Source: Janthinobacterium sp. J1-1
GTDB lineage: Bacteria > Pseudomonadota > Gammaproteobacteria > Burkholderiales > Burkholderiaceae_D
NCBI RefSeq assembly: GCF_030944405.1
Contig: NZ_CP132339.1
Span: 5,456,001 to 5,520,000, forward strand
Direction: 5' to 3'
DNA: 64,000 bases
Shown here: positions 1-64,000 of the stretch, piece by piece
Position numbering within the stretch: the stretch's first letter is position 1
How the letters are laid out: every line of letters begins with the position of its first letter
Translations under genes and position numbers: made by a program
Notes under the pieces: generated by a model
The model's database searches: none
What the model was told of the DNA's origin: nothing
What the model saw: the letters and a program-made list of their open reading frames with translations, nothing else

Positions 1-2
1 GC

Positions 3-707
3 ACCTCGCCGCGCGGTACGCGCTTTGCGGCGCGCCATGCGGAAGCGACCTTTGTCAGTGGCCCCAGCAAGACGGTGGTGAAACGCTATGCGGACGACTT
101 GCGCGCGGCCGTGCGGCAAGCCGGGCGCGACGGCGACGCGCTGGTGATCTATGCGCAGGCGCTGATTATCACGGCCGCCACCGAAGCCGAGGCGCGCGCC
201 AAATACGAGGACTACGCCAGCCATATCAATATCGAAGCGGCGCTGGTGCTGCTGTCCGGCTGGACCGGCGTGGATTTCAGCCGCTTTCCGCTCGACGCCA
301 CCATCGAATATATCGACTCGGAAGCGGGCCGCTCGGCGCTGGCCTCGTTCAGCCAGGCCGACCCGGACCGGACCTGGACCGTGCGCGAAGCGGCGCAGTA
401 TATCGGCCTCGGTGGCCGCGGCCCCGTGATTGTCGGCGACGCCGTGCAGGTAGCGGACCAGCTGGAAAGCTGGCTGGAGGACACCGGCATCGACGGCTTC
501 AACCTGGCGTTTGCCGTCGCCCACGACAGCATGGCGGACGTGGTCGAACATATCGTGCCCGAACTGCAGCGGCGCGGGCGCTACCGCACCGAATATGACG
601 AGGGCAGCCTGCGCCACAAGGTCTTCGGCCAGGGTCCGCGCCTGCCGGTCAGCCATGCGGGCCGGCAGGTCAGCATCACGAACGACACCGCCGCGCTGGC
701 GGCCTGA
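3..707 (+). CDS. NtaA/SnaA/DszA-type FMN-dependent monooxygenase, 3' part
   Basis: The reading frame is open from the window edge, so only the C-terminal 234 residues are visible. The sequence resembles flavin-dependent monooxygenases of the luciferase-like superfamily that take FMNH2 from a separate reductase (nitrilotriacetate and dibenzothiophene-sulfone oxygenases). Recognisable parts are a segment around GPVIVGDAVQVADQLESW, which is the usual 'target window' helix of this family, and a GIDGFNLAF strand followed by a C-terminal ELQRRGRYRTEY tail. The gene ends 25 bp before a sulfonate-type ABC importer on the same strand, which suggests a sulfur-scavenging oxygenase acting on an imported organosulfur compound. 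The substrate cannot be told from sequence. The first visible ATG at 75 is internal. Confidence 0.85.
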   Translation, partial: TSPRGTRFAARHAEATFVSGPSKTVVKRYADDLRAAVRQAGRDGDALVIYAQALIITAATEAEARAKYEDYASHINIEAALVLLSGWTGVDFSRFPLDATIEYIDSEAGRSALASFSQADPDRTWTVREAAQYIGLGGRGPVIVGDAVQVADQLESWLEDTGIDGFNLAFAVAHDSMADVVEHIVPELQRRGRYRTEYDEGSLRHKVFGQGPRLPVSHAGRQVSITNDTAALAA

Positions 708-732
708 CTTTCCATTTCTACCCAAGGACTTC

Positions 733-1722
733 ATGAAACGCAGAACCGTATTACAGCTGGCCGCGGCCGGCGCCGCCATCGGCAGCTTGCCCAACCTGGC
801 CCGCGCCGCCGCGCAGGCGCCGCTCAAAGAACTGCGCCTGGACTACGCCTACTATTCGCCCACCAGCCTGGTGCTGCGCCGCTTCGGCTGGCTGGAAGAA
901 GCGTTCAAAGGGGACGGCACCAGCATCAAGTGGGTGCTAAGCGCCGGCAGCAACCGCGCATTGGAATACCTGAACGCCAACAGCATCGATATCGGTTCGA
1001 GCGCCGGCCTGGCCGCCCTGCTGGCGCGCGCCAACGGCAATCCGATCCGCGCGCCGTATATCTTTTCGCGCCCCGAATGGACGGCGCTGGTGGTGCGCAA
1101 GGACAGCCCTATCCGCAGCATCGCCGACCTGAAAGGAAAAAAAGTCGCCGCCACCAAGGGTACCGACCCGTATCTGTTTTTACTGCGCGCCCTGAAAACG
1201 GCGGGCCTGAAACGCAATGACATCGAACACGTGGGCCTGCAGCATGCCGATGGACGCGCGGCGCTGGAACAGGGCAAGGTCGATGCCTGGGCGGGTCTCG
1301 ATCCGCATATGGCGGCCAGCGAACTGGAAGCGGGCTCGCGCCTGATCTACCGCAACGTGGCCTTCAATACCTACGGTTTCCTGAACGTGCGCGAAGACTT
1401 TTTAGCCAGCCGGCCGGCCGAAGTGGGCAAGGTCATCCAGGCCTATGAACGGGCGCGCGCCTGGACCATCGCCAATCCGGCCGAAGCGGCAAAAATCCTC
1501 GCCGAGGAAGCCAAGGTCAGCCTGCCGGTGGCGCTGCTGCAAGTCAAATTGCGCAGTGACTTCAGCAATCCGCAGCCGTCGACCGAGCATGTAAAAGCCT
1601 TGCTGGTGGCCGCCCCCATCCTGGTCGAAGAAGCGCTGGTCAAGCCGGGCGCGGACCTGAACCGCGCCATCACGGACCTGGTCGATACGCGCTTTGCCAT
1701 CCCCTATATCAAGAAGGCATAG
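733..1722 (+). CDS. ABC transporter substrate-binding protein, aliphatic sulfonate/taurine type
   Basis: A 329-residue periplasmic binding protein of the NitT/TauT/SsuA family. The start at 733 follows an AAGGA ribosome-binding site, and the protein opens with MKRRTVLQLAAAGAAIGSL, a Tat-like or Sec signal ending near RARA. The body has the family's SIADLKGKKVAATKGT segment (interdomain hinge region) and a C-terminal helical tail. It is the first gene of a three-gene importer (binding protein, permease, ATPase) with gaps of 8 and 15 bp, downstream of an FMN-dependent monooxygenase. That pairing is typical of sulfonate or sulfone use, so organosulfur binding is inferred; nitrate- or pyrimidine-type ligands are less likely. 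Expected to be induced by sulfur limitation, but no CysB or Cbl site was identified. Confidence 0.85.
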   Translation: MKRRTVLQLAAAGAAIGSLPNLARAAAQAPLKELRLDYAYYSPTSLVLRRFGWLEEAFKGDGTSIKWVLSAGSNRALEYLNANSIDIGSSAGLAALLARANGNPIRAPYIFSRPEWTALVVRKDSPIRSIADLKGKKVAATKGTDPYLFLLRALKTAGLKRNDIEHVGLQHADGRAALEQGKVDAWAGLDPHMAASELEAGSRLIYRNVAFNTYGFLNVREDFLASRPAEVGKVIQAYERARAWTIANPAEAAKILAEEAKVSLPVALLQVKLRSDFSNPQPSTEHVKALLVAAPILVEEALVKPGADLNRAITDLVDTRFAIPYIKKA

Positions 1723-1730
1723 GACCCGTC

Positions 1731-2552
1731 ATGGCCAGAGACACGCTCACCGCACCGGCGTCCGAATCTGATACCGGCGCGCGCCGCACGCTGAGATTGC
1801 CACGCGCGGCGGTTGGCCTGCTGCTGCCCCTGCTGGCCTTGATCGCGGCGGAAGCCGGCGTGCGCACGGGCCTGATACCGGCCAATCTGCTGCCGGCGCC
1901 CTCGGAGATTGCCGCCACCATCGCCGGCCTGGCGCAGCAGGGACTGGCCGGCCATGTGCTGGCCAGTACCGTGCGCGTGGCCATCGGTTTTACCGGTGGC
2001 GCGCTGCTGGCGATACTATTGGGCGCGGCAGTGGGCCTGAACCGCACGGCGGAAGCGCTGCTGGACCCCACCTTCCAGGCGCTGCGCGCGATTCCGTCGC
2101 TGGCCTGGGTGCCCTTGCTGCTGCTGTGGCTGGGCATCGACGAAGCGCCCAAGCTGGTCCTGATCGGCATCGGCGCCTTTTTTCCCGTGTATATGGGCGT
2201 GGCCTCGGGCATCCGCGACGTCGACCGCAAGCTGATCGACGCGGCCCGCATGTACCGCTTGAGCCGGCCCGCGCTGGCGCGGCGCGTGTTGCTGCCGGCC
2301 GCCCTGCCCGCGATTTTCACGGGCCTGCGCAATGGCCTGAGCCTGGCCTGGATGTTCATGGTGGCGGCCGAACTGATCGCCGCCAGCCAGGGCCTGGGCT
2401 ATCTGCTCAGCGACGGGCGCGAAACCAGCCGCGCCGATATCGTGCTGGCCGCCATCGTGCTGCTGGCCCTGCTGGGCAAGGCCAGCGACAGCCTGATGCA
2501 GCGCCTGGAAAACCGCTTGCTGGCCTGGCGCGACAGCTATGCCCCTGCCTGA
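1731..2552 (+). CDS. ABC transporter permease, SsuC/TauC-like
   Basis: A 273-residue inner-membrane permease of the BPD-transp-1 family. Hydrophobic segments fit about six membrane helices, starting at VGLLLPLLALIAAEAGV. Between the fourth and fifth is the EAA-type cytoplasmic loop (DAARMYRLSRPALARRVLLP, preceded by RDVDRKLI) that contacts the ATPase. The loop RAIPSLAWVPLLLLWLGI is highly characteristic of SsuC/TauC proteins. It lies 8 bp after the binding-protein gene and 15 bp before the ATPase gene, so the three are surely cotranscribed. It forms the translocation pore for the organosulfur solute presumed to be imported. Confidence 0.88.
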   Translation: MARDTLTAPASESDTGARRTLRLPRAAVGLLLPLLALIAAEAGVRTGLIPANLLPAPSEIAATIAGLAQQGLAGHVLASTVRVAIGFTGGALLAILLGAAVGLNRTAEALLDPTFQALRAIPSLAWVPLLLLWLGIDEAPKLVLIGIGAFFPVYMGVASGIRDVDRKLIDAARMYRLSRPALARRVLLPAALPAIFTGLRNGLSLAWMFMVAAELIAASQGLGYLLSDGRETSRADIVLAAIVLLALLGKASDSLMQRLENRLLAWRDSYAPA

Positions 2553-2567
2553 AGAAAGCCTCGACAC

Positions 2568-3302
2568 ATGACCGCACTGCTCGACATCACCATTCATGAA
2601 AAGGCCTATGGCGCGCGCCGCGTGCTGCATAACCTGCAGCTGCAGCTGCGGCAAGGCGAGATCGTCAGCCTGATCGGCGCCAGCGGCTGCGGCAAGAGCA
2701 GCCTGCTGTCCATCGTGGCCGGCCTCGATGGCGACTTTCGCGGCAGCTTGCGCCTGGACGGCAAGCCGCTCTCCGGCGTGCATGGCGATATCGGCCTGAT
2801 CTTCCAGGAACCGCGCTTGTTCCCCTGGCTGACGGTGGCGCAAAATATCGCCTTTGGCCTGGGCCCGAAAGGCGAGCACGATCCGAAGGTGGCGCAACTG
2901 CTTGACGAAACGGGCCTGCACGGCCTGGCAAACAGCCTGCCCAAGCAACTGTCGGGCGGGCAGGCGCAGCGGGCGGCGATTGCGCGCGGCCTGTTCGGCC
3001 AGCCGCGCATCCTGCTGCTGGACGAGCCGTTTTCCGCCGTCGACGCGTTTACCCGCATGAAGCTGCAGGACCTGCTGGCCGATGTCGCCGCGCGCCACGG
3101 CTTGACGGTGCTGCTGGTGACGCATGATATCGACGAAGCGCTGTACCTGAGCGACCGCATCGTCATGCTCGATACGCGCGCCGGCCCGCCGCGCGCCCAT
3201 TACGACGTGACGGCGCCCCGCCCGCGCTCGCGCGCCCCTGCCGCGCAGGCCGCGCTGAAAGACGCCATCCTCGGCGAACTGCACGCGGCGCACGCGATCT
3301 GA
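2568..3302 (+). CDS. ABC transporter ATP-binding protein, SsuB/TauB-like
   Basis: A 244-residue ABC ATPase energising the importer encoded just upstream. Walker A is GASGCGKSS at residues 37-45, the signature is LSGGQAQRAAIARGL, Walker B is ILLLDEPFSAVD, and the switch histidine follows in VTHDIDEALYLSDR. The sequence IFQEPRLFPWLTVAQN is typical of the nitrate/sulfonate/taurine subfamily. The gene is immediately followed by a strong intrinsic terminator, so it closes the operon. Family membership is certain; the sulfonate assignment rests on the neighbouring monooxygenase and on sequence style. Confidence 0.9.
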   Translation: MTALLDITIHEKAYGARRVLHNLQLQLRQGEIVSLIGASGCGKSSLLSIVAGLDGDFRGSLRLDGKPLSGVHGDIGLIFQEPRLFPWLTVAQNIAFGLGPKGEHDPKVAQLLDETGLHGLANSLPKQLSGGQAQRAAIARGLFGQPRILLLDEPFSAVDAFTRMKLQDLLADVAARHGLTVLLVTHDIDEALYLSDRIVMLDTRAGPPRAHYDVTAPRPRSRAPAAQAALKDAILGELHAAHAI

Positions 3303-3304
3303 AC

Positions 3305-3332
3305 GGGCGCCGCATTTGCGCGGCGCCCTTTT
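3305..3332 (+). terminator. Intrinsic terminator of the sulfonate importer operon
   Basis: A perfect 9-bp stem GGGCGCCGC (3305-3313) / GCGGCGCCC (3320-3328) with a 6-nt loop is followed directly by TTTT. It starts 2 nt after the ATPase stop codon, a textbook Rho-independent terminator on the plus strand. Confidence 0.85.
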
Positions 3333-3374
3333 CCATGTCAGCATAGGCCACCCTGGCCACTGACAAGGACCGCA

Positions 3375-4229
3375 ATGCCCCCTTTCCTTCCACGCCTGCT
3401 TGCGCTGTTGCTGACCGCGCCACTGGCTGCACCGCTGCCGGCGCAGGCGCAAAGCCTGGCGCCGTTTCGGCTGTACGCCAATACCTATTATGTGGGCACG
3501 CAGGATGCCAGTTCCGTGCTGATCACCTCGAACGAAGGCCATGTGCTGATCGACGCCGGCCTGCCCGAGTCTGCCGGCACCATCATCGCCAATATCGCCG
3601 CGCTGGGCTTTCGCATCGAAGACGTCAGGATGATCATGAATTCGCATGGCCATGCCGAGCATGCGGGCGGCCTGGCCGAACTGCAGCGGCGCAGCGATGC
3701 GCTGGTCTTTGCCAGCCCGTCGTCGGCACTCGACCTGGCCGCCGGCGAGGTGGGGCCGGACGATCCGCAATACCATGCGGCCGCCACATTCCCTCCCGTG
3801 AGCGACATGCGCCTGGCGCGCGACGGCAACCATTTTACGGCGGGCCCACTCAAGCTGACGGCGCATGCCACGCCCGGCCATACGCCGGGCGGCCTGTCGT
3901 GGAGCTGGCAATCGTGCGAGGCCGGCCGCTGCCTGGAGATGGTGTATGCGGACAGTCTGGAACCCGTGTCGCGCCCCGGCTTCAAGTTCAGCGCCAGCAG
4001 CGAATATCCGAACGCGCTGGACGACTTCGCGCACAGTTTTGACCTGCTGGAAAAGCTGCCCTGCGATGTGCTGGTGTCGGCGCTGCCGCAAGCATCGACG
4101 CTGTGGCAAAGGCTGGCGGCGAGCGCCGACAAAGGGGTTGACGCGTTTGTCGATGCCGGCGCCTGCCGCGCCTATGCGGCAGCCGCGCGCAGCGCGCTGG
4201 CCACGCGCCTGGACAGCGAAAAACAATAA
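3375..4229 (+). CDS. Subclass B3-like metallo-beta-lactamase fold protein with altered zinc site
   Basis: A 284-residue exported protein (signal peptide MPPFLPRLLALLLTAPLAAP, cut near AQAQ) with the layout of subclass B3 metallo-beta-lactamases: YYVGTQDASSVLITSNEGHVLIDAGLP near residue 38-63, the zinc motif at 89-98, a histidine in TPGHTPGG (H169) and the C-terminal CDVLVSALPQAS. The zinc motif reads NSHGHAEHAG, so the ligands matching H116, H118 and H121 are present (H91, H93, H96) but D120 is replaced by glutamate (E95). The position of H263 is leucine (L237), where active B3 enzymes have a histidine in a PHP-like motif. The Zn1 site looks intact and the Zn2 site damaged, so carbapenem hydrolysis should not be assumed. 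An AAGGA site precedes the ATG. The gene is flanked by a terminator and a META-domain lipoprotein gene. Confidence 0.8.
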   Translation: MPPFLPRLLALLLTAPLAAPLPAQAQSLAPFRLYANTYYVGTQDASSVLITSNEGHVLIDAGLPESAGTIIANIAALGFRIEDVRMIMNSHGHAEHAGGLAELQRRSDALVFASPSSALDLAAGEVGPDDPQYHAAATFPPVSDMRLARDGNHFTAGPLKLTAHATPGHTPGGLSWSWQSCEAGRCLEMVYADSLEPVSRPGFKFSASSEYPNALDDFAHSFDLLEKLPCDVLVSALPQASTLWQRLAASADKGVDAFVDAGACRAYAAAARSALATRLDSEKQ

Positions 4230-4302
4230 GCGCCGGGCAAGCGTACGCACCTGCAGGCGCACTTCTGCTAATCTGCCGCCATTCTTTACACTGAGGACCG
4301 CC

Positions 4303-4773
4303 ATGTTGACGTTTTCCCGCACCCTGTCCCTGCTTGCCGCAGCCGCCCTGATCGCCGGCTGCGCGCAAACCCCGCCCGCCGGCCAGGCCGCCGGCGCGCC
4401 TGTCGCCAATACTCCCGCCAAGCCGGCGCCGCCGCTGGCCGGCACCATCTGGAAGCTCAAGCAGTTCAATGGCCAGCCGGTGACGCGCACGCCGCCGCGC
4501 CAGCGCGACGTGACCATCGTCTTCAACGACGGCCGTGTCAGCGGCCACAGCGGCTGCAACCAGATGATGGGCGCCTACGGCACCAACGGCAGCAGCACGC
4601 TGACGTTCTCGCAGTTCGCCGGCACCATGATGGCCTGTGAAAAAGCCGACATGGACCTGGAAAACCAGCTGCTGAAAAGCCTGGGCACCGTCAATGGCTA
4701 CCGCTTTGACGGCCAGCAGCTGCTGCTGTTGAAGGATGGCGTGGCGGTGGCGCGCTATGAGGCGGTGAAATAA
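4303..4773 (+). CDS. META domain (HslJ-like) lipoprotein
   Basis: A 156-residue protein with a lipoprotein signal (LSLLAAAALIAGC, lipobox Cys about residue 20), a Pro/Ala-rich linker and one META domain starting at LAGTIWKLKQFNGQPV. The hallmark SGHSGCNQMMGAY and the later GTMMACEKADMDLENQ are both present. META proteins such as E. coli HslJ are heat-inducible envelope proteins linked to drug tolerance; the biochemical role is unknown. The start at 4303 follows TGAGGA. The stop codon abuts the end of the convergent serine acetyltransferase gene with no spacer. Confidence 0.85.
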   Translation: MLTFSRTLSLLAAAALIAGCAQTPPAGQAAGAPVANTPAKPAPPLAGTIWKLKQFNGQPVTRTPPRQRDVTIVFNDGRVSGHSGCNQMMGAYGTNGSSTLTFSQFAGTMMACEKADMDLENQLLKSLGTVNGYRFDGQQLLLLKDGVAVARYEAVK

Positions 4774-5709
4774 TCAATCATGCCGTGACTGGGCCTGCGA
4801 CACATTGCTGTTCGCCGGCACGCTATGCGTCAGCCACACATTGCCGCCCACGGTGCTGCCGGCGCCGATCGTGATGCGCCCCAGCACCGTGGCGCCCGCG
4901 TAGATCACCACGTCGTCTTCGACGATGGGGTGGCGCGGCGTGCCCTTGATCAGCACGCCCGATGCGTCGGCCGGGAAGCGCTTGGCGCCCAGGGTCACGG
5001 CCTGGTACAGGCGCACGCGCTCGCCGATGATGGCCGTCTCGCCGATCACCACGCCGGTGCCATGGTCGATGAAGAAGCTCGCGCCGATCCGCGCGCCAGG
5101 GTGGATGTCGATGCCGGTCAGGGTATGGGCGATATCGGCCACCAGGCGCGCCAGGAACGGTGAGCCGAGCGTGTGCAGCCGGTGCGCCAGGCGGTGGTAC
5201 AAGATGGCGATGGTGCCCGGATAGCACAGCATGATCTCGGCCACCGAGGTGGCGGCCGGGTCGCCCGCGTAGGCGGCCTGCACGTCGGACACCAGCAGCG
5301 CGCGTATGTCGGGCAGGCTGGCGGCGAACTCGCGCGTGATGTCGCGCGCTTTTGATGCCAGCGCGTCGTCGCTGGCCTCGGTGTGTGGATCCCCCGGCGC
5401 CACGGAAAACAGCAGGCCGCGCCGCACTTGCTCGCTCAAGCGGTTGAGCGTGGTGTTGAGCGTGTCGCCGACAAAATAATCGATGCTTTCATCGGTCAGG
5501 TTGGGCCGCCCGTAATGGGTGGGAAACAGCGCCGCCGACAGGCCGTTGACGATGGTGGTCAGGGCCTCGCGCGACGGCAGTTCGCGCACGCGGCCATTGT
5601 GGCGGATCTTGTGCTTTTCTTCGCGCGACACGCGCAGCGCGGCGATCACGGGACCTAGGTTCCACTGGACCGTGTCGTCGACGCCGGCCGGAGTATCAAT
5701 GCTGTGCAT
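4774..5709 (-). CDS. epsC: Serine O-acetyltransferase (EpsC/CysE type)
   Basis: A 311-residue serine O-acetyltransferase that makes O-acetylserine from serine and acetyl-CoA, the entry to cysteine synthesis. An N-terminal helical domain (to about residue 190) precedes a left-handed beta-helix of hexapeptide repeats: IDIHPGARIGASFFIDHGTG, VVIGETAIIGERVRLYQ, and VEDDVVIYAGATVLGRITIG. The motif FIDHGTGVVIGETA is diagnostic. The acceptor-site TLGAKRFP and a long pre-repeat region match the EpsC-type enzymes found in many Burkholderiales rather than the short E. coli CysE. It is divergent from the Bcr/CflA pump gene across a 191-bp gap holding a perfect hairpin. Confidence 0.92.
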   Translation of the reverse strand: MHSIDTPAGVDDTVQWNLGPVIAALRVSREEKHKIRHNGRVRELPSREALTTIVNGLSAALFPTHYGRPNLTDESIDYFVGDTLNTTLNRLSEQVRRGLLFSVAPGDPHTEASDDALASKARDITREFAASLPDIRALLVSDVQAAYAGDPAATSVAEIMLCYPGTIAILYHRLAHRLHTLGSPFLARLVADIAHTLTGIDIHPGARIGASFFIDHGTGVVIGETAIIGERVRLYQAVTLGAKRFPADASGVLIKGTPRHPIVEDDVVIYAGATVLGRITIGAGSTVGGNVWLTHSVPANSNVSQAQSRHD

Positions 5710-5799
5710 GGCTGTTCATTTCAAATAAAACGGCGCGCAGGCCGGGTCGCCCCAGCTTAGCGGCTGCGGGCCGCAAGTCCAAGGAAGCATTTCATGCAT

Positions 5800-5822
5800 C
5801 GATATGCGAAAAACGCATATCG
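5800..5822. promoter_or_regulatory. Perfect 9-bp inverted repeat between divergent genes
   Basis: CGATATGCG (5800-5808), a 5-nt A-only spacer and CGCATATCG (5814-5822) form a perfect palindrome. It lies between the start of the serine acetyltransferase gene (minus) and the MFS pump gene (plus). No T-run follows, so an operator or a 5'-UTR hairpin is likelier than a terminator. No regulator could be named. Confidence 0.5.
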
Positions 5823-5900
5823 GCAGCCGGAACAAGGCGGCCGCCAACAGCATCCGGCCCGCTAGCGTAAAATGGCGGACTAACAAAATCACTGTAGAAC

Positions 5901-7079
5901 ATGACTAAATTATTAACCTGGATACTGGCGGGCCTGGCGATGGTCGGACCGCTGGCCATCGATACCTATCTGCCGTCTTTCCCCGCCATCGTCCACGACT
6001 TCAACGCCAGCCCCTTGCTGGTGCAGCAGACCCTGAGCTTTTTCCTGTTTTGCTTTGCCTTCATGATGCTGTTCTACGGCACCCTGTCAGACTCGTTCGG
6101 CCGCCGCCCGGTGATCCTGGTGTCGCTGGTGCTGTACGTGATCGCCTCGGTCGGCGCCGCGCTGGCGCCCTCGCTGGGCGCTCTGCTGGCCTGGCGCGTG
6201 CTGCAGGGCCTGTCGGCCGGCGCCGGTTCCGTCATCGGCCGCGCCATCGTGCAGGACCGCTACTCGGGCGCCGAAGCGCAAAAAATCCTCTCGCACATCA
6301 TGATGGTGTTTGCGCTGGCGCCGGCGATCGCGCCCGTGCTGGGCGGCTGGCTGCAGGTGGGCCTGGGCTGGCGCTGGATCTTCTGGTTCCTGACTGCCTT
6401 CGGCGTGCTGATGTTTGTCGTCGTCTGGCGCGCCCTGCCGGAAAGCCTGCCGAAGGAACAGCGCCACGCCTTCCACCTGGGCAGCATCGCCGTCAACTAC
6501 TGGAATGTGCTGCGCCACCGCCAGTTCCTGCTGCTGTCGACGGCCATCGGCGCGGCCTTCGGCGGCTTCGCCCTGTATATCGGTTCGGCCGCCTACTTCA
6601 TCATCAATATCCTGCACCTGCCGGAAACGGCGTTTGCCTGGCTGTTCATTCCCTTGATCAGCGGCATGGTGTTCGGTTCGGCCCTGTCGAGCAAGGTCGC
6701 CCACCGCTACAGCCAGCGCCAGATGGTGTGGGCCGGCTTTGCCCTGATGCTGGTGGCGGCCGCCGTCAATATCGTCTATAACTATTTCTTTGCCGCCGAA
6801 GTGCCATGGGCCGTGCTGCCCTTGTTCTTCTACTCGTTCGCCCTGTCGCTGGCGATGCCGCCGATGACCCTGATGGCGCTGAACCACTTCCCCAACAACA
6901 GCGGCCTGGCGTCGTCGATGCAGTCATTCATCCAGATGCTGCTGTTCGCGCTGGTGTCGGGATTGGTCGCGCCGCTGCTGTTCGACAGCGCCTTGAACCT
7001 GGCGTATGGGGTGATGGGTGGACTGGTGGTGGCGCTGGCGTGCTGGGTGCTGGCGCAGGGAATGCGTAGGTCGGATTAG
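5901..7079 (+). CDS. Bcr/CflA family multidrug efflux MFS transporter
   Basis: A 392-residue major facilitator protein with twelve predicted membrane helices. The first helix reads LLTWILAGLAMVGPLAIDTY and is followed by LPSFPAIVHDF, a signature of the Bcr/CflA drug:H+ antiporters. The loop 2-3 motif is GTLSDSFGRRPVILVSL, and motif C-like sequence (APAIAPVLGGWLQ) lies in helix 5. It should export small drugs such as bicyclomycin-like or phenicol compounds; the substrate is unknown. The last codons (ATGCGTAGGTCGGATTAG) are provided by a REP-like element, so the C-terminal residues RRSD and the stop come from repeat sequence. Confidence 0.88.
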   Translation: MTKLLTWILAGLAMVGPLAIDTYLPSFPAIVHDFNASPLLVQQTLSFFLFCFAFMMLFYGTLSDSFGRRPVILVSLVLYVIASVGAALAPSLGALLAWRVLQGLSAGAGSVIGRAIVQDRYSGAEAQKILSHIMMVFALAPAIAPVLGGWLQVGLGWRWIFWFLTAFGVLMFVVVWRALPESLPKEQRHAFHLGSIAVNYWNVLRHRQFLLLSTAIGAAFGGFALYIGSAAYFIINILHLPETAFAWLFIPLISGMVFGSALSSKVAHRYSQRQMVWAGFALMLVAAAVNIVYNYFFAAEVPWAVLPLFFYSFALSLAMPPMTLMALNHFPNNSGLASSMQSFIQMLLFALVSGLVAPLLFDSALNLAYGVMGGLVVALACWVLAQGMRRSD

Positions 7080-7140
7080 CGCTACGCGCGTAATCCGACA
7101 ACATTGTTAACGCGGCCAACGGTGGTGTCGGATTACGGCC
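7066..7140. repeat. REP-like palindromic element (copy 1)
   Basis: Contains GTAGGTCGGATTAG, then TAATCCGACAACATTGTTAA, then GGTGTCGGATTACGG: alternating direct and inverted copies of a GTCGGATTA core. Very similar units occur at 30827-30919 and 37314-37422. The element lies between convergent genes and supplies the stop codons of both (TAG at 7077-7079 on the plus strand, TAA at 7135-7133 on the minus strand). Confidence 0.8.
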
Positions 7141-7429
7141 AGGGCGCCGGTGTCACATCGCGGTACTGCGCCCCGCCATCCTCCGGCTCCGCTTCGCCCT
7201 GTTGCGACGGCTGGCCCAAGGGCCCGGCCGGCGAGCGCAGGCCGAGGATTTCCTTGCGCGACTCGACGAAGTCGGCCGAACTCAGGGGATGCTGCTGGTC
7301 GGGCCAGTGGCCCACCGCCCATTCCTGCAAGGCTTCGAAGCGCCGCCACAGTTCGGCGATGAACTCGCGGCGTGCCGCTTCCTGCTGCTCGGACGTCTTT
7401 TCGGTAACGTCGCCCACATTTGCTTCCAT
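7133..7429 (-). CDS. Hypothetical protein, 98 aa
   Basis: A 98-residue soluble protein without signal or membrane segment. The N-terminal half is predicted helical and charged (QQEAARREFIAELWRRFEAL, then QEWAVGHWPDQQHPLSSADF); the C-terminal half is Pro/Gly/Gln-rich and probably disordered. It resembles no family I can name. It is convergent with the MFS pump gene, and its stop codon falls inside the REP-like element, so the last residues may derive from the repeat. The codon pattern is like that of the neighbours, which supports a real gene, but expression is unproven. Confidence 0.55.
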   Translation of the reverse strand: MEANVGDVTEKTSEQQEAARREFIAELWRRFEALQEWAVGHWPDQQHPLSSADFVESRKEILGLRSPAGPLGQPSQQGEAEPEDGGAQYRDVTPAPWP

Positions 7430-7508
7430 GGCTGCTCCTGGCTGATAAGTCGTGCCCTCAGCTTAAGCACGGCCACGGCCAGCGTCTGTACGCGAACGAA
7501 CGCTCAGC

Positions 7509-7949
7509 TTATGCCGGCATCTTGCCGAAACCCACGGCCAGGCGATTCCAGGTATTGATGGCGCCGATGGCCAGGGTGACGTTGACCATTTCGGCCGGCG
7601 TCAGTTCGGCCGCCAGCGCCGCATACGCCTCGTCGGACGGATGGGCTTGCGCGATCAGGGTCTGCGCTTCGGTCCAGGCCAGCACCGCCCGTTCGCGCGC
7701 GGTGAAGAACGGCGTTTCGTGCCAGACCGAGACGGCGTACAGGCGACGCTCGGTTTCGCCGGCCTTGCGCGCGTCGTTGGTATGCATGTCGACGCAAAAG
7801 GCGCAGCCATTGATTTGCGAGGCGCGCAGGCGGATCAGTTCCATCAGCGAATGCTCGATACCGAGTTTGGCGATGGCCGCTTCGAGCGCATACATGGCCT
7901 TGTTGGCGTCGGGCGAAGCCTGGGCAAAATCGTGTCGTTGCTGTGTCAT
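7509..7949 (-). CDS. AhpD-like carboxymuconolactone decarboxylase family protein
   Basis: A 146-residue alkylhydroperoxidase D-like protein. The AhpD core motif is visible as GCAFCVDMHTNDAR, with C49, C52 and H56, which form the redox-active disulfide and proton relay in the family. The helical region ERAVLAWTEAQTL and the closing AIGAINTWNRLAVGFGKMP are typical of the YciW/CMD group. I chose the ATG at 7949 rather than one 17 codons upstream because AAGGAA sits just before it. It is divergent from a MocR-type regulator, which may control it. The likely role is peroxide or thiol-redox detoxification; the physiological substrate is unknown. Confidence 0.85.
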   Translation of the reverse strand: MTQQRHDFAQASPDANKAMYALEAAIAKLGIEHSLMELIRLRASQINGCAFCVDMHTNDARKAGETERRLYAVSVWHETPFFTARERAVLAWTEAQTLIAQAHPSDEAYAALAAELTPAEMVNVTLAIGAINTWNRLAVGFGKMPA

Positions 7950-8045
7950 GATGGCTTTCCTTGATAAAGTAGAGATGCACCATTGTAGAAGCGCGGCCAC
8001 TGGCCGCGGCAGGCCAATTTCCCCTGAAAACAGCAGACCATCACC

Positions 8046-9488
8046 ATGGAATTACATATCAGCCTGGAAGGCAGGCGCGACCTGGGCGGCCAGTTGTACC
8101 GCCAGTTGAGCGAGGCGATACGCGGCGGGCGCCTGGCCGACGGCCAGCAACTGCCGCCGTCGCGCCTGCTGGCCAGCCAGCTGGGGCTGTCACGCAAGAC
8201 CGTCTCGGACGTGTATGACAGGCTGGGCTATGAACAGCTGCTGGTGGGCAAGGTCGGCGTCGGCAGCTTCGTGCAGGCGCCGCCAGCTTCACCGCCGCCC
8301 CGCCCTTCCGGCGCCCCGCTTGCCAGCAGCGCACGCCTGGCGCACTGGGACGCCATGCCGCTGCCGCTGGTGCAGGGCCCGCGCAGCGAATTTCCGCGCT
8401 ACACCTTTATCGGCGGACGCGCCACGCCGGCCCTGTTTCCGCACGACGAATGGCGGCGCTGCGTGCAACACGCGCTGCGCGAGGAGCGCGGCGAGCGCGG
8501 CAACTACGCGCCGGTGGCCGGGCTGCCGGTGCTGCGCACGGCCATCGCCGGCCACGCGGCATTCAGCCGCGGCATCGTCTGCACTCCCGAACAGATCGTG
8601 GTCACCAATGGCGCCCAGCAAGCCTTGTCGCTACTGGCACAGGCCCTGCTGGAAGCGGGCGACATGGTGGTGGTGGAAGAGCCGGGCTATCCGATGGCGC
8701 GCCAGCTGTTCGAGGCCATGGGCGCGCATGTGGTGGGCGTGGAGGTGGACGAGGAAGGCATGGTGGTGGCGCAAATTCCCGATGGCGCCAGGCTGATCTA
8801 TGCGACGCCGACCCACCAGTTCCCGCTCGGCATGCCGATGAGCACGGCGCGCCGCCAGGCGCTGCTGGCGCGCGCGGGCGAGTTGGGCGCCATCATTATC
8901 GAAGACGATTACGACAGCGCCTTCCGCTACGAAGGCCGGCCCACCGACGCGCTGCAAAGCATGGACCGCCACGGCCTGGTGGCCCATGTGGGCAGTTTTT
9001 CCAAGACCATGCTGCCGGAATTGCGCATGGGTTATGTGGTGCTGCCGCCAGCGCTGGTGCGCGCCGTGCAGACCGTGAAACACCTGACGGACTGGCACAC
9101 GCCCAGCCTGGTGCAACTGGCGCTGGCCCGCTTTATCGAGGACGGCCACTTGCTGCGCCATATCCGCCGCTGCCACGATGTGTATGCGGGCCGGCGCGAA
9201 CGGCTGCGGCACTGGTTCGACGGCCCGCTGGCGCCGTGGTTTGCACTGGTGCCGGCCACGGCCGGCTTTCACGTGGCCGCGCTGGTCAACGAACACGTGC
9301 CGCTCGATGTGGCGCAACTGCTGCGCCGCGCGCGCCGGGACGGCGTGGGGCTGCTGTCGATCGCGCCGTTTTATCACGGCGTGCCACACCGGCAAGGGCT
9401 GTACCTGGGTTATGGCGCCATCGACACGCTGGACATCGATGCGGCGCTGGGCATACTGATGGGCATCTTGCAGGACATGGCGCCCTGA
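8046..9488 (+). CDS. MocR/PdxR-type transcriptional regulator (GntR HTH fused to aminotransferase domain)
   Basis: A 480-residue regulator. Residues 1-75 form a GntR-type winged helix (LYRQLSEAIRGGRLADGQQL, then PPSRLLASQLGLSRKTVSD). A proline-rich linker leads to a fold-type I aminotransferase domain with TNGAQQALSLLAQ and EDDYDSAFRYEGRP. The PLP-binding lysine is K320 in SFSKTMLPELRMGY. Such proteins sense PLP or an aldimine of PLP with an amino compound and usually control a neighbouring gene. Here the divergently transcribed AhpD-like gene, 96 bp away, is the natural target. The enzyme activity is normally lost or vestigial in this family. Confidence 0.9.
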   Translation: MELHISLEGRRDLGGQLYRQLSEAIRGGRLADGQQLPPSRLLASQLGLSRKTVSDVYDRLGYEQLLVGKVGVGSFVQAPPASPPPRPSGAPLASSARLAHWDAMPLPLVQGPRSEFPRYTFIGGRATPALFPHDEWRRCVQHALREERGERGNYAPVAGLPVLRTAIAGHAAFSRGIVCTPEQIVVTNGAQQALSLLAQALLEAGDMVVVEEPGYPMARQLFEAMGAHVVGVEVDEEGMVVAQIPDGARLIYATPTHQFPLGMPMSTARRQALLARAGELGAIIIEDDYDSAFRYEGRPTDALQSMDRHGLVAHVGSFSKTMLPELRMGYVVLPPALVRAVQTVKHLTDWHTPSLVQLALARFIEDGHLLRHIRRCHDVYAGRRERLRHWFDGPLAPWFALVPATAGFHVAALVNEHVPLDVAQLLRRARRDGVGLLSIAPFYHGVPHRQGLYLGYGAIDTLDIDAALGILMGILQDMAP

Positions 9489-10076
9489 TTATTTGCCCTG
9501 CCAGCGGTAATGGCCGGTGACGGGATAGGCGAACAGGATGTTTTCTTCCCTGGCGCCGGCGCCGATATTGTGGATCACCAGCGGCACGCCGCCAGCGGCC
9601 TGTTTGTCGCTGACGATGCCGATATGCGTGAGGTTGCCCGGCAACATCCAGGTCACGATATCGCCCGGCTTGTAGTTGCCGCCATCCTTGCTGACCGGCA
9701 GGCTGCTGCCGTGGCGGCCGAAAAACGTCGCCAGGTTCGGTACGCGGCGGTGATCGATATTGCGGTCCGGCGCCTTCATCTGCCAACGCCCCTTCTTCTG
9801 GTAGACCTCCCACGCCTGTTTCATGTCCTGGTGCACCAGCACCTGCAAGTCGGCCCCCAGCTTGCGGTAGGCGCGCACCACCACGTCGGTGCACACGCCG
9901 CGCTCGAGCGGCACGTCGCCACCCGGATAGGCCAGCCGTTCGTAGCGCGGATCGTAAGACAGGGTCACGCCGACCTGGCTGCGGGCGGCGGCCACCAGGC
10001 CAGTGGCGGAGGTGCTTGCCAGCGCGCCAGACGACAGCACTGCCAGCAGGATCATCGGTAACAGTTTGACGCGCAT
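9489..10076 (-). CDS. DUF1287 family exported protein
   Basis: A 195-residue protein with a signal peptide (MRVKLLPMILLAVLSSGALA). The mature part carries the DUF1287 pattern: LVAAARSQVGVTLSYDPRY, RGVCTDVVVRAYRKLGADLQ, the middle PNLATFFGRHG and the C-terminal GDIVTWMLPGNLTHIGIVSD. The Cys of GVCTD and the His of THIG are placed as in papain-like NlpC/P60-type folds, which suggests a periplasmic cell-wall hydrolase or amidase. That activity is an inference, since DUF1287 has no settled function. It is convergent with the MocR gene, whose stop codon abuts its own. Confidence 0.82.
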   Translation of the reverse strand: MRVKLLPMILLAVLSSGALASTSATGLVAAARSQVGVTLSYDPRYERLAYPGGDVPLERGVCTDVVVRAYRKLGADLQVLVHQDMKQAWEVYQKKGRWQMKAPDRNIDHRRVPNLATFFGRHGSSLPVSKDGGNYKPGDIVTWMLPGNLTHIGIVSDKQAAGGVPLVIHNIGAGAREENILFAYPVTGHYRWQGK

Positions 10077-10206
10077 AAATGTGCTTGACCGGTAAAGGAA
10101 ACAGGCGGACTGTACACCATCGGCCCGGCATGCGGCGCACCACGCCAGCCCGAGGCGCCTGGGCTATACTCCCAGCCTTTACTTCATGCCAGAAAGTTTT
10201 TCACCC

Positions 10207-10686
10207 ATGTCAACAGCGGCCGAATTTTTCCACGCGATACTGCGCGCGGCGATCGACGATATCAAGTCGCGCAACGTCCCCGTGTACACCTTTGCGTTTT
10301 ACCATGACCATGCAGCGCGCGCCGTCTCGGTCTGCGTCGATACGAAAGCGAGCTCGCAACGCGCGGTGCAGGAATCGAACTCGGTCAGCCTCGAGTATTT
10401 CCTGGAAGCGCTGGCCGACGGCGACCTCAAGGAGGCAAGCCAGTGGCCGGCCAATGGCGGCAGAAGCCTGACGCTGGGCGACTTCGCCCTGGTCAATGTC
10501 GCGCGCCAGGAGATCGTCGACCTGCGTGTCAACAAACAGTTTCATGGCCAGATGATACGGGCGGTGATGGCGTTCCAGGATGAAATCGCCACCTTGTCGC
10601 AGGAACCCGCGGAGCTGCTGCTGACATGCTCGGGCGTTGACGAAGAAGTCGAGTATGTCTGGTCGCTGCCGCCGGCCGGCCAGTAA
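10207..10686 (+). CDS. DUF4303-like protein
   Basis: A 159-residue soluble acidic protein. The opening FFHAILRAAIDDIKSRNVPVYTFAFYHDHAARAVSVCVDT (spread over residues 5-44) resembles DUF4303-type proteins, which are often found beside polymorphic-toxin and immunity genes. I placed the start at 10207 because a TATACT hexamer at 10165-10170 would put transcription so close to the alternative ATG at 10186 that no ribosome site would remain. The next gene downstream is a barstar homologue, and the pair may be orphan immunity genes. The family call is from memory of sequence style, so moderate confidence. Confidence 0.6.
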   Translation: MSTAAEFFHAILRAAIDDIKSRNVPVYTFAFYHDHAARAVSVCVDTKASSQRAVQESNSVSLEYFLEALADGDLKEASQWPANGGRSLTLGDFALVNVARQEIVDLRVNKQFHGQMIRAVMAFQDEIATLSQEPAELLLTCSGVDEEVEYVWSLPPAGQ

Positions 10687-10784
10687 TGGCTGGTCCCTGC
10701 GCAGGCAGTGATGCCGGCCAGGGCACGGATACGGCCGACAAGCAGGCCTTACACACACACTGCATGTCCAGGAAATGAACACCC

Positions 10785-11189
10785 ATGAAACCCGCTATTT
10801 ATATCGATGGCGAACGCTTTTCCACGCTTGACGAGTTTTTCAGGCATTTTCAGGAGCAGGCGCTGGGAGGCGCACGCTGGGGCAGCAATCTCGATGCGTT
10901 CCACGATGTCCTGCGCGGCGGCTTCGGCACGCCTGAAGACGGCTTTTTGCTCATCTGGAAAAACCATCTGTTATCCGGAAGCCGTCTTGGATATGCCGAG
11001 ACGCAACGGGTACTGCGGCGGCGGCTCACGACCTGTCATCCAGCCAATCTTGACCATGTGCAGGCAGAGCTGGCGCTCGCGGAACAGCATCAGGGGGAGA
11101 CTGTGTTCGACTGGCTGGTGGAGATCATCAGGATGCACGGCCCTGGCGGGTTGGAACAGGAAGACGGCGTCGAACTATTCCTGCAGTGA
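10785..11189 (+). CDS. Barstar-family protein (ribonuclease inhibitor-like)
   Basis: A 134-residue acidic protein with the barstar layout: a short beta strand and helix (AIYIDGERFSTLDEFFRHF), then LGGARWGSNLDAFHDVLRGGFGTPEDGFLLIWKN, in which the W-G-x-N-L-D-A-F-x-D core is the barnase-binding helix of barstars. The C-terminal half is an extra helical extension (LDHVQAELALAEQHQGETVF). An AGGAAA site precedes the ATG. No barnase-like or other toxin gene is visible within the window, so this is an orphan immunity protein or a regulatory barstar homologue. It is convergent with trxC, 16 bp away. Confidence 0.82.
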   Translation: MKPAIYIDGERFSTLDEFFRHFQEQALGGARWGSNLDAFHDVLRGGFGTPEDGFLLIWKNHLLSGSRLGYAETQRVLRRRLTTCHPANLDHVQAELALAEQHQGETVFDWLVEIIRMHGPGGLEQEDGVELFLQ

Positions 11190-11205
11190 ATCACTCCGGC
11201 CATGC

Positions 11206-11655
11206 CTACCGCGCCTTCGACCGTGCCCAGCTGATGATGGTATTGGCATCGACCGCCCCGGGCTGGCGCGCCACTTCCATGCCGTTCTGAAACAGTGCCA
11301 AGGTGGGAATGCTGCGGATGGCGAAGCGGGCGGCGATATCCTGCGACGCTTCGGTATTGACTTTGACCACGCGAAAGGCCGGCTCCAGGGTCTTGGCGGC
11401 CTGGGCGTAGAACGGGGTCATGGTGCGGCACGGGCCACACCATGGGGCCCAGAAGTCGACCAGCACGGGAATGTCGGTGCGCTCGATATGCTTCAAAAAG
11501 CGTGCGCTGGACAGGTCGACCGGCAGGCCGGTGAACAGGTCCTTCTGGCATTTGCCGCAGGTGGGCTGTTCACGCAGGCGCGCCGGTGGCAGGCGGTTGA
11601 CGGCGTCGCAATGGGGGCAGACGATATGCAGGGCTTCTGGCGGGGTCGGGGTCAT
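11206..11655 (-). CDS. trxC: Thioredoxin 2
   Basis: A 149-residue cytoplasmic thioredoxin with the N-terminal zinc module that defines TrxC: CPHC (C13, C16) and CGKC (C33, C36), followed by the redox site FWAPWCGPC (C73, C76) and the cis-proline in RSIPTLALFQNG. It reduces protein disulfides and is commonly induced under oxidative stress in other bacteria; no OxyR site was identified here. The length matches the family. It is monocistronic by position, convergent with the barstar gene and 72 bp from the LysE-type exporter gene. Confidence 0.95.
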   Translation of the reverse strand: MTPTPPEALHIVCPHCDAVNRLPPARLREQPTCGKCQKDLFTGLPVDLSSARFLKHIERTDIPVLVDFWAPWCGPCRTMTPFYAQAAKTLEPAFRVVKVNTEASQDIAARFAIRSIPTLALFQNGMEVARQPGAVDANTIISWARSKAR

Positions 11656-11727
11656 GATAATGGAGCCGTTGGCTGATTCATAAAACCCTACCTTAGCAGA
11701 AATCCCTGCCGCCTTCCGCAGGCGTGC

Positions 11728-12333
11728 TTACAGGAACAGCGAAGCGGCAATCGCCCACATCACCAGCGCGATGATGCCGTCGAGCACGCGCCAGGCCACG
11801 GGCTTGGCGAACACGGGCGCGAGGTAGCGCGCGCCAAAACCCAGCACGAAAAACCACAGGGCCGAGGCCATGATGGCGCCGCCGGCAAAATACACGCGGC
11901 CGCTGCCTTCGTGCTGGCCGCCGATCGAACCGAGCAAGATCACCGTGTCGAGAAAGGCGTGCGGGTTCAGCAGGCTGAACGCCAGCGCCGCGCCGATCAC
12001 GGCCCAGTAGCCGTCCGGCGCCTTGGCGGTCGAGGCCGTCAGGGCGGCGGGACGCCAGGCCGATTTCGCCGCCCGCAGCCCGTAGGCGATCAGGAAGGTG
12101 GCGCCGCCAGCCTTGGCCCACAGCAGGAAGCTGGGGTTGTTGGCGATCACCGTGCCCATGCCGGCCACGCCGGCCGAGATCAGCAAGGCGTCGCACACCA
12201 GGCAGACCAGGATGCAGGTCAGCACATAATGGCGTTTCAGGCCCTGTTTCAGCAAGAACGCGTTTTGCGTGCCGATGGCCACGATCAGGCTGGCGCCCAG
12301 GCCCATGCCTTTCAAGAAGATTGCGCTATCCAT
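11728..12333 (-). CDS. LysE/ArgO family amino-acid exporter
   Basis: A 201-residue inner-membrane protein with about six hydrophobic segments. The N-terminal LGASLIVAIGTQNAFLLKQGL is the LysE/ArgO signature, and NPHAFLDTVILLGSIGG is a second conserved loop. The start at 12333 has AAGGAA upstream; the longer frame reaching back 15 codons lacks this. It exports basic amino acids (arginine, lysine and their toxic analogues) in the family. It is divergent from an ArgP/LysG-type regulator, the conserved regulator-exporter pair. The 227-bp gap between them is AT-rich and must hold both promoters. Confidence 0.9.
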   Translation of the reverse strand: MDSAIFLKGMGLGASLIVAIGTQNAFLLKQGLKRHYVLTCILVCLVCDALLISAGVAGMGTVIANNPSFLLWAKAGGATFLIAYGLRAAKSAWRPAALTASTAKAPDGYWAVIGAALAFSLLNPHAFLDTVILLGSIGGQHEGSGRVYFAGGAIMASALWFFVLGFGARYLAPVFAKPVAWRVLDGIIALVMWAIAASLFL

Positions 12334-12560
12334 GATAATTCCTTTATCGATGCTTTCCCCTGGCGCGCAGCTGCCCACGCCCGGCCGGCAAGACGCTCGG
12401 CGAGGCTGTAAAAGGTAGAAGACGGTGGGCGCGAATGTCAGCGTTGCCGGCAGTGCCGGCGGTGCCGCGCGCGGAGGAAGTTGTTACCCTAAGACAGCAG
12501 TGTAAAGAAAAAGTAAATATAAGTATAATCAATGATTCTAACTATATATAAGAGATACTT

Positions 12561-13451
12561 ATGCGCGTGGTCGATTACCGTGGGCTGGCGGCGCTCGACG
12601 CCGTGATCGGCCTAGGCAGTTTTGAAAAGGCCGCGCAGTCGCTGGCGATCAGCCAGCCGGCCGTGTCGCAGCGCATCCGCACCCTGGAAAACCTGGAAGG
12701 CACTTTGCTGGTCATCCGCAGCCACCCGCCGCTGCCGACCGAAGCGGGCCAGCGCCTGATCGCCCACTACCGCCAGGTCAAGCTGCTGGAGGCGGCGCTC
12801 GACGCCCAGCCCGGCCCCTCTACCCGCTTGCCCGAGCTGGCGATCGCCGTCAACGCCGACAGCGCCGCCACCTGGATACCGGAAGCGCTGGGGCCGCTGT
12901 TGACGCCGCCATCGTGCCTGCTCGATATTCGCCTCGATGACCAGGATCACACCCTGAGCCAGTTGCGCGAGGGACGCGTATTTGCCTGCGTTACCAGCGC
13001 CACCGACCTGGTGGCGGGCACCACCGCCACCCCGCTGGGCGGCATGCGCTATCTGTGCGTGGCCGCGCCCGCGTTTGCCCAGCGCTGGTTCGGCGACGGA
13101 TTTACCGCCGAGGCCGTCAGCCAGGCGCCCGCCATCACCTTCGGCAGCAAGGACGCGCTGCACGAGCGCTACCTGGAACACCGGCTCGGCTATACGGGCC
13201 GCTACCCGCACCATGTGCTGGGCTCGGCGCGCGACTTCGTGCGCCTGATCGAAATGGGCTACGCCTATGGCATGGTGCCGCTGCTGCAGGCGGAAACGGC
13301 GCTGGCCGCCGGCCGGCTGGTCGACGTGGCGGCCGGCCAGGCGCTCGACGTACCGTTGATCTGGCATGCCTGGGATATCCAGACGCCGCTCACGCGCACC
13401 TTGTCCGACGCGGTGATCGCGACGGCCCGCAGATGGCTGCTGCAGCCATGA
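12561..13451 (+). CDS. argP: LysR family transcriptional regulator ArgP (LysG-like)
   Basis: A 296-residue LysR-type activator. The N-terminal winged helix reads DYRGLAALDAVIGLGSFEKA then AQSLAISQPAVSQRIRTLE, the pattern typical of ArgP/LysG/IciA, and the effector domain carries VAINADSAATWI-like sequence (AVNADSAATWIPEALGPLL) that lines the basic amino-acid pocket. It should activate the divergent LysE/ArgO exporter when lysine or arginine rises. The AT-rich intergenic stretch at about 12500-12555, with several TATA-like hexamers, is the probable binding region. The length fits the family. Confidence 0.9.
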   Translation: MRVVDYRGLAALDAVIGLGSFEKAAQSLAISQPAVSQRIRTLENLEGTLLVIRSHPPLPTEAGQRLIAHYRQVKLLEAALDAQPGPSTRLPELAIAVNADSAATWIPEALGPLLTPPSCLLDIRLDDQDHTLSQLREGRVFACVTSATDLVAGTTATPLGGMRYLCVAAPAFAQRWFGDGFTAEAVSQAPAITFGSKDALHERYLEHRLGYTGRYPHHVLGSARDFVRLIEMGYAYGMVPLLQAETALAAGRLVDVAAGQALDVPLIWHAWDIQTPLTRTLSDAVIATARRWLLQP

Positions 13452-13527
13452 ACATTGACACCAGCAGTGTGCGCCTGCAGTCCCGCTTGACCTACACTGA
13501 GGCAACAATGACAAACAGGCGGATCCC

Positions 13528-14472
13528 ATGAGCATTGCGCGCACCTCCATGCTGGCTTTGCTGGCCATCCTTCCCCTGACGGCCAGCCTGGTCGCCTGTA
13601 CACCGCTGACCGCCATCAACGCGCTGTCCTCCAGCAGCGAGTCGAGCGTCACGCCTGAGCTGCCGTACGGCCCCCTGCCGCGGCAAAAACTCGATGTGTA
13701 TGCGCCGAAAAGCCATGCGGGCCTGGCACCGGTGGTGGTGTTTTTTTACGGCGGCAACTGGAGCACCGGCGAGCGGGCCGACTACGCCTTTGTCGGCCAT
13801 GCGCTGGCCTCGCGCGGCTATGTGGCCGTGATCGCCGACTACCGTTTGTATCCCGAGGTGCATTACCCGGAAATATTGCAGGACGCGGCGCGCGCGGTGG
13901 CCTGGACGGCGGTCGAAGTACGCCGTTATGGTGGCGACCCGGCCCGCCTGTTCGTGATGGGCCATAGCGCGGGCGCCTATAACGCGGCCATGGTGGCGCT
14001 CGACGCCAGTCTGCTGGGCCGCCACGGCATGCGCCCGCAAGACTTGCGCGGCTGGATCGGCCTGGCCGGCCCGTATGACTTTTTGCCGATCGAAAACCCG
14101 GACGCCAGGCCCGTGTTTTTCTTCCCCGACACCCCCGCTTCCTCGCAGCCGATCAACCATGTGACGGCGGGGGCGCCGCCGGCGCTGTTGATCGCGCCCC
14201 AGCCCGGCCACGACAAGCTGGTCAATCCGCAGCGCAATACCGGTGGCCTGGCCGCCGCCCTGCGCGCGCAAGGCCGGCCCGTGACGGAACAGTATCTCGA
14301 TGGCGTCAGCCACGCCACCCTGGTCGCCTCGCTGGCCAGTCCCCTGCGCATGCTGGCGCCCACCCTGGACCGGGTCAGCACCTTTATCGACGCCAACAGC
14401 ACACCCGAGGCGAACGCCGGCAACAGCACCCTGGCCCAGCCGGCGCCGCAAACAAAAACGCCCGTCCGGTAA
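13528..14472 (+). CDS. Alpha/beta hydrolase (carboxylesterase-like) lipoprotein
   Basis: A 314-residue protein. An N-terminal lipoprotein signal ends at SLVAC (Cys about residue 24), so it is probably membrane-anchored facing the periplasm. The hydrolase core has VVVFFYGGNW (HGGxW-type oxyanion loop with the usual His replaced by Tyr), the nucleophile elbow MGHSAGAYNAA and a C-terminal SHATLV holding the catalytic His. This is the layout of the hormone-sensitive-lipase/kynurenine-formamidase-like esterases. The C-terminal 25 residues are low-complexity Ala/Pro/Thr. The last codons overlap a hairpin that terminates transcription from the opposite strand. Confidence 0.82.
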   Translation: MSIARTSMLALLAILPLTASLVACTPLTAINALSSSSESSVTPELPYGPLPRQKLDVYAPKSHAGLAPVVVFFYGGNWSTGERADYAFVGHALASRGYVAVIADYRLYPEVHYPEILQDAARAVAWTAVEVRRYGGDPARLFVMGHSAGAYNAAMVALDASLLGRHGMRPQDLRGWIGLAGPYDFLPIENPDARPVFFFPDTPASSQPINHVTAGAPPALLIAPQPGHDKLVNPQRNTGGLAAALRAQGRPVTEQYLDGVSHATLVASLASPLRMLAPTLDRVSTFIDANSTPEANAGNSTLAQPAPQTKTPVR

Positions 14473-14483
14473 GGGACGGGCGT
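14458..14483 (-). terminator. Intrinsic terminator for the phasin gene (minus strand)
   Basis: ACGCCCGTCC (14458-14467) pairs with GGGACGGGCGT (14473-14483) around a short loop. On the minus strand the hairpin is followed by GTTTTTG, giving a U-run, so it ends transcription coming from the phasin gene. It overlaps the last codons of the convergent esterase gene. Confidence 0.75.
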
Positions 14484-14567
14484 ACGAGGTCAGGCATCGC
14501 CTATGGACTTGCACCGCCAGTCCGGGTCTCGGCCCCCGTGCAGGCGGTTCAGTCCTGGCCGGCAGGA
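14484..14567 (-). other. Structured 3' untranslated region of the phasin transcript
   Basis: An 84-nt stretch between the phasin stop codon and its terminator. On the minus strand ACCGCC and GGCGGT can pair around a GC-rich inner segment, giving a stable fold ahead of the terminator. No reading frame was found. It could be a simple stabilising 3' end or the precursor of a 3'-derived small RNA; the second idea is speculative. Confidence 0.35.
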
Positions 14568-15191
14568 TTACTCCTTGCGGCTGCTGGCCTTGCTTTGCGT
14601 GCCGGTAGCCTGGCTGGCCGACGCTTGCGCACCTTCACTGGCCGACTGGGCGCTGCCCTGGCTGCCGCTTTGCAGGCTTTGACCTTCACGGCCCTGTGCG
14701 CCGCGCTGGTCACGGCTGAAGCCGTTGCCATTCTGGAAGCCCTGGAAAGGCTCGGCGATGCGCTGCATGGTTTCCTGCTGCTTGCGCAGGTTTTTTTCCG
14801 TTTCTTCCGATGCCGTACGGGCTACTTCCTCGGCCAGCGCCTTGGCCGTGCGGCTGGTTTCGGACACATGCTGTTCAGCCACATTGGCCAGTTCCACCTG
14901 GGCGTCGGCAGCCACGCGCGACAGTTGTTGCTGATACACACGCAGCTGTTCGGCGGCCGGCTGGCCGGCGGCGGCGGCCACGCGGAACGCATCTTCCGGA
15001 CGTTCCACCGTGATCAGGTTATGCGTGGCGATGGTGGCTTCTTCCAGCAGGCTTTGCGCCAGTTGCACATGCAGGTCGCTGATTTGCTGCACCGAATGGA
15101 ACAACGATTTCGAGATACCGTTAAAGAACGACAATTGGGCTTCCAGGTGGTTTTTGGCGGCAGGGGTGACATTACGCGAGTATGGATACAT
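14568..15191 (-). CDS. Phasin family protein
   Basis: A 207-residue amphipathic, largely helical protein that would coat polyhydroxyalkanoate granules. The N-terminal part, AAKNHLEAQLSFFNGISKSL then FHSVQQISDLHVQLAQSLLE, matches the phasin_2 pattern, followed by a long helix with TVERPEDAFRVAAAAGQPAA. Residues from about 150 onward are Gln/Ser/Gly-rich low complexity (QSLQSGSQGSAQSASEGAQA), longer than in the shortest phasins. I chose the ATG at 15191, which has AAAGGAAA just upstream, over one 18 codons earlier. It is a single-gene unit with its own terminator at 14458-14483. Confidence 0.88.
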   Translation of the reverse strand: MYPYSRNVTPAAKNHLEAQLSFFNGISKSLFHSVQQISDLHVQLAQSLLEEATIATHNLITVERPEDAFRVAAAAGQPAAEQLRVYQQQLSRVAADAQVELANVAEQHVSETSRTAKALAEEVARTASEETEKNLRKQQETMQRIAEPFQGFQNGNGFSRDQRGAQGREGQSLQSGSQGSAQSASEGAQASASQATGTQSKASSRKE

Positions 15192-15440
15192 GGAGTTTCC
15201 TTTAACGTGAACATGGGGTTGAGATGCCAAAGCGGCATCAGGCAATACGCGAGAAACATGACTGCTGTTGGAGGACAGCTGCTTGGCAACGCGAGTCCCA
15301 AGGCTACGTGAGCACGACTGGCGCGGGATGATCTATATCAAAGATGCGCAGGGCTGCGCAAAGAATGTTGAGGAGGCGGCACGCCCTTGGCGCGGCGCAA
15401 AATAGTGGAGGAGAAACTATGCGAACCGGGTAGAAACTTC

Positions 15441-15755
15441 TCAGGCGACCCGCGTGTAGCCCTGGCGCATGAGTGATGCTTCCAGCCAGCGGTTGCCATA
15501 CCAGCCGCGCAGCAGCAGGTAGGACAGTTGCACGCTGCTGGCCAGCAGCATCGCCGCCTCCCTGCCCTGGATGTCGGCCAGCCCGCTGCAGGCCGACAAG
15601 GCCAGGTCCAGGCACAACATCGGCAGCAGCCACCACCAGCGCCGCTTGGCGATCGCCCACAGGGTGCCGAGGAAAAACGCGGGCCAGGAAAAGCCCGCGT
15701 GCACATAGGCATAACGGCCGGCGCCGTCAGCGTACAGGGTACTGCCTGGTTTCAT
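15441..15755 (-). CDS. DUF2628 domain protein
   Basis: A 104-residue membrane protein. The sequence GFSWPAFFLGTLWAIAKRRWWW is the DUF2628 hallmark, a hydrophobic segment ended by an Arg/Trp cluster. Further hydrophobic stretches are LLPMLCLDLALSACSGLADI and AAMLLASSVQLSYLLLRGWY, and the tail NRWLEASLMRQGYTRVA is also typical. The function of the family is unknown. It begins 7 bp after the beta-propeller gene on the same strand and probably shares its transcript. Confidence 0.8.
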   Translation of the reverse strand: MKPGSTLYADGAGRYAYVHAGFSWPAFFLGTLWAIAKRRWWWLLPMLCLDLALSACSGLADIQGREAAMLLASSVQLSYLLLRGWYGNRWLEASLMRQGYTRVA

Positions 15756-15762
15756 GCCATCC

Positions 15763-17037
15763 TTAACGCAGGTTGCCCGTATGGCCCAGCGAATAGCGGC
15801 CCGGCTGCGGCCACACGGTCAGGCCGTGCGGCTCCTGGCCCACTTTCACTTTCGACACCTCGCCGCTGGTGGTATTGATGCGGTAGACCACGTCGTCGAA
15901 GCGGCCGGACAGCCACAGGTATTTGCCGTCGGCCGACACATTGCCCATGTCGGGACTGCCGCCGCCCGGGATCACCCACTGCGTCACCACTTTTTCGGTG
16001 GCGAAATCGATCACGCTGACGCTGCCCTTGCCATTGCGCTTGCCATGGATGCGGTGCGTGCCGCGGTTGGCCACATACAGCTTCTTGCCGTCGCGGCTCG
16101 GGTACAGGCCGTGCGCACCGACGCCGGTCTGGATAAAGCCGATTTCCTTCAGGGTGGCGCCATCGACGATGTGCACGCCGTCGGCGTCCATGTCGGCGAT
16201 AAAGAATTTCTTGCCGTCAGGCGAGATGCGTATGTCTTGCGGCATGCCCTTCTTGACGCTGCAGATTTCATTCGCCGGGCCGCCCACCGGGCCGGACTCG
16301 GCAAAACGCTTGGCCGGCATCTGCAGTTTCAGGTAGCCATCGACCTTGCGATTGACCAGGTCGATCTTGGCGATGGTGCCGTCGAACTCGCAGGTAAACA
16401 TGGCATAGCGGCCGTCGTTCGAGAAATCGGCATGGTTGATGCCGCCGCACTGGGGCGTGTCGATCGAATACTGCACTGCCATGGTCTTCGGATCCCTGAA
16501 GTCCAGGCGGTGGCGCGCTTCGGCCACCACGATGGCCGACTTGCCGTCCGGCGTGTAATACATATTATACGGGTCGTCGACCGCCACTTCCTTGCCGTGC
16601 TTGCCCGTCAGCGGGTCGATCGGCGTCAGGCTGCCCTTGTCGGTACGCTCGGCATTGTTGGCCACCCACAGGGTGCGCAAGTCCCACGACGGCACCACGT
16701 GCTGCGGGCCCAGGCCGACCTTGAACTTGTCGACCACTTTCAGGCTTTCCTGGTCGATCACGTACACATCGTTCGAACGCAGGTTGGGCACATAGACGCG
16801 CGGCAAATGGTCCTTCACCACGGCGCTCATGTTGGACGGGCCGATGCTGCCGTAGACATTTTTCGGGTCGACCAGCGGCGGCATGCCGGGCAGCGGAGAA
16901 TAGGCTGGCGCGGCGGCAGGCGCCGCTGCAGGCCCGGGAACCGCCGCGCCGATGACCTGGCTGGCCACGCCCAGGCCGGCGAGTGCGGCGGCCAGGGCGG
17001 AAACGGTGACGATGGTGCGTCGTTGGAGTGTTTTCAT
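15763..17037 (-). CDS. Exported YVTN/YncE-type beta-propeller protein
   Basis: A 424-residue protein with an N-terminal signal segment (RRTIVTVSALAAALAGLGVA) and an Ala/Pro-rich linker. The rest is a seven-bladed-type propeller of YVTN repeats: PRVYVPNLRSNDVYVIDQES, LRTLWVANNAERTDKGSL, KKLYVANRGTHRIHGKRNGK and GKYLWLSGRFDDVVYRINTT. Such periplasmic propellers are binding or scaffold proteins; several blades resemble those associated with quinoprotein or cytochrome systems, but no heme CxxCH motif is present. It lies 60 bp downstream of an exported creatininase-family gene with a hairpin in the gap, so the two are likely cotranscribed and may act together. Confidence 0.82.
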   Translation of the reverse strand: MKTLQRRTIVTVSALAAALAGLGVASQVIGAAVPGPAAAPAAAPAYSPLPGMPPLVDPKNVYGSIGPSNMSAVVKDHLPRVYVPNLRSNDVYVIDQESLKVVDKFKVGLGPQHVVPSWDLRTLWVANNAERTDKGSLTPIDPLTGKHGKEVAVDDPYNMYYTPDGKSAIVVAEARHRLDFRDPKTMAVQYSIDTPQCGGINHADFSNDGRYAMFTCEFDGTIAKIDLVNRKVDGYLKLQMPAKRFAESGPVGGPANEICSVKKGMPQDIRISPDGKKFFIADMDADGVHIVDGATLKEIGFIQTGVGAHGLYPSRDGKKLYVANRGTHRIHGKRNGKGSVSVIDFATEKVVTQWVIPGGGSPDMGNVSADGKYLWLSGRFDDVVYRINTTSGEVSKVKVGQEPHGLTVWPQPGRYSLGHTGNLR

Positions 17038-17065
17038 GTCAGTTCGCGTGTTTTCGTTGCAAATG

Positions 17066-17087
17066 CCGGACGCCCACTGGCGTCCGG
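17066..17087. other. Intercistronic hairpin between creatininase and propeller genes
   Basis: CCGGACGCC (17066-17074) and GGCGTCCGG (17079-17087) form a perfect 9-bp stem with a CACT loop. There is no uridine run after it on the minus strand. It probably stabilises or attenuates the transcript between the two genes. Confidence 0.55.
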
Positions 17088-17097
17088 GTGGAAAAAG

Positions 17098-17943
17098 TTA
17101 TTTGTGCTGCAGCAATTGCTTGATGGCCGCCACCGAGGTGTCGACCTGCAGCTTGATGCCGATCTGGCCCAGTTCGGCCGTGGCCCGCGTGGCGTCGCCG
17201 CGCACGCCGTCGGCCACGCCTGGTTTGATGCCATGGGCCATGGCCTCACTGCGCACCATGGTGGGATCGGTTGCCAGCATCAGCGCCGCGTCGGCCAGGC
17301 CCGCATGCAGGCCGATGTCGGCCGCGCTGAAACCGCGCTTCTGCAGTTCGGCAATATATTTTGTCTGGGTAATGTCATAGTAGTCGAGCAAGGCCCAGGC
17401 GCGCGCATCTTGCCCTTTGCCGCCCTTGCTCCAGGCACGGTTCAGTTTGGCGGCGACATTCTGTTCGTTCTTCTGGTAGCCGCCATGGTCGCCGATAAAA
17501 ATAATGTCGCGAAAGCCATGCTGGCGCAGGCTGGCGGCCGCGCCCTCGAGCACGGCCTCAAACGCGGCCGGCGGTATCGAGATGGTCCCCGCATGGCGCA
17601 TATGGCCGGCCGGCGGGGAAATGCCGCCTTCCGGCACGTAGCTCACGACCGGCGCGACGATGGTATTGCCCAGCTTTTGCGCGATCTGGCGCGCCAGCAT
17701 GCCGGCACGTACATTGTGCTTGCCCAGCGCGATATACGGACCGCTCTGCTCGACGCCGCCGATCGGAATCAGCACCGTGGTGGCGCCGTGATTGATGCGA
17801 TCGCGCAATTCGGTACTGGTCAGTTCTTCCAGCACCACGCTGGACGACGGCGCGGCCAGGCACGACAAGGGCAAGGCAAAGGTCAGGGAGAGGGCAAGCA
17901 GGCAGGCGCGTGGCGCCAATGGCAGGCGGTACTGCAAATTCAT
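17098..17943 (-). CDS. Exported creatininase family protein
   Basis: A 281-residue protein: signal peptide (LAPRACLLALSLTFALPLSC, cut about LAAP) followed by a creatininase fold. Family landmarks are TVLIPIGGVEQSGPYIALGKHN (metal ligands E and H in the usual E-x-H context), a GHMRHAGTISIP segment, and IIFIGDHGGYQKNEQNVA with the metal-binding D-H. The canonical creatininase reads GSxEQHGPHLP; here the corresponding His is Ser (EQSGPY), a change to note. Two adjacent ATGs (17946, 17943) are possible; the second is better spaced from AAGAAG. Most characterised members are cytoplasmic amidohydrolases, so a secreted one is unusual. Confidence 0.8.
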   Translation of the reverse strand: MNLQYRLPLAPRACLLALSLTFALPLSCLAAPSSSVVLEELTSTELRDRINHGATTVLIPIGGVEQSGPYIALGKHNVRAGMLARQIAQKLGNTIVAPVVSYVPEGGISPPAGHMRHAGTISIPPAAFEAVLEGAAASLRQHGFRDIIFIGDHGGYQKNEQNVAAKLNRAWSKGGKGQDARAWALLDYYDITQTKYIAELQKRGFSAADIGLHAGLADAALMLATDPTMVRSEAMAHGIKPGVADGVRGDATRATAELGQIGIKLQVDTSVAAIKQLLQHK

Positions 17944-18089
17944 CATCAAACTTCTTTCGTGGTCATCAAGCGTGACGCCCTGCCTGGCGAGACCAGGCAA
18001 GCTGCTGCCACGAGGAATTGTATTCCATCGGGGCAGCAACAGCACGTTAATTTGACACGATTTGGTGCGAATTGACTACAGGCAAACTT

Positions 18090-19727
18090 TTAGGCCAGCA
18101 GGCGCTGCGCAGGCTCCGAGGGACGGCGTGGCGCCTGTTGCTCCGGCAAACCACCCGCCACGCTCAGCTTGCGGCCACCCGCTTCGCCGCGCAGGCGGAA
18201 CACGGCCACCACGTCGACCAGTTCCACGGCGCGATCCTGCAGCGAAGCGGCGGCAGCGGCGGCCTCTTCCACCAGCGAGGCGTTCTGCTGGGTGACCTGG
18301 TCCATCTGCGAGATGGCCTGGTTGACCTGCTCGATGCCGGCGCTCTGCTCGTGGCTGGCGTTGGCGATCTCGCCCATGATATCGGTGACGCGGCGGATGC
18401 TGATGACGATCTCTTCCATCGTGGCGCCGGCCTGGTCGACCAGCGCGCTGCCGGTGTTGACTTTCTCGACCGAATCCTCGATCAGTCCCTTGATTTCCTT
18501 GGCCGCCGCCGCGCTGCGCTGCGCCAGGTTGCGCACTTCGGTGGCGACCACGGCAAAGCCACGGCCCTGTTCGCCGGCTCGCGCCGCTTCGACCGCCGCA
18601 TTCAGCGCCAGAATATTGGTCTGGAAGGCAATGCCGTCGATCACGCCGATAATGTCGGCGATCTTCTTCGCCGACGCGTTGATCGAGCCCATCGTGCCGA
18701 CCACTTGCGCCACCACGGCGCCGCCCTTGCTGGCCACTTCCGAGGCCGACACGGCCAGGGTATTGGCCTGGCGCGCATTGTCCGTGTTCTGGCGCACGGC
18801 CGAGGTCAGTTCCTCCAGGCTGGACGCGGTTTCTTCCAGCGACGAGGCTTGCTGCTCGGTACGTACCGACAGGTCGGCATTGCCGGCCGTGATCTGGCCG
18901 GCGGCCACGCTGACCGTATCGGCCGAGGTGCGCACGGTGGCGATCACGTCGACGATGCGCTCGAGGAACTGGTTGAAGGCGGTCGCCGTGCGGCCCACTT
19001 CATCCATGCGCGCCACGGGCATGGCCGACGACAGGTCCAGGGTCGAGCTGACGCGCTCGAGCGTGCTCTGGATATTGCCCAGGCCGCCACTGATGGTGCG
19101 GTAGATATGCCAGGCCAGGGTGCCGGTCAGCAGCATGGCCACGGCCAGCACGGCCAGCATGGTGTACAAGGAGGTATCGTAGGCGGCCAGGCTTTCGGCC
19201 TTGACGTCCGACACCAGTTTGTTGTTGTAGGCAATATGATCATCCAGGCTTTTCTTGGCGGCGGCGGCCGTCAGGGCCAGCGGCGTACCGGCGAGCAAGG
19301 TGGCGCGCACGCCCTCGATGTCGTCCGCATAGGCGGCGGCAAAGAACGGCACCAGCGCGCGGCGATACGCTTCCATCGCGGCCTGGTCGGCGTCGAGCAT
19401 CTTGCGGTCGGTTTCATCGTAGATGCGTTCGGCGCGGTATTTGGCGACCAGGTCGTCGAAATCCTTGTTGGCGGCGGCCAGCGACTTGTCCAGCGCGGTC
19501 TTGTCGGCCAGGTTCGAAAACACCGACAGGCGGTAGCCGGCCAGGCGCGAGTCGGTCAGAGCGGCCTTGGCCGCGTTCAAGCCCTGGATGCTGGGAATAA
19601 TGCGGTTTTGCACGGTGTCAAAACGCTCTTGCGCGCGCTTGAGCTGGACGGCGCCGCCGGCGCCCAGCAACAGCAGGGCCAGCAAGGCGATGGATAAAGT
19701 CAGTATTAATTGCTTGGTGATATTCAT
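18090..19727 (-). CDS. Methyl-accepting chemotaxis protein
   Basis: A 545-residue chemoreceptor. It has a membrane helix (residues 7-28), a periplasmic four-helix-bundle sensor of about 160 residues (four-helix MCP type, with [20 protein letters not shown]), a second membrane helix ([20 protein letters not shown]), a HAMP region, and a class 36H-type signalling domain. The conserved hairpin tip [20 protein letters not shown] and [18 protein letters not shown] are intact. The C-terminal tail ends in [12 protein letters not shown] and has no NWETF CheR/CheB pentapeptide. The ligand is unknown. The gene stands alone; no sigma-28 promoter was recognised upstream. Confidence 0.93.
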
Positions 19728-19800
19728 GGTGTGCTCATCAGTGAAGCAGAACTAGGTAAATGAAGTAACTACGTAAAGTGACTCAGTGACATTGAATGCA

Positions 19801-20910
19801 TCATGCCGCCAGCGCCGAGTCTTCGGCTGTGCGGCGCAGCAGATCGCCATGTTCGCGGCAGAAGGCGGCGCCCGCCTTGTAGCCCACGTCGAACAGCAGT
19901 TGCATGTTCGAACTGGACCAGTCCAGCGTATCGGGCCAGTGCTGTTCCGGGATGCCTTTCATCAGGTCGAGCTTGAGCAGGCGGCGCTTGGGCTGGCCCG
20001 TGCGCGCGTCCGTGTTGTGCTCGAGCTCGAACAGGCGCAGCTCGGTCTTGGAAATTTTCACCAGGGGCGTGATGATGGAACGCACCCAGGCGTCATACAG
20101 GTTGCGCGGCTTGCGCAACAGGCGTTCATCGCCGAGGATATCGAGGATGACCAGGGTATCGGCGTCGTGGTGTTCGCCTTTGCCTTCGATAAAAGGGTCG
20201 AAATTGAGCGTGTCGAGCGCCGCGCCTTCGATATAGTCGCTGCCGGCGATGTTGGTCGGCGCGTACAGGAAGGGAAACGACAGCGCCGCGCGCACGTGCT
20301 CGGGGGCGATTTCATGCTTGCCCCAGTTCTGCATGCGGTGTTCGGTCAGGTTGTAGGCATTGATGTAGAACTGCGGGCGCATGGTTTTCACGCCGGAAAA
20401 ATCCACCGCCTTTTCCAGGAAGGGCAAATGCGCGCACAGGCCCAGGCTTTTCGACGACAGGTCCGATGGCGACAGCGACGACAGCATCAGCTTGCCCCAG
20501 TCCGACCAGGCCGTCGGCGCACCCGCAAACGTATGCTTGAACGCTTGCACGAAGGGGTTGCTGGCCGGTGGCTGGAACGCGTCGCGGAAGGTGCTTGCCT
20601 GCATGCCCGGCTTCTGGAAAATCTTGTAGTTAATCGGGATCATCTTGTAGATGCTGTCGGCCACGCCCGTATCGGCCCAGCTCTGCAGCGCCTGGCGTGG
20701 CGTGGCCTCGTGCGGCGTGGTGTACAGCAAACCCATCAACACGCCCGCACCCGAGGCCGAAATCACGTCGAACTCCAGGCCGTCGTCGACAAAGGCGGCC
20801 AGCGCACCGGCGATCAGGGTGGAATTGGGCGCACCACCACCGAGCAGCAAACCGGTCTTGCGGGCCGGCATCGAGCTCACGGCGGGGGCTTTTACATTGA
20901 CTGATTTCAT
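19801..20910 (-). CDS. Patatin-like protein with atypical active site
   Basis: A 369-residue cytoplasmic protein of the patatin fold. The oxyanion glycine loop is intact (GLLLGGGAPNSTLIAGALAA). The nucleophile elbow, normally ISGTSAG, reads ISASGAGVL at residues 50-58, so no GxSxG motif can be formed and the aligned catalytic Ser is Gly54. The dyad region, normally YxDGG, is YIEGAALDTL with Glu228 in place of Asp. Both changes together mean hydrolase activity is uncertain; the protein may use a shifted Ser53/Glu228 pair or be non-catalytic. The start at 20910 has AGGAG upstream. It is monocistronic, with a palindrome 66 bp before the start. Confidence 0.78.
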   Translation of the reverse strand: MKSVNVKAPAVSSMPARKTGLLLGGGAPNSTLIAGALAAFVDDGLEFDVISASGAGVLMGLLYTTPHEATPRQALQSWADTGVADSIYKMIPINYKIFQKPGMQASTFRDAFQPPASNPFVQAFKHTFAGAPTAWSDWGKLMLSSLSPSDLSSKSLGLCAHLPFLEKAVDFSGVKTMRPQFYINAYNLTEHRMQNWGKHEIAPEHVRAALSFPFLYAPTNIAGSDYIEGAALDTLNFDPFIEGKGEHHDADTLVILDILGDERLLRKPRNLYDAWVRSIITPLVKISKTELRLFELEHNTDARTGQPKRRLLKLDLMKGIPEQHWPDTLDWSSSNMQLLFDVGYKAGAAFCREHGDLLRRTAEDSALAA

Positions 20911-21213
20911 GCACACTCCTGTATGGCGGAGCAGACCTGCGCCCCTGGGATCAAACATCGCTCGACTTGTACACCACATTATTCCAGCGGAACAATGTTG
21001 CAAAATGAGATATTAAATTAACATAAATAAATTCCACATGGCAATTTAGTTAACGTATATGTGACATTCAGAAAGGACATAAGTCGTGCCCATGCGGCTT
21101 GCGGGTGCTGCGGTGCAGCAAAAAAAAATTATAAAAGACTGATAATAAGTGTTGCTACATAGAAAATTTAACAACTTCGGGCAAGCACGCGAACGTGGTG
21201 TCGGGACACCGCC
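20911..21213. other. 303-bp AT-rich non-coding region upstream of the patatin-like gene
   Basis: No reading frame was found. The region is markedly AT-richer than its surroundings. It contains the patatin promoter, a near-perfect palindrome at 20976-20998, a run of nine A at about 21121-21129, and a small hairpin GGTGT/ACACC at 21197-21210 just after the LysR stop codon that may help terminate the LysR transcript. Confidence 0.5.
20976..20998. promoter_or_regulatory. Operator-like inverted repeat upstream of the patatin-like gene
   Basis: ACATTATTCC and GGAACAATGT flank an AGC centre; nine of ten positions pair. On the minus strand the downstream arm contains AATAAT, a plausible -10 hexamer, so a repressor bound here would block the patatin promoter. 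The spacing and size resemble TetR-family operators, but no TetR gene is adjacent. Confidence 0.45.
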
Positions 21214-22137
21214 TCAACGACGGGCGGAAAAATGCAGATGGGTGCACAGGAAGTCGACAAAAACCCGCAACTTGGGCGACAGGTGACGGCTCGATGGCCA
21301 CAGTACCCAGAATTTGCTCGACGTTAGCAGATATTGTTGCAATACAGGCTGTAGTTCGCCGCGCGCGACGGCGTCCGCCACGATAAAGTCGGGCAGGTAG
21401 GCCAGGCCGACGCCCTGGCTGGCCGCGCCGATCAGCGCCTCGATATTGTTGCAGGTGAGCGCGGTACGCAGGCGCAACTCCGGTGCGCCCGCGCTTTCCG
21501 CATCGCCCTGCCGCAGCGCCCACTCCTGCAATTTGCCGGTACTGGGAAATTTGTAGCGCACGCAGGCATGCGATTCCGCTTCCAGTGCCTGCGGCGTGGC
21601 CGGCACGCCATGGCGGGCAAAATAGGCCGGGGAACCGACGATGGAAAACGCGAACGGCCCCAACTCGCGCGCCATCAGGCGCGAATCGGTCAGGGTGCCG
21701 CTGCGCACGGCCACGTCGACGCCCTCGGCCACCACGTCGACCAGGCGGTCGTTGAAATCGAGGTCGAGTTCGATCTCGGGATACTGGCGCGTAAATTCGG
21801 CCAGCAGCGGCAGGACGATGCGGTAGCCGATCACCGGCAGGCTGACCTTGAGCTTGCCGCGCGGCGCCTCGGCCAGGTGCGACAGTTCCGCCTGCGCATC
21901 ATCGATATCGGCCAGGATGCGCAGGCAGCGCTCGTAGAACAGCGCGCCCTCATTGCTGAGACTGATCCTGCGCGTGCTGCGGTTGAGCAGCCGCACGCCC
22001 AGCTTTTCCTCCAGCCGCGCCACGCTCTTGCCCACCGCCGAGGCCGATACACCGAGCAGGCGCCCGGCCACCACAAAGCTGCAGGTTTGCGCCGCCTGCA
22101 CGAAGGCGGCAATGCCGTTGAGCTGATCGATTGCCAT
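21214..22137 (-). CDS. LysR family transcriptional regulator
   Basis: A 307-residue LysR-type regulator. The winged helix (LNGIAAFVQAAQTCSFVVAG, then RLLGVSASAVGKSVARLEEK) is followed by the effector-binding domain with the CrgA/PA-type pattern SLPVIGYRIVLPLLAEFTRQ and FNDRLVDVVAEGVDVAVRSG. The start at 22137 gives a normal family length; the longer frame extends into the divergent gene. It faces a drug-efflux MFS gene across about 100 bp, the usual arrangement for autoregulation and control of the partner. The ligand is unknown. Confidence 0.88.
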   Translation of the reverse strand: MAIDQLNGIAAFVQAAQTCSFVVAGRLLGVSASAVGKSVARLEEKLGVRLLNRSTRRISLSNEGALFYERCLRILADIDDAQAELSHLAEAPRGKLKVSLPVIGYRIVLPLLAEFTRQYPEIELDLDFNDRLVDVVAEGVDVAVRSGTLTDSRLMARELGPFAFSIVGSPAYFARHGVPATPQALEAESHACVRYKFPSTGKLQEWALRQGDAESAGAPELRLRTALTCNNIEALIGAASQGVGLAYLPDFIVADAVARGELQPVLQQYLLTSSKFWVLWPSSRHLSPKLRVFVDFLCTHLHFSARR

Positions 22138-22236
22138 GATTAGAGCGTTTTTGTCCGTTATGAATGGATTTACAGCCACTTTTTCTATGATTCCAGCCAT
22201 CCTATCATGGAATCCCCCTCTTACTGGATGTTTCCC

Positions 22237-23748
22237 ATGACCCATATTTCCCACAAGGCGCGCCGCCTGCTGGTGCTGGCCGCCGTCTGCCTGGCCGCGC
22301 TATGCATGCCGTTCAGCTTTACCGGCCCCGCGATTGCCATCCCGGCGATCGCCCTTGACCTGCACGGCAGCCCGCTGGCGCTGGCCTGGATCAGCAATGC
22401 CTTCATGCTCAGCTTTGGCGGCTGCCTGATGGCGGCCGGCGCCCTGGCCGACCGCTATGGCCGCAAGCGTTTGTTCCTGCTCGGCTTGTCCGTATTCACC
22501 GCCGCCGCCCTGGCCCTGGCGTGCGCGCCGACTATCGAAGCGCTGGGCCTGCTGCGCGCGGTGCAGGGCCTCGGCTGCGCGCTGGCCCTGTCCAGCGGCC
22601 TGGCGGCGCTGGCCCAGGAATTCGACGGCGCGGCCAGGGCGCGCGCCTTCAGCCTGATCGGCACGGCGTTCGGCGCCGGCCTGGCCTTCGGCCCCATCGT
22701 CGCCGGTACCCTGGTCGCGGCCAGCGGCTGGCGCAGCCTGTTTGCCGTCACGGCGCTGGTGGGCCTCTCGGCGCTGCTGCTGGCGGCACGCACCCTGCGC
22801 GAATCGCGCGATCCGCATGCGGCCGGGCTGGACTGGGCCGGCGCGCTCGGCTTTACGGGCGCCCTGTCGCTCCTGACCTATGGCCTGCTGCAGGCGCCGC
22901 ACAGCGGCTGGACCAGCCTGGCCAGTTGTGCCCTGCTGGGCGGCGCGGCGCTGCTGCTGGCCGTTTTTGTCGCGCTCGAAAAACGCCAGCCGCAGCCCAT
23001 GCTGGACCTGTCGCTGTTCCGCCTGCCCGCGTTTGCCGGCGTGCAGCTGCTGGCGGCCGCGCCCGCGTTTTCCTATGTGGTGCTGCTGGTGCTGCTGCCG
23101 GCGCGCCTGATCGGCATCGAAGGCTACAGCGCAACGCAGGCCGGCGGCATGATGCTGGCCCTGTCGGCTCCCATGCTGGTGCTGCCGATGCTGGCCGGCC
23201 TGGCAGCGCAACGCATCGCCGCCGCCCATATCTGCGGCGCCGGCCTCCTGATCACCGGCGGCGGCCTGCTGTGGCTGTCCCACTGTGCGCCGGGCCTGCC
23301 CGCCACTACCCTGCTCGGCCCGCTGCTGCTGATCGGCGCCGGCATCAGCCTGCCCTGGGGCCTGATGGATGGGCTGGCAGTGAGCGTGGTGCCGGTGGAA
23401 CGGGCCGGCATGGCGGCCGGCATCTTCAACACCACGCGCGTGGCTGGCGAAGGCATTGCGCTGGCCATCGTCGCCGCGCTGCTGGCGACATTGACCGTGA
23501 CGGCACTGCACGCGCTGCCCGGCGTGACGGCGCAGGACGCCACCCTGGCGGCGCCCTTGCTGGCGATCGGCGAACTGCGCCAGGCTGGCGTGCTGCTGCC
23601 GCACGCCAGCGTGCAGGAGCTGTCGCAGGCCTATGGCGCGGCGTTTCGCCAGTTGCTGCAGGTGCTGGCAGGCATCAGCACGGCCTCGGCGCTGCTGATC
23701 CTGGTCTTCCTGCGCCAGAGCGCCGGCGCCCCGGCCACCGCGCGCTGA
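22237..23748 (+). CDS. MFS transporter, DHA2 (EmrB/QacA-like) family
   Basis: A 503-residue membrane protein with about fourteen hydrophobic segments. MFS landmarks are NAFMLSFGGCLMAAGALADR followed by YGRKRLFLLGL (motif A), LLRAVQGLGCALALSSGLAA (motif B with its Arg) and GTAFGAGLAFGPIVAGTLVA (motif C of drug antiporters). This is the 14-helix DHA2 group, which exports dyes, quaternary ammonium compounds and organic solvents. I favour the ATG at 22237 because the alternative at 22207 lies within the divergent LysR promoter region; neither has a strong ribosome site. It is divergent from the LysR gene that probably controls it. Confidence 0.87.
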   Translation: MTHISHKARRLLVLAAVCLAALCMPFSFTGPAIAIPAIALDLHGSPLALAWISNAFMLSFGGCLMAAGALADRYGRKRLFLLGLSVFTAAALALACAPTIEALGLLRAVQGLGCALALSSGLAALAQEFDGAARARAFSLIGTAFGAGLAFGPIVAGTLVAASGWRSLFAVTALVGLSALLLAARTLRESRDPHAAGLDWAGALGFTGALSLLTYGLLQAPHSGWTSLASCALLGGAALLLAVFVALEKRQPQPMLDLSLFRLPAFAGVQLLAAAPAFSYVVLLVLLPARLIGIEGYSATQAGGMMLALSAPMLVLPMLAGLAAQRIAAAHICGAGLLITGGGLLWLSHCAPGLPATTLLGPLLLIGAGISLPWGLMDGLAVSVVPVERAGMAAGIFNTTRVAGEGIALAIVAALLATLTVTALHALPGVTAQDATLAAPLLAIGELRQAGVLLPHASVQELSQAYGAAFRQLLQVLAGISTASALLILVFLRQSAGAPATAR

Positions 23749-23791
23749 CGTTTCTTCGCAACACGCATCGCAATCTCCGGGCTTAAACGAG

Positions 23792-23855
23792 TTTACTTAT
23801 CAAAGCGCTTTGAACTATACTCCAAAGCGCTTTGAAACATAACTAAAGCGCTTTG
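23792..23855 (+). promoter_or_regulatory. lamB promoter with three LacI-family operators
   Basis: Three copies of the CAAAGCGCTTTG palindrome lie at 23801-23812, 23823-23834 and 23844-23855 (the third starts with T). Their centres are 22 and 21 bp apart, about two helical turns, so bound dimers would face the same side. A TTTACT (23792-23797) and TATACT (23816-23821) pair with an 18-bp spacer fits a sigma-70 promoter with operator 1 inside the spacer. The same arrangement precedes the GH13 gene at 26579. The LacI-type regulator at 25409-26419 is the obvious ligand-responsive repressor. Confidence 0.82.
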
Positions 23856-23917
23856 GCTACGCCAGTTCATGCAATGAACGGCGCCGGCCCTGCCCCTATA
23901 AAAATACTGGAGATACG

Positions 23918-25138
23918 ATGAACAAGCATTTCTTGAAAACCTTGCCGGCCGCCGTCGCCCTGGCCCTGAGCACCTCCGCTGCCCAGGCCGCATTGCCGAT
24001 CGATTTCGGCGGCTACTTCCGCTCGGGCTTCGGCACCAGCAGCGAAGGCGGCAAGGAATCATGCTTCGGCCTGGCCGGCGCCTCGTCGAAATACCGCCTG
24101 GGTAACGAGTGCGAAACCTACGGCGAATTGAAATTCGGCGGCGAAGCCTTCAAGGCCGCCAACGGCACCACCTTCCGCATCAATACCCTGGTGGCGTTTT
24201 CCGTCAACCAGAACTTCGACTGGGAACAATCGGACCCGGCCTGGCGCGAAATGAACGTGGTGGCCGACAAGATCGGCACCGGCGCCTTCGCCGAAGCGCG
24301 CGCCTGGGTCGGCAAGCGCTACTACGACCGCCAGGACGTGCATATCACCGATTACTACTTCTGGAATAACAGCGGCCCAGGCGCCGGCCTGGAAAACATC
24401 GACCTGGGCGCGGCCAAGCTGGCCTACGCCATCGTGCGCACCGCCGACGACACCGACAGCAAGCGCATGGCGCTGTCGCACGACCTGCGCTTCTCCGGCA
24501 TCAAGGTCAACCCGGACGGCGAGCTGACCGTCGGCGCGCAATTCAACCAGAAGCGCAACGCCGACGGCGCCGCGCCCGTCGCCAGCGGCCACCTGCTGAC
24601 CCTGATGCACACACAAGGTAATCTGCTGGGCGGCTACAACAAGGTCGCGCTGCAGTACGGCAAGGGCAGCGGCGCCAACACGGGCGGCGCCACCCTCTCC
24701 GCCAACCGCGACGACAAGGTGCTGCGCCTGACGGAACAGCTGATGGTGCAGCCGAAAGGCGCCTGGTCCGGCATGGCCACCTTTGTCTACGAAGACAAGG
24801 AAACGGCTGGCGTCAGCAGCAAATGGACCTCGGTCGGCGCGCGTCCGATCTACCATTTCACCGACAACTACAGCCTGGCGGTGGAACTGGGCCACGACAT
24901 CGTCAAGCCGGAAGGCGACAAGACGCGCAATCTGACCAAGCTGACCATTGCGCCGCAACTGTCGGCCGGCAACAGCTTCTGGTCGCGCCCGGTGCTGCGC
25001 GCCTTCTACACCTATGCCAAATGGAACAAGGCGGCCCAGTCGGCGGCCGTGGCCGAATCGGCCCTGTCGTCGACCGGCGTGTTTGGCGGCAAGACCAATG
25101 GCAGCTCGATGGGTTTCCAGGTCGAGAGCTGGTGGTAA
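23918..25138 (+). CDS. lamB: Maltoporin (LamB)
   Basis: A 406-residue outer-membrane porin specific for maltose and maltodextrins. A signal peptide (TLPAAVALALSTSAAQAALP) precedes a beta-barrel. LamB features include IDFGGYFRSGFGTSSEGGKE near the mature N-terminus, a Cys pair in CFGLAGASSKYRLGNECETY (loop 1 disulfide), RYYDRQDVHITDYYFWNNSG, and the C-terminal aromatic residue (VESWW) needed for barrel assembly. It is the first gene of the maltose regulon here, preceded by three operators and followed by a terminator. Confidence 0.95.
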   Translation: MNKHFLKTLPAAVALALSTSAAQAALPIDFGGYFRSGFGTSSEGGKESCFGLAGASSKYRLGNECETYGELKFGGEAFKAANGTTFRINTLVAFSVNQNFDWEQSDPAWREMNVVADKIGTGAFAEARAWVGKRYYDRQDVHITDYYFWNNSGPGAGLENIDLGAAKLAYAIVRTADDTDSKRMALSHDLRFSGIKVNPDGELTVGAQFNQKRNADGAAPVASGHLLTLMHTQGNLLGGYNKVALQYGKGSGANTGGATLSANRDDKVLRLTEQLMVQPKGAWSGMATFVYEDKETAGVSSKWTSVGARPIYHFTDNYSLAVELGHDIVKPEGDKTRNLTKLTIAPQLSAGNSFWSRPVLRAFYTYAKWNKAAQSAAVAESALSSTGVFGGKTNGSSMGFQVESWW

Positions 25139-25262
25139 GAACAATGGCCGCGTTTTCATAAGCGGCCACTGGCAGCAACACCGCAGTCACCGGAACCACC
25201 ATCGCAACGCTGCATGCCATGGCCGGCAGTTTCATTGTAGTGATTCAGCAATCCTCTTTTTG

Positions 25263-25297
25263 CGCGGGCGCCCTCGGGTTGGCCCGCGTCTTTTTTT
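25263..25297 (+). terminator. Intrinsic terminator after lamB
   Basis: CGCGGGC (25263-25269) pairs with GCCCGCG (25282-25288) and the stem is followed within 2 nt by seven T residues (25291-25297). A weaker stem GGCCGC/GCGGCC at 25146-25167 lies just after the lamB stop codon. Together they separate lamB from the regulator gene. Confidence 0.82.
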
Positions 25298-25408
25298 GCG
25301 CCCGCCGCTGCAACGGTTCCCTGATCACGCGCGCCATTATCAGATAAACTACCTGCCATTCCACCGCGCCGGCCACCGGCCGCGGCATTCACCCCTGACG
25401 CAGCATCC

Positions 25409-26419
25409 ATGAACCTCAAAAATCTCGCCAAAACGCTAGGAATTTCCGAAACCACCGTCAGCCGCGCCTTGAATGGCTATCCGGAAGTGAGTGAACGCAC
25501 GCGCGAACGGGTGCTGGCCGCCGCGCAGGCGGCCGGCTACCGGCCCAATCCGATGGCGCGCAGCCTGGCCGTAGGCCGCACCAATATCGTCGGCATCATC
25601 TACCCGCTGCTGCCGAACGACCTGGCCGACCCGATGTTCATCGATATCGTCGGCGGCATGTCCGAAGTGCTGGAAGCGCAGCAGATGGACATGATGATCT
25701 CGCCCGCCTCGGCCACCAACGAGTTCCATACCTATGAACGGATGGTCAAGGGCCGCCGCATCGACGGCCTGATCGTCGGGCGCACCAAGCCGTTCGACGA
25801 GCGCATTGCCTACCTGGCGCAGCAGAACATGCCGTTCGTGGCCCACGGCCGCACCCAGCTGAACCAGCCGCACGCCTGGTTCGACTACGACAACGAAGCC
25901 GGCATGCGCCTGGCCGTCGAGCGCCTGATGTCGCTGGGGCACCAGCGCATCGGCCTGATCAGCGCCACGCCCGACCTGAACTTCGTGCGCCAGCGGGTGG
26001 AGAGTTTTCAGCACGCCATGCGCGACGGCGGCCTGCCGGTCGATCCCGACAACCTGGTCGACAACGCCCATGACCGCCGTGCCGGCTACCAGGCCATGCA
26101 GCGCCTGCTGGCCCGCTCGCCGCGCCCCACCGCCATCATCGTCGACAACCATATGTCGGGCGTGGGCGCCGTGCGCGCCCTGCTGGACGCCGGCGTGGCC
26201 ATCGGCAGCGATATGTCGCTGATCGTCTGGGGCGTGATGGAGGATTCCCTGGCCGGCCACAACGTCACCACCGTGGTCCAGCCCGACCCGCGCGGCGCCG
26301 GCGCCAAGATGATCCAGATGCTGCTGGCCCTGCTGGACGGCACGCCGGCCACCGACCTGCAGGAACTGTGGCCTTGCGAGCTGTTGCCGGGGGAGTCGGC
26401 TGGGCGTATACTCAGCTAG
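25409..26419 (+). CDS. LacI family transcriptional regulator of the maltose locus
   Basis: A 336-residue LacI/GalR-type repressor. The helix-turn-helix and hinge helix read MNLKNLAKTLGISETTVSRA, then LNGYPEVSERTRERVLAAAQ and AAGYRPNPMARSLAVGRTN. The sugar-binding core includes FDYDNEAGMRLAVERLMSLG and HQRIGLISA. It sits between lamB and the maltodextrin operon, whose promoters carry CAAAGCGCTTTG palindromes with the central CpG typical of LacI-family sites. It therefore probably represses both until maltose or a derivative binds, like MalR- or AglR-type proteins of other proteobacteria. The inducer is inferred from context. Confidence 0.9.
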   Translation: MNLKNLAKTLGISETTVSRALNGYPEVSERTRERVLAAAQAAGYRPNPMARSLAVGRTNIVGIIYPLLPNDLADPMFIDIVGGMSEVLEAQQMDMMISPASATNEFHTYERMVKGRRIDGLIVGRTKPFDERIAYLAQQNMPFVAHGRTQLNQPHAWFDYDNEAGMRLAVERLMSLGHQRIGLISATPDLNFVRQRVESFQHAMRDGGLPVDPDNLVDNAHDRRAGYQAMQRLLARSPRPTAIIVDNHMSGVGAVRALLDAGVAIGSDMSLIVWGVMEDSLAGHNVTTVVQPDPRGAGAKMIQMLLALLDGTPATDLQELWPCELLPGESAGRILS

Positions 26420-26455
26420 CAGGTTGAAAACCCTACCGTAGTCCGCAGCGGAAAT

Positions 26456-26520
26456 CTGGGGCCAGTCACTTCGTGATCGGAATGCGTCCCACTGGGACGC
26501 ATTCCCCCTTCGGGTCTGAC
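26456..26520. repeat. Nested inverted repeat, possible dispersed element or terminator
   Basis: A perfect 12-bp stem GGAATGCGTCCC (26479-26490) / GGGACGCATTCC (26494-26505) has a 3-nt loop. It is enclosed by a second imperfect pair (CTGGGGCCAG near 26456 and GTCTGACCCC near 26514-26523). The sequence follows the LacI gene by about 40 bp and is followed by CCTTTTTC, so it may end that transcript, though its nested structure suggests a mobile palindromic unit. Confidence 0.5.
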
Positions 26521-26578
26521 CCCGGCCTTTTTCATCCATACCTCCAATACAAATTTACGACTTCGAACGGGTATTCGC

Positions 26579-26631
26579 TTTACTTTTCAAAGCGCTTTGA
26601 ACTATACTCATTTCAAATCCAAAGCGCTTTG
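26579..26631 (+). promoter_or_regulatory. Maltodextrin operon promoter with two LacI-family operators
   Basis: TTTACT (26579-26584) and TATACT (26603-26608) are separated by 18 bp, and CAAAGCGCTTTG (26588-26599) fills the spacer, as at the lamB promoter. A second identical palindrome lies at 26620-26631, 32 bp further on (three helical turns). The GH13 start codon follows at 26679. Confidence 0.82.
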
Positions 26632-26678
26632 AAATTCAAACAAGACGCTACCACCCAACCAGCGTTCAGAAATCATCC

Positions 26679-28319
26679 ATGCCGACCATCAAGAACAATC
26701 TCGCCAACCTGCCCGCCGACTGGTGGCGCAGCGCCGTCATCTACCAGGTGTATCCACGCAGCTTCCTCGACAGCAATGGCGACGGCATCGGCGACCTGCC
26801 CGGCATCACCTCGAAACTCGATTACATCGCCGCTCTGGGCGCCGACATTGTCTGGATCTCGCCTTTCTTTACCTCGCCGATGAAGGACTTCGGCTACGAC
26901 GTGGCCAACTTCTGCGATGTCGACCCGATGTTTGGTACCCTGGCCGATTTCGACCGCCTGGTGGCGCGCGCCCATGAACTGGGCCTGAAAGTGATGATCG
27001 ACCAGGTGCTGTCGCACTCGTCCGACGACCATCCATGGTTTGTCGAAAGCCGCGAAAGCCGCGACAATCCGAAAGCCGACTGGTATGTATGGGCCGACCA
27101 GCAGCCGGACGGCACGGCGCCGAACAACTGGCTGTCCGTGTTTGGCGGTTCGGCCTGGCAATGGGAGCCGCGCCGCGGCCAGTATTTCCTGCACGACTTC
27201 CTGGCCAGCCAGCCCGACCTGAATTTCCATAACCCGGCCGTGCAGCAGGCGCAGCTGGACAACCTGCGCTTCTGGCTGGAACGCGGCGTCGACGGTTTCC
27301 GTTTCGACTCCTGCAATTTCCCCTACCACGACCAGCTGCTGCGCAATAATCCGCCAGCCGTCCAGCGCGACGCCAGCAGCGTCTCGGCCATCAATCCGTA
27401 CGGCATGCAGTCCCACGTCTACGACAAGACCCAGCCGGAAAACATCGCCTACCTGCAGCGCGTGCGCGCCGTGCTCGACGAATACCAGGCCATCTCGATC
27501 GGCGAAGTGGGCGACGACGATGCGCTGGCCACCATGGCGGCCTACACCACGGGCGGCGACAAGCTGCACATGGCCTACAGTTTCAACCTGCTGACGGCCG
27601 AGTTTTCGGCCGCGCATATCCGCAAGCAGGTGGAAGAATTCGAAGCCAAGGTCACCGACGGCTGGGCCTCCTGGTCGGTGGGCAACCACGACAGCGTGCG
27701 CGTGATGACGCGCTGGGGCGGCAACAACCCTGCGCCATCGCTGGCCAAGGTGGTGCTGGCGGTGCAGGCCGCGCTGAAAGGCACGCCATGTTTGTACCAG
27801 GGCGACGAACTGGCGCTGACGGAAGCGGACATTCCTTTCGAGGCCTTGCAGGACCCGTACGGCATTCCGTTCTGGCCGCAGTTCAAGGGCCGCGACGGCT
27901 GCCGCACGCCGATTCCGTGGGTCGCCGACGCGCCACACGGCGGTTTTACCACTGCCAAGCCCTGGCTGCCGGTGCCGCCCGAACATCTGGCGCGCGCAGT
28001 CGATGTGGAAGAAAACGACGCCACTTCGCCACTGCGCTTTGCGCAAAATATCCTGGTCTGGCGCCGCAGCCAGCCGCAGCTGCTGCGTGGCGAGATCGTC
28101 TTCTTCGACGCCCCGGAACCGGTGCTGGCCTTCCGGCGCGACCTGGACGGCCACCCCGCCATCCTGGCCGCCTTCAACCTCGGCACCGAGGCCGTGACGT
28201 TCGACTGGCCAGCGGCGGCCACAGCGACTGACCTCGCCGGCCACGGCCTGGCGGGCAGCGCGCAAGGCGCCAGCATCACCCTGCCCGCACACGGCGGCTG
28301 GTTCGGCACCCTCGATTGA
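26679..28319 (+). CDS. Alpha-glucosidase, GH13 family
   Basis: A 546-residue cytoplasmic GH13 enzyme (no signal peptide) that probably cleaves imported maltose and short maltodextrins to glucose. The (beta/alpha)8 barrel opens with SAVIYQVYPRSFLDSNGDGI and carries all catalytic residues: nucleophile D210 in GVDGFRFDSCNF, acid/base E276 in SIGEVGDD, and D338 in SVGNHDSVR. The sequence style is that of GH13_23 alpha-glucosidases (AglA type). It is the first gene of the operator-controlled operon followed by malK and the transporter genes. Trehalose- or sucrose-acting relatives cannot be excluded by sequence alone. Confidence 0.9.
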   Translation: MPTIKNNLANLPADWWRSAVIYQVYPRSFLDSNGDGIGDLPGITSKLDYIAALGADIVWISPFFTSPMKDFGYDVANFCDVDPMFGTLADFDRLVARAHELGLKVMIDQVLSHSSDDHPWFVESRESRDNPKADWYVWADQQPDGTAPNNWLSVFGGSAWQWEPRRGQYFLHDFLASQPDLNFHNPAVQQAQLDNLRFWLERGVDGFRFDSCNFPYHDQLLRNNPPAVQRDASSVSAINPYGMQSHVYDKTQPENIAYLQRVRAVLDEYQAISIGEVGDDDALATMAAYTTGGDKLHMAYSFNLLTAEFSAAHIRKQVEEFEAKVTDGWASWSVGNHDSVRVMTRWGGNNPAPSLAKVVLAVQAALKGTPCLYQGDELALTEADIPFEALQDPYGIPFWPQFKGRDGCRTPIPWVADAPHGGFTTAKPWLPVPPEHLARAVDVEENDATSPLRFAQNILVWRRSQPQLLRGEIVFFDAPEPVLAFRRDLDGHPAILAAFNLGTEAVTFDWPAAATATDLAGHGLAGSAQGASITLPAHGGWFGTLD

Positions 28320-28328
28320 AGACACCTT

Positions 28329-28377
28329 GGCGGCAGGGCCGCCGACTACAATAATGAGCCCCGCGTTTCAGCGGGGC
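28329..28377 (+). other. Two tandem intercistronic hairpins between the GH13 gene and malK
   Basis: GGCGGC/GCCGCC at 28329-28343 and GCCCCGC/GCGGGGC at 28358-28377, each without a T-run. They probably protect or partly attenuate the operon message rather than end it. Confidence 0.5.
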
Positions 28378-28400
28378 CGGATTGACATAGTGAGGACGAC

Positions 28401-29495
<1,095 letters not shown>

Positions 29496-29510
29496 CATAT
29501 TGAACTTTCG

Positions 29511-29538
29511 GGCCAGGCGCTACGGGCGCCGCCTGGCC
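29511..29538 (+). other. Intercistronic hairpin between malK and malE
   Basis: GGCCAGGCG (29511-29519) and CGCCTGGCC (29530-29538) form a perfect 9-bp stem with a 10-nt loop, without a T-run. Structures here commonly shield the abundant binding-protein message or lower upstream expression. Confidence 0.5.
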
Positions 29539-29589
29539 GCTTGCATTTTCAGCCTTGACACCATCATAAAAACAGCACTGGAGATCGAC

Positions 29590-30810
29590 ATGTCCTTACA
29601 GAACACAAAACGCAGCCTCATCAAAACCACCCTGCTCGCCGCCGCGCTGGCCGGCATCGGCAACCTGGCCGCCGTCACCATGGCGCAGGCGGCCGAAGCG
29701 GGCACCCTGCTGATCTGGATCAATGGCGACAAGGGCTACAAAGGCCTGGCCAAGGTCGGCGAGGAATTTACCAAAAAGACCGGCGTGAAAGTCGTGGTCG
29801 AGCATCCGGAAGACGCACCGAACAAATTCCAGCAGGCGGCCGCCGCCGGCAAGGGCCCGGACATCTGGATCTGGCCGCATGACCGCCTGGGCGGCTGGAT
29901 CGACGCCGGCCTGCTGCAGCCGGTCAACCCGGGCAAGGACGCGCGCGCCGCCATCCTGCCGCTGGCATGGAACGCCTTTACGGTGGGCGGCAAGACCTGG
30001 GGCTACCCGATGTCGATCGAAGCCGTGGCCCTGGTCTACAACAAGGACCTGGTGCCGACCCCGCCGAAAACGTTTGAAGAAATCGCCGCGCTGGACAAAA
30101 AGCTGTCCGCGCAAGGCAAGAAAGCCATCCTGTGGGATTACACGAACACCTATTTCACCTGGCCGCTGCTGGGCGCCGGTGGCGGCTTCCCGTTTGAAGT
30201 CAAGGCCGATGGCCGCTACGACGCGTCGAAAACGGGCGTCAACAACGCCGGCTCGGTGGCGGGCGTGAATGCCGTCATGAACCTGATCAACAGCGGCGCC
30301 ATGGCCAAGGGCGCCGGCTACGCCGAAATGGAAGCGGGCTTCAACCAGGGCAAGATCGCCATGATGATCAACGGTCCATGGTCGTGGGACAATGCGCGCA
30401 AATCGAAGATCAACTTCGGCGTGGCGACCATTCCTACCGTGGCCGGCAAAACCGCCACGCCATTCGTGGGCGTGCTCGGCGCGATGATCTCGAAAGCCAG
30501 CCCGAACAAGGACCTGGCCGTCGAATTCCTGGAAAACCAGATGTTGCAGATCAATGGCCTGAAAACCATCAACGCCGACGTCCCGCTGGGCACGCCCGCC
30601 AACAAGGCGCTGTTCGCGGAACTGAAGTCGAATCCGAACATCCAGGCCACCATGGAAAGCGCGCAGGCCGGCCGCCCGATGCCGAACAACCCGGAAATGG
30701 GCCGCTTCTGGTCGTCGATGCAGTCGGCGCTGGAAAATATCACGCAGGGCCGCCAGTCGACCAAGGAAGGCCTTGATGCGGCGGCGAAGCGCATTACCAC
30801 CGCCAATTAA
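29590..30810 (+). CDS. malE: Maltose/maltodextrin-binding protein
   Basis: A 406-residue periplasmic binding protein of the MalE family. The start at 29590 has GGAG upstream and gives a signal peptide ([20 protein letters not shown], cut near AQAAEA); the frame is open 30 codons earlier but that part is not signal-like. Mature landmarks are [57 protein letters not shown] and [11 protein letters not shown], close to E. coli MalE. It delivers maltodextrins to MalFGK. Confidence 0.94.
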
Positions 30811-30826
30811 GACATATTTTGATTGA

Positions 30827-30919
30827 GCGTAGGTCGGATTAGCGCGTAGCGCGTAATCCGACATGTGCCGCCAACAATGTTGTCGGATTACGGCCCTTCG
30901 GGCCTAATCCGACCTACGC
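30827..30919. repeat. REP-like palindromic element (copy 2)
   Basis: Begins GCGTAGGTCGGATTAG and ends CTAATCCGACCTACGC, so the whole 93-bp unit is an inverted repeat, with an inner TAATCCGACATGT and ACAATGTTGTCGGATTA pair. It lies between malE and malF, where REP units often stabilise the upstream binding-protein message. Related copies lie at 7066-7140 and 37314-37422. Confidence 0.85.
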
Positions 30920-30962
30920 CAAAACGCATCATATTCAGCACCATTCTCACAGGTATCCCATC

Positions 30963-32474
30963 GTGCGCAAGTTTATCGGCCCTACGGTACTGACCATCAG
31001 CATGGCGCTGGGTCTGTACCTGCTGTTCCTGTTGTATCTCTCCGGCCAGACCATGCTGGCCGCCGTCTTCCTCGGCCTGCTGACCCTGACGACGTTTGTC
31101 TTCACGTCGCCGCGGGCCTATGCCTACCGCTATCTGTTCCCCGGCATCACGGCGGTGATCGTCTTCGTGCTGCTGCCGCTGGTGTACACGGTGTCGATCG
31201 GCTTTACCAACTTCAGTTCGCGCAATCTGCTGACCTACGAACGCGCCACGCAATACCTGCTGGACGAAACCCAGCGCGTGGAAAGCGCCGGCTATGCGAT
31301 GACGGTGCACCGCGACGACAATCAATACCGTTTGCGGCTGGAAAGCCCGGACACGGGCGAAGTGCTGCTCACCGCCCCGCTGGCGCTGAAGCGCGCCGTG
31401 CCACTGAACGTGGACGTCGCTCCTGCCGATCCTGTGCAAGCGCCCGTGCTGGCCGAGCCGCTGGGTATCAAGGACATTATCGCCCTGCAAAAAGATTTGA
31501 AGATGCTCACCTTGGTCTTGCCCAACAAGATAGAGCTGCGCATGGTGGGCCTGCGCGAATTCGGCCCGGTCGCGCATGTCTACAAGCAACTGCCGGACGA
31601 GACCCTGAAAAAAGTCGCCACCGGCGAGCTGGTCAAACCCAATTTCAAGACGGGTTTTTATGAAATGCCGGATGGCACAAAACTGGAGCCGGGCTTCAAG
31701 GTCAATGTGGGCTTCGCCAACTTCGTCAAGATCTTCTCGGACGAAGCGTTCCGTGGCCCCTTCCTGCGCATTTTCGTGTGGACCATCGTGTTCGCCCTGA
31801 TCAGCGTGGCCACCACCACCGGTCTCGGCATGGTGCTGGCCGTGCTGCTGAACTGGGACGCGCTGCGCTTCCGTGGCCTGTACCGCACCCTGCTGTTCCT
31901 GCCGTATGCCGTGCCGGGCTTTATTTCCATCCTGGTGTTCAAGGGCCTGTTCAACAATAACTTCGGCGAGATCAACCTGGTGCTCGACGCCCTGTTCGGC
32001 ATCAAGCCGGCCTGGTTCTCCGACACCACCCTGGCCAAGGCCATGATTTTGATCGTCAATACCTGGCTGGGCTACCCCTACATGATGGTGGTGTGCATGG
32101 GCCTGATCAAGGCGATTCCGGCCGACCTGTACGAAGCGTCGGCGCTGGCCGGCGCCGGGCCGCTGACCAACTTCTTCAAGATCACCCTGCCCCTGATCAT
32201 CAAGCCGTTGATGCCGCTGATGGTGGCCAGCCTGGGCTTCAATTTCAATAATTTCGTCTTGATCAGTTTGCTCACCGGCGGCCGCCCCGACTTCCTCGAC
32301 ACCACCCTGCCGGCCGGCACCACCGACCTGCTGGTGTCCTACACCTACCGCATCGCGTTCGAGGATTCGGGCCAGAACTTCGGTTTGGCCGCCGCCATCT
32401 CGACCCTGATTTTCTTCCTCGTGGCCGCGATTTCGCTGGTCAACATGCGCCTGACACGCATGAACAAAGCATAA
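30963..32474 (+). CDS. malF: Maltose ABC transporter permease MalF
   Basis: A 503-residue inner-membrane permease. It has the extra N-terminal helices and the large periplasmic loop (about residues 80-260) that distinguish MalF from shorter sugar permeases. The EAA loop reads [20 protein letters not shown] between helices near residue 400. The C-terminal part contains [20 protein letters not shown], a MalF hallmark. Translation starts at a GTG (30963) with AGGT upstream. The gene ends 10 bp before malG. With MalG it forms the pore and contacts MalK. Confidence 0.93.
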
Positions 32475-32484
32475 AGGACAGCAT

Positions 32485-33375
32485 ATGGCTATCGTTGTCG
32501 ACCGTTCCAACCGCTGGCGCATCGTCGCGGCCCACGTCGCCGTGATCGCGCTGATCGCGCTGGTGATGTTTCCCTTCCTGATGATCCTGTCGATCTCTCT
32601 GCGCCCGGGCAATTTCGCCTCGGGCAGTTTGATCCCGCCCGAGATCAGCTTCGAACACTGGCGCCTGGCGCTGGGCATGTCCTACCAGGCGCCCAACGGC
32701 ACCCTGGTCGAACCCGACTTCCCTGTGCTGCTGTGGCTGTGGAATTCGATCAAGGTGGCCACCATGAGCGCCACACTCACCGTGCTGCTGTCGACCACCT
32801 GCGCCTATGCGTTTGCGCGCATGCAGTTCCGCTTCAAGTCGCAGACCCTGTCCGCGCTGCTGCTGTTGCAGATGTTCCCGGCCGTGCTGGCGCTGGTGGC
32901 CATCTATGCCATTTTCGACCTGCTGGGCAGCTATGTGCCGTGGCTGGGCATCGACCACCACGGCAGCCTGGTGCTGGCCTACACGGGCGGCATCGCCATG
33001 CATATCTGGACCATCAAGGGCTATTACCAGACCATCCCGATCGAGATCGAGGAAGCGGCCAAGGTCGACGGCGCCTCGCAGTGGCAGGCCTTTGTCTACG
33101 TGCTGCTGCCGATGACGGTGCCGATTTTGATGGTGGTGTTTTTGCTGTCATTTATCGGCGCCATCATCGAATACCCGATCGCCTCCGTGCTGCTGCATGA
33201 ACAGAACAACCTGACCTTGGCGGTCGGCTCCAAGCTGTTCCTGTACGAGCAAAAATACCTGTGGGGCGACTTCGCCGCGGCGGCCATCCTGTCCGGCCTG
33301 CCGATCACGGCCGTGTTCCTGCTGGCGCAGAAATGGATGATTTCCGGCCTGACGGCTGGCGGCGTGAAAGGCTGA
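32485..33375 (+). CDS. malG: Maltose ABC transporter permease MalG
   Basis: A 296-residue permease with about six helices. The cytoplasmic EAA loop is [20 protein letters not shown], and the C-terminal segment [20 protein letters not shown] is typical of MalG, as is the closing [14 protein letters not shown] that reaches into the MalK dimer in the E. coli complex. It partners MalF; the next gene, an exported amylase, starts 1 bp after its stop codon, so the two are translated in succession. Confidence 0.93.
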
Positions 33376-33376
33376 C

Positions 33377-35005
33377 ATGAAGACCGTCCTGGCCACCCTC
33401 GCCGTCCTGCTTGCCAGCCTGCCGGCGCAGGCGGCAAGTTTCGCAGACAATCCGATCGTCTACTTTGCCGTCACCGACCGTTTCGCCAATGGCAACCCGG
33501 GCAACGACCACAGTTATGGCCGCGCGGCCGACCCGGAAGGCGGCGATATCGGCAGCTTCCATGGCGGCGATATCGCCGGCATCACGCAGAAACTGAAAGC
33601 TGGCTGGTTCAAGGAGCTGGGCGTCAACGCGCTGTGGATCACGGCGCCGTACGAGCAGATCCACGGCTGGGTGGTGGGCGGCAAGCAGCAGTTCAAGCAC
33701 TATGCCTACCACGGCTACTGGGCGCTCGACTACACCACCATGGACGCAAACATGGGCACGCGCGAGGAACTGCGCGAGATGATCACCACCGCACACGCAC
33801 AGGGCATCCGCGTGCTGTTCGACGTGGTGCTCAATCACCCCGGCTATGCCGACCTGCGCACCCTGGCCGAGTACAAGGTGCCGGTGCTGTGGCCCGGCCA
33901 TGAACAGGCCAACCTGCGCGACTATCACAGCTTTGTCGACTATAACAATTTCGACTTCAGGCAGTGGTGGGGGCCGGACTGGGTGCGTGCCGGCCTGCCC
34001 GGCTATCCCGATGGCGGCCAGGATGACTATACGATGCAGCTGGCTTACCTGCCGGACTTCCGCACGGAGAGTACCAAGGCCGTGGGACTGCCGCCGATTT
34101 TGCAACGCAAAAACGATACGCGCGCCATCGCCAGGCCAGATGCGACCGTGCGTTCTTACCTGGTCGGCTGGCTGGCCGACTGGGTGCGCGAATTCGGCGT
34201 CGACGGTTTCAGGGCCGACACCGTCAAGCATGTGGAACCGGCAAGCTGGCTGGCCCTGCGCGCGGCCGCCACCGAAGCGCTGGCCGACTGGAAGGCGCGC
34301 CACCCGAAACAGGCCATCGATGATGCGCCGTTCTGGATGACGGGCGAAGCCTGGGGCCATGGTCCCGAGCGCAGCAGCTGGCACGACGCCGGCTTCGATT
34401 CGATGATCAATTTCGACTTTCAACACCGCGCTGGCGGCGGCTGGAAAGCCATCGACGGCGTGTATCGCCAGTATGCGCAGCTGCTGGGCCAAGGTCCTCG
34501 GTACAATATCCTGTCGTATATCTCCTCGCACGACACCAGCCTGTTCCCGCGCGATCAATTGAAGCATGGCCTGTCGGCCCTGCTGCTGGCGCCCGGCGGC
34601 GTGCAGCTATTCTATGGCGATGAAAGCGGCCGCCTGCCGGGCACGGCGCCTGCGGGCGACGAGCAGCAGGCGACCAGGTCTGACATGAACTGGACCTCAC
34701 TCGACAGCGCCATGCTGGCCCATGCCCACAAACTGGGCCAGTTCCGCCTGCGCCATGCTGCGCTGGCGCGTGGCGAGCATCGCTTGAACAGTGAAGCGCC
34801 GTATGCGTTTGCCCGCGTGACGGCCGATGACCGCGTGATCGTCGCGCCCGACGCGCAGGGCGCCATCACGTTGAAAGTGCACGGCGTGTTCGCCGATGGC
34901 GCCACCGTGCGCGATGCCTATTCCAATCAAATCTACACCGTAAGCAACGGCGCCGTCGCCATTAACGCGACCGGCACCGTCCTGCTGGAGACAACAACAC
35001 CATGA
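33377..35005 (+). CDS. Exported alpha-amylase, GH13 (MalS-like)
   Basis: A 542-residue GH13 amylase with a signal peptide (MKTVLATLAVLLASLPAQAA). It would act in the periplasm, trimming maltodextrins that pass LamB. Catalytic residues are nucleophile D281 in GVDGFRADTVKH, acid/base E324 in WMTGEAWGHG and D386 in YISSHDTSLF. The opening PIVYFAVTDRFANGNPGNDH and the layout resemble E. coli MalS (GH13_19). A small C-terminal beta domain ends the protein. It starts 1 bp after malG and overlaps the kinase gene by 4 bp, so it belongs to the operon. Confidence 0.9.
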   Translation: MKTVLATLAVLLASLPAQAASFADNPIVYFAVTDRFANGNPGNDHSYGRAADPEGGDIGSFHGGDIAGITQKLKAGWFKELGVNALWITAPYEQIHGWVVGGKQQFKHYAYHGYWALDYTTMDANMGTREELREMITTAHAQGIRVLFDVVLNHPGYADLRTLAEYKVPVLWPGHEQANLRDYHSFVDYNNFDFRQWWGPDWVRAGLPGYPDGGQDDYTMQLAYLPDFRTESTKAVGLPPILQRKNDTRAIARPDATVRSYLVGWLADWVREFGVDGFRADTVKHVEPASWLALRAAATEALADWKARHPKQAIDDAPFWMTGEAWGHGPERSSWHDAGFDSMINFDFQHRAGGGWKAIDGVYRQYAQLLGQGPRYNILSYISSHDTSLFPRDQLKHGLSALLLAPGGVQLFYGDESGRLPGTAPAGDEQQATRSDMNWTSLDSAMLAHAHKLGQFRLRHAALARGEHRLNSEAPYAFARVTADDRVIVAPDAQGAITLKVHGVFADGATVRDAYSNQIYTVSNGAVAINATGTVLLETTTP

Positions 35006-35913
35006 GCAACTACGATATTTTAGTGGTCGGCGGCGCCGGCATCGACACCATCGTGCGCGTCCCCGACCTGCGCCTGCCCGTCACCGACTCCGTGCATGTG
35101 CCGCCGATTATTGATTACGTGGCCCATACGGGCAACGGCGTGGCGCTGGCCAGCCATGCGCTGGGGCTGCGCTGCAAATTCATCGATTTTATCGGCGACG
35201 ATGCGCAGGGCGCAGCCATCCTGCGGCGCTACCAGGAGGCCAGGCTCGATTTCAGCCATCTGGTCGAACCGTCCGGCACGCGCCGCAGCGTCAACCTGGT
35301 CGATCCGCAAGGGCGGCGCTTGTCGCTGTACGACGGGCGCCATCCCGATGATCTGCGCATGCCGGCCAACTTCTACCTGCCCTACCTGGGCCCGGCGCGC
35401 CATGCGCACTTTTCCATCATGGCGTGGGTGGCGCATCTGTATGACGATGCTGTGGCCAGCGGCACCACCGTCTCGACCGACCTGCACGACTGGGATGGCC
35501 TCAACCCGCACCATCGGGTGTTTGCGCTGCGCTCGGACCTGGTCTTTCTCAGCACGGCGGCATTGGGAGAGCGGCGCGACGAGGTCATGCGCAGCATCGT
35601 GGACCAAGGCCGTGCGCTGGCCGTGATCGCCATGGCCGGCGGCGACGGCGCGTATCTGCTGGAACGCGGCAGCGATACGGTACGCCATTTTCCGTGCGCC
35701 GACCTCGGCCTGCCGGTGGTCGACACGAATGGCGCCGGCGACTCGTTTGTGGCCGCCTTTTTGCACGCCTGGCTGGCTGGGGAAAGCGTGGACACGGCCA
35801 TGCGCCAGGGCGCCATCGGCGGCGCGTTTGCCTGCGCCCAGCATGGCACGCATGAGCGTTTCCTGACCGGATCTGAAATGGTTCGCTTAGATCAAGACCG
35901 CACTAGCTTATGA
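35002..35913 (+). CDS. PfkB family carbohydrate kinase
   Basis: A 303-residue ribokinase-fold sugar kinase. N-terminal DILVVGGAGIDTIVRVPDLR and the C-terminal PfkB signature VVDTNGAGDSFVAAFLHAWL (catalytic Asp in GAGD) are clear. The start ATG overlaps the amylase stop codon (ATGA), so it is the last gene of the maltodextrin operon. Its substrate is not evident: fructo-, gluco- or nucleoside kinase are possible, and phosphorylation of glucose released by the alpha-glucosidase would fit the pathway. No terminator was seen after it. Confidence 0.87.
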   Translation: MSNYDILVVGGAGIDTIVRVPDLRLPVTDSVHVPPIIDYVAHTGNGVALASHALGLRCKFIDFIGDDAQGAAILRRYQEARLDFSHLVEPSGTRRSVNLVDPQGRRLSLYDGRHPDDLRMPANFYLPYLGPARHAHFSIMAWVAHLYDDAVASGTTVSTDLHDWDGLNPHHRVFALRSDLVFLSTAALGERRDEVMRSIVDQGRALAVIAMAGGDGAYLLERGSDTVRHFPCADLGLPVVDTNGAGDSFVAAFLHAWLAGESVDTAMRQGAIGGAFACAQHGTHERFLTGSEMVRLDQDRTSL

Positions 35914-36005
35914 CTTAAAATTCTATCAAGCATGGCGGCATGCTAACGCCCTCATGGCACAATGGCTGCGGATTTCACCACCTTAGACTTGAAACCGGAG
36001 ACCCC

Positions 36006-37292
36006 ATGAGAATCGAAACCCTGGCCGTGCATGCCGGCTATTCCCCCGACCCCACCACCAAGGCCGCCGCCGTCCCCATCTACCAGACGGTGGCCTATGC
36101 CTTCGACAATGCCCAGCATGGCGCCGACCTGTTCGACCTCAAGGTCGCTGGCAATATCTACACGCGCATCATGAACCCGACCCAGGACGTGCTGGAAAAG
36201 CGCGTCGCCGCGCTCGAAGGCGGCGTGGCGGCACTGGCCGTGGCGTCGGGCATGGCGGCGATTACCTATGCGATCCAGACCATCGCCGAAGCGGGCGACA
36301 ATTTTCTGTCCGCCAGCCAGCTGTACGGCGGCACCTACAATCTGTTTGCCCATACGCTGCCGCAGATCGGCATCGAGGTGCGCTTTGCCGATGCGCGCCA
36401 GCCGGAGACTTTCGCCGCGCTGATCGACAGCCGCACCAAGGCGATTTTCTGCGAATCGATCGGCAACCCGCTGGGCAATGTGACCGACGTGGCCAGGCTG
36501 GCCGAGATCGCCCATGCGCACGGCATTCCGCTGATCGTCGATAACACCGTGCCGAGTCCCTATCTGTTCCGCCCGATCGAGCACGGCGCCGACATCGTGG
36601 TGCACTCGCTGACCAAATACCTGGGCGGCCATGGCACCACGGTGGGCGGCGCCATTGTCGACAGCGGCAAGTTCCCGTGGGCCGAACATAAAGAGCGCTT
36701 CAAGCGCCTGAACGAACCGGACGTGTCGTATCACGGCGTGGTCTACACGGAAGCGTTCGGCCCGGCCGCCTTTATCGGCCGCGCCAGGGTCGTCCCGCTG
36801 CGCAATATGGGCGCGGCGATTTCTCCGCTGAGCGCCTTCCAGCTGATCCAGGGCATCGAGACCCTGGCCCTGCGCATGGACCGCATCTGCGACAACACGC
36901 TGGCGCTGGCCAAACACCTGAAGCAGCATCCGAAAGTCGCGTGGGTCAATTACGCTGGCCTGGAAGACCATGCCGACTACGCGCTGGTGCAGAAATACAT
37001 GCAGGGCCGCGCCTCAGGCATTCTGTCGTTCGGCCTGAAGCTGGCGGGAGACGAAGATCCGCGCGCAGCCGGCGCCCGCGTGCTCGACGCGCTGCAGCTG
37101 TTTACGCGCCTGGTCAATATCGGCGACGCCAAGTCGCTGGCCACACATCCTGCATCGACCACCCACCGCCAGCTGAACCCTGAAGAACTGGCCAAGGCGG
37201 GCGTGTCGGAAGACATGCTGCGCCTGTCGGTCGGCATCGAGCATATCGACGATCTGCGCGAGGATCTTGAGCAGGCGCTGGCGGCGGCATAA
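36006..37292 (+). CDS. metY: O-acetylhomoserine sulfhydrylase (MetY type)
   Basis: A 428-residue PLP enzyme of the Cys/Met metabolism family that makes homocysteine from O-acetylhomoserine and sulfide. PLP-binding lysine is K204 in [14 protein letters not shown]; other landmarks are [36 protein letters not shown] and the C-terminal [14 protein letters not shown]. The start at 36006 has CGGAG upstream; a frame open 22 codons earlier lacks one. The protein has the length of MetY rather than the shorter MetB/MetC. No SAM or other riboswitch was recognised in the 92-bp gap upstream. Confidence 0.93.
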
Positions 37293-37313
37293 TCCGGAAA
37301 ACCGCTGGCAGCG

Positions 37314-37422
37314 CCAACGATGTTGTCGGGTTACGCGCAAGCGCTAACCCGACCTACGGGCGCATGTATCCCAGCGTAGGTCGGATTAGGCGCGCAGCGC
37401 CGTAATCCGACAACATTGTTGG
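37314..37422. repeat. REP-like palindromic element (copy 3)
   Basis: A 109-bp unit opening with CCAACGATGTTGTCGGGTTA and closing with TAATCCGACAACATTGTTGG, with inner CCGACCTACG and CGTAGGTCGGATTA. It lies between convergent metY and the last gene of the MoxR-VWA operon, where it may act as a bidirectional barrier to transcription. Core units match those at 7066-7140 and 30827-30919. Confidence 0.85.
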
Positions 37423-37425
37423 CCG

Positions 37426-38463
37426 TCATACGTGAGGCAACAAGGTAGCTACTTGCCTGATCCGCTGCGCCACGCTGCCCGTCACATCGACATACGCAAT
37501 CCCCCGCCGCGCCAGCTCTTGCTGGTACCACGCATGCTGGCGCGCGCGAAAATCCTCGTCGCGGCGCGTGCCGTCCTGGATAAACGGGAAGTCCGGTGCG
37601 CACAGCAGCACCAGGTCGTAGCGGTGTTCGGCCAGCCGCGCCAGTTCCGGCTCGGCCTTGCCGAACATCTCGACGCAGTAAAAGTAAGTGGTCATGGGCG
37701 AGGTGTCGCAGAACAGCCAGCGCCGCGCCTGCCCTGCCGCCAGCTCCTCGCGCCTGAGCTGTTCGCGGCCGATTTTCAGCAGGTCATCGTAGGCCAGCAC
37801 GCCGTCCTGGCTTTCCCACAGTTCGCGGCCGTATTCGGCCACCCAGGCGGTGTCGAAATGGGCGGCCAGCGCGGCGGTGAGCGTGGTCTTGCCGCTCGAC
37901 TCGCCGCCCAGCACGCAGATGCGCGTGACCAGGCTGGCGTAGACCAGCGGCGACAGAAAGGCGCGCTGTCCATGCGGATCAAAGCGCACCGCCGTGCCGG
38001 ACACCGGCACCAGTGTTCTCGCCTGGTCGACGCTGACATGCGCCACTTTTGAGCTGGCATAAAACTCGCCCAGCACATCGGCAAAACCGGGGCCATAGTC
38101 CTCGCTGCTAAATACCACATCGACCGGCAGCTTCAACACCGTCCAGCATAGCCAGCCCATAAAGTGGCGGTGCACATCGCCATCGTCGAGGTCATTGTGC
38201 GGCAAGGTGCGGGCCGCGACGCCGCGCACCGCGCACAAAGCCGCCAGGCGCTCGTCATCGAGCACGACGACGCTTGCCTGCGGATACAGCGCGCGCAGCC
38301 ATTGCTCCCTGCGCGCTGGCTCGATGCCGGGAAATTCGGGCTTGGTATAGCTGACGATCAGCAGTTCTTCGCAGGCGTCCCGGGCGCGATTGATCAGAAG
38401 TTCATGGCCCTGGTGCAGCGGGCAGAATTTGCCCACCACCAGGCCGCGTTTGTAAAGGTTCAT
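37426..38463 (-). CDS. nadR: Bifunctional NadR: NMN adenylyltransferase / ribosylnicotinamide kinase
   Basis: A 345-residue two-domain NAD-salvage enzyme. The N-terminal nucleotidyltransferase has the GxFxPxHxGH motif (GKFCPLHQGH, residues 11-20) and would form NAD from NMN and ATP. The C-terminal kinase has a P-loop GGESSGKTT at residues 186-194 and would phosphorylate nicotinamide riboside. The helix-turn-helix repressor part of E. coli NadR is absent. Its ATG overlaps the stop codon of the upstream PaaK-like gene (ATGA), making it the last gene of a seven-gene coupled operon. It could serve NAD salvage generally or belong functionally to the operon. Confidence 0.9.
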   Translation of the reverse strand: MNLYKRGLVVGKFCPLHQGHELLINRARDACEELLIVSYTKPEFPGIEPARREQWLRALYPQASVVVLDDERLAALCAVRGVAARTLPHNDLDDGDVHRHFMGWLCWTVLKLPVDVVFSSEDYGPGFADVLGEFYASSKVAHVSVDQARTLVPVSGTAVRFDPHGQRAFLSPLVYASLVTRICVLGGESSGKTTLTAALAAHFDTAWVAEYGRELWESQDGVLAYDDLLKIGREQLRREELAAGQARRWLFCDTSPMTTYFYCVEMFGKAEPELARLAEHRYDLVLLCAPDFPFIQDGTRRDEDFRARQHAWYQQELARRGIAYVDVTGSVAQRIRQVATLLPHV

Positions 38464-39836
38464 GCCGCCGCTTCCTGCAAATCCGAGGTGTATTGAATGA
38501 TCTTGTCTTCCGCCAGCAAGGCCGCCACCGTGATGTCGCCGAAGAATGGCGCCAGCAAGGCGCAGGCCTGGGGCGCCTGCGCCATGGCGCCAGGCGCCAG
38601 GCGCAGCACGATGGAACCATCCTGCCGCTGGTGCACGCCGAACAGTGCGATGGCCAGCGGTTTCAGCGCGTGCGTGATATCTATATTGTTGATCCATGCG
38701 CCGCTGCTGCTGCGGTAGCGCAGCGGGCTGCGCCCGGCCAGGCCCACCAGCACCGGGCCATGCGGGCCGTGCGCCAGCGAGGCATGGTCGCCGGTGCGGT
38801 AGCGCAGCAGCGGCAGGCAGAAATTGAAGCCACCGGTGACCGTGATTTCGCCACGCACGCCATCGGGCACCGGCCTGCCGTCGCCATCGAGAATTTCCAC
38901 ATACAGCCGGTGCTGCAGCAGCACATGGCCGCCGGCCGCTTCATCAAACACGGCGACCGGCCCCACTTCATTGAGCGAATAGATATCGAGCACGGGGCAG
39001 TTGAACCGCTGCTCCAGCCGCGCGCGCATGCCCGGCAACAGCATCATCGAGACCGACATCAGGGCGGCCGGGCGGTGCGTCATCGGTATGTTGAGCAGCT
39101 CGGCAAACGAGATCGGGTCGCCCGCGATCAGCTCGGGCGCCATCGCATCCAGGTACCTTGCGCGGTCATCGGGATGGCGCCAGTCGTCAACGTGCAGGTT
39201 CAGCTTGGCCAGCCCCGATTCGCCCATGGTCGGTGTCACCGAAACATAGGTGAAGCAGCGGCGCTGGTGCCCCAGCAGCATCACGCCCACCTGCCCCGCG
39301 CCATGGCGCAGTGTCACGCCAAAACGCTTGAGCGCGCGCTTGTGGAAGGCCAGGTAACGCCCCGCCACCACCGGGTGCGAGGCGATCAGCAGCGGGTGGC
39401 CCGTCGTTCCCGTGGTATGGAAGTTGATCATGCGCGCCAGGTCGGCGTCGTCCGGCACGAATGCGGCGATATCGTGCGACAGGTCGGCCCGGCTGATGGG
39501 TGGCACGTCGAGCAGCCGCGCGGGTGGCGAACCGCAGGCGCGGTAATGCGGCACGGTAGTCCAGGCATGGCGCAGGAAGCCGGCCATCCAGGCTGGCGGC
39601 TGGGCCGGCCGCCAGCCGATGACGGCGTCCATCACCTCCTGTTCATATGCGCGCAAGGCGTCCACCTCGCCGGCCAGCAGCTTGTTGCCGCTGCGGTTGC
39701 TGTAAACAGGCGCCGCCGGGTGGCTGCGCAAGTGAGCCAGCATGCGCCGGCCCGCCTGCGTCAGGGTGGGACAGTAATCGAGGTCGCTGTCCCAGGCGCC
39801 GGCAGGCAGGTTCGCGTCACTATGCAACAAGGTCAT
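38460..39836 (-). CDS. PaaK-like adenylate-forming enzyme
   Basis: A 458-residue member of the phenylacetate-CoA ligase-like branch of adenylate-forming enzymes. The phosphate-binding loop is HTTGTTGHPLL at residues 140-150; the second motif is YSLNEVGPVAVFDE and the hinge region is LPLLRYRTGDHASL. It should activate a carboxylate as an acyl-adenylate; whether it goes on to CoA or to another acceptor is unknown. The ATG at 39836 overlaps the upstream stop codon (ATGA) and I prefer it to one four codons earlier. In this operon it follows MoxR and VWA genes and precedes nadR, an uncommon context for a PaaK homologue. Confidence 0.82.
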   Translation of the reverse strand: MTLLHSDANLPAGAWDSDLDYCPTLTQAGRRMLAHLRSHPAAPVYSNRSGNKLLAGEVDALRAYEQEVMDAVIGWRPAQPPAWMAGFLRHAWTTVPHYRACGSPPARLLDVPPISRADLSHDIAAFVPDDADLARMINFHTTGTTGHPLLIASHPVVAGRYLAFHKRALKRFGVTLRHGAGQVGVMLLGHQRRCFTYVSVTPTMGESGLAKLNLHVDDWRHPDDRARYLDAMAPELIAGDPISFAELLNIPMTHRPAALMSVSMMLLPGMRARLEQRFNCPVLDIYSLNEVGPVAVFDEAAGGHVLLQHRLYVEILDGDGRPVPDGVRGEITVTGGFNFCLPLLRYRTGDHASLAHGPHGPVLVGLAGRSPLRYRSSSGAWINNIDITHALKPLAIALFGVHQRQDGSIVLRLAPGAMAQAPQACALLAPFFGDITVAALLAEDKIIQYTSDLQEAAA

Positions 39837-40426
39837 TCGCGCGACCATTTGTCGGCCGATTCCTGGGCCGCTTTTTTGGCCAGCGCCTCGCGGATCTCGC
39901 GCGAGCGCTGTTCCGCCACGCGGCTCGCCTCCAGCAGGCGGCGCCGCTCGGTGCCGCTGATCGCGGACAGCCGGTCGATGGCTTGCGCCTCGCTTTCGTC
40001 ACGGGGACGAAAACCCAGGCGCGCCAGCACGATGCGCGCCAGTTCCTCGCGCCGCTCGGGGTCCTGCGTGTATTGATGCGCCGGCGACGCCGCCGCCAGC
40101 TCGCGCGCCGCCTCGCCCAGCACCTGCAGCACATCTTCCTGCGCCAGCTTGCCCTCGACAAACCAGTCGTCGGCCAGCAGCCAGCACATGATCATTGCCA
40201 GCGCCAGGCGGTTGCGGTCGGCCTTGACCTGGGCGCCGTGAAAGCCCTGCAGCGAGGCGGCCGGCGCGCGCGCGCCGTGCAGCAGCAGGATATCGTTGAC
40301 CAGCGCGGCCACCGCCACGGCTTGCGGGTTGTGCACGCCGGCGATGCGAGGCTCGCGCAGGAATTCCGCAGGCGTGTCGGCCAGGCGGTGGGTTAATACT
40401 TCAAGGTGGGGACCGGAGTGATTCAT
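39833..40426 (-). CDS. Unrecognised protein of the MoxR-VWA operon, 197 aa
   Basis: I cannot assign this protein to a family. It is 197 residues, mostly helical, soluble and charged. The N-terminal part reads PAEFLREPRIAGVHNPQAVA; a middle Trp-rich helix MIMCWLLADDWFVEGKLAQE follows; the C-terminal 60 residues form a strongly charged probable coiled coil (REIREALAKKAAQESADKW). It begins 3 bp after the VWA gene and its stop overlaps the start of the PaaK-like gene. By position it should be a core part of the module, perhaps an adaptor. Confidence 0.75.
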   Translation of the reverse strand: MNHSGPHLEVLTHRLADTPAEFLREPRIAGVHNPQAVAVAALVNDILLLHGARAPAASLQGFHGAQVKADRNRLALAMIMCWLLADDWFVEGKLAQEDVLQVLGEAARELAAASPAHQYTQDPERREELARIVLARLGFRPRDESEAQAIDRLSAISGTERRRLLEASRVAEQRSREIREALAKKAAQESADKWSRE

Positions 40427-40429
40427 GCG

Positions 40430-42220
40430 TTAACTCTTCATATAGTGCCGCTGGCTGAACAGGCGCGCAAACTCGAGCAAATCCTCGTACTGCGCCACGG
40501 CATGGATATCCCAGCCCTGCTCGTCACGCGCGCGTTTCAGGGCGCCGAAGATTTTCTGCATCCAATGGGCGCCGCCATCCTGGTCCCAGCTGGTCGAGAT
40601 ATTGAGCGCCATGGTGCCGCCGGCACCGCCGTTCTCCATCGCCTTGGCCGAAATGTCCCAGCCACTGTTGCCCAGTTCATCCTTGTCAAACATGGTGGTG
40701 ATGCCGTCGTCGGAAATCATCAGGATATGCGTGGGCCGCTTGCGCTTGGCCGCATACGTCTCGCGCAGGCAGTGAATCGGGAATGCCGTGCCGCCGCCAT
40801 AAAAATCGGTCAGCACGCCGAGTATCATGTCTTCGTCGCGCACGAAACCGGGGGTGCGCATCACCTCGCGCTTGCCGCTCCATAAGGTCACCTGTACTGT
40901 CGAGCCGGCGCGCAGCGCGGACAGCGCGATCACGGCGCCAGCCAGGGTCAGCCAGGACGTGTGCTGCTGCGGGTTGGGCATGGAGCCGGAGCTGTCGACA
41001 TACATGTCCAGGTCAACGGGCATATGGTCGGCCTCGCGCGCCGGTTCGCGCCCATATTCGCGGCGCACGGTGGTCACGCCGGGGATGGGCCGCGGCGACT
41101 GCATCACCGATTGCAGCCAGTCGACGTCATCGAGCGGGTCGCCGATATCCCATGGCGACAAGCCTTCCATCTGCGGCTCGGTCGATTCGGGCGCCGGCCG
41201 CGAAGGAAAGCGCACCAGGTGCGGCAAGGCCCGTTCACGGTAATAGCGGATGGCGATTTCATGGTCGGTGAGGTCGATGCCGGACGCTTTTAAAATGTCG
41301 CCCAGCTCGAACGGCTCGCGCAGCTGGCCACCGCCCTGCTTCTGTGCCTTTTCCTCCGGTTCCTCGCCCACGGCATCGCCTTCGAGTCCCGAGATGCGCT
41401 TGTCGTGCACCGGGTGGATGGCGCCGTTTTCCTCGTCATCCTCGATCTGCTGCGCGCCATAGGTCTGGCAGCCGCGCGCCGCGTCGCGAGTGTCGTGGAA
41501 ATAGCGGCTCGGGTCAATGCCCTTCAAGGCGCCCGTATCGTCCACCAGGTAAGGCAGCAGCAAGGTGGCGAAGCGCCCCGCCGCCAGCATCCAGTCGTTG
41601 GCGTAGACGCGGATCAGGCGCGCGCCCAGCCAGGCGTCGGTATCGAGGCGTTCATCGGCGCCGTTATCACTACCTGCGCCACCCAGGTCCCCTTTCGGCA
41701 ACTGCCACAGGTTTTCATAGATGCGCATATAGAGCAGCCAGACCTTGCCTGGCGCCGGGCTGTCTGTCGCCTTGCCCTGTTCGAGCTTGCGGTAGATATC
41801 GGCCATGCGCAGGCCGGCCTGGCGCTGCAGGCGGTCGTTGATGAACAGGTCGGTGTACAGATTGGCCACCATCGGCGCATGCTGCTCCAGCGTCGGCAGG
41901 GCGCGGCGCATGCGCGCCAGCAGGCGGAACTGGTCGCCGGCGCTGCCGGGCGCCAGGATATGGTGGCCGATCTCGTGCGCCAGGATTTCCAGTCCATAGT
42001 CCTGCAGCCCCAGCTCCACCACCAGCGGCAGGTCGACCACCACACTCTGGTCGAGCAAGCGGATCATGGCAAAACTTCCGCTCAGGCCTTCCTTGCTGGC
42101 GGCCACGCGGCTGGCGCACAGGGCCGGGTCGCGCAGGCGCGTGAATTTGCTCCACACGTCCAGCGCCCGCGGCCAGGCGGCGCGCCATTGCGCGATCAGG
42201 TCGGCATGCTGGCCTCTCAT
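40430..42220 (-). CDS. Metallopeptidase-like / von Willebrand factor A fusion protein
   Basis: A 596-residue cytoplasmic protein with two recognisable parts. Residues about 50-140 hold a zincin-like motif HEIGHH (H82, E83, H86), followed by DLFINDRLQ that could give the third ligand. Residues about 255-300 are an acidic, low-complexity linker. The C-terminal 200 residues form a VWA domain whose MIDAS motif is DSSGS (D409 to S413), followed by LMISDDGITTMFD. The layout recalls DUF2201-type VWA-metallopeptidase proteins that pair with MoxR ATPases. Its ATG overlaps the stop of the upstream gene. It is the likely partner of the MoxR protein encoded in this operon. Confidence 0.85.
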   Translation of the reverse strand: MRGQHADLIAQWRAAWPRALDVWSKFTRLRDPALCASRVAASKEGLSGSFAMIRLLDQSVVVDLPLVVELGLQDYGLEILAHEIGHHILAPGSAGDQFRLLARMRRALPTLEQHAPMVANLYTDLFINDRLQRQAGLRMADIYRKLEQGKATDSPAPGKVWLLYMRIYENLWQLPKGDLGGAGSDNGADERLDTDAWLGARLIRVYANDWMLAAGRFATLLLPYLVDDTGALKGIDPSRYFHDTRDAARGCQTYGAQQIEDDEENGAIHPVHDKRISGLEGDAVGEEPEEKAQKQGGGQLREPFELGDILKASGIDLTDHEIAIRYYRERALPHLVRFPSRPAPESTEPQMEGLSPWDIGDPLDDVDWLQSVMQSPRPIPGVTTVRREYGREPAREADHMPVDLDMYVDSSGSMPNPQQHTSWLTLAGAVIALSALRAGSTVQVTLWSGKREVMRTPGFVRDEDMILGVLTDFYGGGTAFPIHCLRETYAAKRKRPTHILMISDDGITTMFDKDELGNSGWDISAKAMENGGAGGTMALNISTSWDQDGGAHWMQKIFGALKRARDEQGWDIHAVAQYEDLLEFARLFSQRHYMKS

Positions 42221-43167
42221 GGCAAGGGCAGCAGGCGGATCGCATGCGTGTAGGGCGAGGTGATGGCCAGCGTCTGCGCATTGGCGGCCAGCGCAATCTC
42301 GCCGGCCGGCAGGTCCGGCGCCAGCTGACGCGCGCCGGCCTGCACGGCGGCGGAGACATCGCCCGAGGCCTGTGCAAATTCGTCCGCGGTGGCGCCATGC
42401 AGCACGGCGCCGTGGGCATCGGCCACCAGCAAATAAAAGCGCTCGCCGGCGCTGACGATAAAGCCGTCATCCGTGGCGCGCACCAGCGGCGGCGTGGCGA
42501 ACTGGCCGCCGAGGCCGGCAAATGCGCCAAACTCGATGCCATCCGCATTGCCGCGCCAGGGCTGATGCAACAGTTCTGCGCGCAAGGCAGGCCAATCGAG
42601 CTGCGCCTCGCCGCATGCCGCCAGGGCCAGCGCCGGCGGCAAGGTATCGGCGGCGGCAATCGCGCCCAGGCGAAAATGCGCCACGCCGGCGCGCCAGGCC
42701 AATACCTGGCCGACCGCACGCAACTGCCCCAGGGTAGCCACCTGCGGCGCGATGGCGGCCATCTCGTCCTGCCACTGGCCCGTACGCGCGCCAGGCACCC
42801 CGCCCAGGTGGATGGCCGCGTTGCTCAGCATGCCCAGCGCATCGACGGGCATTACCGCCAGCAGCGGCGCAAAGCGCGGCGCCAGTTCACGCCAGACGGC
42901 GCTTAAAAACGGATTTTTTGCCGCCGGTCCGGCCAGGCCATGGCCGACCAGTTCCAGGGCCATGTCGTAGGCGGCCAGGGTAAAGCTGCCGGCGCGGTCG
43001 GGGGCAGCGGCCGCCACTGCCTGCACCACCGGATCGACGCCATCCTGCAGGAACGCGCCAAAGGCCTGCATGTCGAGCGAGGTGAAACGGCGCCGTGCTT
43101 CCAGCGCGCGGGCATTGAACTGAGCGCGGCCACCGGCCAGGATCGCGGCGAAGGACGATGAAATCAT
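42217..43167 (-). CDS. Unrecognised protein of the MoxR-VWA operon, 316 aa
   Basis: No family recognised. A 316-residue Ala/Gly/Leu-rich protein with no clear signal peptide; the first half is helical (RRFTSLDMQAFGAFLQDGVD, then TLAAYDMALELVGHGLAGPA) and the second half is predicted beta-rich (DGFIVSAGERFYLLVADAHG). The segment AIHLGGVPGARTGQWQDEMA is a likely loop region. It starts 3 bp after the 155-residue gene and its stop overlaps the VWA start (ATGA). The repetitive Ala content gives helical heptads, and a role as a solenoid substrate-binding or adaptor subunit is possible but unproven. Confidence 0.75.
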   Translation of the reverse strand: MISSSFAAILAGGRAQFNARALEARRRFTSLDMQAFGAFLQDGVDPVVQAVAAAAPDRAGSFTLAAYDMALELVGHGLAGPAAKNPFLSAVWRELAPRFAPLLAVMPVDALGMLSNAAIHLGGVPGARTGQWQDEMAAIAPQVATLGQLRAVGQVLAWRAGVAHFRLGAIAAADTLPPALALAACGEAQLDWPALRAELLHQPWRGNADGIEFGAFAGLGGQFATPPLVRATDDGFIVSAGERFYLLVADAHGAVLHGATADEFAQASGDVSAAVQAGARQLAPDLPAGEIALAANAQTLAITSPYTHAIRLLPLP

Positions 43168-43170
43168 GGC

Positions 43171-43638
43171 TTAATCACTATGCGAAAAATGCAGCAGATA
43201 GCGTTCGGCGCCACGCACAAACGCGATCTCGTCCCAGTGGATGGCGTACCACATGGGCGGCGCCATGGTTACCGAATGAGCGTCGAAGCCGTCCAGCGCC
43301 TGGTCCAGCGCTTCCAGAAACGCCGCGGCCAGGTTGGTGCGAAACTGGCCGGCAGGTGCCGCCTGCATGTGCTGCGACGAAAAAAACCAGCGCTGGCACA
43401 CCTGCTGCAACTGCGCGCGCGGAATCGGCGTGGTGGCGATCTGCCACAGCGGCGCAGACAGTTCGCGCGAGGGACTGATCTGGTTCCGCGCATGGTCTTC
43501 CACGCGCAGGCCGAGCGCCGTGGCGAGATCGGGCGCGTCGGGCAGGCGCACGATCTCGTAACTGGCGCACAGGTCGCTCGCCTCGGAGTTGAGCAGCGCC
43601 AGCGCGTCGAGAAATCCCTGGCAATAATCGCAGCTCAT
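43171..43638 (-). CDS. Unrecognised protein of the MoxR-VWA operon, 155 aa
   Basis: No family recognised. It starts MSCDYCQGFLDALALLNSEA; the CxxC-like pair C3/C6 could bind metal or be redox-active. The rest is mixed helix and strand, ending in a Trp/aromatic-rich segment (VTMAPPMWYAIHWDEIAFVR) and HFSHSD. I chose the ATG at 43638, which overlaps the MoxR stop codon (ATGA), over one five codons earlier. It is the second gene of the operon, directly after the ATPase. Confidence 0.72.
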   Translation of the reverse strand: MSCDYCQGFLDALALLNSEASDLCASYEIVRLPDAPDLATALGLRVEDHARNQISPSRELSAPLWQIATTPIPRAQLQQVCQRWFFSSQHMQAAPAGQFRTNLAAAFLEALDQALDGFDAHSVTMAPPMWYAIHWDEIAFVRGAERYLLHFSHSD

Positions 43639-45215
43639 TGCGAACGCAGCCACGTGCGGTAATTGGTATAGCGCTGGTGCAGGTACTTCAGTTTCAGCAG
43701 GTCGTCGTACAGTGGGCCATACAGCTTGCGCCCCTTGGTCCGTTCGCCGATCAGCTTTTCGATGCGGTTCAGCCGCGCCAGCGTATCGCGCTCGCTCAGG
43801 CCATCGAGACCCAGGTCGAATTCGGCGGACAGCACGCCGACCGGATCGTCGCGGTCCAGGTTCAGGCGGTTGTATTCATCGTTGGACAAATCGAACAGGC
43901 GGCGCAGCCAGCCCAGCCTGTCGCTGCGGTAGGCGGCGTTTTCGGGCAGCGCAAAGAACGGCGCGTCGAGGTCCGGCTGCAGCTTGTTGTGCAGCACGAA
44001 CGGCAGCACCTGGCGCAGGTCTTCCAGCGCCACTTCGCCGTTGCCGCGGAAATAAGCCATCGCCTTGGCGTAGATCAGCAGCGCCATCAGGGTGCGCACC
44101 GAGATGCCGTTCAGGGTCTGGCAGCCGAGGTCCTTCAGGCGGTCGCGCCCGTTGTCGGCCGCCTGCGCGGCATTGCGGTCGGCGCCGGACAGGCGCGCCG
44201 TATCCTTGGTCATGTATTCGAACTGGCCGCCGGCCGTCTCGAACAGCTCGAACTGGCTGGCAAAAAATTCCAGGCGGCGGCGCACGGCGTCGGGCACTGC
44301 CACCTGGCGGATATCGTTGCCGATCTGGTCCACTTCGCTTTCCGTGAAGATGATATCGGGTGGCACCAGCTCTTCCGGCCGCACGTTTTCTTCCACGCGC
44401 AGCAGCAGTTCGTTCAAAAAGCGCGGGTTGAACGCCAGCGCCTGCACGGTCACGTCGACCCGGTCGCGCAGCGCCTCGATCACCTGGTAGGTGCCGCCAC
44501 CCTGGTCGTCGTTGGCCGTCAAATACCAGGCCGCTTCCGGGCATTCGTAGATATGGTTCAGCACTTCCGCGTAATTGTCACCCATCACGGTCAGCAGCGC
44601 GCTTTGCGTGCGCGTGGGGATGCGGTTGTATTCGTCGACGATTTTCACGCGCATGCCCAGCCAGGCGCGCCAGGCGATGCGGATCTCGTCCATGCTTTGC
44701 GCGTTGACCAGGTCGGCCGGCAGCGGATTGCCCAGCAAATCGGCGATCGTCATCTGCGGATGGCCATGCTGCATCGCCCGTTTCACTTCTTTCACCGACG
44801 ACCCGGCCAGCACTCCCATCAACAGCGCGCTGGCCGTCTTGCCGCGGCCAGGACCGCCGACAAACAGGCATTTGCGGCGCGTGGCAAACGTCAGCAGCGG
44901 CAGCAGGATAAAACTCGAATAGCTTTGCGCCGATGGCAAATTCAGCGTGCGCCGGCTGTCGCCCACCATATAGGTTTGCGACGGCCCGTCGTTGTATTCG
45001 ATATCGTAATGGGGGCTGATAATGGCGTGGTTGACGATCCAGAAATAGGCCTGGCGCAGCTTCTCGTCAAACGGCCGCGTGGTGCTCTCACCCTCCCCGC
45101 CCAGCGCCACCGGCCCCTGGTACAAGTCCGCCACATCGAACTGCCGCGCGGCGGGCGCCGTCTTGGGTTTGGTGGGGGCTTGCGAGAGGCGCTGGAACAG
45201 ATTAAAAGGCGACAT
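43635..45215 (-). CDS. MoxR-type AAA+ ATPase
   Basis: A 526-residue AAA+ protein. Walker A is GGPGRGKT (residues 120-127), Walker B is VKIVDEYNRIP with D194/E195, and sensor 1 is the Asn of YLTANDDQGGGT; the arginine-finger region lies near EALRDRVDV. An N-terminal 100-residue extension and a long C-terminal helical region make it larger than a minimal MoxR (about 330 residues). MoxR ATPases usually remodel or activate metalloproteins together with VWA partners. Here it is the first gene of a seven-gene operon that includes a VWA-metallopeptidase fusion. A likely promoter lies in the 74-bp gap before it. Confidence 0.88.
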   Translation of the reverse strand: MSPFNLFQRLSQAPTKPKTAPAARQFDVADLYQGPVALGGEGESTTRPFDEKLRQAYFWIVNHAIISPHYDIEYNDGPSQTYMVGDSRRTLNLPSAQSYSSFILLPLLTFATRRKCLFVGGPGRGKTASALLMGVLAGSSVKEVKRAMQHGHPQMTIADLLGNPLPADLVNAQSMDEIRIAWRAWLGMRVKIVDEYNRIPTRTQSALLTVMGDNYAEVLNHIYECPEAAWYLTANDDQGGGTYQVIEALRDRVDVTVQALAFNPRFLNELLLRVEENVRPEELVPPDIIFTESEVDQIGNDIRQVAVPDAVRRRLEFFASQFELFETAGGQFEYMTKDTARLSGADRNAAQAADNGRDRLKDLGCQTLNGISVRTLMALLIYAKAMAYFRGNGEVALEDLRQVLPFVLHNKLQPDLDAPFFALPENAAYRSDRLGWLRRLFDLSNDEYNRLNLDRDDPVGVLSAEFDLGLDGLSERDTLARLNRIEKLIGERTKGRKLYGPLYDDLLKLKYLHQRYTNYRTWLRSQ

Positions 45216-45289
45216 GGCAATATTCTTCCGTTAAGGAAATGAAATTATTGCACAACACGCCAAGAAGCACTGTTCGGATGGAAGGCCGC

Positions 45290-45967
45290 TCAGCCCGCCC
45301 TGACCCACCACTGCGGCACGCCGCCCAACTCGTCCACCATGGTGGTGTCCACATCGATCGACAGCCCATTGACGGTACCGGACTGCGGCTTTTGCATCAT
45401 CTGGTAGCCACGGCCCGGAATCGCCGGCACGGTGCTTTCCGAATGCCAGTAGTGCTGGAACGGCAGGTCGTACAGCTGCTGGCCGTCCAGGCCGCAATTG
45501 GCGCCCACATACAGGCCCGGCAGGTAGCCCTTCACCGACACCTCCTGAAACCAGCTGGTGCAGTAAGCGATCACGTCCTGTGGAGCCGCCCCGGCGTTGA
45601 CGCCCTCGAGGTCCAGCCAGACATTGACTTGTGGCGGCACGCCGATGGCCAGCGCCTGGGCCGCGGCGTTGGCGCCGTGTTCCTCGCCCAGTTGCGCCGT
45701 GGGCGACCAGCCCGGCTCCAGCACATGCTGCACCGGCATCAGCGCCAGCCCGCCGGCGAGGATGCCCTGCGCTTCGGCGGCGGTCAGGTCGCCCGGCGCG
45801 GTGCTTGCCTGCAGGGACAGGTAGCGCACGCAAAAACGGTAGCCCTGACTGGCAAACGCCTGTGCCGTGCCCTGGCTGATAATGCTGTCGGCGTCAAAGC
45901 CGAGGGAGTTGCCGGGTGCCGGCTGGACGGTTCCAGGGGAAGTTGTAAGGGACGGGTTGACTGGCAT
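45290..45967 (-). CDS. DUF1906 (Rv2525c-like glycoside-hydrolase-type) protein
   Basis: A 225-residue protein of the DUF1906/Rv2525c group, a TIM-barrel family related to GH25 muramidases. It reads NSLGFDADSIISQGTAQAFA, then GYRFCVRYLSLQAS, followed by PQVNVWLDLEGVNAGAAPQD with the acidic pair on a strand end, and PGLYVGANCGLDGQQLY. The ATG at 45967 has GAGGA upstream. No signal peptide is evident. It lies 74 bp upstream of the MoxR gene on the same strand and 68 bp from the exporter operon's end, so it could be a separate unit. Enzymatic activity is unproven. Confidence 0.78.
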   Translation of the reverse strand: MPVNPSLTTSPGTVQPAPGNSLGFDADSIISQGTAQAFASQGYRFCVRYLSLQASTAPGDLTAAEAQGILAGGLALMPVQHVLEPGWSPTAQLGEEHGANAAAQALAIGVPPQVNVWLDLEGVNAGAAPQDVIAYCTSWFQEVSVKGYLPGLYVGANCGLDGQQLYDLPFQHYWHSESTVPAIPGRGYQMMQKPQSGTVNGLSIDVDTTMVDELGGVPQWWVRAG

Positions 45968-46035
45968 GGCTATCCTCGCAAAGATGATTGATCGGCCATT
46001 GATCGTATCATCTGCCCGCGAAAAATAAAGCCCGG

Positions 46036-47169
46036 TCAGCTGGTTTTTTCTTCCCTGCGCCAGCGCCGCCATCCCAGCGCCAGGCACGCCAACAGCAAGC
46101 CCAGCAGCCCTGCCACTTCATGGCGTATTTCGTACACCGAGGCGCCCATCTGGTTCAGCGCGACAAAACCCTGGATGCCGGCCGTCGATGGCAGCAGCCA
46201 GCGCAGCCATTGCAGCACAACCGGCATCGAGCTCACGGGCCAGGTCAGGCCGGCCAGGAACAGGACCGGCATCGAGGTGGCGATCATCAGCTGCGTGCCC
46301 CGTTCGCGCGTGCGAAACAGCATCGCCAGCAGCATGCCGAAGGCCGCCACCGTCAGCGAAAACAGCGGCAGCAACAGCAGCAAGCCGCCAAAATTGCCGC
46401 CGCGCGGATAGTCCTGGAACCAGAACACGAAGCCGAAGAAATAGCAGCAGTTCAAAAAGGCGACCGAGGCGAACGCCAGCAGCATGCCCAGGTAGCCCCC
46501 TGCCGTGCGCGGGCCGGGCAAGGGAAACGTCTTGCGCTGGTACCATGTGCCGAACAACATGGTCATGCCGATCAACAGCGTCTGCTGCACGATCAGGGTG
46601 GCCACGCCCGGCACCACGTAGGCGCCATAACCCTCCTTCACATTAAACAGGGGCACGGCGTCGAACGCGACCGGCGCGCGCTGGCCGTTCGCCTGGTAGC
46701 TCGATGGCGTGGCGGCCGCCAGGCGTTTCAGTTCGATGCCGGCAGAGACCGTGCCCACCACTTCGGCCAGTCCATTCAGCGCCACCTTGTTGAGCATCAG
46801 GTACAGGCCATTGCCGGCCACCTGCGCCTGCGCCGCGCGGCCGGCCAGCACCTCCGTCTGCAAGCCTTCGGGGATGATCAGCACGCCCATGACGTCACCG
46901 CGCCACAGCAGGTCCTGGGCGGCGGGCAGCTCGGGGGTGACGGCCACCACGTTCAAGGCCGGATGGGCCATGGCAAAGCGCGTCAGTTGGCGCGACATGC
47001 TGCTGCGATCCTGGTCGACCACGGCCACCGGCACCCGCTGCACCACTTCCTTGGTGTAGGGCAGCGGATAGAAGAAGGAATATAAAACACCGCCGACAAA
47101 CAGCAGGGTCAAGGCGCCCTTGTCCGTCAGCATGGCGCGCCAGGTGGACAGAAATGCTTTCCACATCAT
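46036..47169 (-). CDS. ABC-2 type exporter permease (YhhJ-like)
   Basis: A 377-residue permease of the ABC-2 group: one N-terminal membrane helix (ALTLLFVGGVLYSFFYPLPY), a large periplasmic domain (about residues 40-190), then five helices, including GGLLLLLPLFSLTVAAFGML and the terminal MGASVYEIRHEVAGLLGLLL. It closes a four-gene exporter operon, starting by ATGA overlap with the preceding permease. Members export drugs or other small molecules together with a membrane fusion protein and a TolC-type channel. No ATP-binding site is present. Confidence 0.85.
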   Translation of the reverse strand: MMWKAFLSTWRAMLTDKGALTLLFVGGVLYSFFYPLPYTKEVVQRVPVAVVDQDRSSMSRQLTRFAMAHPALNVVAVTPELPAAQDLLWRGDVMGVLIIPEGLQTEVLAGRAAQAQVAGNGLYLMLNKVALNGLAEVVGTVSAGIELKRLAAATPSSYQANGQRAPVAFDAVPLFNVKEGYGAYVVPGVATLIVQQTLLIGMTMLFGTWYQRKTFPLPGPRTAGGYLGMLLAFASVAFLNCCYFFGFVFWFQDYPRGGNFGGLLLLLPLFSLTVAAFGMLLAMLFRTRERGTQLMIATSMPVLFLAGLTWPVSSMPVVLQWLRWLLPSTAGIQGFVALNQMGASVYEIRHEVAGLLGLLLACLALGWRRWRREEKTS

Positions 47170-48350
47170 GTTTTACCCCAGGCAGCGGGTGCATTCGCGC
47201 GACGCGCCAGCAGCAGCAAACCCAGCGCGCCGCAGCCGATGGCAAAGCCGGCCAGCACCAGCAGCTGCGCCGCGCCATAACGCCATGGCGCGCCGGCCAG
47301 CCAGTACATTGTTTGCAGTTCCAGGTAATGCGTGAGCGGCAAGGCCTGCGCCCAGGCGCGCGCCGCCGGCGGCATGGCCATCAGCGGAAAAGCCTGACCG
47401 GCAAACGCAAACGCCGGCGCGGTAATAAACGCCGTACCCGACAATGACAGGCGCAGCGACAAGGTCGACGCGATCAGCAGCAAGCCCAGGGCGCAATACG
47501 CCAGCACCAGCAGCAGCATGCCCAGCACCAGGCCAGGCAGGCTGCCGGCCACCGCCCAGCCCCGCGCCAGGCTGAAAAACAGCAGATACAGCAGCGCCAG
47601 CGCCGCATACGCGAGCAGGGGAAACAGCAGCTTGGCGCCCACCGCGCGCCACCAGCTGCCCCCGGCCGAGGCCAGCCATTGCGGCACGGTGCCGTCGCGC
47701 AGTTCGCGCCCGACCGTGGTGACCACCGCGATCACGATAAAGATCTGCAGCATGGACGGCATCAGCGCCAGGGTCAAAAACGCCTCATAGCTGGTGTTCT
47801 CGTTATACAGGCTGTTCAACTGCGTGCGCACCGGCTCGAACTGGGCGGCCGCCTGCACGCCGGCTACGCCCTTCTTGCCGCGCGCCGTCATCTCGACGCC
47901 GGCCGACAAGGTGGTCGACACCGTGCGCACGTCGCGCAGCAAGGCTCCCGCGTGCGAGGAAAACTGCGCGTTGTACAGCCATTGCACGGTGGCCTGGCGC
48001 CCTTGCGACAGCTCTTTTTCAAAACCGTCGGGTATCACCAGGTAGCCAAACGCCGAGCGCTCGCGCAGCAGCGCCAAGGCCTGGTCGCTGGAACCCACCT
48101 TGGCCGCGACGAGGACGCCGGGCGAGGCATCGAGCCAGCGCGTGAGCTGGCGCGACAACGCCGAGTTGTCGCGGTCGATGACGGCGATCGGCAAGTCGCG
48201 CGCAATGCCGGCCGAAAAAATCCACCACAGCAGGCCGCACAGCAGCAGCGGTATCCAGCTCAGCATGCCGAAGTCCCAGAAGTCGGCACGCAGCCGCGCC
48301 CACTCGCGCGCCAGCGCCGACGGCTGCTGCTGCCTGATCGCTTCAGTCAT
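47166..48350 (-). CDS. ABC-2 type exporter permease (YhhJ/YbhR-like)
   Basis: A 394-residue permease with the same layout as its downstream partner: N-terminal helix (FGMLSWIPLLLCGLLWWIFS), large periplasmic region with LPIAVIDRDNSALSRQLTRW and SGVLVAAKVGSSDQALALL-like segments, and a cluster of C-terminal helices. The IAVIDRDNSALSRQL pattern is diagnostic of this ABC-2 group. It starts 6 bp after the HlyD-type gene and overlaps the next permease by 4 bp. The two permeases may form a heterodimer. Confidence 0.85.
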   Translation of the reverse strand: MTEAIRQQQPSALAREWARLRADFWDFGMLSWIPLLLCGLLWWIFSAGIARDLPIAVIDRDNSALSRQLTRWLDASPGVLVAAKVGSSDQALALLRERSAFGYLVIPDGFEKELSQGRQATVQWLYNAQFSSHAGALLRDVRTVSTTLSAGVEMTARGKKGVAGVQAAAQFEPVRTQLNSLYNENTSYEAFLTLALMPSMLQIFIVIAVVTTVGRELRDGTVPQWLASAGGSWWRAVGAKLLFPLLAYAALALLYLLFFSLARGWAVAGSLPGLVLGMLLLVLAYCALGLLLIASTLSLRLSLSGTAFITAPAFAFAGQAFPLMAMPPAARAWAQALPLTHYLELQTMYWLAGAPWRYGAAQLLVLAGFAIGCGALGLLLLARRANAPAAWGKT

Positions 48351-48356
48351 GCCGGT

Positions 48357-49331
48357 TCACAGCGGTGGAAACACGACCGACATGCCGGGGCGCAGGCCCT
48401 GGACCCTGATGGCCGGGCGCAGGCGGATCTCGAAGGTGCGCAAGTCGGTGCCGCCCGGGCGCGCCGCGCGCCAGGTGGCAAAGTCCGGCATCACGGCCAC
48501 CGAGCTGACCTTGAAGGTCAGCTGCTGTTTCAGGGCCGGCACATTGGCCGTGTGCGTGCTGCCCATGGCGAACGCCGCCATCTCGTCTTCGCGCACCTGC
48601 AGCACGGCCCAGGCGTCGGCCAGGTTGACCAGGGTCATCACGGGAAAGCCCTGCGGCGCCAGCTCGCCGGGCTGGATCTGGATCTTGCTGACCTGGCCGG
48701 CCACGGGCGCGGTGATTTTGGTCTCCGCCAGCGCCACCTGCGCTTCCGTCAGCACGGCGCCCACCTGGCGCGCCTGGGCGTTGGCGGCATTCTTGTCCTC
48801 GGGCCGCGCGCCCGCATTGGCCATGTCGTACTGGGCGCGCGCGGCCTGCGCCTGCTGCTCGGCGGCGCGCCACTGGGCTTCGGCTTCGTCGCGCTTCTGG
48901 CGCGCGATCACGCCTTCGGCAAACATGTTGTTGACCCTGTCATACGTGGTCCTGGCGATGGCCGCGCCGGTCTGCGCGCGCTGCCAGTTGGCTTTTGCCG
49001 CCCGCACCTCCTCGGGCCGTGCGCCGGCCTGCGCTTTCTGCGCCACGGCGTCGGCCGCCTGCGCGGCGGCGGTGGCCTGCGCCACCTTGGCGTCCACTTC
49101 GGGGCTGGTCAGCTGGAACAGCAGCTGGCCCTGGCTGACGGTGTCGCCCAGCCGGACGTTGACCTGGCCGACCCGGCCCGCCACCTTGGACGAGACGTTG
49201 ACTTCCTGCGCATCCATCTGCCCCTGCAAGGGCAGGCGCTGCGGCAGGAAAGCCTGGTACAAGCCCCAGGCGACAAAGATCAACACGATAATGCCGAGCA
49301 GCCCGGCGAGCTGTTTCTTGAAAGTGCTCAT
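48357..49331 (-). CDS. HlyD/YbhG-type membrane fusion protein
   Basis: A 324-residue periplasmic adaptor. One N-terminal membrane anchor (LAGLLGIIVLIFVAWGLYQA) precedes a lipoyl half (LQGQMDAQEVNVSSKVAGRV), a long alpha-helical hairpin rich in Ala and Gln (AQATAAAQAADAVAQKAQAG), the second lipoyl half (ITAPVAGQVSKIQIQPGEL) and a beta-barrel domain. It bridges the inner-membrane permeases and the TolC-like channel. Its ATG overlaps the stop of the channel gene (ATGA). Confidence 0.9.
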   Translation of the reverse strand: MSTFKKQLAGLLGIIVLIFVAWGLYQAFLPQRLPLQGQMDAQEVNVSSKVAGRVGQVNVRLGDTVSQGQLLFQLTSPEVDAKVAQATAAAQAADAVAQKAQAGARPEEVRAAKANWQRAQTGAAIARTTYDRVNNMFAEGVIARQKRDEAEAQWRAAEQQAQAARAQYDMANAGARPEDKNAANAQARQVGAVLTEAQVALAETKITAPVAGQVSKIQIQPGELAPQGFPVMTLVNLADAWAVLQVREDEMAAFAMGSTHTANVPALKQQLTFKVSSVAVMPDFATWRAARPGGTDLRTFEIRLRPAIRVQGLRPGMSVVFPPL

Positions 49332-50728
49332 GGTGCGGTATCCAGAGGTAAGTGTATGTCGGCCGATGCCGCCAGGCTGCCCAGGCGCTGCGTCTCGCCG
49401 GCCGCTTCCAGCAGTTGCGCCAGGCCCAGCACATAGTTATAGGCGGTCTGTGCGCGCTGGGTTTCGATCTTCGCCAGGTTCAGGCGCGCATCGACCACTT
49501 CCAGCGACGTCACCTGCCCCTGCTGGAAGGCGACCGTCTGCAGGCGGATATTTTCACGCGCCAGTTCCACTGAAGACGTGGTGGAGAGGAACTGGATGCG
49601 CGCGTTTTCCACCGTGCGCCAGTTCTTTTCGATCAGGGTGGGAATATCGCGTCCGGCCTGGCGCGCCGTCACTTCCACACGCTCCTGGTCCAGTTTCGCC
49701 GCTTCGATCAGCTTGCCCGTATTGATACGGTGCACCAGCGGGACCGAGACCACCACTCCGACCGCCCAGTTCGAGCGCACCACCCGTTCGCCGCCCCGGT
49801 TGAGATTGTAGTTACCGACGGCGAACACGGTCGGGCTGTATTCCTTGCCGTGCAGGCGCAACGCCTGTTCCGATTGAAAGCGTTTGCTGGCGATCTTTTT
49901 CCAGGCCGCGTTCTCGCGCATGCCGGTGTCGATGAACGATTGCAGGCTGCCCACCGGCAGCGAGTTGACGAACAGCGGCGTGGCGGGGCGCACCTGGGCG
50001 CCCGTGTTCAGCAGCCGGTCCAGCGCCACTTGCGCGATTTCCGCATCGCTGCGCGCCTGGGCTTCCTCGCTGCGCGCAGCGTCGAGCGCCACGTCGGCGC
50101 GCAGGCGTTCGGCGCGCGAGATCAGGCCGCCCTTTTCCAGCCTGGCCGCGTCGCGCTGGTGCTGCGTCACGCCCGCCGTCACTTCGGCGCGCACGGCCAC
50201 CACCCGTTGCGCCAGCAGCAGCTGGAAATAGCGCTGCGCCACCTGGGTAGTGAGTTTTTCCTCGGCCTCGACCCGTTCGGCATCGGCCTCCTGCGCCATG
50301 CCGGCCGCCACGCCCTTGACGGCGTCGAGCCGCCCCGCCGTGTAGATCGGCCACATGCCGACCAGGCCGAACGAAGTGAGATTGGTCACCACTTCGCGGT
50401 CCAGCGAGTTCGGGATTTCCGGTATTGGCAAGTTCGGCAGCGCAGCGCCGATGCCGCCCGCCACGCCGGCAAAGCGGCTGGTATCGAGACTCAGGTCGGT
50501 CGACAGGCGGCCGCGAAAGGCCGTCAGGTCCAGCGAGGGGCCGTCGATATTCGACAGGGCTTCCGCCTTCAGGGTCTTGGCGCGCACGTCGAGCGAGGCG
50601 CCCTGCACGGCGCCCGAAGCGCCGGCCGCCTGCCGCAGCGCTGCGTCAAAACTGACGCTCTGCGCCTGCGCAGAGGTCGCCAGCGCCAAGGCACTGGCAG
50701 TGAAAAAAGAGATTGCGGTGGGGCCCAT
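49328..50728 (-). CDS. TolC-family outer-membrane efflux protein
   Basis: A 466-residue channel of the TolC family with a signal peptide (GPTAISFFTASALALATSAQ). The two repeated coiled-coil regions of the outer-membrane-factor fold are visible (EKLTTQVAQRYFQLLLAQRV, and VARENIRLQ-type tail ELARENIRLQTVAFQQGQVT SLEVVDARLNLAKIE split across the C-terminal half). It heads a four-gene operon with an adaptor and two ABC-2 permeases. A ribosome site AGGACA precedes the start. No ATPase gene follows. Confidence 0.88.
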   Translation of the reverse strand: MGPTAISFFTASALALATSAQAQSVSFDAALRQAAGASGAVQGASLDVRAKTLKAEALSNIDGPSLDLTAFRGRLSTDLSLDTSRFAGVAGGIGAALPNLPIPEIPNSLDREVVTNLTSFGLVGMWPIYTAGRLDAVKGVAAGMAQEADAERVEAEEKLTTQVAQRYFQLLLAQRVVAVRAEVTAGVTQHQRDAARLEKGGLISRAERLRADVALDAARSEEAQARSDAEIAQVALDRLLNTGAQVRPATPLFVNSLPVGSLQSFIDTGMRENAAWKKIASKRFQSEQALRLHGKEYSPTVFAVGNYNLNRGGERVVRSNWAVGVVVSVPLVHRINTGKLIEAAKLDQERVEVTARQAGRDIPTLIEKNWRTVENARIQFLSTTSSVELARENIRLQTVAFQQGQVTSLEVVDARLNLAKIETQRAQTAYNYVLGLAQLLEAAGETQRLGSLAASADIHLPLDTAP

Positions 50729-50865
50729 GTGGTGTCCTGTCCATAAAAAAGCGAAAGCACGGGATGGCCATGTTTATACTTTCACAATAGCAATTATAGG
50801 CAAGGATGTCCACGCCAGCCTGCACTGTTGAACCGGGTGGCAGGGCAGTCACAAGCATCGCTGAT

Positions 50866-50879
50866 TGGATGCAGATCAA
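50866..50879. promoter_or_regulatory. FNR/Anr-like box upstream of the HMA-domain gene
   Basis: TGGATGCAGATCAA matches the TTGAT-N4-ATCAA consensus at nine of ten positions. It lies about 100 bp before the HMA-domain gene at 50979 and about 138 bp upstream of the TolC-family start. Oxygen-responsive control of one or both is possible; this rests on sequence match only. Confidence 0.4.
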
Positions 50880-50978
50880 GGAATCGTGAAAAAGCAAACA
50901 AACCGGGCGCGCTGCTCTGGACGGAATATGGCGCCCTCGCCTACGCTGTTTTTTTATCTGAAAAGCAAGAGGGAAGCG

Positions 50979-51257
50979 ATGCAAACAGCGCGATTGACAA
51001 TTACCGGCATGGACCACGAGGGCTGCGCCGACGCACTGACGGAAGTACTGGAAAATATCAAGGGAGTCGAAACGGTGTGCGTATCGCTGGCGCGCAATGA
51101 CGCCACGGTGCAGTTCGACGAAACGGTGGCCGCGCAGGAGGGCCTGCTGGCCGCCGTGATCGATGCCGTCAACGGCGCCGGCTTTATCGGCGAGATGGCA
51201 CAGGCGCAGGCACCGATTCCCTGCACCGGCGCCTGCGGCCACTGCCACCGCAGCTAA
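50979..51257 (+). CDS. Heavy-metal-associated (HMA) domain protein
   Basis: A 92-residue small ferredoxin-like HMA protein (RLTITGMDHEGCADALTEVL followed by ENIKGVETVCVSLARNDATV). In copper chaperones the loop is GMxCxxC; here it reads GMDHEGC, so the first Cys is His13 and Cys16 is kept. A C-terminal CTGACGHCHRS adds three more Cys and a His, a possible second metal site. The start at 50979 has GAGGGAA upstream. It would bind a soft metal such as Cu, Zn or Cd in the cytoplasm. It is convergent with ubiT, overlapping it by 4 bp. Confidence 0.8.
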   Translation: MQTARLTITGMDHEGCADALTEVLENIKGVETVCVSLARNDATVQFDETVAAQEGLLAAVIDAVNGAGFIGEMAQAQAPIPCTGACGHCHRS

Positions 51258-51742
51258 GTTTTTTCTACCTTCCCGCACAGCTGCGCCAGCACGCGGCGCG
51301 GATGCAGCGACTGCAGGTCGAACGGTGGCAATTCCAGCGCATCGAGCGTGTTCTTGAACAGCAGGCCCAGCTCCGTATCGCCTTCGAGCAACAGGCGGCG
51401 GCTGAAGAACAGGGTGTCCGGGTCTTCCTGGCGCCGCGCCAGCAGCAGCAAATCATGCGCGCTGGCGCCGATGGTCAGGTCCGGCGCCTGGCCATGGCGG
51501 GCCGGCGCGAACTGCCCTCCCTGCCAGCAAAAATCCACCGCCACACCGGCATCGAGCACCCGCAGGCGCAGGCTGCGTCCTTGTAACAGCGCGCGCACAT
51601 CGCCGGGCAATTGCGGCGCCAGCAGGCGGTTCAGGCCCTGCACGAAGGCCCAGGAAGCGGGGTATGGCGGCAGCCTGGCCAGCAGCGCGACCAAGGGCAC
51701 CGGCAGCCGGAATGGCGGCAGTGTTTCTATCGTGTTCAGCAT
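51254..51742 (-). CDS. ubiT: O2-independent ubiquinone biosynthesis accessory protein UbiT
   Basis: A 162-residue SCP2-domain protein. The N-terminal PPFRLPVPLVALLARLPPYP precedes the lipid-binding SCP2 core (LRLRVLDAGVAVDFCWQGGQ, then PDLTIGASAHDLLLLARRQE). In E. coli UbiT (YhbT) works with UbiU and UbiV to make ubiquinone without oxygen, probably binding the isoprenoid intermediates. It is the last gene of ubiU-ubiV-ubiT on the minus strand, starting 17 bp after ubiV. The ATG at 51742 was preferred over one 34 codons upstream that lies inside ubiV. Confidence 0.9.
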   Translation of the reverse strand: MLNTIETLPPFRLPVPLVALLARLPPYPASWAFVQGLNRLLAPQLPGDVRALLQGRSLRLRVLDAGVAVDFCWQGGQFAPARHGQAPDLTIGASAHDLLLLARRQEDPDTLFFSRRLLLEGDTELGLLFKNTLDALELPPFDLQSLHPRRVLAQLCGKVEKT

Positions 51743-51758
51743 GTGATTCCCGTGAGGT

Positions 51759-52673
51759 TCAATGGAGCGCTTCGTGAAGCGCATTCGCCTGGCTGTGCAT
51801 GCCCGGCTGGCCATGCCAGTAGCCGTCGCAGGTACCGGCCGCATGGCAGGCCGCCAGTTGCGCCTGCGCGTCGTCGGCGGAAAGCAGGCCGCGCCGGGCC
51901 TGGTCGAAGATGCCGATCACTTCCACCGTATGGTGTTCCTGCGGGCTGAGGCGGGCCACGCCCACGCCCAGCGCGGCCATCGCAACGAGTTCGCGCACCA
52001 GGTTGTACACCAGCGCCGACTGCGTCTGCGTGCCGTTCAGCACCAGGAAGGGCTGCGCATCGCGCGTGCGCAGCAACAGGCCGTCGGGCTCCTGCAGGCA
52101 GCTGTACTGGCAGTCGTCTTTCGGCAGGTTGCGGTTGCGCGCCGTGAAGCAGCGCGCGGAAAACGCCAGCGGCATGCGGCCATAGGAAAACACTTCGGTC
52201 TCGATACCGTCCGGCGCCTGGCGCTGCAGTTCGGCCAATGCATCCTGGCTCATTTCCAGCGGCATCACCCAGCGCCGCGCGCCGAGGCCGGCCAGCAGTT
52301 GCAGGCTGGGGCCGTTGAACAGGTTCAGGTGGGGGCCGGCGACGAAGGCTTGGCCCTTTTCCAGGCAGTGCACGGCGCCGAAATCGTTCGCCTCGACCGC
52401 ATAGCGTCCATTGCCGGCGATGCGGCGCAGGGTAGCCAGCTCGGCGCCGGACTCGATCAGGGCCTGGGTCGACAGCACCACTTCCTTGCCGGCGGCCGCC
52501 AGCAGGTCGGCGATATCGAGCCAGTCCGAGAGGCGCAGTTCATGGCGGCGCGAACAGACCGTCTCGCCCAGGTAGACGATATCGACGGCGGTGTCGGCAA
52601 CCTGCTGGTAGAACTCGAAGACGGTGGCGCGCGGCCAGTAATACAGCAACGGCCCCAATGACAGTTTTAGCAT
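51759..52673 (-). CDS. ubiV: O2-independent ubiquinone hydroxylase subunit UbiV
   Basis: A 304-residue U32-peptidase-like protein lacking protease function. Cysteines that ligate the [4Fe-4S] cluster in the family are C40, C175, C188 and C192 (last three within [19 protein letters not shown]). The N-terminal [20 protein letters not shown] and the [20 protein letters not shown] segment are typical of YhbV. With UbiU it hydroxylates the ubiquinone ring without O2. It lies 125 bp from ubiU with an extensive hairpin in the gap. Confidence 0.92.
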
Positions 52674-52719
52674 ACCTGTTCCTTCATTTTATAGTTACAA
52701 AACCGTAGCGAGCGGCTCG

Positions 52720-52777
52720 CGGCGTGGCCGAGAAGCGCAGCTGTGCTTGAGCACAGTGAGCATCGCAGGCCGCGCCC
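52720..52777. repeat. Long imperfect hairpin / repeat between ubiU and ubiV
   Basis: GGCGTGGCC (52721-52729) pairs with GGCCGCGCC (52768-52776, with G-U pairs), and inside it CTGTGC/GCACAG (52741-52756) closes a TTGA loop. The whole is an extended palindrome of about 58 bp in the 125-bp gap. It looks like a dispersed palindromic element that could tune ubiV expression relative to ubiU. Confidence 0.55.
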
Positions 52778-52798
52778 CGGGTCGCGCAGCAGGTTTTC

Positions 52799-53836
52799 TT
52801 ATTTCCAGGAGCGGTGATAGGCGCCCAAAGTGTGCTGCTGGCCCTCGGCCAGCTTGTCCATCGCCGCCATCCAGCCCGGCTTGACGGCGTAGCGCTGCTG
52901 CCCTTCCCGGCACGCGTCAATCGCGTCGCGCCAGACGCGCGTGACCTGCGCCACATAGGCGGGGCTGCGCTGGCGGCCTTCGATTTTCACCGCCTTGACG
53001 CCCATGGCGATCAACTGCGGCAGCAACGCCAGCGTGTTCAGGCTGGCCGGTTCCTCGATGGCGTAATACTGTTCGCCGTCGACGTCGAAACGGCCCTTGC
53101 ACAGGGTCGGATAGCTGGCGTTTTCGCCGGGGGCGTAACGGTCGATCAGCACGCCGTTCAGGCGCGACTCCAGGCCGCCTGCGGTTTCCACCCAGCGCAC
53201 GGCCTTGGCGGGAGAACACACGCCGTGGGTATTGGGCGCTTCGCCGGTCGCATACGACGACAGCGCGCAGCGCCCTTCGACCATCACGCACAGGCTGCCG
53301 AAACCGAATACTTCGATCTCGACCGGCGTCTTGGCGATCAGCTGTTCCACCTGCGTCATCGACAGCACGCGCGGCAGCACGGCGCGCGAGACGCCGAAGT
53401 GTTCGTGATAAAAATTGATGGCTTCGTAGTTGGTGGCCGAGCCCTGCACCGACAGGTGCAGCCGCAGCTGCGGATGATGCTGCGACGCGTACGCCATCAG
53501 CCCCGGATCGGCGACGATAATGGCGTTCAGGCCTGCGTCCGCCGCGCGGTCGATGGCGCTGCGCCAGACCATCCAGTTGTGCGGCTGCGGATAGGTATTC
53601 AGCGCCAGCAGCACCTTGCGGCCGTGCTGGTGGGCGTAGCGCACGCCTTCGGCAATCGCCTTTTCGTCGAAATTGAGGCCGGCGAAATTGCGCGCATTGG
53701 TGGCGTCGCGAAAGCCGAGGTAGACGGTGTCGGCGCCATTGTCGACCGCCGCTTTCAGGGCCGGCAGGCTGCCGGCCGGGCAGACCAGTTCCAGCGGTCC
53801 GGCCACGCGCTGGGCGGTGGAATGTTCAAGCTTCAT
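52799..53836 (-). CDS. ubiU: O2-independent ubiquinone hydroxylase subunit UbiU
   Basis: A 345-residue U32-peptidase-family protein. The Fe-S cysteines are C183, C190, C207 and C246, spaced as in E. coli UbiU (169, 176, 193, 232). Landmarks are LELVCPAGSLPALKAAVDNG, TVYLGFRDATNARNFAGLNF and EIEVFGFGSLCVMVEGRCAL. It forms a complex with UbiV that hydroxylates ubiquinone intermediates under anaerobic conditions. It is first in ubiU-ubiV-ubiT. A weak FNR-like match (TTGACGCAGGTGAA, 53899-53912) lies about 65 bp upstream. Confidence 0.92.
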   Translation of the reverse strand: MKLEHSTAQRVAGPLELVCPAGSLPALKAAVDNGADTVYLGFRDATNARNFAGLNFDEKAIAEGVRYAHQHGRKVLLALNTYPQPHNWMVWRSAIDRAADAGLNAIIVADPGLMAYASQHHPQLRLHLSVQGSATNYEAINFYHEHFGVSRAVLPRVLSMTQVEQLIAKTPVEIEVFGFGSLCVMVEGRCALSSYATGEAPNTHGVCSPAKAVRWVETAGGLESRLNGVLIDRYAPGENASYPTLCKGRFDVDGEQYYAIEEPASLNTLALLPQLIAMGVKAVKIEGRQRSPAYVAQVTRVWRDAIDACREGQQRYAVKPGWMAAMDKLAEGQQHTLGAYHRSWK

Positions 53837-53997
53837 GATGGGGACTTTCTGTATCGGCTCAGGGTCGAGACTATAGCCCCGCGCCATGTGGGGAGTCCTT
53901 GACGCAGGTGAAGGAATGCATGCATCGGCACCCCTCCTTGCGCTGTAGAATGCGGCACTGCCATCGTGCCTAACTCCTATTCATTCCAGCCACCGCC

Positions 53998-54411
53998 ATG
54001 ACCCGCAAACCCCTGCTGATACTGCTCCTGACCCTGTTCCTGACCGCGCTGCAAGTGCAATGGGCGTCGCCCGTCGAAGGCCATGACATCAACAGCACGC
54101 ACATGTTTTCGCCCGAGATTCTGGGCGTGTATCCGGGCGTGGTGCTGCTGTTCCTGCTGGCCGTGTTTGCGCGCCGCCAGGTGCCGCTGCTGCGCCAGAG
54201 CGCCATCTGCACCGCCATCCTGGCCGCGTACTGGCTGCTGGCCAACTACATCACGTTTGATATCCGCGTGGCCAGCTGGAGCACCTTTTCGCCGGCCGAA
54301 ATCTGGATCCATGTGCTGCCCGCCTCCGTCATCAGCATCGTCGCCTGCGGCGGCGCATTCTTCGGCACCACGTACATGATCCTGCGCGAAACGCGGTGGG
54401 ACAAAAAATGA
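53998..54411 (+). CDS. Unrecognised small inner-membrane protein, 137 aa
   Basis: No family recognised. Probable four-segment membrane protein: PLLILLLTLFLTALQVQWAS, then VYPGVVLLFLLAVFARRQVP, SAICTAILAAYWLLANYITF and HVLPASVISIVACGGAFFGT. The polar segment SPVEGHDINSTHMFSPEILG is likely periplasmic and holds two His residues. It lies between divergent ubiU and the class III ribonucleotide reductase operon, and could be part of the anaerobic block. Confidence 0.6.
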   Translation: MTRKPLLILLLTLFLTALQVQWASPVEGHDINSTHMFSPEILGVYPGVVLLFLLAVFARRQVPLLRQSAICTAILAAYWLLANYITFDIRVASWSTFSPAEIWIHVLPASVISIVACGGAFFGTTYMILRETRWDKK

Positions 54412-54424
54412 TGGCTGCGCGATT

Positions 54425-54438
54425 TTCACCTGGATCAA
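54425..54438. promoter_or_regulatory. FNR/Anr-like half-site upstream of nrdD
   Basis: TTCACCTGGATCAA matches TTGAT-N4-ATCAA at eight of ten positions, with a perfect ATCAA half. It lies about 100 bp before nrdD. Anaerobic induction of class III reductase by FNR/Anr is common, so this is a reasonable but weak prediction. Confidence 0.35.
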
Positions 54439-54533
54439 GGTTCCGCCAATCGCTTGCACGCGCCCTTTGACGACACTACATTTAGTCGATAACCTTCAAT
54501 AAAACACCGCATGTTGTGGTTATTGGAGGTTTC

Positions 54534-56294
54534 ATGTCAGCTAGCGCACTACCCGTCACAGCGTCGAAAAAACACGGCCAGGTCGACGTCGCCGCATCCA
54601 TCAACGAGTACCTGGAACGGCGCGACTGGAGGGTCAACGCCAACGCCAACCAGGGCTATTCGCTGGGCGGCCTGATACTCAATGTGTCGGGCAAGGTGAT
54701 CGCCAACTACTGGCTCGACCAGGTCTATCCGCCGGAAGTGGGCGCGGCCCACCGCGAGGCGGCCCTGCATATCCACGACCTCGACATGCTGGCCGGCTAC
54801 TGCGCCGGCTGGTCGCTGCGCACCCTGCTGCATGAAGGCCTGAACGGCGTGCCGGGCAAGGTCGAGTCAAGCCCGCCGAAACACATGTCATCGGCCATCG
54901 GCCAGATCGTCAATTTTCTCGGCACCCTGCAGAACGAGTGGGCCGGCGCGCAGGCCTTCAGCTCCTTCGACACCTATATGGCGCCGTTTATCCGCAAGGA
55001 TGGCCTGGCCTATGCCGACGTGCTGCAGTATATGCAGGAGCTGATCTACAACCTCAACGTGCCGTCGCGCTGGGGCACGCAAACGCCGTTCACCAACCTG
55101 ACCTTCGACTGGGTCTGCCCGGAAGATTTGCGCGAGCAGATACCGGTGGTCGCCGGCGTCGAAATGCCGTTTTCCTACGGCGAGCTGCAGCTTGAAATGG
55201 ACATGATCAACCGCGCGTATATCGAGATCATGATGGCGGGCGACGCCAAGGGCCGCGTGTTCACCTTCCCGATCCCGACCTACAACATCACCGAGGACTT
55301 CGACTGGCACAGCGAAAACGCAGAGCGCCTGTTCGAGATGACGGCGCGCTACGGCCTGCCCTACTTCCAGAATTTCATCAATTCGGAACTGAAACCGAAC
55401 ATGATACGTTCCATGTGCTGCCGCCTGCAGCTGGACCTGCGCGAACTGCTCAAACGCGGCAATGGCCTGTTCGGTTCGGCCGAGCAAACGGGTTCCCTGG
55501 GCGTGGTCACCATCAACTGCGCGCGCCTGGGCTATCTGTGGCGCGGCGACGAAGCGGCCTTGCTGGCCGACCTGGACCGCCTGCTGGAGCTGGGCAAGAC
55601 CAGCCTGGAAATCAAGCGCGCCACCATCGAGGACCTGATGCAGCAAGGCCTGTTCCCGTACACGAAACGCTATCTGGGCACCCTGCGCAATCATTTTTCC
55701 ACCCTGGGCGTCAACGGCATCAACGAGATGATCCGCAATTTCAGCGGCAACGAATACGACATCACCAGCAAGGAGGGCCATGCGCTGGCGATCCGTCTGC
55801 TCGACCATGTACGTGCGCGCATGATCGCGTTCCAGGAGCAGACGGGCCATATGTACAACCTGGAAGCGACGCCGGCCGAAGGCACGACCTACCGCTTTGC
55901 GCGCGAAGACCGCAAGCGCTATCCGGCCATCCTGCAGGCCGGCACGGTGGACAACCCCTACTACACGAATTCCTCGCAACTGCCGGTCGGCCATACCGAC
56001 GACCCGTTCGAGGCGCTGGAATTGCAGGACGCGCTGCAGCGCAAATACACGGGCGGCACGGTGCTGCACCTGTACATGACGGAAGCGCTGTCGGACGCGA
56101 ATGCCTGCCGCGAACTGGTCAAGCGTGCATTGAGCCGCTTTTCTCTGCCGTATATCACCATCACGCCCACTTTTTCGATCTGTCCGCGCCATGGCTACCT
56201 GGCCGGCAAGCACGAGTTTTGCCCCACCTGCGACGCGGAGCTGATCGCCCGCAAGCAGGCCAACCTGAACGCCATACTGGAGGAAACACCATGA
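54534..56294 (+). CDS. nrdD: Class III anaerobic ribonucleoside-triphosphate reductase, main subunit
   Basis: A 586-residue catalytic subunit that reduces ribonucleotides in anaerobic cells. Landmarks include NANANQGYSLGGLILNVSGK, REAALHIHDLDMLAGYCAGW and YFQNFINSELKPNMIRSMCC; the zinc-type cysteine site FSICPRHGYLAGKHEFCPTC is near the C-terminus. There is no N-terminal ATP-cone. The protein stops without the glycyl-radical loop, which is encoded by the overlapping next gene (ATGA). Start at 54534 has a strong GGAGGT 5 nt upstream. Operon order is nrdD, radical subunit, nrdG. Confidence 0.9.
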   Translation: MSASALPVTASKKHGQVDVAASINEYLERRDWRVNANANQGYSLGGLILNVSGKVIANYWLDQVYPPEVGAAHREAALHIHDLDMLAGYCAGWSLRTLLHEGLNGVPGKVESSPPKHMSSAIGQIVNFLGTLQNEWAGAQAFSSFDTYMAPFIRKDGLAYADVLQYMQELIYNLNVPSRWGTQTPFTNLTFDWVCPEDLREQIPVVAGVEMPFSYGELQLEMDMINRAYIEIMMAGDAKGRVFTFPIPTYNITEDFDWHSENAERLFEMTARYGLPYFQNFINSELKPNMIRSMCCRLQLDLRELLKRGNGLFGSAEQTGSLGVVTINCARLGYLWRGDEAALLADLDRLLELGKTSLEIKRATIEDLMQQGLFPYTKRYLGTLRNHFSTLGVNGINEMIRNFSGNEYDITSKEGHALAIRLLDHVRARMIAFQEQTGHMYNLEATPAEGTTYRFAREDRKRYPAILQAGTVDNPYYTNSSQLPVGHTDDPFEALELQDALQRKYTGGTVLHLYMTEALSDANACRELVKRALSRFSLPYITITPTFSICPRHGYLAGKHEFCPTCDAELIARKQANLNAILEETP

Positions 56295-56488
56295 ACGCAC
56301 GACCAAACCTGACACCCGCGATTGAACTCGACGACAGCGAACGCCAGCGCTGCGAAATCTGGACCCGCGTGATGGGCTATCACCGCCCCGTCGCCTCGTT
56401 CAATATCGGCAAGCAGGGCGAATTCCACGAGCGCCAGTACTTCAGCGAAGCGTGCGCCTCGGTCTCGGGTCCTTTGACCTGTCGCTGA
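56291..56488 (+). CDS. Separate glycyl-radical domain of class III ribonucleotide reductase, 65 aa
   Basis: A 65-residue protein that is the missing C-terminal part of NrdD. It reads IWTRVMGYHRPVASFNIGKQ, where G29 of RVMGY is the expected radical site (R-V-x-G-Y is the class III motif), then GEFHERQYFSEACASVSGPL. Its ATG overlaps the nrdD stop (ATGA) with GGAGGA upstream, and its own stop overlaps the nrdG start (TGATG), so it is translated as its own polypeptide rather than being the result of a frameshift. It should assemble with NrdD and be activated by NrdG. Confidence 0.85.
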   Translation: MNARPNLTPAIELDDSERQRCEIWTRVMGYHRPVASFNIGKQGEFHERQYFSEACASVSGPLTCR

Positions 56489-57195
56489 TGGCCAGGGAGC
56501 TCAAGGTGGGCGGCGTCACGCCGTTCTCCGCCACCGACTATCCCGGCCAGCTGGCGGCCGTGGTGTTCGTGCAGGGCTGCCCCTGGCGCTGCGGCTATTG
56601 CCACAATCCGCATCTGCAGCCGCGCGCCAGCGACGCCCTGACGCCATGGGCCGACGTGCTGGCGCTGCTGCGCCGCCGCGTGGGCCTGGTCGACGCGGTG
56701 GTCTTCAGCGGCGGCGAAGCGTGCATGGACCCTGCCTTGGAAAACGCCATGCGCGACGTGAAAGCGCTGGGATTCAATGTAGGCCTGCACACGGCCTGTA
56801 TCTACCCGCAGCGCCTGACGCAAGTGCTGCCGCTGGTGGACTGGGTGGGTTTCGATATCAAGGCCCCTTTTGCACACTATCGCGCGATTACCGGCGTGGC
56901 GGGCAGCGGCGACCCGGCACGCTTCTGCCTGGACGCCATCGTGGAAAGCGGCGTGGCCCACGAATGCCGCACCACCATCCATCCCGCCCTGCTGCCCGAC
57001 GCGGCGCTGCTGGAACTGGCTGAAACGCTGGCAAACAAAGGCGTCAGCAACTATGTGCTGCAGCAGTTCCGCGCCGAGGGGTGTAGCGATACACGACTGG
57101 CCGGCAGCGCCCTGCATGGCTACCCTGCAGCGGCCACGCTGGCGCACATTGCCGCCATGTTTCCGCGATTTACATTCCGTAATCATGGCAATTGA
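56488..57195 (+). CDS. nrdG: Anaerobic ribonucleotide reductase-activating protein
   Basis: A 235-residue radical-SAM enzyme that generates the glycyl radical. The CxxxCxxC motif is CPWRCGYC (C31, C35, C38). The GGE-type SAM motif is VVFSGGEACMDPAL, and FNVGLHTACIYP follows. The start at 56488 (ATG overlapping the upstream TGA) is preferred over a GTG at 56452 because it gives the normal N-terminus. It is longer than E. coli NrdG (154) and resembles the larger YjjW/NrdG-type activases of betaproteobacteria. Confidence 0.92.
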   Translation: MARELKVGGVTPFSATDYPGQLAAVVFVQGCPWRCGYCHNPHLQPRASDALTPWADVLALLRRRVGLVDAVVFSGGEACMDPALENAMRDVKALGFNVGLHTACIYPQRLTQVLPLVDWVGFDIKAPFAHYRAITGVAGSGDPARFCLDAIVESGVAHECRTTIHPALLPDAALLELAETLANKGVSNYVLQQFRAEGCSDTRLAGSALHGYPAAATLAHIAAMFPRFTFRNHGN

Positions 57196-57343
57196 CGCCG
57201 AAGACACGCAATTGCTTAAAAATTATTTAAAGTCCCCGTTCTGCAACGCTGAAAACTCTTGCTTGCTGTAATGTATCAACTGCGCCGCGCACCAGCATGG
57301 CGCAAGTTTGATACCTCACAGAGCACCACACATAAGCGTCATC

Positions 57344-61386
<4,043 letters not shown>

Positions 61387-61390
<4 letters not shown>

Positions 61391-61914
61391 GTTTTACACG
61401 GTACTGGCAAGGCGATGGCGTGCTGGTGATCGGCATTGCCGGCGCCTTGCCACGTACCGAGGCGCGCCAGCGTACTCGTCTTGCCGTGCGCGAGGCGGTG
61501 GCGCAGTGGCTGCATATCGCCATCGATGGCGTCAGCGTGGACTCACGGCCCGGTCACGCGCCGCGTTTGCTGCTGACTGGCCGCGCTGCCTGGCTGTCGA
61601 TCAGTCATGACGATGGTATTTCGCTGGCGGCCATTCATCTGCACGGGCCGGTGGGCATCGATGTGATGCGGGCGCAGGAGATCGATGACTGGTTTGCCGT
61701 GGCGATGGATTACCTGGGGCCTGATGTGGCGGCACAACTGGGCGCCTGTCCGCATGACCAGCGTCCGCTGGCCCTGGCGCAGGCCTGGACGGCGCGCGAG
61801 GCGGCGCTCAAGTACGCCGGCCGGGCCCTGGACGAATGGAATGGCGCCGCCATCGATTGCCGCTTGCAGGCACTGCCCATGCCGGCCCGATTCGTGGCGA
61901 CGCTCGCGTATTAA
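61387..61914 (+). CDS. 4'-phosphopantetheinyl transferase
   Basis: A 175-residue PPTase, short for the Sfp group. Conserved elements are AWLSISHDDG, the Mg-binding GIDVM (D92) and WTAREAALK (W134 to K142, with E138). The ATG overlaps the synthetase stop codon (ATGA), so it is translationally coupled and almost certainly converts the PCP serine of that synthetase to its holo form. It would act in the cytoplasm. Confidence 0.87.
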
Positions 61915-62009
61915 TCCTCTTGTTTGGCTGAGCGTCCGCAAACCTGGACAAAAATCAGTTTGACGATAATACTGACGAGCACTCCCAGCACTCCGATCAG
62001 TTCCAGCAT
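61911..62009 (-). CDS. Possible small membrane protein, 32 aa
   Basis: A 32-codon frame reading MLELIGVLGVLVSIIVKLIF then VQVCGRSAKQED: one hydrophobic segment and a charged tail. AAGGGAAA lies 7 nt before the ATG, a good ribosome site. The stop overlaps the PPTase stop codon on the opposite strand. Too short to identify; kept because the membrane-anchor pattern plus the ribosome site is unlikely by chance. Confidence 0.45.
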   Translation of the reverse strand: MLELIGVLGVLVSIIVKLIFVQVCGRSAKQED

Positions 62010-62111
62010 GGCGTTTCCCTTGCAGTGGTGACGACGAGGCCACTGTAACGCGCACGGATCGCCACGGCCAATATCAAATAGGGCGCCCTGCGATCTCGAA
62101 AAGGCATAGGC

Positions 62112-63020
62112 ATGATTTCTCTCAAACAGTTCCGCTACTTTGTCGAAGTCGTCGATGCGGGCAGCTATTCGCGCGCGGCGGAAAAGCTGTTTATTGCGCA
62201 GTCGGCCCTGAGCCGGCAGATCAAGGAACTGGAAAACGAGGTGCAGGCGCTGCTGCTGACGCGTGACGCGCGCCATATCGAGCTGACCGCCGCCGGCCAG
62301 GTCTTTCATGAGCGCGCCAAACGCATCCTCGACGATATCGAGGAAACCGTGCGCCAGACGCGCCATGTGGGCCAGGGTTCGGCCGGCATCATCCGCCTGC
62401 TCCACTCCAGTTCCGTCACGCTGACACCGGCCATCGGCGCCGTGCTGCATCGCCTGCTGGCGCAGTTTCCCGGCGTCTCGCTCGATGTGTCGAAAGGCTC
62501 GTCGGAAAACCAGGCGGCGGACATCGAAGAAGGCCGCGCCGACCTGGGCCTGGTGCGCCTGCCCACCCTGCGCAAGCACGCCAATATCGTCGTGCGCGAG
62601 CTGTACAGCGAAAAGCTGGTGGTGGCGGTGTCGCAGGATTCGCCGCTGGCCGCGCAATCACATACCACCATCGCCGCTCTGCGCGACGAGGCGTTCGTGT
62701 CGATTCCGCACAAGGATCGTGGTGGCTTGAGTTACCTGGTGGCGGGCCTGTGCCTGGCCCAGGGATTTTTTCCGAAGGCGGCGCGCGCGCTGTCGCGCAA
62801 GACCTCGCAGCTGAACCTGATCGAGGCGAACCTTGGCATTGCGATTGTCCCCGACAGCATGCGCCTGGCGGCGCCGCCCGGCGTGCATTTCCTGACGCTG
62901 CCGGAGGACGAATCATCGTCCGTGGTCGGCCTGATCTCACCGCGCGCCACCAGCGGCATGGTGGCGGCGTTTACCGAGGCATTCGTACGCGAGATGGCGG
63001 CAGTTCAGCCTTCGGCATAA
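62112..63020 (+). CDS. LysR family transcriptional regulator (CynR/Cbl-like)
   Basis: A 302-residue LysR-type regulator: helix-turn-helix SLKQFRYFVEVVDAGSYSRA, then AEKLFIAQSALSRQIKELEN, and an effector domain with EEGRADLGLVRLPTLRKHAN. The family is clear, the ligand unknown. Convergent with the next gene, which it overlaps by 16 bp at the 3' end. It is 197 bp downstream of the PPTase gene on the same strand and might control the synthetase locus, but no evidence ties them. Confidence 0.85.
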   Translation: MISLKQFRYFVEVVDAGSYSRAAEKLFIAQSALSRQIKELENEVQALLLTRDARHIELTAAGQVFHERAKRILDDIEETVRQTRHVGQGSAGIIRLLHSSSVTLTPAIGAVLHRLLAQFPGVSLDVSKGSSENQAADIEEGRADLGLVRLPTLRKHANIVVRELYSEKLVVAVSQDSPLAAQSHTTIAALRDEAFVSIPHKDRGGLSYLVAGLCLAQGFFPKAARALSRKTSQLNLIEANLGIAIVPDSMRLAAPPGVHFLTLPEDESSSVVGLISPRATSGMVAAFTEAFVREMAAVQPSA

Positions 63021-63682
63021 AGCAGCGCATCGGCCTCGCGCACGGCCGACGTCAGGAGCGCCAGCTTCATGATATCGAGGTGGCCATCGGTGCGCACGCG
63101 CGAGCACAGGTCGATGCCGTAGGGGCGTACCTGGCGCAGGGCCGCGGCCACATTGCCGGCGTCGAGGCCGCCGGCCAGGAACACGGGCACGGGGCTGGCG
63201 CGCACGAAGCGCGCGCTGATGGCCCAGTCGTGGGTGCGGCCGGTGCCGCCCAGTTCCGGCACCGCGCCGCAGGGGCGGCCCGAATCGAGCAGGAAGGCAT
63301 GCACATGGGGGGCATAGGCGGGGATCAGGTCGAGCGCGTCGTCGCCTTCCACATGGATCACCTGCACCCGTTTGACATGGGGAACCAGGCGCGCCAGTTC
63401 GGCCAGTTCACGCGGATCGATATGGCTGACGATCTGCACCGTGGTCGGTTGGGTGGCGGCGATATGGCCGGCGATGCGCGCCGCCGTGGTCTCGGCCGTC
63501 AACAGAAAGGTGGACACGGGCGGCGGCGTCCAGGCGGCGATCTGCGCGATGCGGGCGTCGGGAATCACGCCGGGGCCGGACGGCATGGCAGCCACCAGGC
63601 CCAGCGCGTCGGCGCCGGCAGCGATTGCCAGTTGCGCTTCGTCGATGGAGGCGATGCAGCAGATCTTGATGCGGGTTCTCAT
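63005..63682 (-). CDS. Phosphoribosylanthranilate isomerase-like (TrpF-like) protein
   Basis: A 225-residue TIM-barrel protein. The N-terminal TrpF motif, normally KICGI, reads KICCIAS with C8 in the catalytic place and C9 replacing Gly. The general-acid Asp is D133 in FLLDSGRPCGAVPELGGTGR, followed by THDW, as in TrpF; VFLAGGLDAGNVAAALRQVR and GIDLCSRVRTDGHLD close the barrel. TrpF isomerises phosphoribosylanthranilate in tryptophan synthesis. The gene is not in a trp operon here; other trp genes are absent from the window. An alternative start four codons upstream (63694) is possible. Confidence 0.78.
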   Translation of the reverse strand: MRTRIKICCIASIDEAQLAIAAGADALGLVAAMPSGPGVIPDARIAQIAAWTPPPVSTFLLTAETTAARIAGHIAATQPTTVQIVSHIDPRELAELARLVPHVKRVQVIHVEGDDALDLIPAYAPHVHAFLLDSGRPCGAVPELGGTGRTHDWAISARFVRASPVPVFLAGGLDAGNVAAALRQVRPYGIDLCSRVRTDGHLDIMKLALLTSAVREADALLYAEG

Positions 63683-63823
63683 GATGGCCAACATTACAAC
63701 ACGGGGCGGCGCCCAATGCCAGCCGCGCGGTCAAGCCGGCGCACTATCGTGCATCCGATTGACAGGCGGCGGGCGGCGGTCGATACTGGTTCGTCCCCTA
63801 TTGCGCGCACAGGAAGCAGGCTC

Positions 63824-64000
63824 ATGGCCGATTTTGAAATCCGCAAGGAATGCCCGCCGCAGCTGTGCGACTGCGAACGCGAACGGCTGCTGGGCGGCGA
63901 GCAAGCCGAGCTGGCCATCCTGCGCCTGAACCTGACGGAAGAAAAGCGCCTGCTCGCGCATATAGAAACCATCGCCACGTACGAACAGCTGAAAAAACTG
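63824..64000 (+). CDS. Unrecognised protein, 5' part only
   Basis: A frame running off the window's end (59 codons visible). It starts at 63824 with AGGAAG upstream. The sequence has a cysteine cluster (ECPPQLCDCERERLLGGEQA) and a charged helical tail (LRLNLTEEKRLLAHIETIAT). I cannot name a family. It is divergent from the TrpF-like gene. Confidence 0.6.
   Translation, partial: MADFEIRKECPPQLCDCERERLLGGEQAELAILRLNLTEEKRLLAHIETIATYEQLKKL

Follow-up and report, generated by a model that had tools for sequence, protein, structure and literature searches.

The window (the whole stretch of 64,000 nucleotides from Janthinobacterium sp. J1-1 that was analysed) carries seven minus-strand genes in the order MoxR, 155-aa protein, C316, VWA protein, E197, PaaK-like enzyme and NadR (Table 1), just as the first-pass annotation had listed them. 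The mechanical NadR reading frame of 423 aa extends into the PaaK-like gene, and its start was placed by alignment at 38463. The PaaK-like gene probably starts at 39836 rather than 39848, its start codon then overlapping the stop of E197 as ATGA. After start correction, adjacent genes either overlap by 4 bases or are separated by 3-base gaps, therefore the seven genes look like one translational unit and would be translationally coupled.

Table 1. Features of the operon in the window (positions are those of the window).
Feature	Positions	Strand	Basis or remark
MoxR-family AAA+ ATPase, 526 aa	43635..45215	-	AAA_3 and AAA_lid_2 above cut-off
155-aa protein, accessory	43171..43638	-	no Pfam family; some Janthinobacterium only
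C316, predicted scaffold	42217..43167	-	helical-repeat domain and beta-propeller-like domain
VWA protein, 596 aa, N-terminal HExxH (zincin-like) domain	40430..42220	-	invariant motif residues
HEIGHH motif, VWA protein residues 82-87	41960..41977	-	alignment
MIDAS-type DxSGS, VWA protein residues 409-413	40982..40996	-	alignment
E197, all-helical, tail-bearing, proposed carrier	39833..40426	-	conserved in loci; AlphaFold model
E197 C-terminal tail, last nine residues ESADKWSRE	39836..39862	-	homologue comparison
PaaK-like adenylate-forming enzyme	38460..39848 (probable start 39836)	-	conserved catalytic residues
NadR (NMN adenylyltransferase and ribosylnicotinamide kinase), 345 aa	37426..38463	-	AAA_28 match

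The MoxR protein scored above the Pfam cut-offs for both AAA_3 (32.1 bits, cut-off 27) and AAA_lid_2 (27.8 bits, cut-off 22.7). No Pfam or NCBIfam family was found for C316 at E 0.1; it has a helical-repeat domain (residues 4-201) followed by a C-terminal beta-propeller-like domain (208-316). Regarding the VWA protein, H82, E83, G85, H86 and H87 are invariant in 30 divergent members, with HExxH kept, and so are D409, S411, S413 and D504. The VWA_2 match of the window protein lies below the cut-off (18.3 bits, cut-off 27), as do the matches in 6 of the 30 members, and an M48 peptidase match was seen in only one of the 30 (E 0.0043), the peptidase role being putative. We read the N-terminal domain as zincin-like, with a predicted peptidase activity. 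The earlier view that MoxR and VWA proteins form a machine is compatible with these observations; the mode of action of such machines is described as poorly understood in the available part of PMC13036017.

In the PaaK-like enzyme, E294, YRTGD (350-354) and R373 are invariant in 36 members and K449 is kept in at least 90%. We take the catalytic roles of these motifs to be those of the adenylate-forming (ANL) superfamily, to which the enzyme belongs by its conserved catalytic motifs; the AMP-binding profile itself falls narrowly under its cut-off (29.8 against 29.9 bits). The closest solved structure is 9s3l, a phenylacetate-CoA ligase (E 3.1e-24). A 382-aa frame (P0198) was dropped as a fusion candidate; read by eye, it seems to continue in another frame.

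The genes were compared in 81 sources, 11 of them labelled Janthinobacterium (window included) and 70 others, all the testable loci being found through the VWA gene. MoxR, C316, VWA, E197 and the PaaK-like gene stand in fixed order in 58 of the 63 testable loci; taken singly, MoxR is present in 67/69, E197 in 68/71 and the PaaK-like gene in 67/71. These loci cover many bacterial phyla as well as Asgard archaeal genome bins, and across the phyla the operon varies from five to seven genes with its order retained. Of 57 loci testable for NadR, 46 have it linked (26 downstream, 20 upstream) and 11 lack it; PnuC, a nicotinamide-riboside transporter, is present in 31 of the 57 and thus a regular member outside the window, and radical SAM genes occur in 16/71 only. 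Of the 11 Janthinobacterium-labelled sources (window included), 8 have the 155-aa gene, whose product has no Pfam family; the 70 others all lack it. Within the genus, 29 of 37 genomes carry all three of the VWA gene, full-length NadR and the PaaK-like gene, and the other eight carry none of them, three of these eight being less than 90% complete. An ordered core across phyla, together with this identical distribution, indicates an association beyond chance. The pairwise distances of six proteins also correlate (r 0.725-0.924 over 15 pairs, a level reached in 0 of 1000 permutations), although common species history alone partly explains these correlations. At two loci, L049 and L065, MoxR, C316 and VWA stand without tail or enzyme in the sequence examined.

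The first-pass annotation had proposed the seven genes as a candidate undescribed system, which co-occurrence of at least five of them in distant genomes would support, and which a restriction of the PaaK-like and NadR genes to one genus, or a free gene order, would refute. The five core genes provide that co-occurrence, and both the PaaK-like gene and NadR were seen beyond the genus. Order is fixed for the core, whereas NadR shifts its position and keeps its linkage. Six of the seven genes make up the widespread system and the 155-aa gene is a Janthinobacterium add-on. No description of this gene combination was found in the full-text library searched, in which subscription papers are few. 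The gene set is a real system, not previously described as far as this literature shows.

A role in conflict was considered as well, in which the genes would form a further MoxR-vWA ternary system acting on invaders. The patchy distribution would fit it, the helical repeats and propeller-like domain of C316 are reminiscent of the third component in the beta-propeller ternary systems as given in the available part of PMC7159879, and a gene adjoining E197 at L070 has TCAD9, a 'ternary complex associated domain'. Nevertheless, searches of 72,556 plasmid records, 50,697 phage records and the viral contigs gave no VWA homologue, none of 30 VWA members matched a PADLOC family, no variable effector was recognised in the ORF tables and largely the same gene set is kept over phyla. 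Among eight window proteins, only NadR touched a PADLOC model (mad8, E 0.03), and no known anti-phage system was matched. PaaK-like matches in 10 plasmid records (none above 73% coverage, all below 60% identity) and two in viral sequences (37-38% over 91 residues) were taken as ordinary ligases. An anti-phage defence role is not supported, and we consider the conflict reading highly improbable.

E197 was modelled by AlphaFold at pLDDT 96, with a 39-residue C-terminal helix (residues 158-196), and its free C-terminus forms a conserved tail with the approximate consensus (E)(A/S)A-x-K-(W/Y)-x-R-E. The motif is always terminal, with zero residues after it in 75 complete homologues (2 of 77 were left out, being truncated by contig ends), and mean pairwise identity is 53% in the tail versus 33% in the body. 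The last residue is Glu in 63 of the 75, Y, V or H in 11, all from Actinobacteria, and Asp in one, while three planctomycete tails (L055, L064, L066) are one residue shorter; these departures speak against a rigid motif and against the need for a gamma-carboxylate. A tail pattern at the DNA level had a single match in each of the 29 system-bearing Janthinobacterium genomes and in G040, and none in the other 31 of 61 genomes; with one match per genome, a general sorting signal was ruled out. Two further candidates were rejected. DUF4158, which we take to be a Tn3 transposase region, was judged a chance match in E197 (25.8 bits, cut-off 27.4, seen in 2 of 54 members only). Associations between tail position -2 and residues of the PaaK-like enzyme (K215 in 37/37 versus 3/11, D244 in 36/37 versus 3/11) were set aside, since L191 gave a stronger signal and the tree holds 2-3 independent pairs.

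The 81 sources contain 73 PaaK-like ORFs, and E197 precedes 72 of them, the exception being the second ORF of a tandem pair in L072. In three genomes whose profile search detected no VWA gene (G040, G989 and G341), a different, hydrophobic protein ending in the tail lies directly before a PaaK-like gene, and no MoxR, C316 or VWA gene was found near the pair. These proteins have 332, 208 and 114 aa with 4, 3 and 2 long hydrophobic stretches respectively; E197 has none. When 21,310 ORF ends were scored with a matrix built from E197 tails, the best ends outside the E197 family were those of G040 (31.0 bits), G989 (21.0) and G341 (14.0); the next-best scored 8.5 bits, and the lowest true E197 tail just 3.6. 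The last 55 residues of the G040/G989 type resemble E197 (E 0.00033), so these two proteins may descend from an E197 and not be independent, and the G341 protein is a single case for which no other homologue was found.

On the sequences compared, tail and enzyme are a fixed pair, with the tail occurring on different protein bodies, and we regard tail protein and PaaK-like enzyme as very probably dedicated partners. Since such pairs occur in genomes without a detectable VWA gene, the core is the tail protein and the adenylating enzyme, often with NAD salvage and usually with the MoxR/VWA/zincin-like machine. A tail shared with hydrophobic proteins beside the same type of enzyme suggests that the tail is the target of the enzyme. 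The earlier idea that the adenylating enzyme modifies a target is compatible with what was observed, its catalytic residues being kept, and the likely target is now the E197 tail.

Regarding the NAD genes, the window NadR, run as the 423-aa ORF, matched AAA_28 well above the cut-off (133.6 bits, cut-off 27) and stayed below that of the TIGR01526 equivalog domain (165.5 versus 341 bits). NAD genes accompany the tail-PaaK pair in G040 and G989 and are absent beside the G341 pair. Because they are retained in those two genomes, where the profile found no VWA gene, they appear to go with the tail and its PaaK-like enzyme. PnuC-NadR pairs were also found without the system in G041 and G048. A second PnuC was set aside as a system gene; two copies are present in 29/29 system genomes versus 1/8 others, three of those eight being less than 90% complete. 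Judged by eye, this second copy adjoins a TonB-receptor-like gene away from the operon.

We propose a system of two parts. The first would be a carrier module of E197 (...ESADKWSRE-COOH) and the PaaK-like enzyme, supplied by PnuC and NadR: the enzyme would activate the terminal carboxylate of the tail as an acyl-adenylate and link it to a small molecule or an amine, with NAD or a precursor as a possible co-substrate. The tail would then be a covalent carrier, whose load radical SAM enzymes, when present, may modify. The second would be a MoxR-VWA machine, with MoxR as the AAA+ ring, C316 as the scaffold and the VWA protein with its zincin-like domain; its VWA/MIDAS site might bind the loaded carrier, ATP hydrolysis would remodel it, and the zincin-like domain might free the product or clip the tail. 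The fixed five-gene order, the correlated distances, the conserved terminal tail, the tails before PaaK-like genes and the kept catalytic motifs all argue for this system. Against it stand the possibility of a docking peptide, the low number of loci with radical SAM genes, the loci lacking NadR, the PnuC-NadR pairs without the system, the MoxR-C316-VWA sets without a tail and the lone case of G341. We give the two-part system as a whole slightly less than an even chance. Whether adenylation falls on the carboxylate of the tail itself is likewise almost evenly balanced, tilting a little to the negative side, and an action of the zincin-like domain on tail or load is possible but somewhat doubtful.

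The tail could instead be a docking tag, recruiting to a client an enzyme that activates an ordinary small carboxylate, with MoxR-VWA maturing the complex as in NorQD/CoxDE. The enzyme retains ordinary CoA/amide ligase motifs and has a phenylacetate-CoA ligase as its best solved relative, and a docking peptide would just as typically be a short terminal motif found on differing proteins. However, docking alone does not demand that nothing follow the motif in the 75 complete homologues, and we find this reading less likely than not. Another reading takes Pup and the proteasome as its parallel: the PaaK-like enzyme would join the E197 C-terminus to targets, and MoxR-VWA-zincin would unfold or cleave the conjugates. 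Most tails end in a free Glu, which the model puts on a long helix, and one operon combines an activating enzyme with an AAA+ ATPase and a protease-like domain; both are consistent with it, but the tails of G040, G989 and G341 sit on hydrophobic proteins away from any such machine, which leaves protein conjugation improbable.

The carrier reading can also be extended to a whole class of C-terminal carrier chemistry from bacteria to Asgard archaea. The enzyme would join the tail end to a nicotinamide nucleotide or another amine, the protein-tethered product or cofactor might be tailored by radical SAM enzymes and would be delivered or released by MoxR-VWA-zincin, and the pair would be an independent module moved onto membrane proteins; we hold this extension to be unlikely.

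The neighbourhood offers the MoxR-VWA machine the nine-residue tail as a candidate substrate, together with a candidate enzyme for that tail. Were the tail charged, the carrier-peptide strategy would gain an enzyme class, and proteins now called 'hypothetical' or 'VWA domain-containing' in many phyla would gain a function.

Among known systems, phenylacetate-CoA ligase PaaK and the DVU_1553 family share the adenylate-forming fold and motifs with the window enzyme, whereas its scores fall below the curated cut-offs of the PaaK equivalog TIGR02155 (42.4 versus 646.3 bits) and of NF045666 (79 of 300 bits, with 67-102 in four members). Precedents for C-terminal carriers exist in the available part of PMC9303977. 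In the amino-group carrier proteins LysW and Vzb22, the gamma-carboxylate of a C-terminal Glu is reported there as the attachment point; of the 75 tails here, 63 end in Glu, 11 in Y, V or H and one in Asp. In contrast, E197 has no family match and actinobacterial tails end otherwise. LysX belongs to the ATP-grasp ligases, whereas the ligase here is PaaK-like and adenylate-forming, outside the LysX-type ATP-grasp group. Pearlin carrier peptides (TglA/TmoA with PEARL), as far as the same part of PMC9303977 describes them, combine chemistry at the carrier C-terminus with proteolytic release, both also proposed here, and the tmo cluster includes genes for a radical SAM enzyme and for a metalloprotease. 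However, none of the operon genes scanned against Pfam was recognised as a PEARL (peptide aminoacyl-tRNA ligase).

NorQ-NorD and other metal-insertion chaperones share the MoxR and VWA pair (PMC9976466, PMC13036017, available parts); among the operon genes here, none was recognised as coding for an NO reductase, and the operons add the zincin-like domain and the proposed carrier module. In the MoxR-vWA ternary conflict systems, each operon pairs a MoxR ATPase with a vWA protein and adds a third conserved component, according to the available part of Kaur et al. 2020 (PMC7159879), and C316 recalls the third component of their subsystem 4. VMAP, iSTAND and FtsH gave no Pfam match in the C316, E197 and VWA members scanned. 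Set against the ternary systems as described in that part, the VWA protein here has an N-terminal zincin-like domain, with no propeller found in it, and the operon brings a near-constant adenylating enzyme and tail protein together with NAD salvage genes.

The seven genes of the operon, each of which overlaps or almost touches the next, encode in order a MoxR AAA+ ATPase, a 155-aa protein, a 316-aa protein (C316), a 596-aa protein with a probable VWA domain and a HEIGHH motif near its N-terminus (VWA), a 197-aa protein (E197), a PaaK-like adenylate-forming enzyme and NadR. Family profile searches assigned no family to the 155-aa protein, C316 or E197, and the PaaK-like enzyme fell below the curated cut-offs of both PaaK and DVU_1553. 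NCBIfam had no model (E up to 0.001) for MoxR, C316, VWA and E197 of a Flavobacterium or for C316, VWA and E197 of a planctomycete, and a PADLOC scan of the window proteins gave a single match, with E 0.03. A gene of the glycoside hydrolase type, Rv2525c-like (PF08924, 95 bits), lies just upstream of MoxR, and no test linked it to the system.

Coordinates of the operon and of the neighbouring or related genes mentioned in the text; the window spans G000:C1:5456001-5520000
Sequence	Position	Strand	Feature
Window	45215 down to 37426	minus	seven-gene operon
Window	45290-46087	minus	Rv2525c-like gene
L070	13414-15717		768-aa protein
L055	7904-8923		PF05014 gene
L063	7891-8901		PF05014 gene
L048	8634-9974		DAO gene
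L123 (from G048)	8190-9814		PnuC-NadR pair
L126 (from G041)	6839-8456		PnuC-NadR pair
G000:C1 (L170)	880336-880863		second PnuC

A profile built from 16 VWA homologues gave 101 confirmed loci from named genomes, and the best 80 of them are our sample, in which VWA is present in every locus because they were collected via this protein. One profile per protein was compared with all the ORFs of the window and of these best 80 of 101 loci, taking into account only the loci with enough DNA. In this set, MoxR was found in 67 of 69 testable loci, C316 in 69 of 69, E197 in 68 of 71 and the PaaK-like enzyme in 67 of 71; all five core genes were present in 58 of 63. The order MoxR-C316-VWA-E197-PaaK was kept in all 58 complete loci, two of which carry a second E197-PaaK pair. 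The exceptions among the 63 were L049 and L065 (MoxR-C316-VWA only), L068 (C316-VWA), L053 (without MoxR) and L070 (without PaaK). In L070 the place of the PaaK-like enzyme beside the E197 copy is taken by a 768-aa protein that combines three domains: isochorismatase, TCAD9 (ternary complex associated) and DSP-phosphatase. Radical SAM genes occurred in 16 of the 71 testable loci of the same set, in two positions and from two families, and also in three further loci with less DNA. In two planctomycete loci a gene resembling nucleoside 2-deoxyribosyltransferase (PF05014, the match of L063 being just below the cut-off) lies between MoxR and C316 and adds another nucleotide-linked partner; an Anaerolineales bin has a FAD-dependent oxidoreductase (DAO) gene between C316 and VWA. 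The pairwise distances of six proteins were correlated (r 0.725-0.924, 30-61 proteins per comparison, 18 near-duplicate loci left out), and part of this correlation is due to the common descent of the genomes.

Regarding the NAD genes, NadR was linked in 46 of 57 testable loci of the window and the best 80 of 101 (L033, with a fragment-like weak match, was scored as absent), and the nicotinamide-riboside transporter PnuC in 31 of the 57, with PF04973 confirmed in two examples. The linked NadR was downstream in 26 of the 46 and upstream of MoxR in 20, the latter in Actinomycetota, Flavobacterium and one Alphaproteobacteria/Chloroflexota bin pair. On the VWA tree, where 42 of 61 rows carried labels assigned by hand, at least nine changes were needed for NadR placement or presence. 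Because NadR moved repeatedly and yet stayed linked, these comparisons are good evidence that it is functionally tied to the system. PnuC-NadR pairs were also seen in G041 and G048 with no other system part in the stretches taken, therefore the NAD pair also exists independently. Within the genus, 29 of 29 genomes with the system have two PnuC genes, versus one of eight without it, three of those eight being incomplete; in the window's own genome the second PnuC adjoins a TonB-receptor-like gene.

The H, E, G, H and H of HEIGHH were invariant in an alignment of 30 divergent VWA proteins, as were DxSGS and Asp504 of a MIDAS site. The ligase motifs were conserved in 36 PaaK-like proteins, including Glu294, YRTGD and Arg373, with Lys449 in at least 90%; we take all of these to be residues with ligase roles. 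Since the active-site residues are conserved, both proteins are likely to be active. C316 was predicted with high confidence to combine helical repeats and a small propeller-like beta domain, a predicted scaffold shape, and E197 to be all-helical in its body, with a helix of 39 residues reaching almost to its C-terminus.

The E197 homologues share a C-terminal motif of nine residues, about E-(A/S)-A-x-K-(W/Y)-x-R-E, which we call the tail. Nothing follows it in any of 75 complete ORFs (77, minus two cut by contig ends). The last residue was Glu in 63, Tyr in six, Val in four, Asp in one and His in one, and the next-to-last was Arg in 59 of 75; three planctomycete copies (L055, L064, L066) have a motif shorter by one residue. 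Mean identity among 54 E197 proteins was 53% in the last nine residues, 40% from -30 to -10 and 33% in the body. Among 61 genomes searched with a DNA pattern written for the tail of the Janthinobacterium type, the 29 Janthinobacterium that carry the system and G040 gave one match each; the rest gave none, and the reversed control gave none either.

This tail also ends other proteins. An E197-tail matrix was applied to 21,310 ORF ends of 94 sources, and the top non-E197 ends were those of three genomes outside the genus, G040, G989 and G341, with at least 14.0 bits, the next one having 8.5; the matrix misses some tails, because true E197 tails score down to 3.6. In G040 the genes PaaK-PnuC-NadR are directly preceded by that of a 332-aa hydrophobic protein with the tail at its end, and in G989, another genus of the same family, a 208-aa hydrophobic protein (...QNAADKWMRE) precedes the same three genes. 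In G341 a 114-aa hydrophobic protein (...DGSDKYTRE) overlaps PaaK, and no NAD genes were found in the 19.9-kb stretch taken. The NAD genes accompany the pair in two of the three reduced cases. Long hydrophobic stretches (Kyte-Doolittle count) numbered four, three and two in G040, G989 and G341, and none in the window's E197. About 55 tail-region residues of the G040/G989 type resemble E197 (E 0.00033), hence a common origin is likely; the G341 match to E197 is confined to the last residues, and the only homologue found for that protein was a hypothetical protein of Chitinivorax sp. B, identical and 145 aa long. Profile searches found no VWA gene in the three genomes (best E 0.018 over 34 columns), nor did a protein search in G040, and MoxR and C316 were not found in the stretches taken around the pair. 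The pair of tail-bearing protein and PaaK-like enzyme is thus separable from MoxR-C316-VWA, which in turn lacks the pair in the available DNA of L049 and L065. Because each occurs without the other, the system is made of two modules that are usually joined.

The system is rare in the sampled genomes. VWA was found in five of 274 genomes of the class, two being weak 96-column matches, and the PaaK clade in 3/369 and 3/398 sampled genomes and in five of 200 of the order, the window's genome being counted in each case; in two families it was found in 1/5 and 2/43 genomes, including each family's centring genome. Starting from PaaK, seven genomes outside the genus were reached, four with VWA (G419, G438, G072, G225) and the three reduced ones without it. 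Of the 37 genomes of the genus, the same 29 have VWA, full-length NadR and the PaaK-like enzyme. The best 80 of 101 loci, a redundant sample with ten Janthinobacterium and many Flavobacterium, came from Pseudomonadota, Acidobacteriota, Chloroflexota, Planctomycetota, Verrucomicrobiota, Bacteroidota, Actinomycetota, Myxococcota, Nitrospinota, Spirochaetota, one cyanobacterial bin and two of Sigynarchaeota. Many of the loci come from metagenome bins, and part of the taxon labels may be wrong. The near-identical L073 and L084 are labelled Alphaproteobacteria and Anaerolineae, one label probably being wrong, and L029, an Acidobacteria bin, is very close to Oxalobacteraceae loci.

The position of the motif at a free C-terminus, beside an enzyme of a carboxylate-activating class, suggests that the terminal carboxylate of the tail is the substrate of the PaaK-like enzyme. 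In amino-group carrier proteins and pearlins, according to PMC9303977, the C-terminal Glu side chain or the C-terminus of the carrier is activated, the load is then modified, and hydrolysis or proteolysis frees the product; genes for a radical SAM enzyme and a metalloprotease are both present in the tmo pearlin cluster. For MoxR-VWA pairs, PMC7159879 proposes that the VWA domain captures a peptide and the ATPase remodels the substrate. Putting together these parallels, the free-end motif and this mode of action, we propose a carrier module, with NAD supply, joined to a MoxR-C316-VWA machine: the PaaK-like enzyme would activate the tail's terminal carboxylate, the load would be modified and the product released, while VWA would capture the peptide and MoxR would remodel the substrate. 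Charging of the tail is our proposal, and covariation analysed on the tree offered too few independent pairs (2-3) to have any power. The tail could instead only recruit the enzyme, which would activate an ordinary small carboxylate; this fits the same facts except the strict C-terminal position of the motif, which it leaves unexplained, and we keep it as a less likely alternative. Against the carrier model, the last residue of actinobacterial tails is Tyr, Val or His, neither the radical SAM genes nor the NAD genes are universal, PnuC-NadR pairs occur without the system, the G341 tail comes from a single genome and the G040 and G989 tails may derive from E197.

We found no paper on this gene combination in the open-access literature. 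As the MoxR-vWA ternary systems are described in PMC7159879, the present system resembles them in a third component, here C316, with predicted repeats and a predicted propeller-like structure, and differs from them in its zincin-like fusion, its near-constant gene set and its putative carrier module.
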